In this document: in pieces, positions 1 through 64,000 of the stretch
Layout of the letters: each line of letters opens with the position of its first letter
How positions within the stretch are numbered: position 1 is the first letter of the stretch
Origin: Nitrospirota bacterium
Lineage (GTDB): Bacteria; Nitrospirota; Thermodesulfovibrionia; Thermodesulfovibrionales; UBA6898
Direction: 5' to 3'
NCBI GenBank assembly: GCA_024275975.1
Contig: JAJRYC010000017.1
Coordinates: 1-64,000 of the forward strand
Length of the DNA stretch: 64,000 nt
Made by a program: the position numbers and the translations under genes
The notes under the pieces: generated by a model
Told to the model about the DNA's origin: nothing
Database searches by the model: none
The model's input: the letters and a program-made list of their open reading frames with translations, nothing else

Positions 1-1
1 G

Positions 2-79
2 AAGACCCAAGCCGAAGTCCTATCAGCCTTTGGCCACTATGTGGATGACAGTGGGGTCTTACAACCGGTGCGCAGCTAA
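2..79 (+). other. possible 3' end of an unidentified coding sequence
   Basis: Frame 2 of the plus strand is open from the window edge for 25 codons and ends in TAA at 77-79. The residues (including a segment reading AFGHYVDDSGVLQP) look protein-like, but the piece is too short to identify. It would converge on the minus-strand transketolase. The rest of the 1-273 stretch shows nothing clear apart from a weak hairpin near 242-262 that could end the transketolase transcript. Confidence 0.25.
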
Positions 80-273
80 AGTACCGTCAATACTGGCTAT
101 GCGGCGTGGTCTAATAAGTTATCTCTTAAACTCCTGTTTGATCGAGATGAAGACAGGCCGAAAATTTTCCGATAACGGATACCTTCCTGTGGCCTTCAGG
201 TTCAGCTCCGCAAATTAGCACTAATCTTCTGTTTTAAGAGAAACCCGCCTTGGTCCGGGCCTGAAACGCTATA

Positions 274-2270
274 TTATTTTCTTAGTAATTTTTTTGCGCG
301 ATTAACGATGTTTTCTACAGTAAAACCGAACTTTTCGAGAAGAATGTTCGCCGGCGCCGATGCGCCGAAGCGGTCGATTCCGATGATATTACCTTTCAGT
401 CCGGTATACTTGTGCCATCCCATGCTTGCCCCTGCTTCGATCGCAAGCCTGCTTTCTATCTCCGGAGGGAGCACCTGTTTTCTGTAATTTTCAGTCTGCC
501 GATCGAAAATCTCAAGACATGGCATATTGACGACCCTCGCCTTAATTCCATCCTTCATCAGTATCTCAGCCGCTTCAAGGGTCGGATGTATCTCCGATCC
601 CGTTGAGATCATAATGATGTCGGGCTTTCCGACTGAATCCAGCAGGATATAACCGCCTTTTTCGAGTTCCGTCGCCAGGGCATGTCTCTTCCTGTCGATT
701 ACAGGCAGTTTCTGCCTGAGAGGATAAGTGCATGCGGCCGGTTGCTGTCTTTTATCGCGACCTTCCAGGCAACGGCGGTTTCATTTGCATCGGCGGGCCT
801 TATTACATTAATATTCGGTATCGCCCTGAGGCTTGCCAGGTGGCTTATCGGCTGGTGTGTAGGACCGTCTTCTCCGAGACCGATGGAGTCATGTGTGAAG
901 ACATAAACCACATGTGTTCCCATTATTGCAGAAATCCTTATCGAAGGACGCATGTAATCGGAAAATACAAGGAAGGTCCCTCCGTAGGGTATGAGCATTT
1001 TGCTTAAAGCCATTCCGTTTAATGCGGCGGACATGGCATGTTCCCTGACCCCGAAGTGGATGTTTCTTCCGCCTTTCACCATCCCGAAGTCCTTGCAGTT
1101 TTTCAGCATTGTATTATTGGAGGGCGCCAGGTCCGCCGACCCCCCGATAAGCTGGGGCAGTGTGTCAGCTATAGCGTTTAATACATCCCCCGACGCTTTT
1201 CTTGTTGCAATGGATCCACCGGAAGGGCTGAAAACCGGGATGGATTTTTCCCATCCACCGGGAAGACTGCCACTTGAAATCATCTTCCAGTCCCCTGCGA
1301 GCGCGGAATATTTCCTGCCGTACTTATCACAAATATTCTTCCAGTTTTTTTCGAGAGTTTTTCCCCTTTGTACCGCTTTTCTCATATGATTCAGTGCTTT
1401 TTCCGGGACATGAAACTTTTTCAGCGGCCAGCCTATGGCCTCTTTTGTCAGCCTCAGTTCATCCTCACCGAGAGGGGAACCGTGGGCGGCGGATGAGTCA
1501 TGTTTGTTCGGGCTCCCGAACCCGATATGCGTACGGACAAGTATAATCGATGGTTTCTTCTTCTCTTTTTTAGCGGCTTTTATCGCCTTTTCAATGGCAT
1601 CGGGATTGGTGCCGTCGACATGCTGGACATGCCATTTATAGGCATCAAACCTTTTAGCCGCGTCTTCGGTAAATGATAAATCAGTGCGGCCCTCGATTGT
1701 TATTTTGTTGTCGGAATAAAGATAGACTATTTTGCCCAGCCCGAGATGGCCCGCGAGGGATGCGGCTTCGGCTGATATCCCCTCCATGATGTCTCCATCG
1801 CTAAGAATAGCGTAGATATTATAATCGACAACAGGGAACCCGGGCTTGTTGAACATTTCGGAAAGATATTTTTCCGCGATGGCCATGCCGACACCCATGC
1901 CAAAGCCCTGACCGAGTGGACCTGTCGTGGTTTCTATGCCGCTCTCTATACAGTATTCGGGATGTCCGGGGGTCCTGCTTTCCCACTGTCTGAAATTCTT
2001 TATATCACTAAGAGAGATCTTATATCCCGAGAGATGAAGCAGGCTGTAGAGTAACATTGAGCCATGTCCAGCGGACAGGACAAATCTGTCACGATTATGC
2101 CAAGCCGGATTTTTGGGGTTATGCTTCAGGAATTTCGTCCATAATACATACGCCATTGCGGCATCGCCCATGGGCATGCCTGGATGCCCTGAATTGGCTT
2201 TTTGAACGGCATCAGCCGAAAGCATCCTTATCGTATTGATGCAGAGTTCGTCAATATTCATCTTTTTCAC
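274..2270 (-). pseudogene. tkt: transketolase, interrupted by a single-base frameshift
   Basis: Transketolase moves two-carbon units between sugar phosphates in the non-oxidative pentose phosphate pathway, using thiamine diphosphate. The first frame (699-2270, 523 aa) carries the N-terminal [18 protein letters not shown] segment, the SDGDIMEG...N thiamine-diphosphate motif and the pyrimidine-domain [16 protein letters not shown]. It runs into TAA right after [10 protein letters not shown]. Shifting frame by one base around 717-722 restores the expected [14 protein letters not shown] and leads into the C-terminal domain (from MISTGSEIHPTLEAAEIL near 612 to 274). The sum, about 660 residues, is the usual family length, so one base is missing and this is not a natural two-subunit transketolase, which splits near residue 300. 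Sequencing error or a real lesion cannot be told apart. The first ATG is used; a second Met lies three residues in. Confidence 0.9.
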
Positions 2271-2526
2271 TTCATAGCCTCCAGATATGTCCGATCTGAT
2301 TTCCAGATTCCCGTGTCTACAGGGCGGAAGCCTGCTTCACCGGTTTTTTTAACTTTCAGATATTACAAAAAATTCGATCATAAGGTCAAATCCGGGTATT
2401 ATCCATCGAGAAGGATATTCCATAATAACACAGATCAGAGATTGATACTATCCATTGAAATCCTGTTATTGCAAAGCTGTCAACATTATTTGTTGTGCTG
2501 TCTTCAAACAATAACCAGGCGGTTTC

Positions 2527-3480
2527 ATGGAAAAAACATGGGTTGGTTTAATCTCCATGGAATCTGTTAAAATTAAGATTCAGACTATGCGACAATTTAC
2601 CTCTCAGGAAATCAGGGAATTCGTGTCAAAACCGCTTTTCGATGCCGAAGTTGTCCTCAACAGGGACAGGTCCTGGCCTGGAATTTCGATTGTGACGCCT
2701 TCTTTTAATCAGGCGGAATTTCTCGAAAGGACCATCCTGTCCGTACTGAATCAGAACTATCCCAATCTCGAATACATAATTATTGACGGCGGCTCAACAG
2801 ACGGGAGCATAGATATAATAAAGAAGTATGAAAAATACCTGGCTTACTGGGTTAGCGGGCCGGACAAAGGGCAGTCGGATGCGATTAACAAAGGATTTGA
2901 ACGCTGCACCGGGGACATAATAGCCTGGCAAAACTCTGATGATACTTATAATCCAGGGACATTTTCAAAGGTGGTGGAATGTTTCAGAAAATATAACTGC
3001 GATCAGGTTTTCGGTGATTTTTATTTCATTGATCCGGATGACAATATCCAGGGGGAAATCAGACACAGGCCTTTCAGCAGATGGGAATATCTTTACCAGT
3101 CACCCAATATTACGAATCAAAGCGCATTTTTCAGGCAAGAATTGCTGATCAAAACCGGATTTATGAGGACTGAATACAATTACGCGATGGATTTTGATTT
3201 TTTCGTGCGCGCGGGTGAATTTGGGAAGTTTAAACATGTCAGGCATTTTTTTGGAAATTTAAGAGTTCATGACGACTCAAAAACCGTTATGGTTTGTGGA
3301 AAGGCCGACTGGCAGAAAGAATATGCAAGCGTAAGGGAAAGGTATGGTATCCATATGGATTTAAATCGCTCCTGGCATAAGCAGTATCGTGTTGTTAAGC
3401 TGTATTTCAGGCTCAGGAGACTCTTCTATTATATTTTCGAAGGAAATATAGATTATTTATGGAAAAAGATCGCCAAATAA
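2527..3480 (+). CDS. glycosyltransferase family 2
   Basis: Predicted cytoplasmic GT-A inverting glycosyltransferase of about 317 aa. The fold signature is clear: ISIVTPSFNQAEFLERTI at about residue 55, then EYIIIDGGSTDGS, the GPDKGQSDAINKGF segment, and the acidic NSDD (DXD-like, nucleotide-sugar/metal binding) near residue 138. It lacks the multiple transmembrane helices of processive synthases, so it probably adds one sugar to a lipid-linked repeat unit. It is the first plus-strand gene of the polysaccharide locus, and its 3' end overlaps the next glycosyltransferase by 22 bases, implying translational coupling. The start is uncertain because the Shine-Dalgarno is weak; an internal Met at residue 22 is an alternative. 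Donor and acceptor cannot be read from sequence. Confidence 0.85.
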   Translation: MEKTWVGLISMESVKIKIQTMRQFTSQEIREFVSKPLFDAEVVLNRDRSWPGISIVTPSFNQAEFLERTILSVLNQNYPNLEYIIIDGGSTDGSIDIIKKYEKYLAYWVSGPDKGQSDAINKGFERCTGDIIAWQNSDDTYNPGTFSKVVECFRKYNCDQVFGDFYFIDPDDNIQGEIRHRPFSRWEYLYQSPNITNQSAFFRQELLIKTGFMRTEYNYAMDFDFFVRAGEFGKFKHVRHFFGNLRVHDDSKTVMVCGKADWQKEYASVRERYGIHMDLNRSWHKQYRVVKLYFRLRRLFYYIFEGNIDYLWKKIAK

Positions 3481-4700
3481 CGGACCATCGTTATAACGAA
3501 TTGAAAACAGAAAAAAATATTAATGAGAAGATTGAAAAGATCGCGGTCCTGCATCCAGTTTTTTCTCTCGGAGGCGCTACAGCAGTTGCAGTCTGGACGA
3601 TAGAAGCGTTGAAGGATGAATATGACCTGACGATTGTGACGACCGCGCCCATGGATTTTAAAAAAATAAATGATTTTTACGGCGCCGGACTTGCTGGAGG
3701 TGACTTTGACATCAGGATTATTCCCGGCTCCCCTTTTTTAAGGAAAATTTTACCAGCCGGCTTTCTTTTTAAAGTACACCTGGTGCAGAACTATTATAAG
3801 CGGCACCGTGATGAATTTAATCTGGCGATTTCCACACGGTGCGAAATGGACCTGGGCGAGCGTGGGATACAGTATATTCACTTTCCGGTCTGGAATGATG
3901 AGCAGATCCGCAGGATAGGGCAGATGCCTGACCGCCTTATACATAAAAACAACCTTGTGAGAAAAATTTACAGGGGCGCCTGTACGTTGCTGTCAGGGTG
4001 GAAAGAGGAAGGAATTAAAGGAAATCTGACACTGGTTAATTCAGGATGGACCGGAGAAAGGGTCAAGGAAGCCTATGGTATCGAAAGTCGGATTGTGTAT
4101 CCGCCGGTTCCGGATGATTTCCCTGATTTTCCCTGGGAAGAGAGAGAAGACGGATTTGTATGTATAGGAACAGTTGCGCCGGGGAAAAAAGTTGAGGCGA
4201 TGATAGAAATAATCGAAAGAGTTCGAGTGTCGATGCCGACCGTCCATCTGCATATAATCGGCAACTGCAATAATCCTGAATACATGAAAAAAATTGACCG
4301 GCTATGCGCCGGGAGGTCCGACTGGCTGGTCTGGGAGAAAAACTTGTCGAGAAAACAGCTTGTGGCGCTGGTTTCAAGGCATAAATATGGAATACATGCG
4401 ATGGCTAATGAACATTTCGGCATTGCCGTTGCTGAGCTGGTTAAAGCCGGATGTATACCTTTTGTGCCGGGTAGCGGCGGGCAGATTGAGATTGTGGGTG
4501 ATAAAAGGCTCATGTATGAAAGCATTGAAGATGCTGCCGGAAAAATTATTGCAACGATCGGCGATTTACCGGGCCATGATGAAATTCGCGAACAATTAAA
4601 ACGGAAGAACGAGGTCTTATCGACAAAAACTTTTACTCATGCGATAAGAGGTATTGTCAGGGATTTCCGCGACAACACTTGTACTGCGCGGAGTTCGTAG
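3459..4700 (+). CDS. glycosyltransferase family 1/GT4 type
   Basis: A 413-aa GT-B glycosyltransferase. The N-terminal Rossmann lobe begins after about 25 hydrophilic residues with IAVLHPVFSLGGATAVAVWT, the usual GGA acceptor-lobe loop. The C-terminal lobe has FVCIGTVAPGKKVEAMI and the retaining GT4 signature region HFGIAVAELVKAGCIPFVP near residue 325, where EX7E-type glutamates bind the nucleotide diphosphate. It overlaps the preceding GT2 gene. The ALG11-like arrangement of the C-terminal motif (EHFGIAVAE) recalls eukaryotic/archaeal GT4 mannosyltransferases, but that is only resemblance. Likely role: building the EPS/O-antigen repeat unit at the inner face of the membrane. Confidence 0.85.
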   Translation: MEKDRQITDHRYNELKTEKNINEKIEKIAVLHPVFSLGGATAVAVWTIEALKDEYDLTIVTTAPMDFKKINDFYGAGLAGGDFDIRIIPGSPFLRKILPAGFLFKVHLVQNYYKRHRDEFNLAISTRCEMDLGERGIQYIHFPVWNDEQIRRIGQMPDRLIHKNNLVRKIYRGACTLLSGWKEEGIKGNLTLVNSGWTGERVKEAYGIESRIVYPPVPDDFPDFPWEEREDGFVCIGTVAPGKKVEAMIEIIERVRVSMPTVHLHIIGNCNNPEYMKKIDRLCAGRSDWLVWEKNLSRKQLVALVSRHKYGIHAMANEHFGIAVAELVKAGCIPFVPGSGGQIEIVGDKRLMYESIEDAAGKIIATIGDLPGHDEIREQLKRKNEVLSTKTFTHAIRGIVRDFRDNTCTARSS

Positions 4701-4745
4701 CGCTTAAGGCTTTTTATGATGGAAGTCTGGCCGGCCTGTTCAATT

Positions 4746-4949
4746 ATATAGAGTCTGTCCATAAAGTCAGTCTCTCTATCTGTCATTCCGGCAGTCTTTG
4801 AGCCGGTCGAAGCGACTCTCGCGAAGACTTACATCGAGAATCCAGTCTTTCCAATAAGTTCTGGATGCCCGAGACCCCCGATCGGACTCGAGGGCAGGCT
4901 TCGGGCATGACAAAAATAAAAAATGGCAATTTATAAACAGACTCTATAT
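4746..4949. repeat. 204-bp MITE-like element with 20-bp terminal inverted repeats
   Basis: The two ends (4746-4765 and 4930-4949) are inverted copies of ATATAGAGTCTGT..ATAAA with two mismatches. The interior is itself palindrome-rich: GTCATTCCGGC on the left faces GGGCATGAC on the right, and GAATCCAG faces CTGGATGCC. TA/TAT dinucleotides flank both ends, as expected for TA-targeting (IS630/Tc1-mariner type) elements. No transposase is encoded. It lies between two glycosyltransferase-locus genes in a 460-base gap (4701-5160) that has no coding sequence. Confidence 0.55.
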
Positions 4950-4999
4950 CGTGGCCCATGAATTTCTTTATAAGTATTATTAATAAGTCTGCCAAAATA

Positions 5000-5021
5000 A
5001 GTCTGCCAAATTTGGTAGACT
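5000..5021. promoter_or_regulatory. 22-bp operator-like palindrome upstream of the polymerase gene
   Basis: AGTCTGCCAAA is followed directly by its inverse, TTTGGTAGACT, with a single mismatch. A direct copy of AATAAGTCTGCCAAA begins just upstream (4983), so the half-site occurs three times within 40 bases. The layout suits a dimeric repressor or activator site about 140 bases before the downstream gene. No regulator is assigned. Confidence 0.35.
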
Positions 5022-5160
5022 AGTATATATTACCTTTCTTATAGCGAATTCATATTGTCAAAGCAGTTTTCGGCGTATTCCATGTGCCGGGGAAATATAG
5101 ATTGTGTATATGATGGCTTTTTAAAAAAACCGCGGTTTTACAGCGTTAAGATTTAATACA

Positions 5161-6591
5161 ATGAATACTATTATTTTCTCAAGCAAACATCTAAAACATA
5201 CATTGCTGGCGTTACTCGGATTTATTATGGGAGTAATGGTGCTGCTGATGGCTGACAGCGCTCTGTTGAGCAAGGTATTACTGCTTGTTCTCTGCCTTGT
5301 GTTATTCATCCGGAATCCAGAGCTGGCGATTGCCATTCAGTTCAGCGGGACAATCATTTATTTCTATGTGCTATTCAAGCTTGGCATTGAACCTTTTCGA
5401 TTATTAACAGGCGGCTTCCATGCGTTTCTCATTGTTTCCTACCTGGTGGGCGGTGTGGTCCTTATGGTTAAAAACAGGAATGCCTTCCGTCCCGGTGTTA
5501 TAGACATATTGTTTACCGGATTTTTTTTATGGGTATTTTTGAGCTATTTCATTTTTTTCAAGGGAAACGAAGCAGCATATGTAAAGATAATGTTTGCGCC
5601 GTTTCTGGTCATAGCTCCATATTTCGGTATTCAACTCCTGTCGAGCGAGAAAAAGATCAAAAGATTTCTGGATTTCTGCGTTGCTTTGCCGGTTGTCCTT
5701 ATAATTCCATCTCTATATGAGATGTTTTTCAATCCTTTTTTTGCCGGGGTTGTACGCTTCGCGCCATTTGCTTTCGAAGACAAACAGATCAATCCTCATG
5801 TCTTTGCCACGGCTTATGCTGTTATGGCGCTGATTTTATTGATAAGATTTTTTGAGGGGGGAATAAAATACAGAAAAATAATAAATGTTGTTCTGATTTT
5901 TATTTCGGTATATTTTGTTATCCGGTCGGGCGCAAGGTCTCAATTATTAAACCTTGTCATGGTTATGTCCTTTTACATAATACTGGTATCAAAGATAAGC
6001 ATCAAACATAAGTTCTACATGGGTGCTTTTGTCTGCATGATGTTTGTATTGGCTTATCTGTTTGTACCCGAAAGCATGTTTACGTACTATGCCTCGACCC
6101 TGCACTACGAAGATCTTCAGGTAAGCTCTGTTGCTCAAAGAATTAAAGCATATGAAGCCGCATTTAAAGACTATATCGAAAATCCAGTCCTTGGTGTCGG
6201 CATGGGTAATTCAATAAGAGGTATATCTTTCCCGCACAATATAATTCTGGAAGTTGCTGCCTAACTCGGGACCTTCGGGCTGCTGGCTTTCCTGTTGCTT
6301 TGTAATATTACGATCTACAAAGCTTTAATATTTATCAAGCACCAAAACAACGGATAATCCCGCACGCTGATGAAAACTTCGCTTGTGTTGTTTGTTTATT
6401 CTCTGGGAGTGCTGATGTTTAGCGATAGGTTGGTCACGGCAATATGGTTTTTCGTACCGATGGGAATCATATCATTTATCTCCAAGCAGAACAATAAAGA
6501 GAAGAATGTGGCTGATGCGGGTTCCCTCCGGCGACTTCAAGGGAAGTTCAGACGACAAACCGGCGAATATGAAGAAAATATTGCTGATTGA
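5161..6591 (+). pseudogene. Wzy-type O-antigen/exopolysaccharide polymerase with two in-frame stops
   Basis: A multi-span membrane protein of the O-antigen polymerase/ligase superfamily, which joins lipid-linked repeat units in the periplasm. Reading from 5161 gives about ten hydrophobic segments. The periplasmic loop holds RSGARSQLLNLV, and the conserved end region reads VLGVGMGNSIRGISFPHNIILEVAA. There TAA (6262-6264) stands exactly where the family normally has Glu (AELG). The same frame continues as LGTFGLLAFLLLCNITIYKA, meets a second TAA at 6355-6357, and then carries the last helix, TAIWFFVPMGIISFIS, to 6591. Total length of about 476 codons fits an intact Wzy, so this is one gene with two nonsense codons, either decayed or miscalled. 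Its end overlaps the next gene. Confidence 0.8.
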
Positions 6592-7744
6592 ATCCCAGGA
6601 GAGTTTGCCCCCGAGAAGACAGCTGTTCCTGAATACGCTTAACAGAAATGGTTATGAAGTCAAGGTGATATTCTGGGACAGGTCCGGGACCAATCCTGAA
6701 AGAGAAGAAAAAGACGGGATATCCTATGAATGGATCAAGGTTGAGGCGAATTATGTTGATGCAAAGGCGTTTATGAAGCTGCCCCGTATTTATTTCATGT
6801 TTTTTAAAAAAATAATAAACGAGCGGTTTGATGTTATTGTCTGCGGACATTCAGCGCTTTTACCCCTGGCGGTTATCGCCGGTAAAACAAAAAAAACAAA
6901 AATTGTCTTTGATGTGGTGGAATTCTATATCCAGGATTTTTTTATAAGACGTCCGGTATTTATCCGGTGGATCAGCCCCATCATCCGTTTTTTCGAGAAT
7001 TTATTAGTGAAGCTGGTTGACGGTGTTATAATAATACCGTCTTATCGTGAAATTTATTCCGGCCGGTTCAGGAGATATAATTCCAATATTACAATTATAA
7101 AAAATGTTCCTGTTTTGGGTGGTGACGCTCCGGAGGTCGAGGAGTGCAATGAGGAGCTTAACAGGAAATATGAAGACAATAAAGTAATAATTTACGCCGG
7201 TTCAATTTCGTATGAGTGGGGTATAACGAAGTTGCTGGAGTCGGTGTTGATAATCAAGGAAACCTTTCCCGAAGTGAAATTAGTCATTCTCGGCAAACCG
7301 GAAAGAAATTTCGGTCAGGTCATCAGGGATTATATCAGGGACAACAACCTTGATTATAATGTGGATATCGTGGGCAGGGTTCCCTATTCGATGCTATCTC
7401 ATTATTTCAGGCTTGCGCTGATAGGCGCGGCGCCCACACAGCCGGTCGGCAAGTATAAAGTTTTCACAAAGGGAACAAGCAGGAAGATTTTTGAATATAT
7501 GGGGGCCGGCCTGCCTGTTTTAGCGCCTGATTTTGGTGAGATAGCTTTAGCGGTAAAAGAAGAGGATTGTGGTATTCTGGTGGATTCCTCCGATCCGCGT
7601 CAGATGGCGGCAGCGAGTGTCAGTCTGTTGAAGAATCCTGACAAGGCAAGAGAAATGGGGGAAAGGGGCAGAAAAGCTGTTGAGCGAAAATATAACTGGC
7701 AGATAGAAAGTCTGAAACTCCTGAAGTTTTACAATGAGTTATAA
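6569..7744 (+). CDS. glycosyltransferase family 1/GT4 type
   Basis: About 391 aa from the Met that begins MKKILLIESQESLPPRRQ; an upstream ATG at 6506 would add 21 unlikely residues. GT-B fold: the N-terminal lobe with FDVIVCGHSALLPLAVIAG, a membrane-facing amphipathic stretch around residues 120-150 (VFIRWISPIIRFFENLL), then VIIYAGSISYEWGITKLLES opening the donor lobe and the FEYMGAGLPVLAPDFGEIAL nucleotide-binding glutamate region near residue 310. It probably acts at the cytoplasmic membrane on a polyprenyl-linked glycan. It overlaps the end of the broken polymerase gene by 23 bases, so it is in the same transcription unit. Sugar specificity is unknown. Confidence 0.82.
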   Translation: MKKILLIESQESLPPRRQLFLNTLNRNGYEVKVIFWDRSGTNPEREEKDGISYEWIKVEANYVDAKAFMKLPRIYFMFFKKIINERFDVIVCGHSALLPLAVIAGKTKKTKIVFDVVEFYIQDFFIRRPVFIRWISPIIRFFENLLVKLVDGVIIIPSYREIYSGRFRRYNSNITIIKNVPVLGGDAPEVEECNEELNRKYEDNKVIIYAGSISYEWGITKLLESVLIIKETFPEVKLVILGKPERNFGQVIRDYIRDNNLDYNVDIVGRVPYSMLSHYFRLALIGAAPTQPVGKYKVFTKGTSRKIFEYMGAGLPVLAPDFGEIALAVKEEDCGILVDSSDPRQMAAASVSLLKNPDKAREMGERGRKAVERKYNWQIESLKLLKFYNEL

Positions 7745-8055
7745 CAGGGCATGTTGTATCTCCGGTTTAAACTGGAATAAATATGGTTGTTTTAGTGATA
7801 ATACAGTATATGTATAATATGGCAGCGGATTGCTGCCCTTGCCAATTGTTAGCTGCCGGACATACAGGGCTTTTACGGGAATTATGATGAGAGCAGATCA
7901 CATTTTAGTCGGCTGGGTCCACGTATAAAGTTACGGGTCAAATTGAGTGTATATTCTTGAACTTTTAAAATAAAACCGGAATCGGGCCGGCAATGCTCTG
8001 ATGCCGGCGCGGGAATATTATTCCTGATACAAATTATGGGAAAAGAGGAAGTCTT
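7745..8055. other. 311-base gap without a gene
   Basis: No supported reading frame. Two small stem-loops are visible: GCAGC/GCTGC near 7821-7835, and CCGGCA/TGCCGG near 7987-8007, the latter about 50 bases before the next start. They may form part of a leader or a weak terminator, but neither is followed by a convincing T-run. A good Shine-Dalgarno (GAGGAAG) precedes the next gene. Confidence 0.4.
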
Positions 8056-9318
8056 ATGGATGAGAAAATAATCATCTTTGGAGGAGATGGATTCTGCGGC
8101 TGGCCGTCATCGTTATATCTGTCAATGCATGGGTATGATGTTACAATAGTCGATAACCTCAGCCGGAGGAACATCGATAATGAACTGGAAGCCTATTCCC
8201 TGACTCCGATTCAGCCGATCGGTACCCGTCTGAGAAAATGGAAGGAATTGACCGGCAAGGAAATCGGGTTTCTGAATCTTGATGTGGCTTCCGACTATTA
8301 CAGACTTTTAAAGCTGCTGGAAGAAACAAAACCACAGGCTGTCGTTCACTTTGCGGAACAGCGTGCGGCGCCGTATTCGATGAAGTCGGCGTTTCATAAA
8401 CGATATACCGTAAATAATAATATAAACGCTACGCACAATATTCTATGTGCCATCGTGGAGTCCGGCCTTGATATTCATGTGGTCCACCTCGGAACGATGG
8501 GGGTGTATGGATACGGAACGGCCGGCATGGAGATACCCGAAGGGTATCTGGAAGTCGAGGTCGACGTGGACGGCAAGAGAAAGGCGCTGGAAATTCTATA
8601 TCCCGCGAATCCCGGGAGTATCTATCATCTGACCAAGACCCAGGATGCCCTTATGTTTTACTACTATAACAAAAACGATAATATAAGGATAACCGACCTG
8701 CACCAGGGTATCGTCTGGGGAACCAATACTGAAGAGACTCTCCTGGATGAAAAATTGATCAACCGGTTTGATTATGACGGAGACTACGGTACCGTCCTGA
8801 ATCGTTTTCTGATGCAGGCCGCTATCGGACATCCACTTACAGTCCACGGGAAAGGCGGACAGACACGGGCTTTCATACATATAAGAGATACTGTCAGATG
8901 TATCAAGCTTGCCATTGAGAACCCGCCGAAGACAGGGGACAAGGTGGAAATATTTAACCAGACGACAGAGACACATACCGTGAAGTGGCTCGCGGAGAAA
9001 GTATCTGAAATGACCGGGGCCGAAATCCGTTATCTGGTTAATCCCAGAAAGGAAGTGCTTGAAAACAGCCTGAAGGTCTGCAATGAAAAGTTTCTTGGCC
9101 TGGGATTGTCGCCTATAACTTTGAACGAAGGACTGATGGAGGAAGTGATTGATATTGCGGAAAAGTATAAGGACAGATGTGACACAACAAAGATACCCTG
9201 CCGTTCCATATGGTGTAAAAGCATACAGCTGGAGAATGCAGGGGATATTGTGTCTGTGGAGCCATTTGACCCGGCTGGAAACAAAGGTGAAAAACACTCG
9301 CCTGTCAGGCGGAGTTGA
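8056..9318 (+). CDS. sqdB: UDP-sulfoquinovose synthase-like NAD-dependent epimerase/dehydratase (SQD1/SqdB family)
   Basis: A 420-aa extended short-chain dehydrogenase. The Rossmann motif reads FGGDGFCGWPSSLYLS, the characteristic SQD1 variant of GXXGXXG, followed by IVDNLSRR. Family hallmarks follow in order: HFAEQRAAPYSM, LGTMGVYGYG (the SQD1 TMGEYG region with the active-site Thr), YHLTK (catalytic Tyr-X3-Lys), DLHQGIVWGT, NRFLMQAAIGHPLTVHGKGG and QTRAFIHIRDTVRC. Known members convert UDP-glucose plus sulfite to UDP-sulfoquinovose, using bound NAD. Here it lies among glycosyltransferases with no sulfolipid synthase SqdX visible, so the sulfonated sugar would more likely enter a glycan. The last 30 or so residues (after KDRCDT) extend beyond the family core and look unstructured. 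A related non-sulfonating activity is possible. Confidence 0.85.
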   Translation: MDEKIIIFGGDGFCGWPSSLYLSMHGYDVTIVDNLSRRNIDNELEAYSLTPIQPIGTRLRKWKELTGKEIGFLNLDVASDYYRLLKLLEETKPQAVVHFAEQRAAPYSMKSAFHKRYTVNNNINATHNILCAIVESGLDIHVVHLGTMGVYGYGTAGMEIPEGYLEVEVDVDGKRKALEILYPANPGSIYHLTKTQDALMFYYYNKNDNIRITDLHQGIVWGTNTEETLLDEKLINRFDYDGDYGTVLNRFLMQAAIGHPLTVHGKGGQTRAFIHIRDTVRCIKLAIENPPKTGDKVEIFNQTTETHTVKWLAEKVSEMTGAEIRYLVNPRKEVLENSLKVCNEKFLGLGLSPITLNEGLMEEVIDIAEKYKDRCDTTKIPCRSIWCKSIQLENAGDIVSVEPFDPAGNKGEKHSPVRRS

Positions 9319-9372
9319 ACTTGTTTTCGCCGCATTTTTATCATGATAAAGGGTGACTTTCAGCTTTGAAGG

Positions 9373-9753
9373 ATGCCGGCCATGGCTGGACCGGACAGAG
9401 GAAAACGGTGTTTGAAAATATTAATTATTACAGTTGATCTCAATCGATTTGGATTTATTGAAGACTGCATAAAAAGTGTCTTGTCCCAGACATACGAAAA
9501 TATCGAATATATTGTTATTGACGGCGGTTCAACCTACGGGACGATGAAAAAAATACGGACGGAAAAGCAGAAGACAGACCTGATATTATCTATCATGGTC
9601 CAATAGGCGATACGCCTTTTTTACTCTATCTGCTATAAATTTGAAGGACAACCAATTTCTATTTTTGAAGCGTATGTTTCTGGGTGTATAGTTCTCACTG
9701 AAAATAAAGGAGGTAACATCGAAAAGTCTTTGCTAAGCAATTTAGCAGGTTGA
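9373..9753 (+). pseudogene. chimeric remnant of a GT2 and a GT4 glycosyltransferase
   Basis: Two decayed pieces are joined here. Bases 9409-9543 encode a GT2 start (LNRFGFIEDCIKSVLSQTYE, then EYIVIDGGST) that loses homology after about 60 residues. From about 9558, other frames give TDGKAEDRPDIIYHGPIGDT, and then FEGQPISIFEAYVSGCIVLT, the nucleotide-binding end of a GT4 enzyme, ending at TGA 9753. Frame changes lie near 9556 and 9620. Neither piece could make an active enzyme. The junction sits at the border of the AT-rich radical SAM region and suggests an old recombination point. Confidence 0.65.
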
Positions 9754-9771
9754 CAATATGTTGAGAGCGCC

Positions 9772-11271
9772 ATGAAAATTCTTCTAATCGATCCTCCATT
9801 TTATCGCTTTATAGGTTATTATAACCGCTATTTCCCTCTTGGGTTAGCATATCTTGCAGCTGTATTGAGAGAAGATGGTCATGAGGTTCTGATTTATGAT
9901 GCTGATTGTAATGTTAATCCTTCAAAAATGGATTTTGCCCGGTTGGAGGACAGCTATCCTTTATACCTGAGAGCAGTAAGAGACGATAATCATCCTGTCT
10001 GGCAGGAGATGACGGAAAGAATCAGGGATTTTAAACCGGATTTGGTTGGAATTAGTGTTTGGACTACTTTCGCAGCCTCTGCCTTTAAGCTTGCCTCTAT
10101 ATGCAAGCAATTCGATAAAAGTTTGCCGGTTGTAATGGGCGGTCCCCATATCTCTATAAAATATAAAGAGGTTTTACGGATATGTCCTGATGTGGACTTT
10201 CTGGTTAGGGGAGAAGGAGAAGAAACGTTTGCGCAGCTGGTGAGAGCTGTTGAGGCGGGGAGGGGAGATAAAAATGCTGCTGCTAATGGGATTAAAGGCA
10301 TTTCATATATCCGTAATGGAGAGGCGGTCCATAATCCGGCAAGAGAATTCATTAAAGACCTGGACTCAATACTATTCCCGGCACGAGATTTATTGTTAAA
10401 CAAGGATTCCTACAATTCAGAAGATATGGGGCTTTTGATGACAAGTAGGGGTTGTCCATATAATTGTTCCTACTGTGCTACAGGTATATGGGAGAGAAAA
10501 ACACGTTATCGTTCCGTAGATAATATAATTAAAGAAATTAAGATGATCATTGATAAATATGGAACACGACAAATTACTTTCAAGGATGACTCTTTTACCG
10601 TTAATAAAAAAAGAGTTTTGGAATTTTGTGACAGGCTGATGAAAGAAAATATTAAAATCAACTGGGATTGTAATACCAGAGTAAACCTGGTGGATGAGCA
10701 AATCTTAAAAAAAATGAAAAAAGCCGGATGCAACAGTATAAAAGTTGGCATAGAGACCGGGAGTGAAAGAGTTCTCAATTTGATGAATAAGAAAATAAGC
10801 TTTGATCAGTCCAGAAAAGCAGCAAAGTTATTCAGAAAAGCAGGCATACACTGGACAGGTTATTTTATGATGGGACTTCCCTCGGAAACCAGGGAAGAAG
10901 TTTATCAAACCCTGGAGTTCATGAAGGAGCTTAGACCGGATTATGCCTCTTTTAGTGTTTACGAACCATTCCCGGGAACTGAATTGTTTGAAGTCGGCAT
11001 TGAGAAAGGTCTGGTCCAGGATAGCAGGACATTAGAAGACTTTTATACTATCTCTCCTAAATATTATTATGTTAAGGACATCAATCGTAGAGTTGATACT
11101 ATAAACAATGAAGAATTTGAGAAGCTTGAATATGAAATAAAGGAAGCATTTCATAAATATAACAAGGGTTTTTCAAGATTGCTGAGAAGAGCCATGTCAA
11201 GAAACAGACTATACTTAAACGACCCTGGGATATTGTGGGACGATCTTAGAAAGTTTTGGGGATGGGTGTGA
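9772..11271 (+). CDS. B12-binding-domain radical SAM protein
   Basis: A 499-aa class B-like radical SAM protein. Residues 1-150 form a cobalamin-binding fold (ILLIDPPFYRFIGYYNRYFP, PLGLAYLAAVLREDGHEV, then VVMGGPHIS and FLVRGEGEETF). The radical SAM core starts near residue 220 with RGCPYNCSYC, the CX3CX2C [4Fe-4S] motif, and continues with FKDDSFTVNKKR and GIETGSERVLNLMNKK. The family includes methylases and other C-H modifying enzymes. Placed between glycosyltransferases, it might modify a sugar or lipid carrier, but the substrate is unknown. Base composition is clearly AT-richer than in neighbours (22 G/C in 10741-10800), pointing to separate ancestry. The 3' end overlaps the next gene by 16 bases. 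Confidence 0.85.
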   Translation: MKILLIDPPFYRFIGYYNRYFPLGLAYLAAVLREDGHEVLIYDADCNVNPSKMDFARLEDSYPLYLRAVRDDNHPVWQEMTERIRDFKPDLVGISVWTTFAASAFKLASICKQFDKSLPVVMGGPHISIKYKEVLRICPDVDFLVRGEGEETFAQLVRAVEAGRGDKNAAANGIKGISYIRNGEAVHNPAREFIKDLDSILFPARDLLLNKDSYNSEDMGLLMTSRGCPYNCSYCATGIWERKTRYRSVDNIIKEIKMIIDKYGTRQITFKDDSFTVNKKRVLEFCDRLMKENIKINWDCNTRVNLVDEQILKKMKKAGCNSIKVGIETGSERVLNLMNKKISFDQSRKAAKLFRKAGIHWTGYFMMGLPSETREEVYQTLEFMKELRPDYASFSVYEPFPGTELFEVGIEKGLVQDSRTLEDFYTISPKYYYVKDINRRVDTINNEEFEKLEYEIKEAFHKYNKGFSRLLRRAMSRNRLYLNDPGILWDDLRKFWGWV

Positions 11272-11990
11272 AAAGGGCCATAAGAGTTTCAATTATTACA
11301 GTAGTATACAACGGGGCTGAAAACATTGAAGATTCTATCAGAAGTGTTATTGGTCAGACGCATGATGATATTGAGTATGTAATTATAGACGGTGGATCAA
11401 CGGACGGGACGCTTGATATTATAAAAAGATACGGACGGAATATAGCCAAAGTCATATCAGAGCCGGATAACGGTATATATGATGCCATGAATAAGGGGCT
11501 TGAGATTGCTTCGGGTGATATTATAGGAATATTGAATTCTGACGATCTTTATGCTGACAGAACAGTAATTGAGAATGTTGTCGGATATATTTCTGAAAAG
11601 AATGTGGATTCCTGTTACGGAGACCTGATTTATGTTGATAGACAGAATACGAATATTTCTGTCAGGCATTGGAAGTCAGGAGAGTTTTTAAAACAGAGAT
11701 TCAGGAGCGGCTGGATGCCGCCTCATCCCACTTTTTTCGCCAGAAGAGACATTTATGAAAAATATGGAATATTCAATGAAACGTTTCCTATTGCCGCTGA
11801 CTACGAACTCATGCTCAGATTGTTATATAAACATGGTATCTCAACCGCGTATATTCCGAAGGTATTGGTAAAAATGAGGACCGGCGGGAGCAGCAATCCC
11901 GGCTTCTATAATACCGCTAAAGCTATAATCGAAAATTACAGGGCATGGAAGGTTAACGGGCTTGATCCAAGTCCGGTCACTTTTTTTTAA
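11256..11990 (+). CDS. glycosyltransferase family 2
   Basis: A 244-aa GT-A enzyme with VSIITVVYNGAENIEDSIRS at the start, EYVIIDGGSTDGTLDII, EPDNGIYDAMNKGLEIASGD, the acidic LNSDD motif at about residue 92, and the WMPPHPTFFARRDIYEKYG block typical of the WcaA/colanic-acid-type GT2 subfamily. It has no transmembrane segments. Translation is coupled to the upstream radical SAM gene by a 16-base overlap, and the AT-rich composition is shared, so the two probably moved as a unit. It likely adds one sugar to the growing repeat. Confidence 0.87.
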   Translation: MGMGVKRAIRVSIITVVYNGAENIEDSIRSVIGQTHDDIEYVIIDGGSTDGTLDIIKRYGRNIAKVISEPDNGIYDAMNKGLEIASGDIIGILNSDDLYADRTVIENVVGYISEKNVDSCYGDLIYVDRQNTNISVRHWKSGEFLKQRFRSGWMPPHPTFFARRDIYEKYGIFNETFPIAADYELMLRLLYKHGISTAYIPKVLVKMRTGGSSNPGFYNTAKAIIENYRAWKVNGLDPSPVTFF

Positions 11991-12059
11991 AGCCGTTTTC
12001 AAAAATTTTTCAATTTATAAAAACAAAGCAAAATTCTTAAGGCCGGGTTAATAATCAAA

Positions 12060-13433
12060 ATGTCATCACCGCATAACAAAAACAAACACATTTTACTGTT
12101 GCTGGGGGACATTGTTATTATAATATGTTCGACTTATCTGGCGGTATTTGTCCGAATATCCGCACATCTTAATGTTTTGGATATATATACCGGCGCTACA
12201 AGCTTCTTCGTAGTTGCCTATACTTTAAGTTTTTATATCTTTGACCTCTACAAACTCAACTACAAGTTTGAACGGACTGTATATCTGGCAAGGTTTCTAT
12301 TGGCCATATTTATGGCGTCTTCAGTCATAGCGATAGTTTTCTATGTTTTCCCGTCCTGGAGATTCGGGAGGGGAATTTCCTTTATCAATATGATTATTAT
12401 ACCTTCCGGGACATATCTCTGGAGAATATTTTTCCAGACAGTCTTTGCGGAGACCAAGAGGCCAAAAGCCATCTCAATTATGGGGGCCGGAGAGGCCGGA
12501 GAGGCGATTTATGGAGTATTAAGCAGGAAGAACGATTATGTGGTGAAGGGGATTTTTGACGATGACCCTGAAAAATGGAATCAGCGGATAGGTGACCAGA
12601 TCGTTACCGGTCCCAGCAGTCTTATTGTTGATCTGGCGGAGAGAAATGAAATCGACGCCATCGTCATTGCCATAACCCACGAAAAAAGCAGCAAACTCCT
12701 TAAAGCCGTTGTCCACGCTAAAACAAAAGGCATTGAAGTATATGATATGCCTTCTTTATATCAGAGACTGACCGGCAAGCTGCCCGTCGACCATATAACG
12801 GACAACTGGTTTGTATATAATCATTTGCATGGAATGGACAGAAATATCTATACGAAAAACGTTAAAAGGATGGTTGATATAGCACTCTCTTTTACTGGGT
12901 TGATTGTATCACTGCCTGTAATGATAGCTGTCTCTGTTGCAATAAAACTTGATTCCCTCGGGCCGGTATTATTCAGGCAGAAAAGGGTCGGCATCGACGG
13001 AAAGATATACGAGATCATCAAGTTTCGCTCGATGATAAAAAATGCCGAATCAAACGGCGCGATATGGGCGCTGGAAGACGACCCGAGAGTGACAAGAGTC
13101 GGGAGATTTATAAGGAAGACCCGGATTGATGAAATCCCCCAGATGTGGAATGTGCTCAAGGGTGATATGAGCTTTATCGGCCCGAGACCCGAGCGGCCTG
13201 AATTTGTGGACCTGCTCAACAATGAGATCCCTTTTTATCACCTCAGGCATGCGATAAGGCCGGGAATTACCGGCTGGGCCCAGGTAAATTATCGTTACGG
13301 CGCGTCAAAAGAAGATGCGATAGAGAAACTTCAGTATGATATTTATTATATGAAAAATCTCTCCCCCTTTCTTGATCTTCATATATTGCTAAGAACGGTA
13401 CGGGTTGTTCTTTTCGGAATGGGAGCAAGGTGA
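12060..13433 (+). CDS. undecaprenyl-phosphate glycosylphosphotransferase (priming enzyme, WcaJ/WbaP type)
   Basis: This 457-aa membrane enzyme starts repeat-unit synthesis by moving a sugar-1-phosphate from a nucleotide sugar to undecaprenyl phosphate. About four N-terminal helices (residues 10-115) precede a Rossmann-like domain (ISIMGAGEAGEAIYGVLS, near residue 140). Next comes the re-entrant helix and catalytic PNPT domain: KRMVDIALSFTGLIVSLPVM, GPVLFRQKRVG, EIIKFRSM and the family signature FIGPRPERPEF near residue 375. These regions match the polyisoprenyl-phosphate hexose-1-phosphate transferase family, including the Asp-Glu catalytic area (TRIDEIPQMWNV). It is a genuine landmark of a Wzx/Wzy- or synthase-type polysaccharide pathway. 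Whether it uses glucose, galactose or another sugar is not visible. Confidence 0.92.
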   Translation: MSSPHNKNKHILLLLGDIVIIICSTYLAVFVRISAHLNVLDIYTGATSFFVVAYTLSFYIFDLYKLNYKFERTVYLARFLLAIFMASSVIAIVFYVFPSWRFGRGISFINMIIIPSGTYLWRIFFQTVFAETKRPKAISIMGAGEAGEAIYGVLSRKNDYVVKGIFDDDPEKWNQRIGDQIVTGPSSLIVDLAERNEIDAIVIAITHEKSSKLLKAVVHAKTKGIEVYDMPSLYQRLTGKLPVDHITDNWFVYNHLHGMDRNIYTKNVKRMVDIALSFTGLIVSLPVMIAVSVAIKLDSLGPVLFRQKRVGIDGKIYEIIKFRSMIKNAESNGAIWALEDDPRVTRVGRFIRKTRIDEIPQMWNVLKGDMSFIGPRPERPEFVDLLNNEIPFYHLRHAIRPGITGWAQVNYRYGASKEDAIEKLQYDIYYMKNLSPFLDLHILLRTVRVVLFGMGAR

Positions 13434-13480
13434 CGCGGGGCATTCAGTATCTACCTGTTTTTCCTTATTCCGGATTACAT

Positions 13481-13516
13481 CTCCGGAGTCTGTTAAGACA
13501 ATAAGACCGGAGTTTT
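13481..13516 (+). terminator. possible terminator/attenuator between priming enzyme and gmd
   Basis: CTCCGG at 13481-13486 pairs with CCGGAG at 13507-13512, with an inner GTCT/AGAC stem, and is followed by TTTT. The stem is short and the loop long, so it may be weak. It separates the glycosyltransferase block from the sugar-nucleotide genes. Confidence 0.35.
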
Positions 13517-13639
13517 CGACAGATCCAGGAGGCGCCGGGATATAGTAAACTACTCGACTGGAAAATTCTTTATCTGATATACTATTAAAGTTGCTCCTTG
13601 CTCTGTCAACCACAAAATAATACATGGGAGGTTCAGATA

Positions 13640-14752
13640 ATGAAAACTGCTCTAATTACCGGTATCACAGGACAGGATGGAGCATATCTGGCCGAGTTCT
13701 TACTGAAAAAAGGTTACATTGTCAATGGAATTAAAAGGAGATCGTCCCTTTTCAATACTCAGAGAGTCGACTATCTTTATCAGGACCCGCATGAAGGCCA
13801 CCCAAAATTCTTCATGCATTACGGGGACCTTACAGACGCGACAAACCTTATAAGGGTCATCCAGGAGACCCAGCCTGACGAGATATATAATCTTGCCGCT
13901 CAATCTCATGTGAAGGTCTCTTTTGAGACGCCTGAATATACGGCAAACAGTGATGCATTGGGTACTCTCAGGCTTCTTGAGGCATTGAGGGTGTTAGACA
14001 TGACTAAAAAGGTCAGGTTCTATCAGGCTTCAACAAGCGAGCTTTTCGGCCAGGCCCGGGAGGTTCCACAGAGGGAGACCACGCCTTTTTATCCCAGAAG
14101 TCCGTATGCGGCAGCCAAACTCTATGCCTACTGGATCGTTGTGAATTATCGTGAGGCATATGGCATGCACGCCAGTAACGGGATATTATTCAATCATGAG
14201 TCGCCTACCAGGGGTGAAACATTTGTGTCGAGAAAGATCACAATGGCCGCGGGCCGGATTAAATTCGGACTCCAGAAAAGACTCTATATAGGGAATCTTG
14301 ATGCGAAACGCGACTGGGGATTCGCGGGCGACTATGTAGAGGCGATGTGGCTTATGCTTCAGCAGAAAGAACCCGATGATTATGTCATCGCTACTGGTGA
14401 AACCCATTCCGTTCGCGAATTTATCGAAGAGACATTTAAAGAAATCGGCATAGAGATAGTATGGAAGGGAAAGGGATTAAAGGAAAAGGGCATTGCCGGT
14501 TCCATGGATACCGACCGGCTGGACGCAATGTCGAAAATTAAGGCCGATGATACCGTTGTGTCTATTGATCCGCGATATTTCAGGCCGACGGAAGTCGATA
14601 TTCTGCTGGGAGACGCATCAAAGGCCAGGGATAAACTCGGCTGGCAGTCCAGGGTTAAACTGCCCGAATTAATAAAGATGATGGTAGAGTCGGATATAAA
14701 ATTGGCTGAAAAGGAATTGCTGCTTAATCAGAATAATATGCCGGTAAGGTAA
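13640..14752 (+). CDS. gmd: GDP-mannose 4,6-dehydratase
   Basis: Converts GDP-D-mannose to GDP-4-keto-6-deoxy-D-mannose, the first committed step to GDP-L-fucose, GDP-rhamnose or GDP-perosamine. It is 370 aa from the ATG that follows GGGAGG (13626-13631); an upstream start at 13598 would add a non-homologous tail. The NADP-binding [20 protein letters not shown] lies at residue 6, [15 protein letters not shown] follows, and the catalytic set includes STSELFG (Thr/Glu) and [10 protein letters not shown] (Tyr-X3-Lys), then [17 protein letters not shown]. All are diagnostic for Gmd. Its partner fcl follows 19 bases downstream, so GDP-L-fucose is the likely product. Confidence 0.96.
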
Positions 14753-14771
14753 CGACTCTATATAAGCATTT

Positions 14772-15803
14772 ATGGACAAAACCATGGATAAATCCTCCAG
14801 AATCTTCATTGCAGGGTATCGCGGTCTTGTAGGCTCGGCCATACTGCGCAGGCTTGGAGCCGATGGATATGAAAATATAATAACCCGGACCAGCAGTGAG
14901 CTTGATCTCACCAGACAGCCGGATGTCGGGAAATTCTTCGAGACTGAAAGGCCGGAATATGTCTTCCTTGCAGCCGCGAAGGTGGGCGGAATCATGGCCA
15001 ACGACAGATATCCCGCCGAGTTTATTTACAGAAACCTGATGATAGAGACCAATGTTATACATTCGTCATATCTGAGCGGCGTCCGAAAACTCCTTTTCCT
15101 TGGAAGCTCATGTATATATCCCAGGCTTGCGGAACAGCCGATGAAAGAGGAATGCCTGTTAACAGGTAGTCTCGAGCCGACGAATGAGCCGTACGCCATA
15201 GCAAAGATTGCCGGAATAAAGATCTGTCAGTCTTATAACAGACAGTACGGAACAAATTATATCTCGGCGATGCCCACGAACCTGTACGGCATGAATGATA
15301 ATTTTGATCTCGAAACATCCCACGTGCTGCCGGCGATGATCAGGAAGTTCCATGAGGCGAAGGTTCATATGGAGAAGGCCAATGTCAAAGTACCTTCCGG
15401 TTCCTCACCAATACAAAACACGGTTGAGCTATGGGGTACCGGCTCTCCTCGCAGAGAGTTCCTCCACGTGGACGACCTTGCCGACGCCTGTCTGTTCTTA
15501 ATGAATCTGGATGAAAAAACCCTTTCCCCTATGATCAGGCCCCCTGCTTCAATCATTAATATCGGGGTGGGTGAGGATTTGACGATCAAAGAACTGGCCG
15601 GGTTAATAAAGGGAATAGTCGGCTTTGACGGGAAAATAGCATGGAATCCGTCTAAACCTGACGGTACTCCGAAAAAACTGCTGGATACCGGTAAGCTCAA
15701 ATCTTTGGGCTGGACCCCGAGGATAGGCCTTGAAGCCGGTATCAGGATGACATACGAATGGTTTTTAAAAAGTAAAACCAGGGAGGAGATATGTACGCGG
15801 TAA
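14772..15803 (+). CDS. fcl: GDP-L-fucose synthase
   Basis: A 343-aa epimerase/reductase that turns GDP-4-keto-6-deoxymannose into GDP-L-fucose with NADPH. The N-terminal FIAGYRGLVGSAILRRL dinucleotide motif is followed by FLAAAKVGGIMAN, FLGSSCIYPRLAEQPMKE (active-site Ser/Cys) and YAIAKIAGIKICQSYNRQYG (Tyr-X3-Lys), then PTNLYGMNDNFD and the catalytic-His segment SHVLPAMIRKFHEAK. An insertion with IQNTVELWGTGSPRREFLHV is standard for the family. The gene follows gmd and overlaps manC by 13 bases. Confidence 0.96.
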   Translation: MDKTMDKSSRIFIAGYRGLVGSAILRRLGADGYENIITRTSSELDLTRQPDVGKFFETERPEYVFLAAAKVGGIMANDRYPAEFIYRNLMIETNVIHSSYLSGVRKLLFLGSSCIYPRLAEQPMKEECLLTGSLEPTNEPYAIAKIAGIKICQSYNRQYGTNYISAMPTNLYGMNDNFDLETSHVLPAMIRKFHEAKVHMEKANVKVPSGSSPIQNTVELWGTGSPRREFLHVDDLADACLFLMNLDEKTLSPMIRPPASIINIGVGEDLTIKELAGLIKGIVGFDGKIAWNPSKPDGTPKKLLDTGKLKSLGWTPRIGLEAGIRMTYEWFLKSKTREEICTR

Positions 15804-17206
15804 TACTTGCCGGAGGAAGTGGGACACGTTTCTGGCCGCTAAGCAGAGAAGCTACGCCCAAACAACTGCTTCGTGTATTCGGAGACTCGACCATGATACA
15901 GCAGACGGTTGAAAGGCTCAATAATTGCGTGCCATTGGACAAGACCTATATTGTGACAGGACAGAAATACGCCTATGATATCAAGCGCCAACTTGTAGAG
16001 ACATGCGGCTACGGCAGCTTTAAGGTGATTGTCGAGCCAGAAGGCAGAAATACAGCTCCGGCAATCGGTCTTGCCGCTGTATATATCAAAAAGAGATCAC
16101 CTAATGCCGTTATGGCAGTGATGCCTTCGGACCATGTTATCCTGAGGAATGCTGATTTCAGAAAAGTCCTGGAAAAGGCCGGGAAACTTGCTCGGAAGGG
16201 TTATTTGACTACAATAGGCATTATCCCCGACAGACCGGAAACCGGTTATGGTTACATCAAGAAAGGCGCTTCTCTGACTGAAACAGAAGATCTTCAGGGT
16301 TTCAGGGTCGAAAGTTTTGTCGAAAAGCCCGGCAGGAAAAAGGCGCTGGAATATCTCAAGTCCGGCGATTATCTCTGGAACAGCGGAATCTTCGTCTGGA
16401 GGGCGATCGATATTTTAACCGAGATCAGGAATCAGATGCCGGATTTATACAGGGGACTGCTGGAAATTGAAAAGGCGATAGGGAAAAAGGACGAAAAGGA
16501 GGTGCTGAACAGAGTGTTTAGTACCTTCAAGTCCGTATCAATAGATTACGGAGTTATGGAGAAGGCCCCGATGGTTGCTGTTATGCCGGCGGACATAGGC
16601 TGGAGCGATGTGGGAAGCTGGCGCGCCCTTGATGACATCTCGGAAAAAGATGAGGCGGGGAATATTATTACAGGTAATGTCATCGATATAGGATCAAGGA
16701 ATTCGATCCTGTATGCGGGGAAACGCCTGATCGCGTCTGTTGGACTGGAAAACGTTGTAGTGGTCGATACCCCTGACGCGACCCTGATATGTAATAAGAA
16801 TGATGCACAGGACGTCCGTAAGGTTGTGAGCAAACTCAGGGAAAAAGGAGCTGAAGAGCTGATTGAGCATGTCACTGTCCACAGGCCGTGGGGGTCCTAC
16901 ACACTTCTCGAAGTTGGAAACCGGTACAAGATAAAGAGGATAGTTGTAAAGCCGGGGGCGAAACTGAGCCGGCAACTCCATCACCACAGGAGCGAGCACT
17001 GGGTTGTTGTATCCGGTACGGCAATGGTCACTGTCGGAGATAAAACATTTAATCTGCATCCCAATGAATCCACTTACGTGCCTATATCAGTCAGCCACAG
17101 GCTCGAAAATCCGGGCAAGGTTCCGCTGCAACTGATAGAGGTCCAGAGCGGTGACTATATCGAAGAGGACGATATAGTGAGGTTCGAAGATGAATACGGC
17201 AGATGA
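15791..17206 (+). CDS. manC: mannose-1-phosphate guanylyltransferase / mannose-6-phosphate isomerase
   Basis: A 471-aa bifunctional type II PMI/GMP. Residues 1-340 hold the nucleotidyltransferase, with AVILAGGSGTRFWPLSRE at the N terminus (GTP-binding GXGXRXXPLSR), PKQLLRVFG, VMPSDHVI and FVEKPGRKKA. The C-terminal cupin (from about residue 360) has RPWGSYTLLE, GAKLSRQLHHHRSEHWVVVS and PNESTYVPISVSHRLENPG, giving the isomerase metal site with its QxHxHRxEHW-like histidine cluster. It makes mannose-6-P from fructose-6-P and GDP-mannose from mannose-1-P. It overlaps fcl upstream and manB downstream (4 bases), so the pathway is one coupled operon. Shine-Dalgarno GGGAGGAG lies just before the start. 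Confidence 0.95.
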   Translation: MYAVILAGGSGTRFWPLSREATPKQLLRVFGDSTMIQQTVERLNNCVPLDKTYIVTGQKYAYDIKRQLVETCGYGSFKVIVEPEGRNTAPAIGLAAVYIKKRSPNAVMAVMPSDHVILRNADFRKVLEKAGKLARKGYLTTIGIIPDRPETGYGYIKKGASLTETEDLQGFRVESFVEKPGRKKALEYLKSGDYLWNSGIFVWRAIDILTEIRNQMPDLYRGLLEIEKAIGKKDEKEVLNRVFSTFKSVSIDYGVMEKAPMVAVMPADIGWSDVGSWRALDDISEKDEAGNIITGNVIDIGSRNSILYAGKRLIASVGLENVVVVDTPDATLICNKNDAQDVRKVVSKLREKGAEELIEHVTVHRPWGSYTLLEVGNRYKIKRIVVKPGAKLSRQLHHHRSEHWVVVSGTAMVTVGDKTFNLHPNESTYVPISVSHRLENPGKVPLQLIEVQSGDYIEEDDIVRFEDEYGR

Positions 17207-18564
17207 TTAATCCTGCAATATTCAGACAATATGACATACGCGGCATATGGGACAAAGATATTACGCCGGGTATTGCAGCGCGGATAGGCAGGGCGTTCGG
17301 TACATATGTCTTTAACCTGTCGGGGAAATCCCACATCACTTTATCTGTAGGCAGGGACGTAAGGCTCAGTTCCAAAACCATCTCGGACAATTTTATTAGC
17401 GGGCTTCTCTCGACGGGTGCCGATGTCATTGATATCGGGGAGTGCCCGACCCCCGCCCAGTACTTTTCCCTCCATCATCTCGAAGTAGACGGTGGTGTTA
17501 TGATAACAGGCAGTCACAATCCGCCTGAATACAACGGCTTTAAACTGAGCGCCGGCACCGAGACCATTTTCGGCGATGGAATACAGGATATCAGAAGGAT
17601 TATAGAGGATGGAATTTTTAGCGGGGGGAAAGGCTGCTTAAGACACCATCCGGTCATAAACGGCTATATGGACTGCCTTAAAAAGGATTTTTCCGACCTG
17701 CGCGGGTTAAAGGTTGTGCTGGACGCGGGTAACGGTACCGCCGGATTAGTCGCGCCCGCCATAGTTGAAGCCCTTGGCGCGGAGGTTGTGAAGCTTTTCT
17801 GCGAGCCGGACGGTAATTTCCCCAATCACCACCCAGACCCTGTTGTGCCCGAGAACCTTGAAGCGCTGACAGAGATGATAAAGGTTTCGTCCGCCGACCT
17901 CGGGATCGCGTATGACGGCGATGCCGACAGGATGGGAGTTGTGGATGCCGACGGTGAAATAATATGGGGTGACCGCCTGATGATAATCTTTTCGAGGGAC
18001 ATACTGAAGAAATCTCCAGGGGCCGCGATTATCGGGGAGGTGAAATGTTCCCAGGTCATGTATGACGACATAAAAAAACATGGCGGCAGACAGATAATGT
18101 GGAAGACGGGCCATTCGTTGATAAAAAAGAAGATGAAAGAGGAGAAAGCCCTTTTTGCCGGTGAGATGAGCGGCCATATATTCTTTGCGGACAGGTATTT
18201 CGGTTATGACGATGCGATATATGCAACACTCAGACTGCTCGAAATTATCAAGGAAAATGGACGGCCATACAGTGTTAAAAGATTACTGAACGGCTTGCCG
18301 ACGGTATTTTCCACTCCCGAGATAAGATTTGACTGCGACGACAAACTGAAGTTCTCCGTCATCGACAGGATAAAAGAGGTCTTTTCCGGTCATGATCTGA
18401 ATACGGTCGATGGCGCCAGGATAAACTTTGATGACGGATGGGCGCTTGTCAGGGCCTCAAATACCCAGCCTGCCCTTGTTATGAGGTTTGAGTCACGGAC
18501 GGAAGAAGGACTGGCCGGAATAAAGACGTTAGTCGAAGAAAAGTTGAATTCCATTATTGAATAA
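17203..18564 (+). CDS. manB: phosphomannomutase/phosphoglucomutase
   Basis: A 453-aa alpha-D-phosphohexomutase interconverting mannose-6-P and mannose-1-P (often also the glucose forms). The four domains are recognisable: FRQYDIRGIWDKDITPG at the start, the phosphoserine loop VMITGSHNPPEYNGFKLS around residue 105, the metal-binding loop YDGDADRMGVVDADG (DGDXDR) near residue 240, the sugar-specificity loop GEMSGHIFF near residue 320, and the phosphate-binding RASNTQPALVMRFES near residue 427. ATGA overlap with manC. With manC, gmd and fcl it completes the route from fructose-6-P to GDP-fucose. Confidence 0.95.
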   Translation: MINPAIFRQYDIRGIWDKDITPGIAARIGRAFGTYVFNLSGKSHITLSVGRDVRLSSKTISDNFISGLLSTGADVIDIGECPTPAQYFSLHHLEVDGGVMITGSHNPPEYNGFKLSAGTETIFGDGIQDIRRIIEDGIFSGGKGCLRHHPVINGYMDCLKKDFSDLRGLKVVLDAGNGTAGLVAPAIVEALGAEVVKLFCEPDGNFPNHHPDPVVPENLEALTEMIKVSSADLGIAYDGDADRMGVVDADGEIIWGDRLMIIFSRDILKKSPGAAIIGEVKCSQVMYDDIKKHGGRQIMWKTGHSLIKKKMKEEKALFAGEMSGHIFFADRYFGYDDAIYATLRLLEIIKENGRPYSVKRLLNGLPTVFSTPEIRFDCDDKLKFSVIDRIKEVFSGHDLNTVDGARINFDDGWALVRASNTQPALVMRFESRTEEGLAGIKTLVEEKLNSIIE

Positions 18565-18575
18565 AACACGATAAT

Positions 18576-19709
18576 ATGAAACAGGACAGAGCCATCTCTC
18601 TTATTCTTTTGTTGTCAAGAGTCAGTCCTTTCGCTGAAATCATCGGAACCGCGGAGCAGATAATAAAAGAGGGGGTTGACTGGAAGAAGTTTTGCAATTT
18701 GTCCATGGTTCATGGCGTGGCCCCCCTGATATACAAAAATATCGGTTCATTCAGTGACCTGCCGGAAGATGTCCTGAATATTCTGAAATCGGCATATTTC
18801 CATAACCTGAGAGATTCCCTGTCAGCGGCTTATGAACTCGCGGGGATAGTGGCTGCACTCGAAGAAGAAGGGATTGATGTGGTCCCTGTAAAGGGTCTCC
18901 TTATGACGGAAGAACTTTACGGAGATATCGGCCTGTATCCGTCGGCGGACATCGATATTCTGGTAAAAAGAGAGGATGTTCACAAGGCGGCCGGGATAAT
19001 GAAAGAGACAGGCTATGATGGTGAATCCGGCATGGATGAGTTCCGGCTTGATAATTACCAGGATGTCTCTTTCCACAAGGCCGGCAAAAAGCCTGTTGAA
19101 ATGCATATCTCGCTCGGGAAACCGAGGTATTTCAATCTGCCCTGGAATTTCTGGTGGGAAGATTTGAGGGAGAAAGATTTCGATGGCCGTGGATATAAGG
19201 TTCTGTCTCCCGAAAAAACCCTTGTCTACGCATGCATGCACCTCTTCGGTCACGGGTATTCCCCCTTCAAGTTTATCGTGGGTGTCGCTGAAATGCTCAG
19301 GATTTTCAGGGACGTGTTGAGATGGGATAAATTATTGGAATATTCGGAGAGGTATAATGTATATCAGCCGATGATGCTCTCCCTGTATTTAGCGTCAAAG
19401 CTCCTGGATGCGCCCCTTCCGCAGGAAATTACCGGTCGCCTGAAAAAGCTTTCACCGAAGGAAGAGTGGATTTATAAAAAGATCGAGACGTATATTTTTA
19501 TAGGGAAAGTCAGGTTTTCCAGGATTATGTTCTTATTGACCTCCCTTCGATCAGGTCTTCCTGAACTCTTTACGTATCTGGTGAGCTGGTTCTTCCCGCC
19601 GCTTAAGGAGGTGTCGTACAGATACGCGGTCCCTTTGAGATCAAAGAAGATCTTTCTTTATTATCTCCTGAATCCTGTATTGCTTTTATCTAAAAAAAGA
19701 AATATATAG
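18576..19709 (+). CDS. uncharacterised nucleotidyltransferase family protein (NTP_transf_5 type)
   Basis: A 377-aa protein resembling the NTP_transf_5 family. The nucleotidyltransferase-like core is VVPVKGLLMTEELYGDIGLY followed by ADIDILVKREDVHKA at about residues 112-135. The paired acidic DID motif is the putative metal site. A further Asp/His cluster occurs in KPVEMHISLG near residue 172. The enzyme activity is not known. Such proteins occur repeatedly in exopolysaccharide loci and, as I recall, beside HprK-like kinases and PqqD-like proteins, both of which occur in this window about 12 kb away. It is transcribed with the GDP-sugar genes (11 bases after manB). A lipid- or peptide-linked nucleotidyl transfer is possible, without direct evidence. 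Confidence 0.7.
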   Translation: MKQDRAISLILLLSRVSPFAEIIGTAEQIIKEGVDWKKFCNLSMVHGVAPLIYKNIGSFSDLPEDVLNILKSAYFHNLRDSLSAAYELAGIVAALEEEGIDVVPVKGLLMTEELYGDIGLYPSADIDILVKREDVHKAAGIMKETGYDGESGMDEFRLDNYQDVSFHKAGKKPVEMHISLGKPRYFNLPWNFWWEDLREKDFDGRGYKVLSPEKTLVYACMHLFGHGYSPFKFIVGVAEMLRIFRDVLRWDKLLEYSERYNVYQPMMLSLYLASKLLDAPLPQEITGRLKKLSPKEEWIYKKIETYIFIGKVRFSRIMFLLTSLRSGLPELFTYLVSWFFPPLKEVSYRYAVPLRSKKIFLYYLLNPVLLLSKKRNI

Positions 19710-19775
19710 TGATTTTCCGGAAAAAAATCCGTTATATGTTTATAATATGCGTAAATTAATTAATATGGATAACTT

Positions 19776-21104
19776 ATGGCCAAGACTTCTGAACATCTGA
19801 GCAAATTACTGGGTAAAATAGAGAACAGGACCGCTTCAATCGGTATCATCGGACTCGGCTATGTGGGGCTTCCTCTCGTGATCGAATTTAACCGGGCCGG
19901 ATTTAATGTGACGGGTTTTGATCTCGACACAAAAAAGATATCCCTGCTGAAGCAGGGAAAGAGTTATATCAGGCATATACCGTCCGAAAAGATCAGGGAA
20001 ATGAACCGGACAGGGCGGTTCGCGCCAACAAATATCTTCTCTCATATAAAAACCGTTGACTGTCTGCTTATATGCGTGCCGACTCCGTTAAATGAGCATA
20101 GGGAACCGGACATCTCTTATGTGATCGAGACTACGGATACGATAAGCAGGTACCTGCGTCCGGGCCATCTTATTATCCTGGAAAGCACTACTTTCCCGGG
20201 AACTACCGATGAAGTTGTCAAGCCGATACTCGAGAAGACTGGACAGAGGGCGGGCAGGGACTTCTCCCTTGCCTATTCGCCTGAACGCGAGGACCCCAAC
20301 AACCCTGACTTTTCTACCTCGTCCATACCTAAAGTCGTTGGAGGCTGTACTCCCCAGTGCCTTAAGGTTGCAAAGGCGCTGTATGACTCCATAATCGTAA
20401 AGACAGTCCCGGTATCCGGTACAAAGGTTGCCGAGTCGAGCAAACTGCTTGAGAATATATACAGGGCGGTGAATATAGCGCTTGTGAATGAACTGAAGGT
20501 CTGTTTTGATCGGATGGGCATAAATGTCTGGGACGTGATCAATGCGTCAAAGACAAAACCGTTCGGTTTTCAGGCGTTTTATCCCGGCCCCGGTCTCGGC
20601 GGTCATTGCATCCCCATTGATCCTTTTTATCTGACATGGAAGGCCCGGGAGTTTGATTTCCATACAAAGTTCATCGAACTCGCGGGTGAAATCAATACAG
20701 GCATGCCTTACTATGTGATCGAAAAGGTTGCCGGAGCGCTCAATACAAAGGGCAGGAGTATCAAGGGCTCCCGTATCCTTGTTCTTGGTCTTTCATATAA
20801 AAAAGATATCGATGATGTGAGAGAATCTCCTTCACTAAAGCTTATCACACTGCTCCGGGAAAGGGGTGCCAGGGTAGACTATAATGACCCTCATGTGCCT
20901 AAAACTCACAAGATGAGGAGCTATGACCTCAAGATGACATCCGTCCCGTTAACAGAGAAAAATTTAAAGAGATATGATTGTCTTATCATCGCAACAGACC
21001 ACTCGGCGTATGACTATAAATATATTGTCAGGCACAGCAGCCTCATTGTCGATACGAGAAACGCGGCAGGCCGGATAAAATCATCAAAGATAATACAGGC
21101 ATAG
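19776..21104 (+). CDS. UDP-N-acetylhexosamine 6-dehydrogenase (WbpA/TviB/WecC type)
   Basis: A 442-aa NAD-dependent nucleotide-sugar dehydrogenase making a UDP-HexNAc uronic acid by two-step oxidation. The N-terminal Rossmann motif is GIIGLGYVGLPLVIEF, with SPEREDPNN, the domain-linking EN-type segment KLLENIYRAVNIALVNELK, and the catalytic Cys in GPGLGGHCIPIDPFYLTWKA near residue 275. The C-terminal domain shows ILVLGLSYKKDIDDVRESPS. The IPIDP motif and SPERE/DPNN favour the UDP-GlcNAc/GalNAc branch over UDP-glucose dehydrogenase, which is present separately at 36151. No partner acetyltransferase or aminotransferase is near, so the simple uronic acid may be the final donor. Confidence 0.88.
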   Translation: MAKTSEHLSKLLGKIENRTASIGIIGLGYVGLPLVIEFNRAGFNVTGFDLDTKKISLLKQGKSYIRHIPSEKIREMNRTGRFAPTNIFSHIKTVDCLLICVPTPLNEHREPDISYVIETTDTISRYLRPGHLIILESTTFPGTTDEVVKPILEKTGQRAGRDFSLAYSPEREDPNNPDFSTSSIPKVVGGCTPQCLKVAKALYDSIIVKTVPVSGTKVAESSKLLENIYRAVNIALVNELKVCFDRMGINVWDVINASKTKPFGFQAFYPGPGLGGHCIPIDPFYLTWKAREFDFHTKFIELAGEINTGMPYYVIEKVAGALNTKGRSIKGSRILVLGLSYKKDIDDVRESPSLKLITLLRERGARVDYNDPHVPKTHKMRSYDLKMTSVPLTEKNLKRYDCLIIATDHSAYDYKYIVRHSSLIVDTRNAAGRIKSSKIIQA

Positions 21105-21184
21105 GATAACTGAACGGACAACAAGCAGGAAATCATAACAACATCTTTTGTTCCGCCTGGATTTCAACTCTATATTCAGCATAG

Positions 21185-22189
<1,005 letters not shown>

Positions 22190-22202
22190 ATATTGACGAG
22201 TG

Positions 22203-22227
22203 AGGCAGGCGTATACGCCTGCCTTTT
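22203..22227 (+). terminator. rho-independent terminator after galE
   Basis: AGGCAGGCGTA meets its exact inverse TACGCCTGCCT (22203-22224), a perfect 22-base palindrome, followed by TTTT. It closes the plus-strand EPS operon and lies between convergent genes. The left side has no long A-run, so it is mainly a plus-strand terminator. Confidence 0.75.
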
Positions 22228-22249
22228 CGATCGCTGACCCGCATCCCGG

Positions 22250-22687
22250 TTAATCCAGATTCAACAATACCATGCCCGATACAGGGTCCAGCTCTCTCTT
22301 TGCTGTCACGCCGTCTATTTCCATTATGACCGCCTCAAGCACCAGGAATGTCTCCGAGTTCTCCCTGAGGCATCCTACCATGACCCTGTCTTTCTTGCCG
22401 AAGGCGCCGTGGAAGTGCACTTTCGGTTCATCCCCCTGCCGGAAGATGGTCCCGAATCCCACGACTTCATGGCTTTCGCCCAGGTGCCTCCATACCGGCA
22501 CGGGCGGGAATTCATATTTTTCAGGGCCGGCAACAATACTGCCTTCCCGCATCCCTCCTATAAGATAAAATACAGCGGACCCGATATCTTCCTTTTTGAC
22601 AATATCCACCAGATTCCCGATCACCTCATCCCGGTCTTCAAACCTTACGACAACGATTCTTCCGGGCCTTCCAACCTGATACTTCAT
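22250..22687 (-). CDS. PPC domain (DUF296) protein
   Basis: A 145-aa protein of the plants-and-prokaryotes-conserved (PPC/DUF296) family. The N-terminal YQVGRPGRIVVVRFEDRDEV, GSAVFYLIGGMREGSIVAG, and the family metal/ligand segment PKVHFHGAFGKKD (His-X-His) near residue 92 are all present. Plant members are fused to AT-hooks; bacterial single-domain members form trimers and their role is unsettled. A DNA-binding or ligand-sensing role is often stated but not proved. It is the last gene of the minus-strand operon, 76 bases after the ligase-like gene. Confidence 0.82.
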   Translation of the reverse strand: MKYQVGRPGRIVVVRFEDRDEVIGNLVDIVKKEDIGSAVFYLIGGMREGSIVAGPEKYEFPPVPVWRHLGESHEVVGFGTIFRQGDEPKVHFHGAFGKKDRVMVGCLRENSETFLVLEAVIMEIDGVTAKRELDPVSGMVLLNLD

Positions 22688-22763
22688 ATTTCCTCCTTAT
22701 ATGTGTTAATAACAGTATATTTTACAGATATTGACGGCTTTTTTACTGTGCCGATATAAATTG

Positions 22764-25109
22764 CTATCCGCCTGTTAGCTCCTTAAGCCTCTTCTTTGCG
22801 GTCCTGTTATGCGGGGCGATGATCAATGCTTCCCTGTATTCACCGATTGCCTGATTCAGCAACCCCGACTTCTCATAAGCCGCCGCCGCCGTTAATCTTA
22901 TGCCGGCATTGCCGGGGAATTTCAGCACGGCCTGCTTCATTGCCGTAAGTGCGTCGCCGTATAGTCCCTTGTCCCTGTAATATTTATAAATATTCAAAAA
23001 TAATGAGGGGCTGACTTCTTTTTCACCCACTGCGTATACTAATGCATTGCGGTATAACTCCCCGGCCATATAATCCCTGCCGGTATTATTCAGGTAATCC
23101 GCGAAGTTGATATATGGTTCAGCCTTTTCAGGCATGGCGCGCTGAATTTCGTTGTCACCGAACCCGTTCAGGACCATTATAGTGATATATTCCTTTGTCT
23201 TTCCCGGTTCCAGGGATATGGCGTTTTTTATGTAATTAATGCTGCGTTCTTTTTTATTCCGGGACAGCAGCCACAAAACATACATGCGGTATCTTGCAGG
23301 GTTGCTTCTATCGAACCTGATACCGGATTGGAGCAGCCTGTCTGCCGCATCGTAAAGCTTCCTGTCCGACATAACAAGTCCGAGCGTCTGCAGATACCCC
23401 CCATTGGTTGGATTCAGCCGTACGGATTTTCTGTAGCGGCTTAAGGCCCCGGTCTTGTCCGAAAGAAGCCAGTCCATGTTTGCGAGGGCATAATGATACC
23501 TCGCCTCCAGTGGGTCAAGCACTGATGACCTGTATGCTATGTTTCGGATTTCCGCAGCCTCATCAGCCGGGATGTCCGCCCCGGTTTTTTTAGCCTCAAT
23601 TAATGCGAACCCGGTTTTGGCCCTGAGGACGCCGAGATTAAAAATCAGACCGGCGATCAAGATAATTACAGCCACAACCCCTGCCTGTTTAAGCAATGGG
23701 GAATTTGCCTTTTCAGGCCGGGCGACCTTTTTTCTCTCCCCGTGGTTTGTGTTGGCGGAAGCGACGGCGAGGCCGGCGAGGAAGAAAAAATAAAGTCCAT
23801 TTGCTCCTATATGCAGGTTGAAATCAACAAAGCTGTGAATAAGGATATAGACCATACCGCCGAGACTTCCAATAAACAGATACTGCGAATAGGTGTCCCG
23901 CCTATTATGGGATGCCGCCCTGTATGATCTGTATATTACGGCGGACAAAAACCAGCCGGAAAGCAGAACCGCGATGATGCCGCCGTCTGCCAGGAGTTCC
24001 AGGTAATCGTTGTGGGCATGAGCGGCTATCCGGTCGTCGATCAGGGTGCGGTATTTCGGATATATATTAATGAAAGTTCCGAACCCGGTGCCTGTCAGCG
24101 GAAAATCCCTGATGATATTAATACTGTCCCGCCATAGCTGGAGTCTCATCCCGGATATATCGCCATGTGCGTCCCGTATTGAGTCAAATCTTTCGAATAT
24201 CGGGTTCCATCCAAACCATCCAACGGAATACAGTATCAGTATCAATATCAACAAAATTAAGATGCCGGTCTTTTTCTGCCTCCTGGTGATTATTATTCCT
24301 ATGAATATCATCGAAAAACTCAGGCTTATTATGCCGCCCCTCGAGACGCTCAAAAACATGGATGTCGCGATCAATATCGCTGATAAACCGAGAAGTATGT
24401 AAATATTTGTCCCCTGCTGATCGAAAATAGCGGACATATTATCACGGAGGGACCTGTATATAAACTTTGGCTTATATGCAAGAAAGAGGCATAAAACCAC
24501 AGGAAACATCATGCCCATAAGTCCGGCATAATGGTTGCGGTTTACATAAGGGCCGAAGGGCGTTCCTCCCCAGGTCAATTCCCTGACCCAGAATATCCGG
24601 TTGTTTGAGAGTATATGCTGCATAATCCCCAGGAAAGAGAGGAGGGCCATAAATATTACAGTCAGCGCGACAGTCTTCTTCAATACCTTTTTCTCAGACA
24701 GCAACTGTATGGTGAGGACATAAAATGCCGCATAGGCGGTTATTCTGAAAAACTCCATCAGTGTAGCCTTCTGGTTTATCGAGATCGTGATCCAGGAGAC
24801 GGGCCCGGTTATACCGGTCGTTTCTCTGTACAGGGCGTATGTCCCGGGTGAAATAAATTTTACGATGACTGAAGGAAGAGGGACCGCCTGTATTAATATA
24901 TAAGCAAGGAGGAGTATCAGGGGTATAATCCCCGGAACCTTATAAAAAGGACAGGCTTCCTTGCCCGCCGGTTTTTTTAATAAAAGGAGGGATACCGCGA
25001 GAATGGTTGAGGTTTCCATCAGAGTCAGAGACCATTGTTCGACTGCGCCGAATGCAAGGGGCGGGAAGATCAGGGCGAATATAAAAAGTCCATAGCCGGT
25101 TTTTGCCAT
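22764..25109 (-). CDS. O-antigen ligase/polymerase family membrane protein with C-terminal TPR repeats
   Basis: A 781-aa protein. The N-terminal 450 residues have about ten to twelve hydrophobic helices and the Wzy_C/O-antigen ligase signature: NRNHYAGLMGMMFPVVLCLF, SRGGIISLSFSMIFIG, then the large periplasmic loop with LTGTGFGTFINIYPKY and AHAHNDYLELLADGGIIAVL (the conserved His-Asn-Asp-Tyr segment). The C-terminal 300 residues are periplasmic TPR-like helices (for example RYHYALANMDWLLSDKTGAL and PTNGGYLQTLGLVMSDRKLY). Such TPR-bearing ligases occur with Wza/Wzc export systems and may polymerise or transfer the EPS. With the other polymerase gene broken, this could be the working enzyme for the locus. 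Confidence 0.87.
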   Translation of the reverse strand: MAKTGYGLFIFALIFPPLAFGAVEQWSLTLMETSTILAVSLLLLKKPAGKEACPFYKVPGIIPLILLLAYILIQAVPLPSVIVKFISPGTYALYRETTGITGPVSWITISINQKATLMEFFRITAYAAFYVLTIQLLSEKKVLKKTVALTVIFMALLSFLGIMQHILSNNRIFWVRELTWGGTPFGPYVNRNHYAGLMGMMFPVVLCLFLAYKPKFIYRSLRDNMSAIFDQQGTNIYILLGLSAILIATSMFLSVSRGGIISLSFSMIFIGIIITRRQKKTGILILLILILILYSVGWFGWNPIFERFDSIRDAHGDISGMRLQLWRDSINIIRDFPLTGTGFGTFINIYPKYRTLIDDRIAAHAHNDYLELLADGGIIAVLLSGWFLSAVIYRSYRAASHNRRDTYSQYLFIGSLGGMVYILIHSFVDFNLHIGANGLYFFFLAGLAVASANTNHGERKKVARPEKANSPLLKQAGVVAVIILIAGLIFNLGVLRAKTGFALIEAKKTGADIPADEAAEIRNIAYRSSVLDPLEARYHYALANMDWLLSDKTGALSRYRKSVRLNPTNGGYLQTLGLVMSDRKLYDAADRLLQSGIRFDRSNPARYRMYVLWLLSRNKKERSINYIKNAISLEPGKTKEYITIMVLNGFGDNEIQRAMPEKAEPYINFADYLNNTGRDYMAGELYRNALVYAVGEKEVSPSLFLNIYKYYRDKGLYGDALTAMKQAVLKFPGNAGIRLTAAAAYEKSGLLNQAIGEYREALIIAPHNRTAKKRLKELTGG

Positions 25110-25196
25110 TAATGCCTTTTCCCTTCCGCCGGAATGTCTGTTGCCGCGGGTTTCATTCCGGAGAGACAGCCGGAAAGACTGAATGAACGGAGTCTG

Positions 25197-27395
25197 CTAT
25201 CTGGACGTCTCCTCTGATGAATCATAGCCATTATTATATCCGTAATAGTATCCGCCATGTTTCATGTCAACGCGGTTAATCACAATACCTAGCAGATTCG
25301 ATTCCATATCATGCAATGATTTCAGCCCCCTGCTCAGGCTTTCGAATGTGGTGCTGCCGGCCTTTGCAACTATTATAGTCCCGTCAAGCAGCTTGCTTAA
25401 AATAAGGCTGTCTGTCACAGACAGCAGCGGCGAAGAATCCCAGATGATAATATCGAACCGCTCATTAATGACTTTAAGCAGGTTCTCCATCCTGTTGGAG
25501 CTTAATAATTCTGACGGGTTGGGTGGGACCGGGCCCGAAGGCAAGACACTCAGGTTGCAGGGTTCCGGCATAGTTCCTATTGAGATAATATTGAGATCGG
25601 ATACTCCCGCCAGGTATGTGCTCAGCCCCTTCGAATTATCCAGCCCGAATATTTTATGAATGCGGGGTCTCCTCAAATCACTATCAATGAGCAGGACGGA
25701 GTGCTCCGCAAGGGCGATCGTCAGAGCAAGGTTACAGGCAGTGGTGGTTTTGCCTTCGCCAACAGTTATGCTTGTGACGAGTATATTTTGGGGAGGTTTG
25801 TCGGCTGATGAAAGTAGAATTGCGGTCCTTATCCCCTTATAGCTTTCGGCGATAACGGATTGATGTTCTCTCGTAACAATGATGTCGATATTTTTTTCGC
25901 GGGACCTTGAAAGCATGACCATTCCGAGCACAGGCACACCGAGCCGCAGGTCAATATCCTCGGGGGACTTGACTGTATTGTCCAGATATTCCAGAAAGAA
26001 TACCATTCCCATACCTCCCATCAGTCCGACAATCAGGCCCAGCAAGGTATTAAGAGGTTTGTTCGGTTTGACCGGAAACTCGGGCATTGCTGCTTTTTCT
26101 ACAACCCATACATCCACGGTGCGGATATCCTGGGTAATATTATGCTCCTTGATTTTCCTGATAATCACATCAAAAAGCTGTTTGTTGGTCTCAACCTCCC
26201 TCTTTAATGCATTGTACTGTATGAATTTCTGGTTGAGCTCCAGTGTCTCGGTTTTGGTCCTATCCGCCATTTTACGGAAGTTTTCCTCGTTGGCCCTGGC
26301 CAGCGCATATCTGTTTTTTATCGTCTCGATAACTCTCCTGATCTCCTCCGTCTTTTTTTCGTTTAATATCTTGAGGTCTCCCATTGCCGTTATCATGACG
26401 GGATGTTTCCGGCCAAATTTCTTTGACATTTCAATGATATTCTGTTCAGCCTTCAGTATCTGCATCCTTAGCTCCTGGACTGTCGGGTCGGAAGCGACCG
26501 CAGGGATGGTCCCGACATTTTCGAGGTCCAGAGACATCTCTTTTACAGTGGTATAAAGCGTTTCCATCTCTTTCCTGTCCGTTTCAGCCCTGGCGATTTT
26601 AGAGGCGACTTCCGAGAGTTTCTCGGGCACCAATGCGAGCCTGTTCTCAAGGGTGACGATATCGTTGCGCTCCATATATTTCTGTAATGCGTTCTCCGAC
26701 TCTGCGAGTCTCGCCCTCTCTTTGTCGGCCTTCTCCGTCAGCCAGCTGATCGCGTGTCTGGAAGTGCTTATATTCATCTCAAGGATATCATCCATGTATG
26801 CCTTTGTCACTGAATTTACGATCAATGTGGCGAATTCGGGATTAGTGGACCTATAGCTGATATTGACAAGCGTGCTGTTTTTTATTGGGTTTATTGTGAT
26901 TGAACCGCTTATCATCCGCGCAAGCCGGTCGGAAGCAGACACGGTTTCATCCGATTTAATCTCCCCTCTGTTTCCGGTGTCCGGCTCCGGTTTCGAGATT
27001 CCCGTTACGTTTAAAATCACGGAAAATATTTTCCTGAACCATCCGACTGTTCCCTGAATTATACCGGGACTCTTACTTTTGTTCGGGAACCAGGTCTCTT
27101 CCTTTGTGTCGAGAGAAAGCAGGTTGACGACCCTCTCCGCGACAGAACGGCTTTTTATGAGTTGATATTGTGTATTATAGAAATCAGGGTCATAAGGGAC
27201 ATAATAAAAATCCGCCAGATTACTGGGCTTGGGTTTCTGTATCAGCACCTTTGTCGTCGCCTCGTAAACCGGTGTGGTCGAAAACGTTGCTATTACGGTA
27301 ATGACAAATAACGCTATGAATATAGTAAAAAAGGTGTACCTTCTTTTAACTATTACCCTGTAATATTCTCTTAGATGGATCTCTCTTTCTTCCAT
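25197..27395 (-). CDS. polysaccharide co-polymerase / BY-type tyrosine autokinase (Wzc-like)
   Basis: A 732-aa inner-membrane protein controlling EPS chain length and export. The N terminus has a Wzz domain with a helix near residue 20-40 (RYTFFTIFIALFVITVIATF), a long periplasmic coiled-coil (about 190-400, including the GKKFGRKHPVMITAMG-like turn), and a second helix after PNKPLNTLLGLIVGLMGGMG. The C-terminal bacterial tyrosine kinase domain (from about 520) shows Walker A VGEGKTTTACNLA, Walker A' LLIDSDLRRPRIHK, and Walker B IIIWDSSPLL. The extreme C terminus is a Tyr cluster (HGGYYYGYNNGYDSS), the usual autophosphorylation site. The gene starts 3 bases after wza-like, with which it forms a trans-envelope complex. 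Confidence 0.93.
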   Translation of the reverse strand: MEEREIHLREYYRVIVKRRYTFFTIFIALFVITVIATFSTTPVYEATTKVLIQKPKPSNLADFYYVPYDPDFYNTQYQLIKSRSVAERVVNLLSLDTKEETWFPNKSKSPGIIQGTVGWFRKIFSVILNVTGISKPEPDTGNRGEIKSDETVSASDRLARMISGSITINPIKNSTLVNISYRSTNPEFATLIVNSVTKAYMDDILEMNISTSRHAISWLTEKADKERARLAESENALQKYMERNDIVTLENRLALVPEKLSEVASKIARAETDRKEMETLYTTVKEMSLDLENVGTIPAVASDPTVQELRMQILKAEQNIIEMSKKFGRKHPVMITAMGDLKILNEKKTEEIRRVIETIKNRYALARANEENFRKMADRTKTETLELNQKFIQYNALKREVETNKQLFDVIIRKIKEHNITQDIRTVDVWVVEKAAMPEFPVKPNKPLNTLLGLIVGLMGGMGMVFFLEYLDNTVKSPEDIDLRLGVPVLGMVMLSRSREKNIDIIVTREHQSVIAESYKGIRTAILLSSADKPPQNILVTSITVGEGKTTTACNLALTIALAEHSVLLIDSDLRRPRIHKIFGLDNSKGLSTYLAGVSDLNIISIGTMPEPCNLSVLPSGPVPPNPSELLSSNRMENLLKVINERFDIIIWDSSPLLSVTDSLILSKLLDGTIIVAKAGSTTFESLSRGLKSLHDMESNLLGIVINRVDMKHGGYYYGYNNGYDSSEETSR

Positions 27396-27398
27396 GTA

Positions 27399-28190
27399 TC
27401 AGAAGAAACTTTCGGGGACGATGATAATGTCCTCGGGAAGGACCGGCTCATCCATTTTTGCCCTTTTGATAATTTCTTCCTTCCCCTCTGTCTTTCTCAG
27501 GATTTTGACCCTTCCCCTTGATGCCGTATCTGTAAATCCGCCTGCCTTTGTAATGGACTTGATAACGGTTGAGCCTGCCTCATATCTGTACGCGTCAGGC
27601 TTCTTCACCTCCCCTGTAACATAAAACAGGCCGGCCTTCCCGATATAGATGTTATCACCGTCCATTATCGGCACATCCAGTGACGTGTCCCCGTCTTCTA
27701 TGAGCCTTTTTAGATCGATAACTATTTTGTTTCCATTACCGCCGGGCTGTCCGGCCCTTCTTTTTATTACCGCTTTATCTCCAGCTTCTTTTGTTAAGCC
27801 GCCCGCTTTTGAAAGGAACTCCAGAAATGTTGTTTCTCCATGAAGTTCGTAAATACCGGGATTTTTTATCTGTCCCATGATGACGGTCTTTTTGCTCCTG
27901 AACTCTTCAATGAATACAGCCACGTGGGGGTTGACGATGTATCCATCGGCAAGAAGATCCGACATCTTCCGGGAAATCTGGGCCGCCGTCATCCCCGCCA
28001 CATCTATATTGCCTATCAGCGGAAAATTAATTACACCGTTGCTGCTGATCCTTGCGGTTGTGTCAAGATCAGGATTGTCATAAACAGTTATTTTCAATAT
28101 GTCATCTTTGCCCACAATATAATCCCCGGCATATGGAGTCTGGACCATCAACAGAATCAGTCCGATTATTAATGAAAAATATTTGCTCAT
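27399..28190 (-). CDS. polysaccharide export outer-membrane protein (Wza-like, SLBB)
   Basis: A 263-aa secreted protein with an N-terminal signal peptide (MSKYFSLIIGLILLMVQTPY) but no lipobox Cys, unlike Wza of Escherichia coli. The Poly_export domain starts YIVGKDDILKITVYDNPDLD at about residue 24 and continues ISSNGVINFPLIGNIDVAGM. Two SLBB beta-grasp repeats follow (VIMGQIKNPGIYELHGETTF and LFYVTGEVKKPDAYRYEAGS). It forms the periplasmic/outer-membrane channel that Wzc opens. The missing lipid anchor and missing C-terminal amphipathic helix suggest that the separate barrel protein encoded just upstream provides the outer-membrane pore. Confidence 0.92.
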   Translation of the reverse strand: MSKYFSLIIGLILLMVQTPYAGDYIVGKDDILKITVYDNPDLDTTARISSNGVINFPLIGNIDVAGMTAAQISRKMSDLLADGYIVNPHVAVFIEEFRSKKTVIMGQIKNPGIYELHGETTFLEFLSKAGGLTKEAGDKAVIKRRAGQPGGNGNKIVIDLKRLIEDGDTSLDVPIMDGDNIYIGKAGLFYVTGEVKKPDAYRYEAGSTVIKSITKAGGFTDTASRGRVKILRKTEGKEEIIKRAKMDEPVLPEDIIIVPESFF

Positions 28191-28299
28191 TCCAGGTATT
28201 CCCCCATAGCCATTAAACTCTAAATCTCTTCCCTATGTCAAGACAAAAATGTTAGTAAATTTAAAAGCTTTTCAGCAGTAGAAATGGAGATCGGAAAGA

Positions 28300-29664
28300 T
28301 TAAAACGATGCCTTGATGCTGAAAAGTATTGTATTGCCTGAATAGCTGAAATCAGAAAAATTCGAGTCTCTCTTTGTATGCGTATATACTATGCTGTTTT
28401 CAACCCGTTCCCTGAACTTATACTGAAATCCAAGTGACGATTTATACGTGTTATCTTCTCTTTCGTCAGTCTCGCCGCCGAGTGTCAGATCACCCTTGTA
28501 TTTATCATCGGTGTATGAAAGCTTAACGAAACCCATGGTCCTGGCGGTCAGCATCTGTTGATATTCCATCCCGGTCCCGCTGGTGAGCATAAATAGCGAT
28601 GTCTCCATGCTGGTCTCCCTGGTTTTCCTTACCGCAGTGAATTTTATGGATGTTTTTGGCGTGAATTTATGTTTGATCTGCGTCTCGAAGAGAAAATTTC
28701 CGGTTTTTTTCGGGGATCCGATAAAGTTTTTCCTACCATAGCCCGCCTTTAATGTCCCCTTTGATTTGGCTGTAATGTCCCATTTAAGACCACCCCAGAA
28801 GTGGTGCTCCCTGCTGTTCAGCACGCTATTGTCGGGATAATTAATATCGATAAAGTCATATTCCGCGAACAACGCGGTCTTCGGGCTGAATTTATAAAAA
28901 AGATGTGATATGAAAGCATTGTCACTACGGTCTCTGAACATATTTCTCTGTGCGTCATAGTCGAGCATAAAGTTGGAGTAATCGATGCCCAGCCGGAGTT
29001 TTCTCCCTATATCATAGGATATTGCCGCATTAAATGAGTTACTCCTGAATTTGTCCACCGCATCCGCTTCCGTCGTCGAAACACCCGCCTCTCTTTCTAC
29101 ATAAGATATGGTGAACTGGTTGATGAGATCAATATCTATAATACGGCTGTTATATGAAATTCTGCTATAAAGTTTATGGCTGTCGGTGTTTCCGGATGGA
29201 GATATTCCTGAATGAGACGGGATGTCGGCCCTGTACACCAAATATGCCTGATAGCGTCTTAAAATCTTATTATCGAACCTGCTGAACAGGCTGCCGCCTG
29301 GAGAACGTGTTGATATGTCTTGAAATGCCGGAGGTTTTTGCCTGATACCCGGCAGCGCAAGCCATATCTTTGGCGAAAAAACAGTAGTGAAGCTGCTTTT
29401 CCTGTTGTCACTTGTGTTAAAGGCGTTGTCCGTATATATCCCCGTAATCATAAGAGAGGCATGAAGGTAGCCGCGTTTTCTCCCGAATAGTTCCCGGGCG
29501 GTCCATTTCGCCCCTGACATAGTCGCATCTTCACCTTCGTCGGGATTGTGTTGAACATTCCCGTCCCCAGGAGAGATTGTCCCCGGCCCGGGAAATACTT
29601 CGGCGGAAATCCCGTTCCAGGGGAAGAGAAAACAGATAATAATAATATATAGAATTTTCTTCAT
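28300..29664 (-). CDS. outer-membrane beta-barrel protein of the EPS export system
   Basis: A 454-aa protein with a signal peptide (MKKILYIIIICFLFPWNGIS, cleavage after ISA). Most of residues 70-454 alternate polar and hydrophobic positions in strand-length runs, rich in Tyr/Phe/Arg (for example DFIDINYPDNSVL, HHFWGGLKWDITAKSKG, IVYTHTKRDSNFS), and the chain ends in Phe, the outer-membrane insertion signal. About 16-18 strands are plausible. It resembles the putative exopolysaccharide outer-membrane barrels (EpsL/BBP2 type) encoded next to Wza/Wzc in exosortase- and EPS-locus bacteria. Gene position between the S26-GNAT gene and the Wza-like gene supports an export pore. A specific subfamily is not assigned. 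Confidence 0.78.
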   Translation of the reverse strand: MKKILYIIIICFLFPWNGISAEVFPGPGTISPGDGNVQHNPDEGEDATMSGAKWTARELFGRKRGYLHASLMITGIYTDNAFNTSDNRKSSFTTVFSPKIWLALPGIRQKPPAFQDISTRSPGGSLFSRFDNKILRRYQAYLVYRADIPSHSGISPSGNTDSHKLYSRISYNSRIIDIDLINQFTISYVEREAGVSTTEADAVDKFRSNSFNAAISYDIGRKLRLGIDYSNFMLDYDAQRNMFRDRSDNAFISHLFYKFSPKTALFAEYDFIDINYPDNSVLNSREHHFWGGLKWDITAKSKGTLKAGYGRKNFIGSPKKTGNFLFETQIKHKFTPKTSIKFTAVRKTRETSMETSLFMLTSGTGMEYQQMLTARTMGFVKLSYTDDKYKGDLTLGGETDEREDNTYKSSLGFQYKFRERVENSIVYTHTKRDSNFSDFSYSGNTILFSIKASF

Positions 29665-29749
29665 AATTGAACTGTCTTGTATTTGTCCTGTTTAATTTAT
29701 GAAAACCTTCTGATATCCATGGATATTTTCTAACTATTCCGATCTGATG

Positions 29750-30787
29750 TCAAGAAAATTGGTGTAAAGTTGATGCCGATGCTGGATCCAGACACCTGGA
29801 CATGACGATATTACGGCGTTCTCCCATGCCTTCCTCCTCTTCGGTGTGAGTATCCGGCGCCGGAATTGAAAACCGCTGGAAGCCCCATTTTTGATAAAGA
29901 TTCAAGGCCGCGTTGTTATCTTCGGAGACCATGAGGTTTATCCTGTCCGCGCCCCCGGCGACGGCTTTTGCCAGTGCCGCATGCATCAACATATCTCCTA
30001 TGCCGGAGCCGCGGTGACGCGCGCGCACCAGCAGCCCGAAGAGCCACCAGCCGGGGTGACTGAGATTATTTTTCGGGAACCTTCTGATGACCACCGCGCC
30101 GGCGATCTTTTCTCCCAGGGTAGCGACTAGGGTATATTCACTATCGTCCGCGCCTTTGATCTTCAGGCCGAAACTCCTGATATGTTCTTCCAGATCCATG
30201 AATCGCACGTAGCCATACAACTTATATATGTCGGAGGCGTCGTCCTCGCCGGCAAGGCGGCAGCCGACTTTTCCGCCGAGCAGTTTACCGAAAAGAATAC
30301 GGTAGGATTTCAGTGACTGCATCCCCCGCAGCAACCCGGCGGCGGCCTGCTTTAACGGCCATGTAAACGCCGGCGGCTGGACGTACGTCCATAAGAGTAT
30401 CGCCAGCCGCTGGAGCCGCCTCTCATGCTGAATTATTCGTGTTCCACGTTGAATTCCGGCCACCCTGCCCAGTATCCGGTCTTCCATTACATACTCGTCT
30501 CGTCCGGCTGACGCGTCCCCGCGCAATATGAGCATTGTCCGGTCGTTTATCATGGTCCTGCCGATAAAACGGTGCGCCGCCAGGCTTTTGCCGGAGGACC
30601 GGTAAAAGGCCACATCCCCTGTATTAAGCTCTGAAGCCCGGACGGGTTCCACAGTGAGGATGTCGCCGTCACGGATAAATGGATACATGCTGGAGCCCCT
30701 GGCTTTAAAGGAGAAACTGCCGTTCCGTGAGAGCACCCCTGTGGATATGGCGGCAAAATCTTCCTGTCCCAGGATCACTTTACGCAT
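29750..30787 (-). CDS. S24/S26-like peptidase fused to a GNAT acetyltransferase domain
   Basis: A 345-aa two-domain protein. Residues 1-115 form a signal-peptidase-like/S24 fold: FKARGSSMYPFIRDGDILTV (nucleophile Ser in S-X-M-X-P, near residue 32), then GDVAFYR and LAAHRFIGR, where the His-Arg pair recalls the Ser-His type (archaeal/SipW-like) signal peptidases instead of the Lys type. Residues 205-330 form a GNAT domain: GEKIAGAVVIRRFPKNN, LLVRARHRGSGIGDMLMHAA (acetyl-CoA pyrophosphate loop R-X2-G-X-G) and EDNNAALNLYQKWGFQR. The middle (130-180) is a linker with one amphipathic or membrane-associated segment. It overlaps the kinase gene by 13 bases and is G+C-rich. Likely roles are leader removal and N-acetylation of the peptide encoded two genes upstream, which is inference. 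Confidence 0.75.
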   Translation of the reverse strand: MRKVILGQEDFAAISTGVLSRNGSFSFKARGSSMYPFIRDGDILTVEPVRASELNTGDVAFYRSSGKSLAAHRFIGRTMINDRTMLILRGDASAGRDEYVMEDRILGRVAGIQRGTRIIQHERRLQRLAILLWTYVQPPAFTWPLKQAAAGLLRGMQSLKSYRILFGKLLGGKVGCRLAGEDDASDIYKLYGYVRFMDLEEHIRSFGLKIKGADDSEYTLVATLGEKIAGAVVIRRFPKNNLSHPGWWLFGLLVRARHRGSGIGDMLMHAALAKAVAGGADRINLMVSEDNNAALNLYQKWGFQRFSIPAPDTHTEEEEGMGERRNIVMSRCLDPASASTLHQFS

Positions 30788-31644
30788 CGGACAAAATCCA
30801 CCACATTTATGTCAGGCGCAAACCCCAGCTCAAAGCAGGGAATCGTTGTAACGAGCTGCGCGCAGAAGTCGAGCGTAAAACGCATTCCATCGGCATCCCA
30901 TAATGTAGGGAAGCAGCGGGCCAGCAGCATTGTTGAAGCTGACGCGCCTTCTTTCAGCTCGGCGGTATTGGCCGCTGCATGACGGAGGAATAATATCTTT
31001 TCGAGGGGCACTCCATTGGGAGATGTCCCGCTGTAGTCCCCGTGCCAGGGTGTGCCGTACATCCAGAAGCGGTTGTCGCGCCATCGCAGGACGATCCTGT
31101 CATCATTCAGAATCAGCGCCCGGTCCTTGAATATCCGGGCGATGGTAGACTTGCCGTGCGTGGAATTCCCGGCAAAGAGGTAGCCGCGACCATTGTCTTC
31201 AACCCCGCAGGCATGCACCAGCAGCCCTTTGCCCTGGGCCAGAAGGCAGATCATCAGCAGTTCCGAAAGCGGAAACTCCAGCGGGTTTGGAAGGAGACCG
31301 TCGGACTGCTCTCCTGGAGCAGGATGGTTGAAATAGACCCGGCCCTGCCGGAAACCGGCGTCAAAGACCCCGATGCGGTAAGGATGAGGCCCCATGATCG
31401 GCGACCTCAGGACAAAAAAATTCTCTTCCCCCCGATGGTAAAGACTCCAGATACTCCCGGAGTCGAAGACCTTGCCCCCTTCTCCCGGAATATTCAGGGG
31501 AATGCCGTCATAATCGGCATGGATGGTTATATCGGGCTTGCCGCCGCAGAGGAAATCCCGGTAGGCATCCTCGATCCGGATGTCCCCGGTCTGCCGGTCG
31601 CTCGTTATGGCAAATACAATGTCAGCGATTCTGAATGATGTCAT
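30775..31644 (-). CDS. HPr-kinase-like ATP-dependent kinase of a RiPP/PqqD cassette
   Basis: About 289 aa from the ATG at 31644 (MTSFRIADIVFAI); a TTG at 31659 would add five residues. The C-terminal half carries an HprK-type P-loop, FAGNSTHGKSTIAR near residue 160, followed by ALILNDDRIVLRW, equivalent to the HprK acidic pair, and GTPWHGDYSGTSPNGVPLEK. The N-terminal half is an HprK-related beta-rich region without clear HPr-binding features. No HPr or PTS gene is nearby, so the target is probably not HPr. Relatives in lasso-peptide clusters (PadeK, ThcoK) phosphorylate the C-terminal Ser of the precursor. The small peptide encoded just upstream ends in Ser, which fits. Gap to the precursor is 50 bases (35 from the TTG). 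Confidence 0.78.
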   Translation of the reverse strand: MTSFRIADIVFAITSDRQTGDIRIEDAYRDFLCGGKPDITIHADYDGIPLNIPGEGGKVFDSGSIWSLYHRGEENFFVLRSPIMGPHPYRIGVFDAGFRQGRVYFNHPAPGEQSDGLLPNPLEFPLSELLMICLLAQGKGLLVHACGVEDNGRGYLFAGNSTHGKSTIARIFKDRALILNDDRIVLRWRDNRFWMYGTPWHGDYSGTSPNGVPLEKILFLRHAAANTAELKEGASASTMLLARCFPTLWDADGMRFTLDFCAQLVTTIPCFELGFAPDINVVDFVRCVK

Positions 31645-31694
31645 GACGTGGTCGCTCAATTTTTTATCATTATTCTGTCCTGTTATTTATTCCA

Positions 31695-31871
31695 TCAAGA
31701 TCCTACAGAACTGCAAGTACCCTGTCCAGTGCATGTAGTCTTTGGGCCGGTGAAGCCGCCGGTAGTCTTACAGTTGCCCAACACTGCTTCTTCGGCGATA
31801 AGCCTCACCTGTTCTATCTTCGGCCTTTTATACGGCCGCCTGCTCTTCTCTGTTTCGGTTGTTTTTTTCAT
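31695..31871 (-). CDS. candidate RiPP precursor peptide (58 aa)
   Basis: A 58-residue peptide starting at the second of two tandem ATGs; GGAGG (31877-31881) lies 5 bases before it and only 2 before the other. The start is nested in the 3' end of the radical SAM gene (44-base overlap). Residues 1-31 are charged (many Lys/Arg/Glu) and include PYKRPKIEQVRLIAEEAVLG, a leader-like helix resembling PqqD-bound leaders. After the Leu-Gly, residues 33-58 are Gly/Thr/Ser-rich with three Cys (34, 47, 53), giving NCKTTGG and TTCTGQGTC, and end SSVGS. The order PqqD, radical SAM/SPASM, peptide, kinase, protease/acetyltransferase is what a modified-peptide cassette should look like. No homologue was searched; expression and modification are inference. 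Confidence 0.72.
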   Translation of the reverse strand: MKKTTETEKSRRPYKRPKIEQVRLIAEEAVLGNCKTTGGFTGPKTTCTGQGTCSSVGS

Positions 31872-32970
31872 CATTTCCTCCGGTTTTATTCTTAAATCCA
31901 AATGCTGTTGCACGCAGGTGGGCGATTTGGCAGAGGTACTCCACCGGCGTCTCCTGGTCTCCGTTCTCCATCAGTGCCCAGCCGGGGCACTGCCCGCAGA
32001 GAGAGATTAATTCACAGTTTTCGCATGGCGTCTTCCTTGTCCTCCGCTGCATCCGCACCCGCGGCATCAGGTTTTGCCATCCATCGTGGAACGTTCCATC
32101 CCGCAGGTCATGGGTGGGGACGCGGGCCATCATGCATGCGCTCATCCGTCCGTAAGGGTCGATATGAAAGGTTTCAACTCCCGCGCCGCACTGGTATAAA
32201 AATTCTGGCCTTGAAGGTGCTCCCAGAAACCTGTCACAGAACTCACGCCATCCCTCCAGCCGCTTTTCGTCGGCAAGGTCCAGGGCCACCGCCTCCTGGG
32301 CGGGTATTCTGAGCTCGGCGGTACTCCGTCCACCGTCGGTCCGCAGGTTCAGTACCGGATCAAACCTGAAATCCAGGCCAAGCCCCTCGGCAAAGGCCTT
32401 CATCTCCCAGATCTCATGCTTGTTCAATGTTAGCACCATAGCCTTTAACTTAAGGGGAAGGTTGCGCTCCATCAGCAGGTCGATCCCCCGCATGCATGCA
32501 TCATATGAGCCGGGGATGCCGGTCACCCGCTCGTAGGTCTCTTGCGTCTGGCCGTACAGGGAGATCTCCAGAACGAACGGCTGCCATTCAGCGAGGTGGT
32601 CCGCGATAGCAGGTGTGATGGTTGTTCCGTTGGTAAAGATGGTGACTAGTAACCCTTTTTTCTTTGCGTAGGTGTATATGTCGGTGAAATCAGGGCGTAT
32701 AAAGGACTCGCCTCCTGTCATCAGCAGCCAGAGACAGCCTTCATCAACAATCTGGTCCAGGAGGTTGCATATTTCTCTGGAACTCAGTTCTCTTTCCCTG
32801 GCGTCCCGGTCTCCGGCGGGCAGGTTTATGTAACAGTGAGCGCAGCGAAGATTGCACCGGGCGGTAACTTCGATGCTGCCTGTGAGAGGGATGTTCCGGC
32901 CCCCGCATCTGTTATGCAGGCGCTTGCTGAAGTCAGCATAGCCTGTGACGGGAATATGCTGGCAATCCAT
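31828..32970 (-). CDS. radical SAM/SPASM peptide-modifying enzyme
   Basis: A 380-aa radical SAM maturase. The core [4Fe-4S] motif is CNLRCAHCY (CX3CX2C, near residue 39), followed by LLMTGGESFIRPDFTDIY (GGE S-adenosylmethionine motif) and the beta-strand FVLEISLYGQTQETYERVTG. The SPASM domain begins near residue 265 with YQCGAGVETFHIDPYGRMSA and continues with CENC, CGQC and a last Cys in YLCQIAH: seven Cys, enough for two auxiliary clusters. Known relatives make thioether, C-C or C-O crosslinks in peptides. The gene begins one base after the PqqD stop and encloses the precursor start in its 3' end, so the three are translated together. Confidence 0.88.
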   Translation of the reverse strand: MDCQHIPVTGYADFSKRLHNRCGGRNIPLTGSIEVTARCNLRCAHCYINLPAGDRDARERELSSREICNLLDQIVDEGCLWLLMTGGESFIRPDFTDIYTYAKKKGLLVTIFTNGTTITPAIADHLAEWQPFVLEISLYGQTQETYERVTGIPGSYDACMRGIDLLMERNLPLKLKAMVLTLNKHEIWEMKAFAEGLGLDFRFDPVLNLRTDGGRSTAELRIPAQEAVALDLADEKRLEGWREFCDRFLGAPSRPEFLYQCGAGVETFHIDPYGRMSACMMARVPTHDLRDGTFHDGWQNLMPRVRMQRRTRKTPCENCELISLCGQCPGWALMENGDQETPVEYLCQIAHLRATAFGFKNKTGGNDEKNNRNREEQAAV

Positions 32971-32971
32971 C

Positions 32972-33271
32972 TTAAACAGTTTTCACAAAATTATATTTTT
33001 CCAGTTGCCGCAGAAATTCGATCAGATCGGCTTCCGCTTCTTCCCTGCTTACTTCAAACTCGCCGATGATCGCGTCCCTTATCTCAACAGCCTGTTTTTC
33101 GCCATCTATTAATTCCCATATGCGTCCGGCCGCTTCGTTCATCGAATAGATGCTTTCGATCTCTCCAGCCTTCTGTTTAATAGGCACCAGGATGAATTCA
33201 CCGGCGATTTTTCTCGAAACAATTGATGGTTCCCTGGCAAATCGCAGGGAAAGATATTCAACACTATTCAT
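32972..33271 (-). CDS. PqqD-like peptide chaperone (RiPP recognition element)
   Basis: A 99-aa PqqD-family protein. Its winged-helix fold is suggested by SRKIAGEFILVPIKQKAGEI followed by IYSMNEAAGRIWELIDGEKQ near residues 43-58 (the conserved N-E-X-X-X-X-I-W core) and REEAEADLIEFLRQLEKYNF at the C terminus. These domains bind the leader of a precursor and present it to a radical SAM enzyme; the adjacent gene encodes one, and the stop and its start nearly touch. Its G+C content is nearer that of the host than the rest of the cassette. It binds the candidate 58-aa peptide by inference. Confidence 0.87.
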   Translation of the reverse strand: MNSVEYLSLRFAREPSIVSRKIAGEFILVPIKQKAGEIESIYSMNEAAGRIWELIDGEKQAVEIRDAIIGEFEVSREEAEADLIEFLRQLEKYNFVKTV

Positions 33272-33309
33272 GGTCTAATAATAGCAAAATGATCTGATTA
33301 ATAGTAGGT

Positions 33310-33786
33310 TCAAAATGATGCCGGGCTGAAATACCTGCCGCCATCGCTTCCGGCGGGTGGATCGATCTCCGCCTGCATCAGATCTTCTTCCTCATCAAGG
33401 TAGCCGAAATCCAGGCCCAAGCCTTCATAAATCCCGGTTATCCCGGCCGGTTCTGCTCCCGCATTCAGTGTGCATCTGGCAACCACATCGGAAGTGAGCC
33501 CGGCCTCTATTGCGCCTGTAATTATCAGCCGTAAATCCCCACCACCGTCAATAGCGCAACCGATGACATAACAGGCATCCCGGCCTGCCCTGATGTTGGT
33601 CCTGACAATTTTTTTTGCATCAAGACCGTCCTGTATGGATCTTTTAATAACATTGCATATTTCTTCCCGCCCTGTATTGTTCCGCGTCAAAACATCTTTT
33701 TTAACATTTTCTTTTGTAATGGCCGGATTGGCCGGAAGTATGATTGACAATGAGATAAAAAAGAATACAGCCAGATATTTATTCAT
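33310..33786 (-). CDS. secreted hypothetical protein with repeated Cys-bearing helical units
   Basis: A 158-aa protein with an AAGGAG Shine-Dalgarno and a signal peptide (MNKYLAVFFFISLSIILPAN, likely cleaved near residue 22). The mature part has at least three similar units of about 25 residues: ICNVIKRSIQDGLDAKKIVR, ACYVIGCAIDGGGDLRLIIT and VARCTLNAGAEPAGITGIYE. Each pairs a Cys with a Gly/Asp turn and a hydrophobic helix. An acidic tail (DEEEDLMQAEID) precedes an aromatic C terminus ending in Phe. I do not recognise a family. It heads the minus-strand operon that contains the peptide cassette and the export genes, so it may be an envelope component or accessory of either. Confidence 0.7.
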   Translation of the reverse strand: MNKYLAVFFFISLSIILPANPAITKENVKKDVLTRNNTGREEICNVIKRSIQDGLDAKKIVRTNIRAGRDACYVIGCAIDGGGDLRLIITGAIEAGLTSDVVARCTLNAGAEPAGITGIYEGLGLDFGYLDEEEDLMQAEIDPPAGSDGGRYFSPASF

Positions 33787-33880
33787 TGTATTGGCTCCTT
33801 ATTCTGAGTTTAGATCATTATCTCAAAACCGGCATGCCCTGTCAATAAATAAATTTGAATTGTCAATTAAGAATTAAAAT

Positions 33881-33915
33881 TGGTCACCTTGAAGGTCTAC
33901 CTATCAAGGTGACCA
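33881..33915. repeat. perfect 12-bp inverted repeat in a divergent gap
   Basis: Arm TGGTCACCTTGA (33881-33892) is matched exactly by TCAAGGTGACCA (33904-33915), with an 11-base loop. It lies in the 396-base gap between divergently transcribed genes. The minus-strand side ends in a short T-rich run, but no gene would need terminating there, so it is more likely an operator, a small repeat element or a relic. Confidence 0.5.
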
Positions 33916-34120
33916 CTACACTATTTACGGTGAAAGTCCAACATATTACGCATCACTTTATAGAGACGGTGAGGCTCATAAAGACTATATGAGGGGATAT
34001 ATAACAGACGATTTATTTTCATCGCATGTTATGGGGAGAGCAGACCGGATTATGTTAGAATATCCAGGGAGCAGCTACAGCTTTATTGACAATGGAAGAA
34101 AAAACAATAAATTCCTTTAA
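33893..34120 (+). pseudogene. startless reading frame, likely gene remnant
   Basis: Frame 33893-34120 is open for 75 codons with a protein-like composition: YYASLYRDGEAHKDYMRGYI, then ITDDLFSSHVMGRADRIMLE and YPGSSYSFIDNGRKNNKFL before TAA. It has no usable early start codon; an internal ATG occurs at the YMRGY position. I do not recognise the family. It probably is the 3' end of a displaced gene, placed just before the glycosyltransferase at 34183. Confidence 0.35.
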
Positions 34121-34182
34121 AAAACCCGGAAATTCTCCTGAACGGTTTATCCTGAAGGCCGCAAACCCGATCGCACCCGAAG

Positions 34183-35304
34183 ATGAAGATCGCGATTATT
34201 CGTAAGAAGTATACCTTTCACGGGGGCGCTGAAGGATTCTCCCAGAACCTCATAGATCAGCTTGCGAGTGCCGGGCACGATGTCCATGTATATGCCATGG
34301 AATGGGAAAATGGTCCCCGGCCGGCTAACATTACCTTCCATAGGCTCCCGGCCGTGCGTTTCAACTCAACGCTGCGTGACCTGACCTTTGCGGTATCGGC
34401 ATACCTGAAATTAAGACATTCGGAATACGACATTATACAGAGTCACGACAAGACACTCTATCAGGATATCTACCGCGCGGGCGACGGCTGCCATATAGAA
34501 TGGCTGAAGCAGAGATGGAAGAGGACGGGGGCTGGAGGAAAACTCTCCATCATCCTGAATCCGTATCACTGGCTTATCCTTGGAATCGAGCGATCAATAT
34601 TCAAAGGTCACAGATACAAAAAGATCCTGGCCATATCGTAGATGGTAAAAAGAAATATTGTCGAAAATTACGGGACATCCTCCATGGATATTGAGGTGAT
34701 TTATAACGGAGTTGATACCGGGAAATTTCATCCGGATAACAGGGGAAGATACAGGAATGAAATCAGGAGGCGGCACGGACTGGCGGACAACGATTTTGTG
34801 GCCCTTTTTGTCGGCTCGGGTTTTGAACGAAAAGGGGTTGAATCTCTTATTAAAGCGGTTGAATCCATACCCGAACCCGTCTCCCTGCTGATCGCCGGCA
34901 AGGGTCCAGCCGCTAAATTCAGGAATAAAATAAAGAACCAGAAAATAATATTCTGTGGACCCCGGAAGGACATCATGGCATATTACGCCGCCGCTGATAT
35001 CTTTGTCTTCCCCACAATATATGAGCCGTTCGGGAATGTTCACCTTGAGGCGCTGGCAAGCGGTCTTCCGGTCATAACCACCAGAAACAGCGGCGCCGCC
35101 GAAATAATAAAAGACGGGGTGAACGGATTTGTGGTCAGTGAGCCGGAAGATTTCAGGGAAATAGCGGAAAAAATAAAAATTCTTTTAGACAGGGACAGGC
35201 TGAAGTCCATGGCGGAAAACGCAAGACGCAGTGCTGAAGAATTTACATTTGAGAAATATATTGGCAATATATCGGCCTTATATGGGAAAATAGTTGCTAA
35301 ATAG
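34183..35304 (+). pseudogene. glycosyltransferase family 1/GT4 (WaaG-like), interrupted by an in-frame TAG
   Basis: The frame reads through 374 codons with one TAG at 34639-34641. The N-terminal lobe begins MKIAIIRKKYTFHGGAEGFS and shows the acceptor-side GGAE loop typical of WaaG/RfaG LPS-core enzymes. The C-terminal lobe (after TAG, MVKRNIVENYG) has VALFVGSGFERKGVESLIKA, then FVFPTIYEPFGNVHLEALAS, the EX7E nucleotide-binding region, with GLPVITTRNSGAAEII. The TAG sits where family members often have Glu (AISEMVKRNI). The halves would be non-functional separately. The gene starts a plus-strand LPS/EPS cluster. Confidence 0.82.
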
Positions 35305-35346
35305 AATGCATTCTTTAGATTTATTAAGTTCAGCCCGGAGTCATAA

Positions 35347-36087
35347 TTGCTTCCTGTTTCCGTCGTAATAGTTACAAAAGATGAGGAAAGAAATATCAAA
35401 GACGCGCTTGAAAGCGTTACGGGTGCTGCGGAGATTATTATCGTTGATTCATTCAGCAGTGACGGGACGATCGAGATCTGCAAGTCCTATACCGACAAGA
35501 TCTTTCAGTCTCCGTGGGAAGGATACGCGCGGCAGAAACAGAAGGCTATTGATTACGCGAAGGGGCCATGGGTATTAATACTTGACGCGGATGAAAGGCT
35601 GACGCCGGAGCTTGGATATGAGATTACAGGGGTCCTGTCAAAGCCGGGCCCCGACGGTTTTTATCTGCCGAGAAAAAACTTCTTCCTCGGAAAGTGGATA
35701 AAACACAGCGGATGGTGGCCGGACCATACGCTCAGGCTTTTCAGGAAAGACAAGGCCTTTATCGAGGACCGGGAGGTACATGAGAAGGTTGTGCTGGAAG
35801 GTAATGCCGGACATCTCCGGAATCCGCTGCTGCATTATACTTACAGGACAATCTCTGATTTTATGAGAAAAACGGAGAATTACTCCGCGCTTGCCGCAAA
35901 GGAGATAAGAAAGAATTCCGGAAGCCCGGGTCTGTTTTCCATCACGGTCAAACCGGTCTTTACATTTATGAAAATGTTTTTCCTGCGGCTGGGATTTCTT
36001 GATGGAACGCACGGGCTGATACTCGCTGTCCTGTACAGTTATTATACGTTCCTGAAATATGTCAGGGCATGGGAAAAGCCATATTAA
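35347..36087 (+). CDS. glycosyltransferase family 2, LPS-core type (WaaE/KdtX-like)
   Basis: A 246-aa GT2 with a TTG start, eight bases after GGAG (35337-35340). Motifs: PVSVVIVTKDEERNIKDALE at the start, AEIIIVDSFSSDGTIEICKS, then ARQKQKAIDYAKGPWVLILD with DADERL (DXD metal site) near residue 80, and YLPRKNFFLGKWIKHSGWWP with RLFRKDKAF near 115-140. These match the KdtX/WaaE beta-1,4-glucosyltransferase family that decorates heptose of the LPS inner core. A C-terminal amphipathic/membrane segment (LILAVLYSYYTFLKYVRAWE) fits membrane attachment. Function may also be in EPS. Confidence 0.87.
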   Translation: MLPVSVVIVTKDEERNIKDALESVTGAAEIIIVDSFSSDGTIEICKSYTDKIFQSPWEGYARQKQKAIDYAKGPWVLILDADERLTPELGYEITGVLSKPGPDGFYLPRKNFFLGKWIKHSGWWPDHTLRLFRKDKAFIEDREVHEKVVLEGNAGHLRNPLLHYTYRTISDFMRKTENYSALAAKEIRKNSGSPGLFSITVKPVFTFMKMFFLRLGFLDGTHGLILAVLYSYYTFLKYVRAWEKPY

Positions 36088-36150
36088 CGCTTTAAATTTT
36101 TTTGTATAATATACCAGGTTATTTGTCGGACTGGAATACGGGAGGATCAT

Positions 36151-37455
36151 GTGCATATAGGAATAATCGGAACTGGATACGTTGGACTCGTCACCGGTGC
36201 CTGCTTTGCTGAATTCGGTGTCTTCAGCACATGCATTGATAAGGACGGGGAAAAGATAAAATCGCTGAAAAAGGGTGAAATCCCCTTTTATGAGCCGGGG
36301 CTTGAAGGCCTTGTCAAAAAAAATATCAAAAATGGTCGTCTTAAGTTTTCGACAAAAATCCAGGACGCCGTTGATTCATCTCTTGTTATCTTTATCGCTG
36401 TCGGCACACCCCCGCGCGGCGACGGCTCCGCGGACATGAGTCATGTTGAAGAAGTGGCCGCTGAAATCGCAGGGAACATTAAAAATTACAAGGTAATTGT
36501 GATGAAGAGCACTGTGCCGGTTGGAACAGGCGCAAGGCTGATGAAGGTCATATCGAAGAGATTAAAGGAGCAGATCGATTTTGATATAGTCTCCAACCCC
36601 GAGTTTTTAAGAGAGGGTTCCGCGATTGAGGATTTCATGAGGCCCAACAGGGTTGTGATCGGAGCAAGAAGCCAGCAGGCGATAGCGATACTGAAAGATC
36701 TGTACAACCCTCTTTATCTTATAGAAACTCCGTTTATCGAAACAACTATCGAGACCGCCGAGTTCATAAAATATGCCTCGAATTCCTTCCTCGCCGCAAA
36801 AATATCATTCATAAACGAACTCTCGAACCTCTGCGAAAAAGTTGGGGCGGACGTACATATGGTTGCAAAAGGCATGGGACTGGACAAAAGGATAGGCCCG
36901 AAATTTTTGCACCCCGGCCCTGGCTATGGGGGTTCCTGTTTCCCTAAGGATACGCGCGCGCTGCTCACAATCGCCGAAGAAAACGGCATCGAACTCGGCA
37001 TCGTTAAATCAGCGGTGGATGCCAATAACAGGCAGAGGAAGCGGATGACCGAGAAGATAAAGAGCGGGATGGGTAAGGTCAAAGGTAAAACATTCGCGGT
37101 ACTCGGTCTTTCATTCAAGCCCAACACCAATGACATGCGTGAAGCACCTTCAATAGACATAATAAAGCACCTTTTAAAGGAAAAGGCGAAGATCAAGGCA
37201 TTCGACCCGGCGGCGATGGATGATACAAAGGAAATACTCGGAAACAGGATAAAATACGCAAAAGATGCGTATGATTGTGCAAAAGACGCCGACGCTGTTA
37301 TTATAGTAACCGAATGGAATGAGTTCAGGAGCCTGGAACTGGCCAGGATTAAAAAGCTGCTTAAAAAACCGTATTTTTTTGATCTTCGAAATATATACGA
37401 CCCGGAGAAAATGAAAAAACTCGGGTTCAAATATTTCTGTGTCGGAAGGGCATAG
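36151..37455 (+). CDS. ugd: UDP-glucose 6-dehydrogenase
   Basis: A 434-aa NAD-dependent enzyme converting UDP-glucose to UDP-glucuronate in two oxidation steps. It starts at GTG after GGGAGG. N-terminal Rossmann: IGIIGTGYVGLVTGACFAEF with CIDKDGEKI, then AVGTPPRGDGSADMS, VMKSTVPVGTG and SNPEFLREGSAIEDFMRPNR. The central dimer/active region contains EFIKYASNSFLAAKISFINE, and the catalytic Cys lies in GPGYGGSCFPKDTRAL near residue 260. The C-terminal domain has FAVLGLSFKPNTNDMREAPS. This is the classical UGD type, distinct from the WbpA-type gene at 19776. The tRNA follows 17 bases downstream. Confidence 0.95.
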   Translation: MHIGIIGTGYVGLVTGACFAEFGVFSTCIDKDGEKIKSLKKGEIPFYEPGLEGLVKKNIKNGRLKFSTKIQDAVDSSLVIFIAVGTPPRGDGSADMSHVEEVAAEIAGNIKNYKVIVMKSTVPVGTGARLMKVISKRLKEQIDFDIVSNPEFLREGSAIEDFMRPNRVVIGARSQQAIAILKDLYNPLYLIETPFIETTIETAEFIKYASNSFLAAKISFINELSNLCEKVGADVHMVAKGMGLDKRIGPKFLHPGPGYGGSCFPKDTRALLTIAEENGIELGIVKSAVDANNRQRKRMTEKIKSGMGKVKGKTFAVLGLSFKPNTNDMREAPSIDIIKHLLKEKAKIKAFDPAAMDDTKEILGNRIKYAKDAYDCAKDADAVIIVTEWNEFRSLELARIKKLLKKPYFFDLRNIYDPEKMKKLGFKYFCVGRA

Positions 37456-37472
37456 GGATACAGGAACAATCG

Positions 37473-37547
37473 GGGCGATTAGCTCAGCGGGAGAGCGCTG
37501 CCTTCACACGGCAGAGGTCACTGGTTCGAAACCAGTATCGCCCACCA
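37473..37547 (+). tRNA. tRNA-Val (anticodon CAC)
   Basis: The cloverleaf is complete: acceptor GGGCGAT/ATCGCCC, D-arm GCTC...GAGC, anticodon stem CTGCC/GGCAG around TTCACAC (anticodon CAC at positions 34-36, reading GUG), T-arm ACTGG TTCGAAA CCAGT, discriminator A and encoded CCA (37545-37547). It lies in the plus direction between ugd and the convergent nrdR. Confidence 0.96.
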
Positions 37548-37594
37548 TCCAAGTCAATAAATCAGAGCGGGGACGGGAGGAACAATAGCAGCGG

Positions 37595-38059
37595 CTATGT
37601 CTTCTCTTTGTTCTCAAAAAGTGTCTTCACCTCGTCCATCAGATCGGTTATGTCCTTGAACTGGTGATATACAGACGCAAATCTTACATACGCAACCTTG
37701 TCGAGTTCCTTGAGCGAAGACATCATCTCTTCCCCTATCCATGTGCTCGGTATCTCCTTGACTCCAAGTCCCAGCAGCTTTTTTTCGATATTATCTACAA
37801 TCTGATCAAGCCTCTCTGTTTCGATCGGCCTTTTCTTGCAGGCGATAAAGAGACCATCCCTCAGCTTGTTCATATCAAACGGTTCACGTCTCCCGTCTTT
37901 CTTGGCAACCATCGGAACAAGGTCTTCTATCCTCTCATACGAGGTAAAGCGTTTGCCGCATTCAAGACATTCACGCCTTCTGCGGATGGCGTTTCCTTCC
38001 TTACTTGTTCTTGAGTCTATAACCCTGTCTTCGGGATTTTCACAGTAAGGACATTTCAT
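37595..38059 (-). CDS. nrdR: transcriptional repressor NrdR
   Basis: A 154-aa regulator of ribonucleotide reductase genes. It begins MKCPYCENPEDRVIDSRTSK with the four-Cys zinc ribbon (CPYC ... CLECGKRF), followed by an ATP-cone domain from about residue 50 (VPMVAKKDGRREPFDMNKLR) and the C-terminal helices containing VAYVRFASVYHQFKDITDLM. NrdR binds NrdR boxes with (d)ATP-dependent oligomerisation. It is the last gene of an rpiB-glyA-nrdR operon, an order found in many bacteria. It begins 6 bases after the glyA stop. Confidence 0.95.
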   Translation of the reverse strand: MKCPYCENPEDRVIDSRTSKEGNAIRRRRECLECGKRFTSYERIEDLVPMVAKKDGRREPFDMNKLRDGLFIACKKRPIETERLDQIVDNIEKKLLGLGVKEIPSTWIGEEMMSSLKELDKVAYVRFASVYHQFKDITDLMDEVKTLFENKEKT

Positions 38060-38065
38060 CTGCTT

Positions 38066-39307
38066 TCAGTCCCTGTACACCGGAAACCTGTCACAGAGAT
38101 ATTTGACCCTGGCGGCATCGGCCTTTATCGCCTCAGGTTCTTTGCTGTTGTCTATCACGGAAGCTATTAAACGGGCTATCTCCACCATCTCCTCCGTTCC
38201 CATGCCCCTCGTGGTTATACACGGGGTGCCGAGACGTATGCCGCTGGTTATCGTGGGCGGTCGTGTGTCATAGGGGATAGCGTTTTTGTTCACGGTTATT
38301 CCTGCTTTATCCAGCGCCGATTCAGCATCTTTGCCGGTGATACCCTTATTAACGAGATCGACAAGCATAAGGTGTGTGTCCGTTCCACCGGAAATTATGT
38401 TGAAGCCCTTTTTGATCAGCTCTTCCGCCAGTTTTTTCGCGTTATCAACCACTCTCTGCTGATATTCCCGGAAACCGTCGCTCACGGCTTCTTTCAGAGC
38501 TACCGCCTTTGCAGCTATGATATGCACCAGCGGGCCGCCCTGTATCCCGGGGAATATCATTTTGTTGATCGCCTTCGCATATTCCGCCTTGCACATTATC
38601 ATGCCGCCGCGCGGACCCTTCAGGGTCTTATGGGTTGTCGTAGTCACAAAGTCGACATAGGGGACCGGGGAAGGATGCAGCCCCGTGGCGACCAGTCCCG
38701 CGATATGGGCGATATCCGCCATAAGATAGGCCCCTGTTTCTTTTGCTATGTCGGAAAAAATTTTGAAGTCGATAATTCTTGAGTAGGCGCTGGCGCCGAC
38801 CACTATCATCCTGGGCCTGTGCTCAAGAGCAAGCCTCCTGATATCGTCATAATCAATATAACCTTCTTTATTAACGCCATAAGATATATTTTTATAGAAC
38901 ATTCCGGAAAAGTTCACGGAGGCCCCATGTGAAAGATGGCCGCCATGGCTCAGGTTCATACCCAGAACCATGTCACCGGGCCTGAGCATCGCAAAATAAA
39001 CGGCCATGTTGGCCTGAGAGCCGGAATGCGGCTGAACATTAACGTGTTCCGCGTTAAAAAGCTGTTTTGCCCTGTCAATGGCAAGGTCTTCAACTATATC
39101 GGCAAACTCGCACCCGCCGTAGTATCTCTTTCCGGGATAACCTTCGGCATATTTATTTGTAAAGATAGAACCCTGCGCCTCGAGCACGGCCCTGCTTACG
39201 TAATTCTCCGAAGCGATAAGCAGTATCTTTTCATGCTCTCTCTCTGTTTCTTTCCTGATTGCTTCGTAAACCTGCGGATCGATATTCTTTAGATCAACAA
39301 TGTCCAT
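38066..39307 (-). CDS. glyA: serine hydroxymethyltransferase
   Basis: A 413-aa PLP enzyme interconverting serine and glycine with tetrahydrofolate, the main one-carbon source. Motifs include [40 protein letters not shown], the PLP-phosphate contacts around [40 protein letters not shown], the Schiff-base lysine in [20 protein letters not shown] (near residue 228), and [20 protein letters not shown]. Its 5' end overlaps the end of rpiB by 14 bases. Full length. Confidence 0.97.
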
Positions 39308-39755
39308 GTCTGTTCAAATCTTCCTCTATTGCCTTGATTTTATTGATTCTTATAAGATGCCTGTTGCCTTCAAAAGGCGTAGACAACCATGTTTTTACGA
39401 TTTCGACCGCCAGGTCTTTTCCAACGATTCTACCGCCGATGACCAGGATATTAGCGTCATTGTGCCTACGGCTCATCTGCGCCGTAAAAAGGTCATTACA
39501 GAGCGCCGCCCTTACACCGGGAAATTTGTTCGAGACCATTGACATGCCTATTCCGGTACCGCAGATCAATATGCCTTTTTCTATCTTGCCGGAAGAGACA
39601 AGTTCCGATACCTTTTTCCCGAAATCCGGATAATCGACGGATTCCGTACTGTTTGTACCACAGTCGATAACTTCTATATCGAGACTTTTAACTAGCTCTA
39701 CTATATCTTCTTTTAGTCCTAGTCCGGCGTGATCACAACCAATAGCTATCTGCAT
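39294..39755 (-). CDS. rpiB: ribose 5-phosphate isomerase B
   Basis: A 153-aa RpiB/LacAB sugar-phosphate isomerase. It begins [20 protein letters not shown], with [20 protein letters not shown], the active-site Cys in [20 protein letters not shown] and the conserved [20 protein letters not shown] with His near residue 98. It interconverts ribose-5-P and ribulose-5-P, the same pathway as the broken transketolase at the start of the window. First gene of the rpiB-glyA-nrdR operon. Confidence 0.95.
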
Positions 39756-39947
39756 ATATCATCCTTTGAAGTATATATTTTATCCGAGGCAATGCCCTAA
39801 GTCAAGGAAAGGCCGCAGGGAAAATGCGCGGTTCTTGCTACGTTCAATTATTAAGCAGTCGGGCTAACACGCCTTGTCGGCCATCATGGAGAGTATTATT
39901 TTGCAATATATTACGAATATAGCCTGTAGCCGGTAATAAGGATATTA

Positions 39948-39977
39948 TTGACACTTATTTGCTCTATAAGATATTAT
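39948..39977 (+). promoter_or_regulatory. sigma-70-type promoter of the TPR gene
   Basis: TTGACA at 39948-39953, an 18-base spacer, then TATTAT at 39972-39977. The ATG follows at 39988, so transcription should start about four bases before it and the mRNA may be nearly leaderless; no Shine-Dalgarno is visible in AACTTAGAATG. The rest of the 39756-39947 divergent gap has no gene. Confidence 0.6.
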
Positions 39978-39987
39978 TTAACTTAGA

Positions 39988-42450
39988 ATGTCTGACAAAG
40001 CTTCAACAATTAGAGAAGCCCAGAAGTATATGGCTAAGGGGCAGATAGATAAGGCTATTTCCGAATGGGAAAGACTGGTCGAAGAGTATCCTGACGGAAA
40101 TTTCCTGAATATCCTGGGTGACCTCTACTTAAAAAAGGGCGACAGGAAAAAGGCGATAGCATCTTTTCACCGGGCAGCCAGCTTTTTCCGAAATGAAGGC
40201 TTTACCCTGAAATCCCTGGCGCTATACAAAAAGGTGCTCAATATAGATTCAACCGATTCCGACGCCCTTTACGCTCTGGGGGTACTGAGCGAGGAAAAAG
40301 GGCTTATAAGCGATGCCACCAAATATTATCTCGCCACGGCCGACAGCAAGTCCAAGGTGGGAGAAAAAGACAGTCTGCTGGATATATACGAAAAAATACT
40401 TTCTCTTTCCCCTTCGAACATCCCTCTCAGGATTAAGGTCGCGGAGATTTTCCTTAAAGAAGGGCTGAAAGCCAATGCGTCAAAAGAGTATATGTATATC
40501 TCGAAGGTTTATGACGAAAAGGGAGATATCCCGAAATCAATGGAGTACTACCAGAAAGTCCTTGACCTGCAGCCGCTGAACAAAGAAGCCGTCATCGGCA
40601 TAAGTTATCTCCTTGAGAAGACCGGGGAGTTGAACAAGGCGATCGAGCATATGAAAGAGGCCGCCGCGCTATTCCCCGATGACCTGGATGTTATCTTCAG
40701 ATGCGCTGAACTTTCATTGTTGACTGGTAATAGCGAAAACGCAAAAGAATATCTCCACAAATCCACGGAGATCGAACCAAATGACCTGAAAAGCAGAAAA
40801 CTCCTAGGCGAAATATATCTAAAAGAAGGCTTAAAGGAAAAGGCATGGGAACAGTATCTTCCTGTTCTGAACGAGATTATTCTGGAAGCAAAATATGAAG
40901 ATGCCATCCAGTTTCTCGAGGCTTTCAGGGAAGTCGATGCGATTGAGACCGGCAGAAAGCTGGCATTTCTGTACAGGCAGATAGGGGAAGATACGCAGGC
41001 TGCCACGGAGCTTGTCATCCTGGGCGACAGACTTAACGAAAACGGCTTGACCGATGAAGCACTTGCCTGTTATAGAGAGGCGCTCGACATAACTCCCGAG
41101 GAGGAAGGGCTGAAGGGAAAGGTCGCTGAAATAGCGGGGCAGGAAATTGAAGAAGTGGCAGTAATCGACGAGATCGGGGACCCGGAAGCGACTATGCCGG
41201 ACCATATTTCCGTGACAGGAGACAAAACCACTGAAGAAATTTTCACCGACGCCGACATTTTCCAGAAATACGGACTGTTTGCCGAAGCAAAAAAGCTACT
41301 CGAAAACCTCAAGGCCAAAGAGCCCGAGAATATAGACCTCCACCGCAGACTAAAGTCAATCTATCTGGATACCGATGACAAAGAGCTGGCCGTCACAGAA
41401 TGCCTTATATTGAACGAACTGTACAAACGCCTGGGTGACACGGAAAATGCCGGTAAGATATTGAAAGACGCCTGTGAAATATATCCCGAGGATCCGAGGT
41501 TGATGGAAAGGGTAGGGATGTCTTTAATAGAGCCGACAGCTCTTGTCGTGGAAGGTGATGAAGTTCCCGGCGGCGTGAGCGCCGGATCTTCAGACATAGA
41601 AGACCATCAGGATAAAATCGCGGAGGCTGATTTTTACGCGAGACAGGGCCTCATCCAGGAGGCCACGAAAATCCTGGAAAACCTGTATAAATTGTTTCCC
41701 GACGACAGCAGTATAATTGAAAGGCTTGAGCGTCTCGGCCAGGGCATGGAGGCGGCTGAAAAACCGGGAAGCCTCGAACCCCCCGAAGTAAAAGAGGCGG
41801 CGCCGGAGCCTGCTGCCAAAGAAGACATTGCCGTTGGGCCGGACATCACGGAGGGAACAACGGAAGAGTTTGAACCGCGTGAGGAACAGGAAGAATTCAG
41901 GGACATCAGCTTTACCGACCAGGATATTATCGGGGCGGAGGAAATCCCGGAGCCCGAGCTTGATAATGATGTTATGGAGATTTTCCAGGAGTTCAACAAA
42001 GGCATCGAAAAAGAACTCAGCGATGAAGACTCTGAAACTCATTACAACCTCGGAATAGCATACAAGGAAATGGGTCTGTTCGATGACGCCATCAAAGAGT
42101 TTCAGACATCCAGGAAAGACCCCAAAAGACAGATACAATCTTCTACAATGCTGGGGTCGGCCTATATGGAGAAGGGGCTTTATTCCCTGGCGATTGATGC
42201 GTTTGGCAGCGCTATTAAAAGTCTTCCCGAACAGGATAGCGCCCACTGGGCGGTCAAGTATGAGCTTGCCGAGGCATATGAAAAAAACGGCAATATCAAG
42301 GAAGCGTTGGATTTATATACAGCGGTCTATGGATGGGACGCCAAGTTCAGAGATGTTGGTGAAAAAGTAACCAGGGTAAAAGCCCAGTTTGCGAAAGGTG
42401 GCGAACCAGAAAAGATCAAGGAAAGAAAGGACAGGGTATCATACCTCTAA
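39988..42450 (+). CDS. large tetratricopeptide repeat protein
   Basis: An 820-aa TPR protein without signal peptide or membrane helix. At least ten TPR-like units are visible in the first 380 residues (for example AQKYMAKGQIDKAISEWERL, ALYALGVLSEEKGLISDATK, KSMEYYQKVLDLQPLNKEAV), then a second set around 430-510 and 550-590, separated by acidic Pro/Glu-rich linkers (PGSLEPPEVKEAAPEPAAKE). A last group at 690-800 has HYNLGIAYKEMGLFDDAIKE. It lies 3 bases before an ExeA-like ATPase and resembles the scaffold TPR proteins of gliding/pilus or secretion assemblies in deltaproteobacteria. A precise role cannot be read from sequence. Confidence 0.82.
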   Translation: MSDKASTIREAQKYMAKGQIDKAISEWERLVEEYPDGNFLNILGDLYLKKGDRKKAIASFHRAASFFRNEGFTLKSLALYKKVLNIDSTDSDALYALGVLSEEKGLISDATKYYLATADSKSKVGEKDSLLDIYEKILSLSPSNIPLRIKVAEIFLKEGLKANASKEYMYISKVYDEKGDIPKSMEYYQKVLDLQPLNKEAVIGISYLLEKTGELNKAIEHMKEAAALFPDDLDVIFRCAELSLLTGNSENAKEYLHKSTEIEPNDLKSRKLLGEIYLKEGLKEKAWEQYLPVLNEIILEAKYEDAIQFLEAFREVDAIETGRKLAFLYRQIGEDTQAATELVILGDRLNENGLTDEALACYREALDITPEEEGLKGKVAEIAGQEIEEVAVIDEIGDPEATMPDHISVTGDKTTEEIFTDADIFQKYGLFAEAKKLLENLKAKEPENIDLHRRLKSIYLDTDDKELAVTECLILNELYKRLGDTENAGKILKDACEIYPEDPRLMERVGMSLIEPTALVVEGDEVPGGVSAGSSDIEDHQDKIAEADFYARQGLIQEATKILENLYKLFPDDSSIIERLERLGQGMEAAEKPGSLEPPEVKEAAPEPAAKEDIAVGPDITEGTTEEFEPREEQEEFRDISFTDQDIIGAEEIPEPELDNDVMEIFQEFNKGIEKELSDEDSETHYNLGIAYKEMGLFDDAIKEFQTSRKDPKRQIQSSTMLGSAYMEKGLYSLAIDAFGSAIKSLPEQDSAHWAVKYELAEAYEKNGNIKEALDLYTAVYGWDAKFRDVGEKVTRVKAQFAKGGEPEKIKERKDRVSYL

Positions 42451-42453
42451 TCC

Positions 42454-43275
42454 ATGGATTTTCTGGAATATTATAAGCTAAAGGAACATCCCTTCTCGAA
42501 TGTCGTGGACAAACGGTTCTACTATAACAGCCCACAGCAGTCGTCCGCCATAAAAAAGCTGCGATACGCGATTGATACAAGAAAAGGCTTTGCTGTTGTT
42601 ATCGGCAAGATCGGCACAGGCAAGACAACTCTCGCAAGAAGGATGCTGGATGAACTCGTGTAGGAAAGTTACGAGGCCGCGCTACTTGTTATAATTCATT
42701 CATCCGTCAATTCCGAGTGGCTCTTTAAAAAATTCGCTATCCAGTTGGGGGTCAAAAATATCAGTGATAATAAGGTGGAGCTTATAGGTCAAATATACAA
42801 AAGGCTCACAGAGATTAATGAAGCGGGGAAAAAGGCCGTCGTTATGATTGATGAAGTCCAGATGCTGAATTCAAAGGAGATCATGGAAGAATTCAGAGGG
42901 CTTCTCAATATGGAAACCCAGGACGGCAAACTGGTCAATTTAATATTTTTCGGCCTGCCTGAACTGGAGGATATCCTCTCACTGGATGAGCCCCTGAAGC
43001 AACGCGTTGCCGTGAGAATAAAACTGACATCTTACGCCGAAGAAAACACCCGGGATTATATAATGCACAGATTAAATATTGCGGGGTGCGATACCAATAT
43101 CTTTACGGATGAAGCCATATCGCTCATATACAGGTATTCAAACGGTATCCCGAGAGTTATCAACACGATCTGTGATAACGCACTGCTCGAAGGTTATCTA
43201 TTTAAACATGCGGTCATCGACGAATCAATAATAAAAACCGTTGCGATTGATTTGGGATTTAATCCTCAACCTTAA
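42454..43275 (+). pseudogene. ExeA/GspA-like AAA ATPase with an in-frame TAG
   Basis: About 273 codons with one TAG at 42661-42663. Residues 1-69 include EYYKLKEHPFSNVVDKRFYY, typical of ExeA/GspA-family ATPases, and the Walker A VIGKIGTGKTTLARRMLDEL. After TAG the same frame continues LLVIIHSSVNSEWLFKKFAI, Walker B VVMIDEVQMLN, NLIFFGLPELEDIL (sensor 1 region) and IPRVINTICDNALLEGYLF (sensor 2). TAG lies just after LDELV, where homologues are acidic, as in a Glu codon changed by one base. An ATG at 42745 could start only a Walker-A-less fragment. It is probably co-transcribed with the TPR gene and would drive assembly of an envelope complex. Confidence 0.83.
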
Positions 43276-43334
43276 GTATTGCCTGGACACGAAATTTTGC
43301 GCTCAACAACCGGTGCAACACCGGTCTGCACTAA

Positions 43335-44699
43335 TCAACCGAGAATACTCAGCAGAAACTCCTCAATATCTTTAACGCCGTTTATTTTAAGCCCGTAATT
43401 ATTGTCTATTTTCTCAGCGTTGCCGACAGGGATGACCGCTCTTTCAAACCCTATTTTCGAGGCCTCCTTCAGCCTTGCATTTGCTTGAGCAACAGCACGG
43501 ATTTCCCCGGACAGCCCGACCTCGCCAAACACAAAAGACTTCGGGCCTATCGGGACATCCCTGGCGGATGATGCTATTGTGGCGATAATACCGAGGTCTA
43601 CCGCAGGTTCTACAATCTTCAACCCACCAACAATATTGATAAAGATATCCATTCCACCAAGGTGCATGCCGGCCCTTTTTTCGAGTATAGCGACCAGAAG
43701 GTTTACTCTGTTAAAGTCAACACCGATGGAAGTCCTTCTCGGTATTCCAAAGTTTGTCCGTGAGACAAGTGCCTGTATTTCGACCATCAGAGGCCTTGTC
43801 CCTTCGAGGCTGGCCACAACAGTAGACCCTGAAACATTCCTTGGCCGACCGGAAAGAAACAGTTCCGACGGGTTGTCAACTTCTCTAAGACCTGAGTCGG
43901 ACATCTCGAAAATCCCGATTTCATTTGTAGAACCGAAACGGTTCTTTATCGTCCTCATGATACGGTAGGAATGACCCCTGTCACCCTCGAAATAAAGCAC
44001 TGTATCAACAATGTGTTCCAGGACACGAGGCCCCGCGATAGTACCTTCTTTTGTGACATGACCGACTATGAATACCGGTATGTTTGACCGCTTTGCGAAC
44101 ATCATCAGCTTTGCGGCGCATTCCCTGACCTGGCCCACTGATCCGGGAGCGGAAGAAAGCTCCTGGGTGAAAACCGTCTGAATTGAGTCGACCACCATGG
44201 CATCCGGCGATATTTTTATCGCCGCGTCCAGGATCCCCTCGATCGAGGTTTCAGGAAGCAGCACTATATTATCGGCGCTCACCGAAAGCCTGTCTGCCCT
44301 CATTTTTATCTGCCGGGGAGATTCCTCCCCGGATACATACAGCATTTTGCCTGTCTTTTGGGAAAGGCCCGCAAAAGCCTGAAGCAATAAAGTTGATTTC
44401 CCTATGCCGGGGTCTCCCCCGACAAGGATCACCGAACCGGGAACAATGCCCCCGCCCAATATCCTGTCAAACTCCTTTATGCCTGTCAGCATCCGGTTTT
44501 CAGTCGCTCCTTCAATGGAACACAATGACACGGGTTCGACCTTGCCCGGAGAATTCAGGGACGCAACATGCCGCCCGGCTGAAACAGTTTTTTCTTCGGC
44601 CATGCTGTTCCAGCTCCCGCAGTCAGGACATCTGCCGAGCCATTTCGGGCTGGAGTACCCACAGGTTTGACACTGAAAAAAGGTCTTTGATTTCGGCAT
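43335..44699 (-). CDS. radA: DNA repair protein RadA (Sms)
   Basis: A 454-aa RecA-like DNA-processing protein acting in recombinational repair and branch migration. It has an N-terminal zinc ribbon (FQCQTCGYSSPKWLGRCPDC), Walker A ILVGGDPGIGKSTLLLQ, the RadA-specific KNRFG motif (IKNRFGSTNEIGIFEM) and a C-terminal Lon-protease-like domain (GEVGLSGEIRAVAQANARLK) lacking obvious catalysis. Length matches the family exactly. It is convergent with the ATPase gene; the next minus-strand gene upstream is thiD, 181 bases away. Confidence 0.96.
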   Translation of the reverse strand: MPKSKTFFQCQTCGYSSPKWLGRCPDCGSWNSMAEEKTVSAGRHVASLNSPGKVEPVSLCSIEGATENRMLTGIKEFDRILGGGIVPGSVILVGGDPGIGKSTLLLQAFAGLSQKTGKMLYVSGEESPRQIKMRADRLSVSADNIVLLPETSIEGILDAAIKISPDAMVVDSIQTVFTQELSSAPGSVGQVRECAAKLMMFAKRSNIPVFIVGHVTKEGTIAGPRVLEHIVDTVLYFEGDRGHSYRIMRTIKNRFGSTNEIGIFEMSDSGLREVDNPSELFLSGRPRNVSGSTVVASLEGTRPLMVEIQALVSRTNFGIPRRTSIGVDFNRVNLLVAILEKRAGMHLGGMDIFINIVGGLKIVEPAVDLGIIATIASSARDVPIGPKSFVFGEVGLSGEIRAVAQANARLKEASKIGFERAVIPVGNAEKIDNNYGLKINGVKDIEEFLLSILG

Positions 44700-44880
44700 A
44701 TTAAATTACCATCCCGCCCTGAAATTCAGAGCGTATTTTTAGAGATAAAACACCCTCATCCCGGCCGTGGATCTATTTCATGACAGGCGAACAATATATT
44801 ATATACGCTCATCCCTGGAATTTTCATGAAACCCCGGGCATTTCGACGCCGCACCGCCGTCATTAAGAGTTATAAACAGG

Positions 44881-45654
44881 CTATTCATTGGCGATATCGA
44901 ACAACCGCATCCCGCCGCGCACAAAAAAAGCCTTTCTAAACATCCTGTTCATAAAATCCTTTGCCATCGCGGCAGCGTCAGGCGCATTATGGCCAAGGGC
45001 GAGCAATGCGGTTATAGCGGCCGAAAAGGTGCAGCCCGTGCCGTGATATTCACCCTTTATTTTTCTGCTCCTGAGATAATGGAATTCATCCCCATCATAA
45101 AATATATCCATGGCGATCTTTTCAAGGTGGCCGCCTGTTATTATGACATTTTCAGGTCCGTAGCCTTTTAAACGTACCGCCGCTTTTTCCATATCCGCTT
45201 CTGTTTTAATCCGGATACCTGTCAGCACGGACGCCTCATGGAGATTCGGAGTTATCACAGTACAAAGAGGCAATAATTTTTTTCTTATGGCCGCCGGAGT
45301 ATTTTTCAGTGCGAGCCTCTTCCCCGAGGATGAAACTATAACAGGGTCAACAACAATGTTTTTAAGTGAATATTTCCTGATTATCTGCGCGGCTATTTCG
45401 ACGTTTGATTCGCTGTAGAGCATGCCGGTTTTTATTGCGTCCGGCTCCAGACCGGATATGACGGTCACCAACTGCTTTTTCACGAACGGTCCGCTTACAG
45501 GCATGACACCGCTGACCTCTCGGGAATTCTGGGCTGTCAGCGACGATATAACGGAAAGACCGTAGACACCAAATGCATGGAAAACCTTTAAGTCCGCCTG
45601 TATCCCCGCCCCACCGGAAGGGTCGGAGCCGGCAATAGTAAGAGCTTTATTCAT
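44881..45654 (-). CDS. thiD: hydroxymethylpyrimidine/phosphomethylpyrimidine kinase
   Basis: A 257-aa ribokinase-superfamily enzyme phosphorylating HMP and HMP-P in thiamine biosynthesis. It begins ALTIAGSDPSGGAGIQADLK, with VYGLSVISSLTAQNS, DAIKTGMLYSESNVEIAAQI, VVDPVIVSSSGKRL, TPNLHEASVLTG and the C-terminal anion-hole GEYHGTGCTFSAAITALLA (near residue 205, GTGCT with the catalytic Cys/Asp-equivalent). ThiE, the partner using its product, is at 51026 on the opposite strand. No TPP riboswitch is apparent upstream. Confidence 0.95.
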   Translation of the reverse strand: MNKALTIAGSDPSGGAGIQADLKVFHAFGVYGLSVISSLTAQNSREVSGVMPVSGPFVKKQLVTVISGLEPDAIKTGMLYSESNVEIAAQIIRKYSLKNIVVDPVIVSSSGKRLALKNTPAAIRKKLLPLCTVITPNLHEASVLTGIRIKTEADMEKAAVRLKGYGPENVIITGGHLEKIAMDIFYDGDEFHYLRSRKIKGEYHGTGCTFSAAITALLALGHNAPDAAAMAKDFMNRMFRKAFFVRGGMRLFDIANE

Positions 45655-45741
45655 CAGATGGAATTATACTTCCGATGAATAAAATTGACAATAGCTGATG
45701 TGAATCCCGTCCGGGTTGCAGACCTGGCTCAACCGGACCTA

Positions 45742-45770
45742 TTGACAGAAAACCACTAAATGTTTATCAT
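45742..45770 (+). promoter_or_regulatory. sigma-70-type promoter of the small lipoprotein gene
   Basis: TTGACA (45742-45747), a 17-base spacer and TATCAT (45765-45770), a near-consensus pair, 72 bases before the ATG at 45843. An imperfect hairpin sits just upstream near 45712-45736. Confidence 0.65.
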
Positions 45771-45842
45771 CAAAGGCATTACGGAAAGAGGGAGATCAGG
45801 TCAGTAAACTCACATAAAATTTTTATGAATGGAGGAGTTAAA

Positions 45843-46040
45843 ATGAAAAAGTTCAGTGCTTTATTACTAGCTTTGGCGATGGTTTTTTCACTAGCCTTTG
45901 CCGCAGGATGCCAGCAGCAAAAGGAGGCCGAGGAAGCAACCGCGCCATCCAAGGAAGCAACTGCGCCATCCGAGGAAAATGCGACCGGTGGATACGGTAC
46001 AGCACCGGCACCGGCTACCGGAGGCTATGGCTCGAAATAG
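45843..46040 (+). CDS. small Gly/Ala/Thr-rich lipoprotein-like protein (65 aa)
   Basis: Starts at ATG 45843, preceded by GGAGG (45833-45837); the upstream in-frame ATG at 45825 lacks a good ribosome site. The N terminus MKKFSALLLALAMVFSLAFA is a signal peptide that meets a lipobox-like AAGC (Cys 23), so the protein may be lipidated. The rest is a low-complexity tail with repeats (EATAPS twice, ATGGYG twice), Gly/Ala/Pro-rich. No fold is recognised. It has its own strong promoter and a perfect palindromic terminator, so it is probably a highly expressed single-gene unit. Proteins like this are often small envelope peptides of unknown role. Confidence 0.7.
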   Translation: MKKFSALLLALAMVFSLAFAAGCQQQKEAEEATAPSKEATAPSEENATGGYGTAPAPATGGYGSK

Positions 46041-46059
46041 TATTTATCACACATACAAC

Positions 46060-46115
46060 AAAGCTTACACACACAAAAGGGCCGGAATTCCGGCCCTTTT
46101 GTGTGTGTAAGCTTT
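46060..46115. terminator. perfect 56-bp palindrome, bidirectional terminator
   Basis: Both 28-base arms match exactly around the centre GGAATTCC at 46084-46091. The inner stem is GGGCCGGAA/TTCCGGCCC, flanked by AAAA on one side and TTTT on the other, so it works as a terminator for both the lipoprotein gene (plus) and the M1 peptidase gene (minus). The outer arms also pair (AAAGCTT/AAGCTTT, GTGTGTG/CACACAC). Confidence 0.85.
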
Positions 46116-46136
46116 CCGTCCCGTCCGTTTTCTTGA

Positions 46137-49136
46137 TTAGAGGGTAACCTTAAACTCCATCACCGCGGATCCGAACAAAAATCTCCTCCTGGATACTTTT
46201 ACTGTAATCTCATCGCCTTTCCGTTGATCCAGGAGGAATATCCTGATATCATCCACACTTCTGATTTTTGTATTATCAAGCGATAAAACAACATCATCTA
46301 TTTTCAGTCCCGCAGTTTGCGAGACGCTGTCACGGGCAAACCCGACTATCTTCACTTTTCCTTCTTCTTCTTCACTCAGTACAACCATGAGCTCAGGCGA
46401 TTCAGGCGCGTTAACGGCTGAGGGGAAAAGGATGAAATCGGCTATGTCCCTCTCAACAGCCCCATCATTCAGAATAATCGAATATTCTATATTGTTTAAC
46501 CTGAAGGCACGCGCCGGAATTCCGGAGCCGAAAGTTATATGTCCGGCTCCCGCAATCACAATAACCTGACGTTCAGGGTTCTTCCGGATGAATTCATCAA
46601 GATTATGGGCCATTGATTCATCCCAGAGCACCTGCGCCTCGTAAAAAAAATCGAAGTTCCTGTCACTGGAATTCCCATGCATTTTAAAGATTTTCTTCAG
46701 TCTCTTCCTGTATTCCATGTTCGAGAGATCGATCTCCTCGGGGACCTCTTGCAGTTCTTCCTCTGTAAGAGCGTCAATACCTGCCCTGGCGACTTTCGAG
46801 ACTATTTTCTTGCTGATATTAAGCGCTATGACAGGTATTTTATTCGCACGCGCGAACAAAAGAATCTCTCTGTAAAGATTATAGTCGAACCCCCAGTGTT
46901 TGAAATATTCCGTCTTCTTTAAAAAGACTTTTTCGTTGGTCCGGCCGGCGATATAATCGTCGAGAGCCTGCTGAAAAGGCTTCTGAAACATCTCCATGCC
47001 TATGGCGATGTTTTTGTTCGATTTATATAATTCCCGTATGACCTCAATCTGGGTGCGATGGTGCTCAAACCGGGTGTGTGATTCGCCGATATAGATTATC
47101 TGTCTACCGCTCACCTTTTTGATGATATCGAAGATACTCAGAACGCGCGGAATGTCGATGCCGAGGACCTCTTTTCCGGTCTTTAATCTGATACCTCTAT
47201 CGCTACCGTCGACTGATTTCATGATGTTTTTGCCGTTTCTGAACGCGATAAAGCTATATCTACCATAATGTGGGATCCTCCGAACATATCCAGTCATGTC
47301 ATCAGTTGAGACACTGTCAAGGACCGCTATCACTCCCCTGCTGTTCAGCGGGTTGTTTTTGACCGTGACACGGAAATCCCCCTCCTGACTCTCTATCTCG
47401 CCGAAAAGTCTTTTTACCCAGCCGGTTTCCGCATCCGGGACGACAAATGAAGATGATTTTATATCGTCATATTTAATCTCTTCCTCTTTTTTGTCCATAA
47501 AACCCTCTTTTTTGAAATAATCAGCCAAAGGGGCGTATTCCCCGGCCTTACCCCGTGGGATGACGAATATCTTTTTTTTATCGCCGAGCAGCCTCGAAAT
47601 TACCGGGGGAAACTCTTTATCAGAAAGTCTTCTTAACAGGTCATAACTATCATCTATAACCAGCTCTACCGGCAGCTCCTCCGTCTCTATCTCGACAACG
47701 GTGGATTCTTCATCTATCACGAAATTCCTTCTCATCCAGCCGTCGCGGAATCTTAAGAGTAGGGGAATACTGAGCTTATATGTTTCAGCCCCCTGGAACA
47801 GCTCGAACCTGACCGATGCCTTTGAGCCTGTATATTTCATCTCCAGCTTTCTCAACCCGATTTTCGGCATCCCTTTCCCCTCAAGCCACTGGCTGAAGAA
47901 CCATCCGAGGTCCTCGCCGGAGACGGATTCAAATGCATCCCGGATGTCGCTCCATGATGCGGAACGGAATTTATTTTTTTTGATGAATAAACCGAGCGAC
48001 CGGTAGAAGGTCTCCTCGCCAACCTGGTTCTTCAGCATATGGAATACCATCGCCGACTTGTTGTATCCGATCGCCGCGCTGACCCTGCCGGTTCTGCCCG
48101 TAAAAGATTTCAGAGGAAATTCATTTTCCGGCCTCACATAACTCTGGAATGATATCAATGCCTGCTTCCTATAATCCCATCCGGTCCCTTTCAGTTCCCG
48201 GTACATATGGTCGGCAAGATAGGTTGTAAGTCCTTCGCTCCAGTTGCCGCTCTCATAGTCGATATAGACAAGGCATCCGAACCATTGATGTAATATCTCG
48301 TGTCCGAGGGAGGTCTCAACGATAAATGGCAGTCTGACAACATCCCGGCCGAGCAGCGTGAAGGTCGGCATGGCATATCCGGTTGGCAGAATGTTCTCGA
48401 CGATAGAAAATCTTTTAAATGGATACCGGCCCAGGAGCTTTTCGTACATATTGAGGTACTTGCCGGCATATTCTATATAGGTCTTTGCAAGTCCTTTATC
48501 TTCAGGAAGAAAATACGCGAATATTTCGGTTTCATTAAAAGTGTCTTTCAAGATCAGGTATCTGCCGGCAATCAGGCTGATATTCCGGACCGGGTGCGGG
48601 AATACAAAAGAAAATTCCCTGTCAGTCCCTGTCTTGTCCCGTATCAAAATCTCTTCCGCCTCTGATACAGCCTCGAATTCTCGGGGCAGTATGGCCGTCA
48701 GGCTGAAGAGAGAAAGACCGTCTATGGCAGGATACCATTTATCTATCAGCACAACTCCGTCGGGGTTTATCAGATTCCCCTCCACAACGCCGGGGTTTTT
48801 GCTGTTGTAGGTACCGACAGATGCCCTGAACTCTGCTTCATATTCTATCATCAGGACCTCATCCGCCGTCTCGGGCCGGAAAGTAATCATGGTGATGCCC
48901 GGCCCAATGACCAGCGGCCTGTCGTTTATCGAAGCGGCGATGACCTTCAGCCCGGAGAGAGCCACGTTGGCAGTATGTTTTGAAGGCAGGGAAATCCTGG
49001 AGGTTCCGGTAATCTTATGGCCCTCAAGATCAACTTGTATATCAATTTTATTCAACGGTATATCCTCCCCCGCAAAAGAAATTCCATATAAAAACAGAGA
49101 TAGCATCAGCAGAGAAAACTTCAGGGCTGTATACAT
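46137..49136 (-). CDS. M1-family metallopeptidase fused to a ChaN-like heme-binding domain and a PDZ domain
   Basis: A 999-aa secreted or periplasmic protein (signal peptide MYTALKFSLLMLSLFLYGIS). The M1 aminopeptidase half starts with a beta-sandwich (residues 25-210), followed by the catalytic GHEILHQWFG (HEXXH, near residue 279) and ESGNWSEGLTTYLADHMYRE with the third Glu ligand. The second part (about 640-900) has the ChaN/DUF399 signature IIYIGESHTRFEHHRTQIEV, GMEMFQKPFQQALDDYIAG and VIAGAGHITFGSGIP. The C-terminal 90 residues form a PDZ-like domain (KIDDVVLSLDNTKIRSVDDI). ChaN proteins bind heme in iron uptake, so the fusion might release and capture heme from proteins; this is inference. 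The gene is followed by a bidirectional terminator and is alone in its unit. Confidence 0.84.
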   Translation of the reverse strand: MYTALKFSLLMLSLFLYGISFAGEDIPLNKIDIQVDLEGHKITGTSRISLPSKHTANVALSGLKVIAASINDRPLVIGPGITMITFRPETADEVLMIEYEAEFRASVGTYNSKNPGVVEGNLINPDGVVLIDKWYPAIDGLSLFSLTAILPREFEAVSEAEEILIRDKTGTDREFSFVFPHPVRNISLIAGRYLILKDTFNETEIFAYFLPEDKGLAKTYIEYAGKYLNMYEKLLGRYPFKRFSIVENILPTGYAMPTFTLLGRDVVRLPFIVETSLGHEILHQWFGCLVYIDYESGNWSEGLTTYLADHMYRELKGTGWDYRKQALISFQSYVRPENEFPLKSFTGRTGRVSAAIGYNKSAMVFHMLKNQVGEETFYRSLGLFIKKNKFRSASWSDIRDAFESVSGEDLGWFFSQWLEGKGMPKIGLRKLEMKYTGSKASVRFELFQGAETYKLSIPLLLRFRDGWMRRNFVIDEESTVVEIETEELPVELVIDDSYDLLRRLSDKEFPPVISRLLGDKKKIFVIPRGKAGEYAPLADYFKKEGFMDKKEEEIKYDDIKSSSFVVPDAETGWVKRLFGEIESQEGDFRVTVKNNPLNSRGVIAVLDSVSTDDMTGYVRRIPHYGRYSFIAFRNGKNIMKSVDGSDRGIRLKTGKEVLGIDIPRVLSIFDIIKKVSGRQIIYIGESHTRFEHHRTQIEVIRELYKSNKNIAIGMEMFQKPFQQALDDYIAGRTNEKVFLKKTEYFKHWGFDYNLYREILLFARANKIPVIALNISKKIVSKVARAGIDALTEEELQEVPEEIDLSNMEYRKRLKKIFKMHGNSSDRNFDFFYEAQVLWDESMAHNLDEFIRKNPERQVIVIAGAGHITFGSGIPARAFRLNNIEYSIILNDGAVERDIADFILFPSAVNAPESPELMVVLSEEEEGKVKIVGFARDSVSQTAGLKIDDVVLSLDNTKIRSVDDIRIFLLDQRKGDEITVKVSRRRFLFGSAVMEFKVTL

Positions 49137-49238
49137 TATTATGTGTCCCGCCTCTTTAATTTTTTGGTTTTATTTTACCGATACGGATACTATTAACTCA
49201 ACCGGTTGACTTGGGCGTAACGAGCGGGAATCCAGGAA

Positions 49239-49270
49239 TTAAAAAGGGCGGGATAACCCGCCCTTTTTAA
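49239..49270. terminator. terminator after atpE
   Basis: 14-base arms (49239-49252 and 49257-49270) match perfectly with a 4-base loop. The stem is GGGCGGG/CCCGCCC flanked by AAAAA and TTTTT, so it is symmetric. It ends the atpB-atpE transcript on the minus strand. Confidence 0.88.
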
Positions 49271-49308
49271 TGAAGTTAAGCTCCATCTGCATGGAGCCGA
49301 AAACCTGA

Positions 49309-49650
49309 TTAGAAGAAAAGGTTCTGGTTCATCAAAATACCCAGTGAGACAAGCAGGGCGTAAATAGCAAGAGATTCGATCATGGCGAGGCCGATGATCA
49401 AAAGCATCATAATCTTGCCTGAAGCGCCTGGATTTCTCGCAGCTCCCTCTGTAGCGCCTTTTAAGCCGATGCCCTGTCCAATACCGGTTCCTAATGCCGC
49501 GATGCCGATGGCAAGTCCGGCGGCCAGCACGGCCATTGTCTGCACTGAAGAGTCTCCAGCCGCAGCTGCCCCTTCAGTCGCGAAGACTGCCGGTGCGAAT
49601 AAGACTACGAGCGCAAGGGCCAGGATGATTAAAGATATTGATTTTTTCAT
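49309..49650 (-). CDS. atpE: ATP synthase F0 subunit c, with signal peptide
   Basis: A 113-aa proteolipid. Residues 1-25 (MKKSISLIILALALVVLFAP) are a cleavable-looking signal peptide, followed by a linker and two helices. The polar loop is GLKGATEGAARNP, and the ion-binding Glu lies in the second helix (AMIESLAIYALL, near residue 95). An upstream Gln in GIGQGIG, the Ser after the Glu and the Tyr four residues later match part of the sodium-binding signature (Gln32, Ser66, Tyr70 in Ilyobacter numbering), while Val63 and Thr67 are replaced, so coupling ion is uncertain. It forms the c-ring with AtpB at the membrane; the alpha/beta/gamma/delta/epsilon and b genes are not in the window. Confidence 0.93.
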   Translation of the reverse strand: MKKSISLIILALALVVLFAPAVFATEGAAAAGDSSVQTMAVLAAGLAIGIAALGTGIGQGIGLKGATEGAARNPGASGKIMMLLIIGLAMIESLAIYALLVSLGILMNQNLFF

Positions 49651-49682
49651 TCGTTTGCTTCCTCCTTTCCAAAAACTTTTAT

Positions 49683-50369
49683 TTAATGTGCCTCTTCAAC
49701 GGCACCAGCAAGATACAGAGTAGAAAGCAGTGTGAACACTAATGCCTGAATCAGGCTGACAAGCACCCCAAGGCTCAAAATAGCCACGGGAATGAACCAT
49801 GGAGCTATTAGCGCCAGCACACCCAGTATTATATGTTTCGCCACCATATTACCAAAAAGCCTGATCGAAAGCGTCACCGGCCTGACCAGATGTCCGATTA
49901 CCTCGATAAAGAACATCAGGATCATCAGCGGAAGCGCGAATATTGAACGGATGGGTCCGACAAAATGCTTTATATAGCCGATCCCGTGTGCGCGTAGTCC
50001 GTAAAAATGCGTGGCGAGAAAGACGGGTATCGCCATCGCGGCATTAGTGTTTATATTGCTGGTCGGGGATGTAAAGCCCGGGATAAGCCCCATAAAATTA
50101 GATACTAGAATAAACAGGAAGATCGTACCGATAAGCGGAAAAAGCCGTCTACCCCAGTGCTGTCCGATATTTTCTTCGCACAGATTCAGGATTGCTTCAA
50201 GTACCGTCTCCATAAGGTTCTGCATCCCACTAGGTACCAGGCTTAGCGATTTTCTCATCATCAAAGAGACAGCTATGAGAATAATCGAAGCTAAAAAAGC
50301 GTACGAAACGAAATGCGGTACTGTTTCAGAGTTTAGAAATATGTCCATCAAGAGTTTTTCTTCGTGCAT
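49683..50369 (-). CDS. atpB: ATP synthase F0 subunit a
   Basis: About 228 aa from the Met beginning MHEEKLLMDIFLNSETVPHF, placed 5 bases after AAGGAGG; a frame extension to 50429 lacks a ribosome site. Five to six helices are visible, and the fourth contains the conserved Arg of the ion channel in GHLVRPVTLSIRLFGNMVAK (near residue 159). The C terminus has LVFTLLSTLYLAGAVEEAH. Together with AtpE it forms the ion path of the F1Fo ATP synthase. The gene order atpB-atpE alone, separated from the F1 genes, occurs in deltaproteobacteria and Nitrospirota. Confidence 0.95.
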   Translation of the reverse strand: MHEEKLLMDIFLNSETVPHFVSYAFLASIILIAVSLMMRKSLSLVPSGMQNLMETVLEAILNLCEENIGQHWGRRLFPLIGTIFLFILVSNFMGLIPGFTSPTSNINTNAAMAIPVFLATHFYGLRAHGIGYIKHFVGPIRSIFALPLMILMFFIEVIGHLVRPVTLSIRLFGNMVAKHIILGVLALIAPWFIPVAILSLGVLVSLIQALVFTLLSTLYLAGAVEEAH

Positions 50370-50447
50370 AAAGGCCTCCTTAAAGGAAAAAATCGTTTTA
50401 CTATCGCATAGATTACTGGCAAAAGTCAATAGCTAAAACCAAAAAAC

Positions 50448-50476
50448 TTGCTTTTTTTAGTTTAATATTGTATTAA
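50448..50476 (+). promoter_or_regulatory. promoter upstream of the MerR gene
   Basis: TTGCTT (50448-50453), 17-base spacer, TATTAA (50471-50476), 46 bases before the start. It is AT-rich and may overlap upstream control of the divergent atpB gene. Confidence 0.4.
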
Positions 50477-50521
50477 TAACTGGAATTATCAGGAAATATA
50501 TTATAAGATTAAGGATAGATT

Positions 50522-50959
50522 ATGGCTAAAGAAAAAATTAAACGCGCTTTAAGTGATGAAGAGAGGCATCATATGCCTCTTTATCCGATTGGAATTGTCG
50601 CAGAACTGATCGGAACGACGGACCAGACGTTAAGGCTTTATGAAAAGCATGGACTGATAAAACCCGCCCGGAGGAACAAGAACCGGTTTTATTCTGAAAA
50701 CGACATAAAATGGTTGAGGTGTCTCAGGGAGCTGATCCATACGAAAAAAATAAGCATAGAAGGCATTAAAAAACTGCTTGATTACGCACCATGCTGGGAA
50801 ATAACGGAATGCTCCGAAGAGAGAAAAAGCAAATGTTATGCTTCCCTGGACAAGACAAAACCCTGCTGGGAATTAAACAGGATGATATGCAACAGGGATT
50901 CAGGCAAGATATGCGAAGACTGTATTGTCTACCTGTCCAGGAAAACCAATACTAAATAA
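50522..50959 (+). CDS. MerR-family regulator with C-terminal two-CW-type Cys cluster
   Basis: A 145-aa DNA-binding protein. Its N-terminal MerR winged helix is YPIGIVAELIGTTDQTLRLY followed by EKHGLIKPARRNKNRFYSEN, with LIHTKKISIEGIKKLLDYA. The C-terminal 60 residues carry eight Cys and a duplicated CWE motif: CWEITECSEERKSKCYAS, then CWELNRMICNRDSGKICEDC. This two-CW pattern is a putative Fe-S or zinc site in anaerobic deltaproteobacteria. It may sense metal, redox or oxygen. The fusion with a MerR head is unusual. Its target could include the following thiE gene (66 bases downstream) or the divergent atpB-atpE; neither is shown. Confidence 0.85.
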   Translation: MAKEKIKRALSDEERHHMPLYPIGIVAELIGTTDQTLRLYEKHGLIKPARRNKNRFYSENDIKWLRCLRELIHTKKISIEGIKKLLDYAPCWEITECSEERKSKCYASLDKTKPCWELNRMICNRDSGKICEDCIVYLSRKTNTK

Positions 50960-50990
50960 GCTGTTATCTCTTGATTTATTAATGTCAAAA

Positions 50991-51040
50991 TGGACCTTTT
51001 GAGCCTGATGGGCGGGTAATAGCCCGTGCTTCCAGGTCTG
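50991..51040 (+). promoter_or_regulatory. possible structured leader of thiE with TPP-riboswitch-like segment
   Basis: GCCTGATGGGCGGGTAAT followed by AGCCCGTG resembles the 3' half (CCTGAT...GGNTAAT...GCCAGCG) of a TPP riboswitch, with a GGGC/GCCC stem (51010-51013 with 51022-51025) and an outer GGACCT/AGGTCT pairing. The CTGAGA of the other half is missing within the 66-base space, so it is not a complete TPP riboswitch. It may be a degenerate or unrelated hairpin. Confidence 0.25.
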
Positions 51041-51676
51041 AAGGGCCTGAAATTATCCATGCATTTCAACGGTCCATGCTTTATAACCGATAAAAAACAC
51101 GGCAGTCTTTCTGTTTATGACATGGTCTTTAATATTCTGACGTCCGGAATAAAGTTCATTCAGTACAGGGAGAAAGAGAAGCCGCGGCAACGCATATATG
51201 AAGAAGCGATAAAGCTTCGACGGCTGACGCGCGACTTCAATGCGGTTTTGATAATTAACGACTATGCGGATATTGCACTTGCAGTCGATGCCGACGGTGT
51301 CCATCTCGGCCAGGAAGACCTTCCTCTAAATGCGGCAAGGGAAATCATGGGTGAAAAAATAATCGGAATTTCAACCCACAACCTCGAACAGGCTAAAGCC
51401 GCAGAAGCCGGGGGCGCGGATTACATTGGTTTCGGCCCCATATTTCATACCACGACAAAGGATGCCGGAAAGCCTGTGGGTATTGATGGTCTGAGTATCG
51501 TAAAAAAGAACGTAAACATACCAGTAGTGGCGATCGGGGGAATCAACCTGGATAACATCGAAGCTGCAATAAGCGCCGGGGCTGACGCGGTAGCGGTTGC
51601 GTCAGCGATCTGCAGGGGCGATTCAACCGAAAACGCAGAGAGGTTTATGCGTTTTTTCGGGCGGCAACAGGCATAA
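51026..51676 (+). CDS. thiE: thiamine phosphate synthase
   Basis: A 216-aa TIM-barrel enzyme coupling HMP-PP and thiazole phosphate to thiamine phosphate. The sequence shows CFITDKKHGSLSVYDMV, IKFIQYREKEKPRQRIYEEA, VLIINDYADIALAVDADGVH, HLGQEDLPLNAAREIMGEK, IIGISTHNLEQAKAAEAGG, ADYIGFGPIFHTTTK and VVAIGGINLDNIEAAISAGA, all diagnostic. The start is uncertain: GTG 51026 gives the length shown; ATG 51059 gives 205 aa and starts closer to the family's first strand, with no good ribosome site for either. Its neighbour is the two-CW MerR protein. Confidence 0.94.
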   Translation: MLPGLKGLKLSMHFNGPCFITDKKHGSLSVYDMVFNILTSGIKFIQYREKEKPRQRIYEEAIKLRRLTRDFNAVLIINDYADIALAVDADGVHLGQEDLPLNAAREIMGEKIIGISTHNLEQAKAAEAGGADYIGFGPIFHTTTKDAGKPVGIDGLSIVKKNVNIPVVAIGGINLDNIEAAISAGADAVAVASAICRGDSTENAERFMRFFGRQQA

Positions 51677-52106
51677 ACAGCCGGTGCCGCGCTGCAGAAG
51701 CTTTTTCCCGGATATACCCGCCTTAAAAAACTTTCCGCGGCCATCGTTTTTTAAAATTTGTGATTTTAAGGTATAATTTTGTACCTGATGGATGTCTCGG
51801 AAAATTAAGCTGTAAAAAAGAGACTATAAGATAAAACCGTCTTTTCTGTTTTTGTAAAAATATCCGTGGATTCGCTTTCATCTTTACAAGATTGATGAAA
51901 ATTTCCGGCGCGGAGTCCCTTGTGGCCGCAAGCAATATATTCGTCGGGATTGAATCGCCGCAACACTGGCCTGCCTGATGACGGCCTGCGTCGCAGGGAC
52001 GTTCTTCACGAACAAATCGGTTCTGTTCGGGCCCTGAGGTATTTCGAGTCACCAGTGTATCGCGTACAACAATAAACAGATTGCGGGTCTATGCCCCAAA
52101 CGCATT
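51677..52106. other. 430-base gap without a supported gene
   Basis: This gap between thiE (plus) and rluD (minus) contains no convincing reading frame. It is AT-rich in its first half, and 51900-52060 is richer in G+C. A frame of 109 codons exists on the minus strand (51723-52052), but its composition and lack of a ribosome site make it doubtful. A noncoding RNA or repeat copy is possible. Confidence 0.4.
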
Positions 52107-53036
52107 TCACAGGTTCTCTCTCAGCTTTTCGATCCCTTCTTCCATGTCCCTTGGCAGCGCGCTTTTAAATTCAATGTATCGCCCGGTCGCAGGATGGGAA
52201 AAACCGAGCAGTTCCGCGTGGAGCATCTGTCGCGGGAACTTAATCTTTTTATTTTTACGTTCGAGACAGGTTTTCCTGCCATAAACTTCATCTCCAAGCA
52301 CCGGGTGGCCGACAGACGCAAAATGCACCCTGATCTGATGCGTCCTGCCCGTGCCGAGCTTTGCTTCCACTAATGTCGCGCCATTAAACCTCTCGATAAC
52401 ATTCCAGGCTGTGACCGCCTCTTTGCCCCTTCTGGCCTTTGTGGACATCTTCTTCCTGTCAGATTCCGACCGGCCGATCCTCAGGGAGATTTCACCCCTG
52501 TCTTTTTCCATATTTCCGTATAAGATAGCGATATACCTTCTGGTTATTGTCCTCTCTTTAAATTGATCGATAAGGCTATAATATGCCCCGTTCTCAACCG
52601 TTACCACCATAACGCCCGAGGTGTCTTTGTCCAGCCTGTGCACAACCCCCGGCCTTAACGGGGCGCCGATCGACGCGAGCTTCCCGCAGTGGAACGCTAT
52701 GGCGTTCATGAGTGTCCCGCTTCTGTGTCCCGCCGCCGGATAAACAACAAGGCCCGGAGGTTTATTCACCACGACAACCGAATCATCCATATATATTATT
52801 TCGACCGGTATGTCTTCCGGAACCAGGCCGGGCGTCTCGTCGGGGATTGTTATATAAATCACATCGCCCGGTTTTGTCCTGTAGTTCGGTTTAATTACGA
52901 GATTATTTACCGAGAGAAGACCTTTTTCTATAAAACGCTGTATCTGCGAGCGGGTTATGCCGGAAATTTCCGATGCCTGCAGGTCGATCCGCTTTCCGGC
53001 GTCTCCGTCCGTGATATGAAATTCGAGCTTTCTCAT
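52107..53036 (-). CDS. rluD: ribosomal large subunit pseudouridine synthase, RluD family
   Basis: A 309-aa enzyme. An N-terminal S4 RNA-binding domain (IDLQASEISGITRSQIQRFI) precedes the RsuA/RluA catalytic core with PPGLVVYPAAGHRSGTLMNA, and the active-site Asp in VHRLDKDTSGVMVV near residue 137. Further motifs are RYIAILYGNMEKD, LVEAKLGTGRTHQIRVHFAS and MLHAELLGFSHPATG. It modifies uridines in helix 69 of 23S rRNA in known members; the exact positions here are inferred. It lies 9 bases after the DHH/CBS/nucleotidyltransferase gene. Confidence 0.93.
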   Translation of the reverse strand: MRKLEFHITDGDAGKRIDLQASEISGITRSQIQRFIEKGLLSVNNLVIKPNYRTKPGDVIYITIPDETPGLVPEDIPVEIIYMDDSVVVVNKPPGLVVYPAAGHRSGTLMNAIAFHCGKLASIGAPLRPGVVHRLDKDTSGVMVVTVENGAYYSLIDQFKERTITRRYIAILYGNMEKDRGEISLRIGRSESDRKKMSTKARRGKEAVTAWNVIERFNGATLVEAKLGTGRTHQIRVHFASVGHPVLGDEVYGRKTCLERKNKKIKFPRQMLHAELLGFSHPATGRYIEFKSALPRDMEEGIEKLRENL

Positions 53037-53045
53037 GGCTGTATG

Positions 53046-55694
53046 CTACGGAAGGTTCTCCTTTGCCGTCCGCTTCGGGTTGTCTCCCTCAGGCTGATAA
53101 TGGCTCCGGACAAATTTTATCTCGTCATCCACCGTCCGGAGTTTTCCGCTGAGTTTAGCATCAAGCAGTTTCCTTAATATTTTCGAATAGACGGGTCCGG
53201 GCGTAAAACCCATCTTCTTCAAGTCTTCGCCGGTAAGAACAGGTTTAATCTTCCTCAGTTCCAGGAGAAATTGTGATATTTCTTTCTTCCTGTTCGCGTC
53301 TTTTGTTGCGGCCATCGAAAAAAGTATTATCTCTATTTTTGCTTTTTCGAGGAGATGGTAGAGACGGACAGGATTTTGTACTGGAAGTTTCCCCAGTATC
53401 ACGGCGGACTTCGACATGCCATTAAGGATCAGCTCTTTGATTCCGGGCGGGGTCGAGAGTCTCTCAAGCGCCTCCTTCCTGTCATCGTCATTCAGCCTCG
53501 AAAGAAGGGCCATCAGGTACAGGACCCCCATATCGGCCTTTTCTTCCATGTAGAGCAGGTTGTACCAGGCCAGCGTTTCATTCATGGACACAAGGGTCGC
53601 CTCGAGCTTTTTATCGAATACCAGCTTCTGGTTTATTACCCGGAGAAGACCTAAATCAGAAAGCCTTTTCAAAGTCCTGACGGGATTCGTCTCCCTGAAT
53701 GCGATAAAAAGCTCCTCGCAGAGCCTGGAGCCGGAAAGCTTCTCGAACAGACTCAGTTTTATCGCCGACTTTATCAGGTTTTCGGTATGTTTGCTGATTT
53801 TAAACCCGAATCTCTCCGAAAATCTCACCGCCCGGAACGCGCGGGTCGGGTCTTCGATACAGCTGAGGTTATGAAGCACCCTTATGGTCTTTTCCTTTAT
53901 ATCGCGCTGTCCCCCGAAGAAATCGATTAACAGACCGAAGTCTTTTGGGTTCAGTTTTATCGCAAGCGCGTTAATTGTAAAGTCCCTTCTGTAAAGATCT
54001 TTTTTTATCGAGGAGATCTCGACCGTCGGCAACGCGGCCGGGGATTCATAGTATTCAGTCCTTGCAGTCTCGATATCAACCCTTAATCCGTCTTTAAATA
54101 TCCGGGCGGTGCCGAAGCTCCTGTGGCACCTCACGGATGCCTTTAATCTCTCACTTAATGCCTTCGCAAATAATATACCGTCTCCTTCAATCACTATATC
54201 TATATCCAGGTTCTCCTGGCCGAGGAGCATATCCCGAACCGTCCCTCCGACCAGATAGGCGCTGAAACCCATGCTGTCCGCCAGATCTCCAGAGACCCTG
54301 AGCAATTCAAAGATCTCACCGGGAAACCGTTCTTTTATCCATGATGACATGTTTCTCCCCACGACCGGCTTTTCTGTTATACCCTCTTTATCGATATGCC
54401 GCCTTCTGAGGAATTCCTCATAAAGTACCCTGAGCAGGTCTGTCCTTGTAATTGCGCCTGTTATCTGGCCGTCTTTTATTACCGGCATAAACCTTTGATT
54501 CTGCTCTATCATAATTTCTTCAATGTCTCTGGCCGGGGTATCCGGCCCCACTGTGATCGCATCTGTGGTAGTGAATTCCATGCATCTATGCGTTTTGAAG
54601 CCATGAAACAACGCTTTTTCCACCGTCTCCCTCGATATCAGGCCGAAATACCTTCCATCCTTCTGAACCGGGAGTACATTGACGCCGTACTTTGTCAGGA
54701 TATCTTCCGCCTCTTTTATGGTGCTGTCCCACTGCATTGTGATTACAGGACTGGTCATTATGTCGGAGGCAATCTTGACGGGTTTTACGTGGCCGGGCAA
54801 AAGCCCGGTTATCCTGTCCGCGACAACCTCGATCGAGGCCTCTTTTATTGTCGCCGAGGCCGCGTTTGGATGTCCACCACCCCCGAACTCCTCCAGAAGC
54901 CCCGCAACATTGAGTTCAGCGACCCTGCTCCTCGCCACTATTAATATCTTGTCCTCCATGCCCAGTATAAGAATTCCGGCGTCAATATCCTCCATATCCA
55001 TTATCCTGTGGACAAGATGCGCCGCGTCCCCCACATAGGTCTCACGGTACGCCTTTGCTATCATGATTTTTATGCCACTAAGGACGATCTCTCTGGATGA
55101 TTTAACAAGCTCATTGAGGAGATCCAGCTCTTCCGCGCCGAACTCCACCTTAAGGAAGTTGGAGACGATGTTCAGGTTCGCCCCTTTTCTCAACAGGTAT
55201 GAAACAGCAAGCAGGTCCCTTTCGGTTGTTGAAGGAAAAAGCAGACGACCGGTCTCTTCATATATGCCGAGCGCAAGAATTGTCGCCTCCATCGGAGTGG
55301 GAGGCAGTTTTTTGTTTTTAAGCAATTCCGTAAAGATCGTGGCAGTAGCTCCTACATCTTCAATCTTCTCGATCTCTCCCCTGATATCTCCTTTTACTAA
55401 TGGATGGTGGTCATAGATATGGACCTTAAGGTCCTTCTTCGACAACAGTTTCGCCAACGGACCGATCCTGCCGGGCTTTTTCGTGTCGACTATAATTAAT
55501 TTCGCCACCCTTGAAAAATCGATCTCTTTTAAGCGCTTAATCTCAACAGGGTTAAATACATCGAGGAAGTCTCTCAGCTTTCGCTCCTGCGACCCGGGAA
55601 AAACCAACTCGGCATGAGGGTATAATTTTTTCGCCGCAACCATTGAGGCAAGAGAGTCAAAGTCGGCGTTTAAATGTGACGTTATTATCTCCAC
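53046..55694 (-). CDS. DHH-CBS-tRNA nucleotidyltransferase/polyA polymerase fusion
   Basis: An 882-aa three-part protein. Residues 1-310 form a DHH/DHHA1 phosphoesterase domain (LNADFDSLASMVAAKKLYPH, VDTKKPGRIGPLAKLLSKKD and IYDHHPL, and EFGGGGHPNAASATIKE). Two CBS repeats follow (DIMTSPVITMQWDSTIKEAE; VGPDTPARDIEEIMIEQNQR). From about residue 470 is the class II nucleotidyltransferase head: FSAYLVGGTVRDMLLGQENL, DIDIVIEGDGI, RRDFTINALAIKLN, then ERFGFKISKHTENLIKSAIK. This is the domain order of A-adding tRNA nucleotidyltransferases in Geobacter/Aquifex-type bacteria. The start ATG is followed by a clean DHH segment. The tRNA-Val in this window already encodes its CCA, so this enzyme serves repair or other tRNAs. 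Confidence 0.92.
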   Translation of the reverse strand: MEIITSHLNADFDSLASMVAAKKLYPHAELVFPGSQERKLRDFLDVFNPVEIKRLKEIDFSRVAKLIIVDTKKPGRIGPLAKLLSKKDLKVHIYDHHPLVKGDIRGEIEKIEDVGATATIFTELLKNKKLPPTPMEATILALGIYEETGRLLFPSTTERDLLAVSYLLRKGANLNIVSNFLKVEFGAEELDLLNELVKSSREIVLSGIKIMIAKAYRETYVGDAAHLVHRIMDMEDIDAGILILGMEDKILIVARSRVAELNVAGLLEEFGGGGHPNAASATIKEASIEVVADRITGLLPGHVKPVKIASDIMTSPVITMQWDSTIKEAEDILTKYGVNVLPVQKDGRYFGLISRETVEKALFHGFKTHRCMEFTTTDAITVGPDTPARDIEEIMIEQNQRFMPVIKDGQITGAITRTDLLRVLYEEFLRRRHIDKEGITEKPVVGRNMSSWIKERFPGEIFELLRVSGDLADSMGFSAYLVGGTVRDMLLGQENLDIDIVIEGDGILFAKALSERLKASVRCHRSFGTARIFKDGLRVDIETARTEYYESPAALPTVEISSIKKDLYRRDFTINALAIKLNPKDFGLLIDFFGGQRDIKEKTIRVLHNLSCIEDPTRAFRAVRFSERFGFKISKHTENLIKSAIKLSLFEKLSGSRLCEELFIAFRETNPVRTLKRLSDLGLLRVINQKLVFDKKLEATLVSMNETLAWYNLLYMEEKADMGVLYLMALLSRLNDDDRKEALERLSTPPGIKELILNGMSKSAVILGKLPVQNPVRLYHLLEKAKIEIILFSMAATKDANRKKEISQFLLELRKIKPVLTGEDLKKMGFTPGPVYSKILRKLLDAKLSGKLRTVDDEIKFVRSHYQPEGDNPKRTAKENLP

Positions 55695-55821
55695 TATATA
55701 TTCTTAACAGTTACGGGGATGAAATACAACTCAAGTCGGCCTTGCCGGACCACCACGGGGCTTTTCCGGCGTATCCGCCGGCGGTTCACTCCGGATCCGG
55801 GTTTATTTCCATACTCCGCGG

Positions 55822-57231
55822 CTATTTACTGTAAACTACTACCCGGTCCCGCCCGCTTTCTTTCGCGGTAAAAAGTGCATCGTCCGCATATGTAATGAGA
55901 TCATCGTGCGTTGTGATTTTTTTGTGAGGATAAACAGATATGCCGATGCTTACAGTCAGCCCTCTTTTGTACTTCATACTTTTAAATTTATGGTCTTTAA
56001 CGGATTTCCTTATTCTTTCAGCCTCCTGCAGAACGCCTTTAAGCGGCGTCTGTGGCAACAGGAAGATGAATTCTTCACCACCGTACCTCGCCAGCACATC
56101 GCTCTTGCGGGAATGCTTTTTGAGCAGCTGGGCAAATTCTTTCAGCACCCTGTCTCCTGTTTTGTGGCCGTAAGCGTCATTAATTTTCTTGAAGTGGTCT
56201 ATGTCTACCATCAGGCAGCCTATCGACTGTGAATATCTCTGGCAGCGGCTGAACTCTTCGATGATGCGATGGTAAAAATACCTGATGTTATATATACCCG
56301 TAAGGTAATCGGTAATAGCAAGTTTTTCGAGCCTGGTTTTTTCGTCTTCCGCCTGTTCAAACAGGAAGGCGTTATAAAGCGCGTTCGCCGATGCATTGGC
56401 AATTGCGTTTAAGAGTTTGATCTCATTCCCCGTGAAGGTCTGTCCTTTCCTGGATGTTCTGAGTAAAAGCGTTCCTATCACCTTTTCACGGAAAATAATC
56501 GGGATAACAAGTATGGAGCGGATCCCCAGCTGCATAAGAATGTCCCTGACTTTCCGCATGATGGGGTCGGTGGTAATGTCATCCACAATAACAGGTTTCT
56601 TTGAGATAAGGGCCTCTGTTATCTCGGGATATTTCTTGAGATTGAGCCTTATACCGGTCAGATTCGGGTCCTCGAAGGTGGCGACAACAAATGCGTTTTT
56701 ATGTATCCAGTCCACTCTGACGATTGAGCACCTTGTCACATGCATAATTTTAGCGATCTGTTCAACAATTTTGAAAAGTATCTCTTTTGGATCAAGGGAA
56801 TCCGAAATTAACTGCGTAACGCAGGTGATCACCTCGAGCTCCTGCATCTCGTTCTTCATCTTTTCGATCAAGTCTTTGCCCAATATTATGCTTTCAAGCT
56901 TATATTCAAGGTCTCTTTCGAGGTACGGCTTATAGATATACCTGCTCACATGATGAACAACAGCGTTTTCGACGCCTTTTTTGATGTCCCCGGTAACAAT
57001 AGCGATGGATGGGAACCTGGTTATTTTGTCGGAAACCACCGCCAGGAGTGGTTCCTCGACAATAACAGCTAAAGGCCGTTTCCGGGTTATACACCTTATA
57101 AAAGATTGAGCGCTTTTATAGTACCTTGGATTATAAATCTTTATGTTTTTGAAGAAATTCTGAAGAAATTCCGATAAAACATCATTTTGAACCAGCACCG
57201 CCACTTCTTTCTTGATCATGCTCTCCACCAA
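55822..57231 (-). CDS. diguanylate cyclase with GAF domain
   Basis: A 469-aa signalling protein making cyclic di-GMP. Residues 1-120 are receiver-like without a clear phospho-Asp. The middle part is a GAF domain (about 130-290; MHVTRCSIVRVDWIHKNAFV and LVIPIIFREKVIGTLLLRTS). The C-terminal GGDEF domain (300-469) has VDIDHFKKINDAYGHKTGD, active site YGGEEFIFLLP (GGEEF) near residue 380, and RKSD (RXXD) five residues before it, so product inhibition at the I-site is expected. c-di-GMP commonly controls EPS production, which fits the locus here. Confidence 0.93.
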   Translation of the reverse strand: MVESMIKKEVAVLVQNDVLSEFLQNFFKNIKIYNPRYYKSAQSFIRCITRKRPLAVIVEEPLLAVVSDKITRFPSIAIVTGDIKKGVENAVVHHVSRYIYKPYLERDLEYKLESIILGKDLIEKMKNEMQELEVITCVTQLISDSLDPKEILFKIVEQIAKIMHVTRCSIVRVDWIHKNAFVVATFEDPNLTGIRLNLKKYPEITEALISKKPVIVDDITTDPIMRKVRDILMQLGIRSILVIPIIFREKVIGTLLLRTSRKGQTFTGNEIKLLNAIANASANALYNAFLFEQAEDEKTRLEKLAITDYLTGIYNIRYFYHRIIEEFSRCQRYSQSIGCLMVDIDHFKKINDAYGHKTGDRVLKEFAQLLKKHSRKSDVLARYGGEEFIFLLPQTPLKGVLQEAERIRKSVKDHKFKSMKYKRGLTVSIGISVYPHKKITTHDDLITYADDALFTAKESGRDRVVVYSK

Positions 57232-57442
57232 GTCAACCCAGGATAATATACATCTTTATGTCTGGTATATTATCCTGATTTATTTATACTGTGTCAAAAC
57301 AAGAACCGACCGGACACACTCCATGAAAAATTCATCCTGTTCTACCGCAGGAGCATATTACTTGCTTGACAATCAGGAATTATTCTGACAAGAGCGCATG
57401 GATTTCCAGCAGGATTACATCTGATTTCCAGACTGCGGGACG

Positions 57443-57634
57443 CTATTCTTCCACAGTGATGGCCTCAACCGGGCAGTTCTCCTCGGCAGCTTCACAACAG
57501 CCGACAAATTCACACGCCCCGGCATCCATCACCTCCGCCATGCCAACGGCTTCATCAAGATGAAACACGGCAGGGCATATCTCCTCACACGCGCCGCAGC
57601 CTATGCACAGCTCCGGGTCAATAGCAACGTTCAT
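57443..57634 (-). CDS. ferredoxin, [4Fe-4S]
   Basis: A 63-aa acidic ferredoxin. It begins MNVAIDPELCIGCGACEEIC with CX2CX2CX3CP at residues 10-20, and a C-terminal Cys-Pro (ENCPVEAITVEE) completing one cluster. The second half has CEFVGCCEAAEENCP, with additional Cys but not a full second motif, so one cluster is likely, as in the Desulfovibrio/Thermotoga single-cluster type. The stop and the next gene overlap by one base, so it may be electron carrier for that product. Confidence 0.93.
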   Translation of the reverse strand: MNVAIDPELCIGCGACEEICPAVFHLDEAVGMAEVMDAGACEFVGCCEAAEENCPVEAITVEE

Positions 57635-58575
57635 TACATCTCCTCGATTACAGCGGCAGCCAGAAGAGGGAACATGATTTCATGGTGCCCTGTTAAGGCA
57701 TAGTTCCGTCCACTCTCAAGTGTCGGCCTTCTGAGGACATTCTCCCTGGGCCTGTAATGCTGTATAAAATCCATATTAACAGTTGTTATGTTCTGCACCT
57801 TGTTTCCGAGATTTCTTGCGATGTTCAGGCACTTAAGAAAGACTTCGGGCAATATAACAGCCGATCCCAGATTTATATAAACACCCCCTTCAAGGTCTGC
57901 TATAACCGAAGCCAGCAGCCTGAAATCATCCATGCTGCCTTTGCCTATCGCCGCGCCGTCGGCTTCGGGATGCATATGTATTATATCGGTGCCCAGAGCG
58001 ACATGCACCGTCAGCGGCATATCCAGACCATACGCGCACGCGAATATGCTTTTTTCCTTGAACTCAAACTTCCCCTTGTAAATATATTCTCCGATGGCCT
58101 TTCCGATCCCGTATCCCTTTTTTATTCCCCTGTTAATCGCAAGATTTACTCCCCTGCCCGTATCTTTCGCCATGCCGAAAGAGCCCGAGCAGAGTTCCGC
58201 CGCCACATCCTCGGATGTATGTCCGGCCAGTGCAATCTCGAAATCGTGGATAGCGCCTGCACCGTTTACAGCTATGGCTGTTATGACCTCTTTTTTTATC
58301 AGTTCTATAATTAACGGAGAAAGCCCCAGCTTTACCGGATGAGCGCCCATTCCCAAAATGACAGGCCTCCGGTCCGCCCTTGCCGAAACTATGGCCTTTA
58401 CTACCGACCTGAAGTCTCTCGCGGCATAAACATCAGGCAGTTTATCCAGGAATTCATGCACGGTCCCACCCTTAACAGGCGCTTCAGCAAAAGACTTTAT
58501 GTTGACCATGCTCTTCCTGCTGCACAATGAATATGATTTTACTGATTTTAGAGAAACGGGATGATACTTTTTCAT
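57634..58575 (-). CDS. deoxyhypusine-synthase-like protein of unknown function
   Basis: About 313 aa from the Met beginning MKKYHPVSLKSVKSYSLCSR; an extension to 58614 would add hydrophobic residues without a ribosome site. The body shows PVILGMGAHPVKLGLSPLII, VNGAGAIHDFEIALAGHTSE, GSFGMAKDTGRGVNLAINRG and VHVALGTDIIHMHPEADGAA. The NAD-like Rossmann segments and the repeated Gly/Ala turns resemble the deoxyhypusine synthase superfamily, but the active-site Lys motif is not obvious and bacteria of this type lack eIF5A-like substrates. Conserved homologues in Geobacter are, as I recall, mostly hypothetical. Next to a ferredoxin. Confidence 0.6.
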   Translation of the reverse strand: MKKYHPVSLKSVKSYSLCSRKSMVNIKSFAEAPVKGGTVHEFLDKLPDVYAARDFRSVVKAIVSARADRRPVILGMGAHPVKLGLSPLIIELIKKEVITAIAVNGAGAIHDFEIALAGHTSEDVAAELCSGSFGMAKDTGRGVNLAINRGIKKGYGIGKAIGEYIYKGKFEFKEKSIFACAYGLDMPLTVHVALGTDIIHMHPEADGAAIGKGSMDDFRLLASVIADLEGGVYINLGSAVILPEVFLKCLNIARNLGNKVQNITTVNMDFIQHYRPRENVLRRPTLESGRNYALTGHHEIMFPLLAAAVIEEM

Positions 58576-58606
58576 AGAATAAATTTTAACATATAACAAC
58601 CATATA

Positions 58607-58800
58607 CTGAACATTGAACTTTAAACGTTGAACTTCTTTTGTCCGTTGCTTTTCAGTCTGTTAACGTAGAACCTTGAACATAGAACGTAGAACTTCTTTT
58701 ATCTGTTGTTCTTTGCTCTTTGCGTCTTTTGTCTCTTAACCTTGAACGTTGAACATAGAACATTGAACTTCTGTTGTCCGTTACGCTATGCGCTATGCTT
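58607..58800. repeat. nested heptamer/65-bp tandem repeat tract
   Basis: Three imperfect units of about 60-70 bases. Each begins with 3-4 copies of a heptamer TTGAACN or TAGAACN and continues with TTCTTTTGTCCGTTGC or variants, then (in the first and third units) TTTTCAG. For example 58740-58768 has TTGAACG, TTGAACA, TAGAACA and TTGAACT. It lies between ntrX and the deoxyhypusine-synthase-like gene, both minus-strand. Confidence 0.65.
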
Positions 58801-58807
58801 TTCAGAG

Positions 58808-60151
58808 TCAGGAGACTTTTATGTCATATGCCTTGACCTTGCGGTGGAGATTGCTTCTCTCGATATCAAGCACCTCGGCGGTCCTTGATATATTCCAGGC
58901 ATTCTCCCGCAGTTTTCTGGTTATAAAATCCTTCTCAAAAGAATCCCTGGCATCCCTGAGCGTCCTGAGCGCAAAATAGTCGGAACCGGATGAATCGCCC
59001 ATAACAATATCGGCCTTGGTGATTGTGGTCGAGGGAGTCATGATAACAAGCCGCTCCAATATATTTTTAAGCTCCCTGATGTTTCCGGGCCATGCGTGTT
59101 TCTGGAGAATCCTGACCGCTTCCGGCACAATCGTCTTCGGCTGCTGCCTGTACTCGGAGGCGAACATCCGGAGAAAATGCTCGACCAGCACCGGGATGTC
59201 CTCGGCCCTCTCCTTGAGCGCCGGGACCTTTAGGGGAATGACATTCAGCCTGAAAAAAAGGTCGCTCCTGAAATTGCCGTTTTTTACTTCTTCATCGAGG
59301 TGCTTGTTTGTGGCTGAAATGATCCTTACATCAACCTTGATGTTCTTATCTCCCCCGACACGCTGGAATTCCTGGGTCTCGACAGCCCTGAGGACCTTCG
59401 CCTGTGTCTGTAACGACATGTCCCCTATCTCGTCAAGGAAAAGCGTGCCCCCGTCGGCAAGTTCGAACTTGCCCTTTTTCTTCTCAAAAGCGCCTGTAAA
59501 CGAACCCTTCTCATGGCCAAACAATTCACTTTCGATCAATTCCTGCGGGATGGCGGCGCAGTTCACCTCTACAAACGGCCGGCCGGCCCTCGGGCTGTTC
59601 TCATGCAGAAGGTGCGCGACGAGTTCCTTGCCCGAACCGCTTTCGCCGAGTATCAAGACCCTGCTGTTACTGGCGGCAGCCAGTTTTATCTGTCCCCTGA
59701 GCTGCTGCATCTTTACCGAATCGCCTACCAGTTGCCATTTTTTGAGGAGATTTTCGCGGAGATTTCTATTCTCTATCTCAAGATTTTTTTTCTCGAGAGC
59801 CCTGTTGACCGCCAAAAGAATCTTTTCCATCGAAAGCGGCTTCTCAAGAAAATCATATGCCCCGATCTTTGTGGCCTTCACCGCAAGCTCGACATTGGCA
59901 TGCCCGGAAATGATTATCACGGGGAGTTCGGGATTGATCTCCCTGATCCCTTTCATCGTCTCGATACCGTCCATGCCCGAAAGCCAGACGTCGAGAATAA
60001 CAATGTCCGGAGCAGCCTCCTTCGCGAGACCCAACGCCTTTTCACCCGAGCCAGCGGTAACAGGCTCAAACCCTTCATCCTCGAATATCCCCGAGAGGGT
60101 CTCCCTAATCGACTCTTCATCGTCAACTATCATTACAACCGGTTTCGGCAT
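58808..60151 (-). CDS. ntrX: sigma-54-dependent response regulator NtrX
   Basis: A 447-aa response regulator. The receiver domain has IVDDEESIRETLSGIFEDEG, phospho-Asp in VILDVWLSGMDGI (near 53) and YDFLEKPLS (Lys). The AAA+ domain has Walker A LGESGSGKELVAHLLHENS, GSFTGAFEKKKGKFELADGG (GAFTGA loop, here GSFTGAF), Walker B GTLFLDEIGDM. The C terminus carries a Fis-type helix-turn-helix (LRENAWNISRTAEVLDIERS). Adjacent to its kinase ntrY, in the usual ntrY-ntrX order, so it likely activates sigma-54 promoters in nitrogen or envelope control. Confidence 0.94.
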   Translation of the reverse strand: MPKPVVMIVDDEESIRETLSGIFEDEGFEPVTAGSGEKALGLAKEAAPDIVILDVWLSGMDGIETMKGIREINPELPVIIISGHANVELAVKATKIGAYDFLEKPLSMEKILLAVNRALEKKNLEIENRNLRENLLKKWQLVGDSVKMQQLRGQIKLAAASNSRVLILGESGSGKELVAHLLHENSPRAGRPFVEVNCAAIPQELIESELFGHEKGSFTGAFEKKKGKFELADGGTLFLDEIGDMSLQTQAKVLRAVETQEFQRVGGDKNIKVDVRIISATNKHLDEEVKNGNFRSDLFFRLNVIPLKVPALKERAEDIPVLVEHFLRMFASEYRQQPKTIVPEAVRILQKHAWPGNIRELKNILERLVIMTPSTTITKADIVMGDSSGSDYFALRTLRDARDSFEKDFITRKLRENAWNISRTAEVLDIERSNLHRKVKAYDIKVS

Positions 60152-62188
60152 CTAACCTTCCTTTATGGGCAGTTCTATCGCGAATATGGTGCCTCTCGGC
60201 TTATTGTCCTTTATTCTTATATAGCCTCTGTGTTCCGTTATCACCCTGCCGGCTATCGCAAGGCCGAGTCCTGTGCCATCCTTTTTGGTGGAGAAATAAG
60301 GCAGGAATAACTTCTCCTTGTCTTCTCCAAGTATGCCGGGGCCGTCGTCTTCTATATCGACATAAGCCCTGTTTGACGCAATATCATGATTAATCACAAT
60401 ATGGATTCTGCCTTTATTCTGCATAGCCTCAATCGCGTTGTCAACAATGTTTATGATGACTCGCTTGAACTGCTCGGGGTCCAGTTCAACCGGCGGTTCG
60501 TCTTCCTGCTTTGAGACTCTGATCTCCAGTTCTTTGTAATCTTTATACAGGTTGGCGATACCCTCTATAATATTAGAAATCAGGACCGGACTTTTATTTA
60601 TTTCCGGCATCTTGCCAAACCTTGAGAATTCATTAACAAGCCTTTTTAAGCTTTCGACCTCTTTGATTATGGTCTTTGTGGAGCGTTCAAACACCTTCCC
60701 GAAATCCTCATCCTTGTTCTGCCATTTCTTGATCATATGGTCTGTCGAAAGCTTTATGGGAGTCAACGGATTTTTAATCTCATGAGCCACCCTCCTGGCA
60801 ACTTCCTCCCATGCCAGAGCTTTCTGAGCCCTCACGATCTCCGTAAGATCATCAAAAACAACAATGGTGCCGAGGAAGTTCTCTCCATCCATAAGGCTGG
60901 TAATAAAAACCCTCAACAATATTCTTTTGCCATTGATGTTAGCCCTGATCTCCTTTTCTACTCCCTTGAACTCTTTTATCCTTATGTTTTTGACCGTCTT
61001 TTTGAGTTCCCCGGAATTCAGCATTGATAACAGGACCGTATAATTTTTGTTGATTATCTCTTCGGGCGTTATATTCAGAATCGCGCATGCCGCGCTGTTA
61101 ACAGTCAGTATGTTTCCCGCCGTATCCAGGGATATAACGCCGGAATTAATGTTTTCGAGTATATTCTCGATTATGAGCCTCCGCCTGTCCGACTCCAGGT
61201 ACGCATGCTGCAGGGACTCCTTGCCCGCCTTCATTTCTTTCACCATATGGTTAAAAGAACGCACGAGCAGGCCGATCTCGTCGTCCCTGTTGATATCTAT
61301 CTCAATATCAAGATTGCCTTGGGCCACCTGCTCTGTTGAACGGGCAAGCGCCTGTATCGGGTCGGTAATGCCGCGTGATATCCGGAGGGCGACCCATAAG
61401 GCCATGAATACTATCAGCGAAGTGAAAAAGAGCAGTATCAGAAGATAGTTCATTTTTATCGGGGATTTCCATGATTCCAATGTCAGGTAGTTCTTGTATG
61501 TCTCTTTTATCTTCTCGGCGTTTCTTCTGATATCTCCACTCATGAAAGATTCAACTATAGTTACTCCCGTCTGCTTTTCACCATCATATTCCGGGACAAC
61601 GGCCCTGATGAAGTCTCCGTCGGCGCCAGTTATTACTTCCGTGGCGGCTTTTCCATTAAATCCCGCCGTGACTGTTTCTGTCGCATCTTCAGGTATATCC
61701 TTAAGATGCCGCACGGTGTAATTATCAGGCACCTGCTTGCCGGAAACAAGTGCTTTGGCGAACAAAAGGGTCTGCCTTCGCTGCATTTCATAAGCAGACC
61801 GCGCAATCTCGATAGACTGATTCAGGGGCTCTTTTATCTGCGGGTCAAACCACCTGTCAAGATAGTTTGTGACGATGCCGCTCGATATAATAAAGAGAAA
61901 TGCCGAGGGAATCAGTGTGAGCCCGACAAGCACAACAACAAATTTTGTTTTGAATTTATAGCCAAGGACCCTGTGTTTTCTTCCGAGGTATACCTTCACC
62001 AGGCTCTTGCCGACAAAAAACATCAGAACAAGCATGGCGAGCAGATTCAGATTCAACAGGACAAACAGCATGAGTTTTGTCGGGAAAGGTACGTTTTCTA
62101 TTCCCATGTAGTGAATTTCCACTCCAAAGACAGCGATAATCAGAAGCGCGACCACCACAAGAAAGACCGTATAACGGAAATTCCTCAC
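60152..62188 (-). CDS. ntrY: sensor histidine kinase NtrY-like
   Basis: A 678-aa membrane histidine kinase. Three helices near the N terminus (residues 5-105) precede a periplasmic/sensor segment, then a helix (LLILLFFTSLIVFMALWVAL), a HAMP domain (ITDPIQALARSTEQVAQGNL), a PAS domain, HisKA with the phospho-His in VARRVAHEIKNPLTPIKLS near residue 466, and an HATPase_c domain with N box (VDNAIEAMQNKG) and G boxes (EDDGPGILGEDKE, DGTGLGLAIAGRVI). Its partner ntrX is immediately downstream. The overlap with the upstream DUF4390 gene is 4 bases, so the three are one operon. Confidence 0.93.
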   Translation of the reverse strand: MRNFRYTVFLVVVALLIIAVFGVEIHYMGIENVPFPTKLMLFVLLNLNLLAMLVLMFFVGKSLVKVYLGRKHRVLGYKFKTKFVVVLVGLTLIPSAFLFIISSGIVTNYLDRWFDPQIKEPLNQSIEIARSAYEMQRRQTLLFAKALVSGKQVPDNYTVRHLKDIPEDATETVTAGFNGKAATEVITGADGDFIRAVVPEYDGEKQTGVTIVESFMSGDIRRNAEKIKETYKNYLTLESWKSPIKMNYLLILLFFTSLIVFMALWVALRISRGITDPIQALARSTEQVAQGNLDIEIDINRDDEIGLLVRSFNHMVKEMKAGKESLQHAYLESDRRRLIIENILENINSGVISLDTAGNILTVNSAACAILNITPEEIINKNYTVLLSMLNSGELKKTVKNIRIKEFKGVEKEIRANINGKRILLRVFITSLMDGENFLGTIVVFDDLTEIVRAQKALAWEEVARRVAHEIKNPLTPIKLSTDHMIKKWQNKDEDFGKVFERSTKTIIKEVESLKRLVNEFSRFGKMPEINKSPVLISNIIEGIANLYKDYKELEIRVSKQEDEPPVELDPEQFKRVIINIVDNAIEAMQNKGRIHIVINHDIASNRAYVDIEDDGPGILGEDKEKLFLPYFSTKKDGTGLGLAIAGRVITEHRGYIRIKDNKPRGTIFAIELPIKEG

Positions 62189-62745
62189 TTTACTCCCTTA
62201 ATAACAAAATTAGCCGAGTCTTTTACCGCCCTGAATTCGTTTTCGGACAGGAAGATGAAGATATACCTGATAACAGGAGGGATTTTGCGTATCTTTGACT
62301 CTACAGTGACTCTCACGAAATATCTGCCTGGATCGAGTTCCCTTATGTTGGTAAGCTTCAGGTCCCTGAACGACAATGTCCAGCCGAGCATTGATTCGAG
62401 TGACCTGAACCGCTTCTCGATAATTACATTGCCGTCGGATGACGTAGCAACATACTCTTTTTTGATGGGGTCCGACTTAACCGTCCTGGAATAATACTTT
62501 CCAAGCACAAATTCATTCGGCCAGATGTTCCATATCCTGAACAGATCGATATAAAAATTAAATTCCTTATCAATGCCCTGCTTGATCTCCAGGATATTTT
62601 TCTCTTCGAGTTTAATCGAAAAAGTCACGTAAATATCATCATCGGCAATTTCAACTCCGGGTCCGGAAATCCCCTGTCCTTCCGAACGGGCTGGCGCAAG
62701 GACAGAGATGATAAGCAGTAAAAATGCAATATATTGTCTTAACAT
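62185..62745 (-). CDS. DUF4390 secreted protein
   Basis: A 186-aa exported protein with a signal peptide (MLRQYIAFLLLIISVLAPAR). The mature part is a beta-rich DUF4390-like domain (DDDIYVTFSIKLEEKNILEI, NFYIDLFRIWNIWPNEFVLG, YVATSSDGNVIIEKRF). In Geobacter-type genomes it precedes ntrY/ntrX. Function unknown; it may act with the periplasmic sensor part of NtrY. It overlaps ntrY by 4 bases. Confidence 0.82.
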   Translation of the reverse strand: MLRQYIAFLLLIISVLAPARSEGQGISGPGVEIADDDIYVTFSIKLEEKNILEIKQGIDKEFNFYIDLFRIWNIWPNEFVLGKYYSRTVKSDPIKKEYVATSSDGNVIIEKRFRSLESMLGWTLSFRDLKLTNIRELDPGRYFVRVTVESKIRKIPPVIRYIFIFLSENEFRAVKDSANFVIKGVK

Positions 62746-62938
62746 TAAGGCCAGGCAACTCCTATAAAAATTATTTCCATTATAACATACCGATTATGTA
62801 TAGTATTTAGTAACAATACCGGGACTAAAACAGAAGCCGGGATGAAAAAAGATGCGGAAAATTTATGATTTTTCAGAAAAATATCTGTTATTTCCTGCTT
62901 CCGACCGGTGATTTCCGGATATTTCATGGAGGTTAATT

Positions 62939-63421
62939 ATGGAACTGAAGGCAGTATCAATAAATATTCCCCCTGACTGCAATATTATACTCGGCCAGAC
63001 ACATTTTATAAAAACCGCTGAAGACCTTTATGAAATTATTGCGACAACAGTTCCTCATGCCCAGTACGGAATTGCCTTCACAGAGGCATCCGGCCCCTGC
63101 CTTATCAGGACCGAGGGCAACAACAGCGGACTGACGGACGTCTGCGTCAAAAATCTTCAGGATATCGGGGCGGGCCACGTATTCTGCATCCTGCTCAAAG
63201 GCGCATTCCCGATCAATATTCTGAACCAGATAAAGAACTGCCCTGAAGTATGCTCCATCTTCTGCGCAACAGCCAACCCGGTCGAGGTCATCGTAGCAGA
63301 GACGTCATCGGGAAGGGGAATAACCGGAGTCATCGACGGATTTCCTCCGAGAGGGGTTGAGACACCAGGGGACAAGGCGCAGAGAAAAGAATTTCTCAGA
63401 AAAATCGGCTATAAGCTTTAG
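62939..63421 (+). CDS. adenosine-specific kinase
   Basis: A 160-aa protein of the adenosine-specific kinase family (PF04008 type). Characteristic segments: MELKAVSINIPPDCNIILGQ, HFIKTAEDLYEIIATTVPHA, YGIAFTEASGPCLIRTEGNN, GHVFCILLKGAFPINILNQI and CPEVCSIFCATANPVEVIVA, then GRGITGVIDGFPPRGVET. Members are small phosphotransferases linked to adenosine or AMP, seen in anaerobes and archaea. Start ATG follows GGAGG (62929-62933). Next to hisI-hisE, 13 bases upstream, it may share their transcript. Confidence 0.88.
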   Translation: MELKAVSINIPPDCNIILGQTHFIKTAEDLYEIIATTVPHAQYGIAFTEASGPCLIRTEGNNSGLTDVCVKNLQDIGAGHVFCILLKGAFPINILNQIKNCPEVCSIFCATANPVEVIVAETSSGRGITGVIDGFPPRGVETPGDKAQRKEFLRKIGYKL

Positions 63422-63434
63422 AGGTTGAACTGCA

Positions 63435-63812
63435 ATGAAACTATCTGACCTGAAATTTGACGAAAACGGGCTGATCCCAGCGATAATCCAGGACGCCGAT
63501 AACGGTGAAGTCCTGATGCTGGCGTATATGAACGCTGAATCACTGAAAGAAACGGTATCTTCAGGCTACACGCATTTCTGGTCACGTTCCAGGAAAAAGC
63601 TATGGAAAAAAGGCGAGACATCGGGACATGTCCAGGAAGTCCGGCATATATTTTATGACTGCGACGGGGACACACTCCTGATAAAGGTGAGACAGAAAGG
63701 GCCCGGCGCCTGTCATACAGGCCACAGGTCCTGTTTTTTTACCGATATCAGCGGCAGGGAGACGGAAAGCACCATCTTCCGGGCGGACGATGTATACGGC
63801 TGGGGAAAATGA
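63435..63812 (+). CDS. hisI: phosphoribosyl-AMP cyclohydrolase
   Basis: A 125-aa enzyme opening the purine ring in histidine biosynthesis (step 3). It reads [20 protein letters not shown], the zinc/magnesium-binding [20 protein letters not shown] with [20 protein letters not shown] (CDxD and Cys), and [17 protein letters not shown] (zinc Cys). Here hisI and hisE are separate, not fused as in enterobacteria; hisE overlaps its end. Confidence 0.96.
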
Positions 63813-64000
63813 TACTTGACGACATTTACGGTGTTATCCTGGAAAGGAGGCGCAACCCCTCTCCTGATTCGTACGTGTCGGCGCTTACCACAAAGGGCAA
63901 GGACGCGATACTCAAGAAGATCGGAGAGGAAGCAGCTGAAGTTATAATTGCCTCGAAAGGCCTGGACAAACAGCAGGTTATACATGAAATGGCCGACCTA
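63809..64000 (+). CDS. hisE: phosphoribosyl-ATP pyrophosphatase, 3' end beyond the window
   Basis: Open from ATG (63809-63811), overlapping the hisI stop by 4 bases (ATGA), to the window edge: 64 codons. The reading gives [40 protein letters not shown], and [27 protein letters not shown] is the conserved glutamate-rich metal site of the MazG-like HisE fold. It removes pyrophosphate from phosphoribosyl-ATP, the step before HisI. The end is cut by the window. Confidence 0.93.

Follow-up and report, generated by a model that had tools for sequence, protein, structure and literature searches.

In May 2026, a class of linear polyphosphorylated peptides (LPP) was described; their clusters lie in polysaccharide loci and unite a PqqD-type RRE with an HprK-like kinase and a signal peptidase of archaeal type. 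A biofilm or capsule role of phosphorylated RiPPs was proposed by the authors as a speculation (Popov et al. 2026, PMC13381572). The peptidase of that pathway, LppS, requires the triad S29/H68/D93, as tested by mutation, and its cleavage, on the C-terminal side of a Thr, depends on the presence of the RRE (PMC13381572). The kinases PadeK, ThcoK, SyanK and PsmK of the paeninodin-type lasso peptides target the C-terminal Ser, a residue described as extremely conserved wherever a cluster encodes a kinase of this type, and PsmN is required for the hexoses on the phospho-Ser of pseudomycoidin (PMC9266682). The motif of the kinase BsfK, H148-G163-G166-G168-K169-S170-D186-D187, is conserved in lasso-peptide kinases and most of its residues were shown to matter (PMC10368454). 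Our search of the literature found nothing on the combination of PqqD, HPr kinase and radical SAM proteins, nor on SynChlorMet.

The window, i.e. the whole stretch of 64,000 nt that was analysed, comes from a Nitrospirota bacterium and carries on its minus strand (33786-29750) the genes for secH, PqqD, a radical SAM/SPASM protein, a peptide of 58-59 aa, an HprK-like kinase and an S26-GNAT fusion, followed by EpsL, Wza and Wzc (Table 1). The first six had been announced from the sequence, and all were found at the coordinates, on the strand and in the families given by the original prediction. The PqqD and radical SAM genes are 1 bp apart, the radical SAM and peptide genes overlap by 44 bp, and the HprK and S26 genes by 13 bp. 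For the peptide, the 58-aa form (start at 31871) was preferred over the 59-aa form because a Shine-Dalgarno sequence, GGAGG, lies 5 bases upstream of the second ATG; the residue numbers used below are those of the 59-aa form. The kinase gene has alternative starts, TTG 31659 or ATG 31644. The candidate promoter sits about 30 bp upstream of secH, the number of such sites in the scan being at chance level, as were the overall counts of the promoter and terminator scans. We think it fairly probable that the cassette is a RiPP system making a radical-SAM-modified, Ser59-phosphorylated and S26-trimmed peptide that acts with EpsL/Wza/Wzc.

Table 1. Features of the cassette and of its surroundings (positions in the window)
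Feature	Position	Strand	Basis or remark
Candidate promoter TTGACA-17-GATAAT	33817..33845	-	11/12 match, TG ahead of second hexamer
secH, secreted helical-repeat protein, EPS operon	33310..33786	-	neighbourhoods in relatives
PqqD-type discrete RiPP recognition element	32972..33271	-	PF05402 2.1e-16
Radical SAM/SPASM peptide maturase	31828..32970	-	PF04055 2e-19
Precursor peptide, 58 aa (59 from 31874)	31695..31871	-	alignment, context
HprK-like peptide kinase	30775..31659	-	motif, predicted fold
Archaeal/SipW-type S26 peptidase fused to GNAT acetyltransferase	29750..30787	-	S24/S26 + GNAT family matches
EpsL/BBP2_2-type outer-membrane barrel	28300..29664	-	PF10082 8.5e-21
Wza/EpsE-type polysaccharide export protein	27399..28190	-	TIGR03028 7e-54
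Wzc-type chain-length regulator/tyrosine autokinase	25197..27395	-	family match
NTP_transf_5 protein (PF14907, 4e-52)	18576..19709	+	about 10 kb from cassette, opposite strand

As neither NCBIfam nor Pfam gave a match for the peptide, it was traced by alignment and profile. It carries the leader motif YKRPKI (YxxPx[LVI]), the invariant pair Cys35-Lys36, Cys48, a nearly invariant Cys54 and the C-terminal Ser59. Seven residues (P18, L25, E29, C35, K36, C48 and S59) are invariant in the alignment of 21 homologous sequences, the window's included, and the small ORF is therefore not a chance ORF. Of 41 genomes searched, 25 gave matches at E<=1, the better ones being checked by gene context; in the annotated neighbourhoods PqqD, radical SAM, peptide and HprK genes are found together, usually with S26 too. 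The precursor is conserved along with radical SAM and HprK genes in many genera and several phyla; relatives come from Omnitrophota, Nitrospirota, Nitrospinota, Chloroflexota, Aminicenantes, Deltaproteobacteria and Verrucomicrobia, as well as from f29, a family of the window's phylum that is probably Nitrospiraceae. Homologous loci devoid of the small ORF, which would have spoken against a RiPP-type cassette, were looked for and not found. In the 74 homologues that have radical SAM as well as HprK genes nearby, the last residue is Ser in 70, Thr in two and Gly in two. Their cores diverge strongly despite the conserved C-terminal Ser, with three Cys as a rule. All 73 non-identical peptides have a [YWF]xxP leader motif, and in 67 of them a small residue (G/A/S/T/N) precedes the first Cys. 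By this conservation, the small ORF is a real precursor family. One peptide match (L031) was set aside, no cassette genes being present around it. A truncated peptide-like ORF, likewise without cassette genes, occurs at L137 in a genome devoid of EpsL (G351) and is probably the remnant of a lost cassette. A lipobox reading of an LxGC-like motif was discarded on inspection, as the charged leader lacks a hydrophobic stretch.

The radical SAM protein has its CxxxCxxC at residues 39, 43 and 46, and seven more invariant Cys (261, 279, 316, 319, 325, 328 and 347) in the SPASM region. Its nearest solved relatives are SkfB (2.7e-26) and PqqE; it rose above no NCBIfam equivalog cut-off, the PapB model giving 61 of 340 bits. 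The HprK-like kinase displays H149, a P-loop (G164-K170-S171) and the D186-D187 pair, the P-loop and the Asp residues being invariant in the alignment. H149, G164, G169, K170, S171, D186 and D187 agree with the lasso-kinase motif, with T167 in place of one glycine (G166). An HPrK/PEPCK fold is predicted (pLDDT 90.8), and the best structural matches of the model are PEPCK and HPr kinase/phosphatase, which have one shared kinase fold; the match is at fold level only, since TM-scores were below 0.5. The kinase family by itself does not reveal the phospho-acceptor, since LppK and BsfK, unlike the C-terminal-Ser kinases, act on core residue 3. In the LPP this residue is the acceptor Ser, whereas in the window family position 3 is not conserved and the end Ser is.

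In the S26 part, S33, H72 and D91 are invariant in the alignment, and the TIGR02228 score is 50.6 bits versus a cut-off of 51.85; it is a probable leader peptidase. Phosphorylation and cleavage of the peptide, both foreseen in the original prediction, are the best-supported steps. Acetylation, also foreseen there, is no core step: the S26-GNAT fusion, with its GNAT domain at about residues 175-308, was found only in the window and in its closest relative (L028, 63% in the radical SAM protein), and acetylation was rejected as a general step.

The cassette shares with the LPP clusters a discrete PqqD-type RRE, an HprK-like kinase with the catalytic motif H149/K170/D186/D187, an archaeal/SipW-type SpI-like peptidase with a Ser-His-Asp triad, a [YW]xxPx[LVI] leader and a location in polysaccharide loci. 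The differences are as follows. The full LPP leader, YxxPxVLxHQxIxFETxxS, is missing in the window peptide, YKRPKIEQVRLIAEEAVLGN, YxxPxI alone being in common. The LPP product is linear and formed without a primary maturase, whereas in the window cassette a Cys core is accompanied by a radical SAM/SPASM maturase. LPP clusters include an NTP transferase and an MsbA-like exporter, both absent from the window cassette but present in some siblings. Finally, LPP are mainly from Bacillota, and cassettes of the window type from Nitrospirota and other phyla. With the paeninodin-type lasso peptides, the cassette has in common the leader motif, the PqqD-type RRE, an HprK-like kinase with the His-Lys-Asp-Asp motif and the conserved C-terminal Ser. 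The cassette proteins include neither the macrolactam cyclase nor the B2 peptidase of these systems; they comprise radical SAM and S26 proteins instead. SynChlorMet (TIGR04248-04251) also sets a small peptide among PqqD, HprK-like and radical SAM/SPASM proteins, but with a radical SAM pair (ScmE/ScmF) where the window has a single one. Membership in SynChlorMet was rejected, the scores being far below the curated cut-offs (ScmC 31.7/125, ScmD 23/100, ScmE 81.6/400, ScmF 77.7/400); the Nitrospiraceae sibling L154 and L059 did not reach them either. A Cys core and a SPASM region are present in the window cassette, and Cys thioethers of the kind formed in sactipeptides and ranthipeptides via radical SAM/SPASM enzymes may be made on that core; SkfB is the nearest solved relative, and the PapB cut-off was not reached.

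The sibling cassettes of f29 (L145-L150, L152-L156, L158-L164) comprise three radical SAM genes, HprK, S26 and one to three Ser-ending peptides. They share with the window PqqD, radical SAM, HprK and S26 proteins and a peptide with QEQAIL..C and a C-terminal Ser, and differ by the three radical SAM genes, an often adjacent NTP_transf_5 gene and the absence of EPS genes nearby. Taken together, these comparisons favour reading the window cassette as the LPP/paeninodin logic in a radical-SAM variant. The claim of an undescribed system stands in part: the set is not of a wholly undescribed kind because LPP clusters already combine RRE, kinase and peptidase in polysaccharide loci, and what appears to be new is that a radical SAM maturase for a Cys core is paired with a conserved C-terminal Ser.

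To assess the link with the EPS operon, cassette presence was scored by an HprK profile (E<1e-50) in 121 genomes of the order. Both cassette and EpsL were present in 21, the cassette only in three (G016, G019 and G398), EpsL only in two (G156 and G367) and neither in 95 (Fisher p 2.8e-18), in a sample where genomes are mostly incomplete and related genera or genomes are not independent. A within-family permutation, which took in only genomes with a listed family, gave p<=1e-5. The more distant Wza paralogues of these genomes showed no association with the cassette (p 0.78). Adjacency by itself is weak evidence because EPS genes adjoin the cassette in a minority of related loci only; co-occurrence is not mere hitch-hiking of neighbours, since several genomes (e.g. 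G001, G030, G034, G168 and G294) carry the two loci on different contigs. The anticipated tie between peptide cassette and polysaccharide is thus upheld by co-occurrence, beyond adjacency, and it is from this statistical association that we infer an EPS role of the peptide. In the phylum sample, a strong EpsL (E<1e-50) occurs in 30 genomes, of which 28 also have the peptide and one more (G355) the kinase; weaker EpsL relatives are present without the peptide in the wider phylum. The partnership is not universal because only one of the 29 Nitrospiraceae sibling cassettes goes with EpsL, and because G016 and G019 have the kinase without it. Given this weaker coupling in the wider phylum, the link belongs to the window's order and its EPS operon. 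In individual genomes and within families, a radical-SAM lineage of another phylum here goes together with a single defined EPS operon, and this makes the RiPP-capsule/biofilm question raised by the LPP authors testable with few genes.

The pathway that we propose draws on motifs and on relatives studied by others. PqqD would bind the YxxPxI leader and present the peptide to the radical SAM/SPASM enzyme, which would modify the Cys core, most likely by a thioether or other cross-link via Cys35/48/54. The HprK-like kinase would phosphorylate the C-terminal Ser59, and the soluble SipW-type S26 peptidase would cut the leader off after the small residue before Cys35, leaving a mature core of about 25 residues with CK at its start and a phospho-Ser at its end. 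The GNAT fused to the peptidase in the window lineage may add an acetyl group to a Lys or to the newly exposed N-terminus. With the EpsL/Wza/Wzc pathway, the product would act as matrix component, partner or regulator; it is probably used in building or controlling the surface coat. For a precursor family outside the NCBIfam models, an exact prediction follows: a C-terminal phospho-Ser and cleavage before the first Cys.

The co-occurrence could also reflect a shared lifestyle or island, the cassette making an independent secreted RiPP, i.e. a bacteriocin or a signal. An ABC exporter adjoining the cassette in some relatives speaks for this, together with the minority of loci where cassette and EPS genes are physically adjacent and the Nitrospiraceae and G016/G019 cassettes without EpsL. 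We hold it rather unlikely: the association holds within families and with the loci apart and is absent for the other Wza paralogues, and Wza/Wzc genes lie near cassettes of other phyla too (L048, L053, L058 and L061). Conversion of the peptide to a PQQ-like redox cofactor would agree with PqqD standing alongside a PqqE-like SPASM radical SAM protein, and the leader motif is also common to PQQ precursors (PMC13381572). Yet core length and sequence vary widely, only the Cys residues, the Lys that follows the first of them and the terminal Ser being kept, and no further PQQ genes are among the cassette proteins, so that we give this reading hardly any weight.

That the C-terminal phosphoserine is an attachment point, where an added glycan joins the peptide to polysaccharide, has the precedent of PsmN in pseudomycoidin (PMC9266682). 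NTP_transf_5 genes by sibling cassettes and in the window, and the richness of the window locus in glycosyltransferases, argue in the same direction; NTP_transf_5 is nevertheless absent from the cassette proper, and we consider such an attachment improbable. Equally doubtful to us is the end product that might be imagined, a surface-matrix conjugate in which the phosphoserine of a radical-SAM cross-linked peptide is glycosylated or otherwise joined to exported polysaccharide. The NTP_transf_5 protein of the window lies within its glycosyltransferase locus and possibly corresponds, in trans, to the NTP transferase encoded in LPP and lasso clusters. As the preferred reading, we keep the modified and phosphorylated peptide acting with EpsL/Wza/Wzc.

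The secreted hypothetical protein, secH, had been counted among the cassette members. It turned out to be a standard EPS-operon gene: in relatives it adjoins EpsL or lies near it, upstream in the same operon, and it was rejected as a RiPP component since it follows the EPS operon. Neither Pfam nor NCBIfam gave a family above cut-off for secH, and a fold search with its helical-repeat model (pLDDT 81.7) gave no significant match. Its C-terminal SPxxF/P is conserved. The secH proteins (window and L165-L187) form an undescribed secreted family with a Gly-rich tail, possibly for sorting or docking.

A large protein of one similarity cluster is found beside the cassette in 18 related loci (L032, at 10804-16776, L033-L035, L037-L039, L042, L043, L047, L055, L130, L131, L133, L135, L138, L139 and L142); that of L032, the one tested, ends in a Peptidase C25 domain, of the gingipain/PorU type. 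Many of these proteins, which adjoin PqqD or the cassette, are 1300-2900 aa long and have signal-peptide-like starts. Within the order, C25 genes were detected in 15 genomes with the cassette and in 0 of 97 without it (p 2.4e-13), and there is none in the window's own genome. A role of the large proteins in the extracellular processing or presentation of the peptide is possible. No exporter is among the genes of the window's cassette; an ABC-transporter-type protein stands beside the cassette at L029 (5207-6973, tested), L046, L050, L129, L136 and L141. The ABC-transporter and C25 loci do not overlap, and they perhaps represent two export or processing styles. Elsewhere in the window, at 46137-49136, a 999-aa protein combines, as judged by eye, an HExxH peptidase part with further domains.
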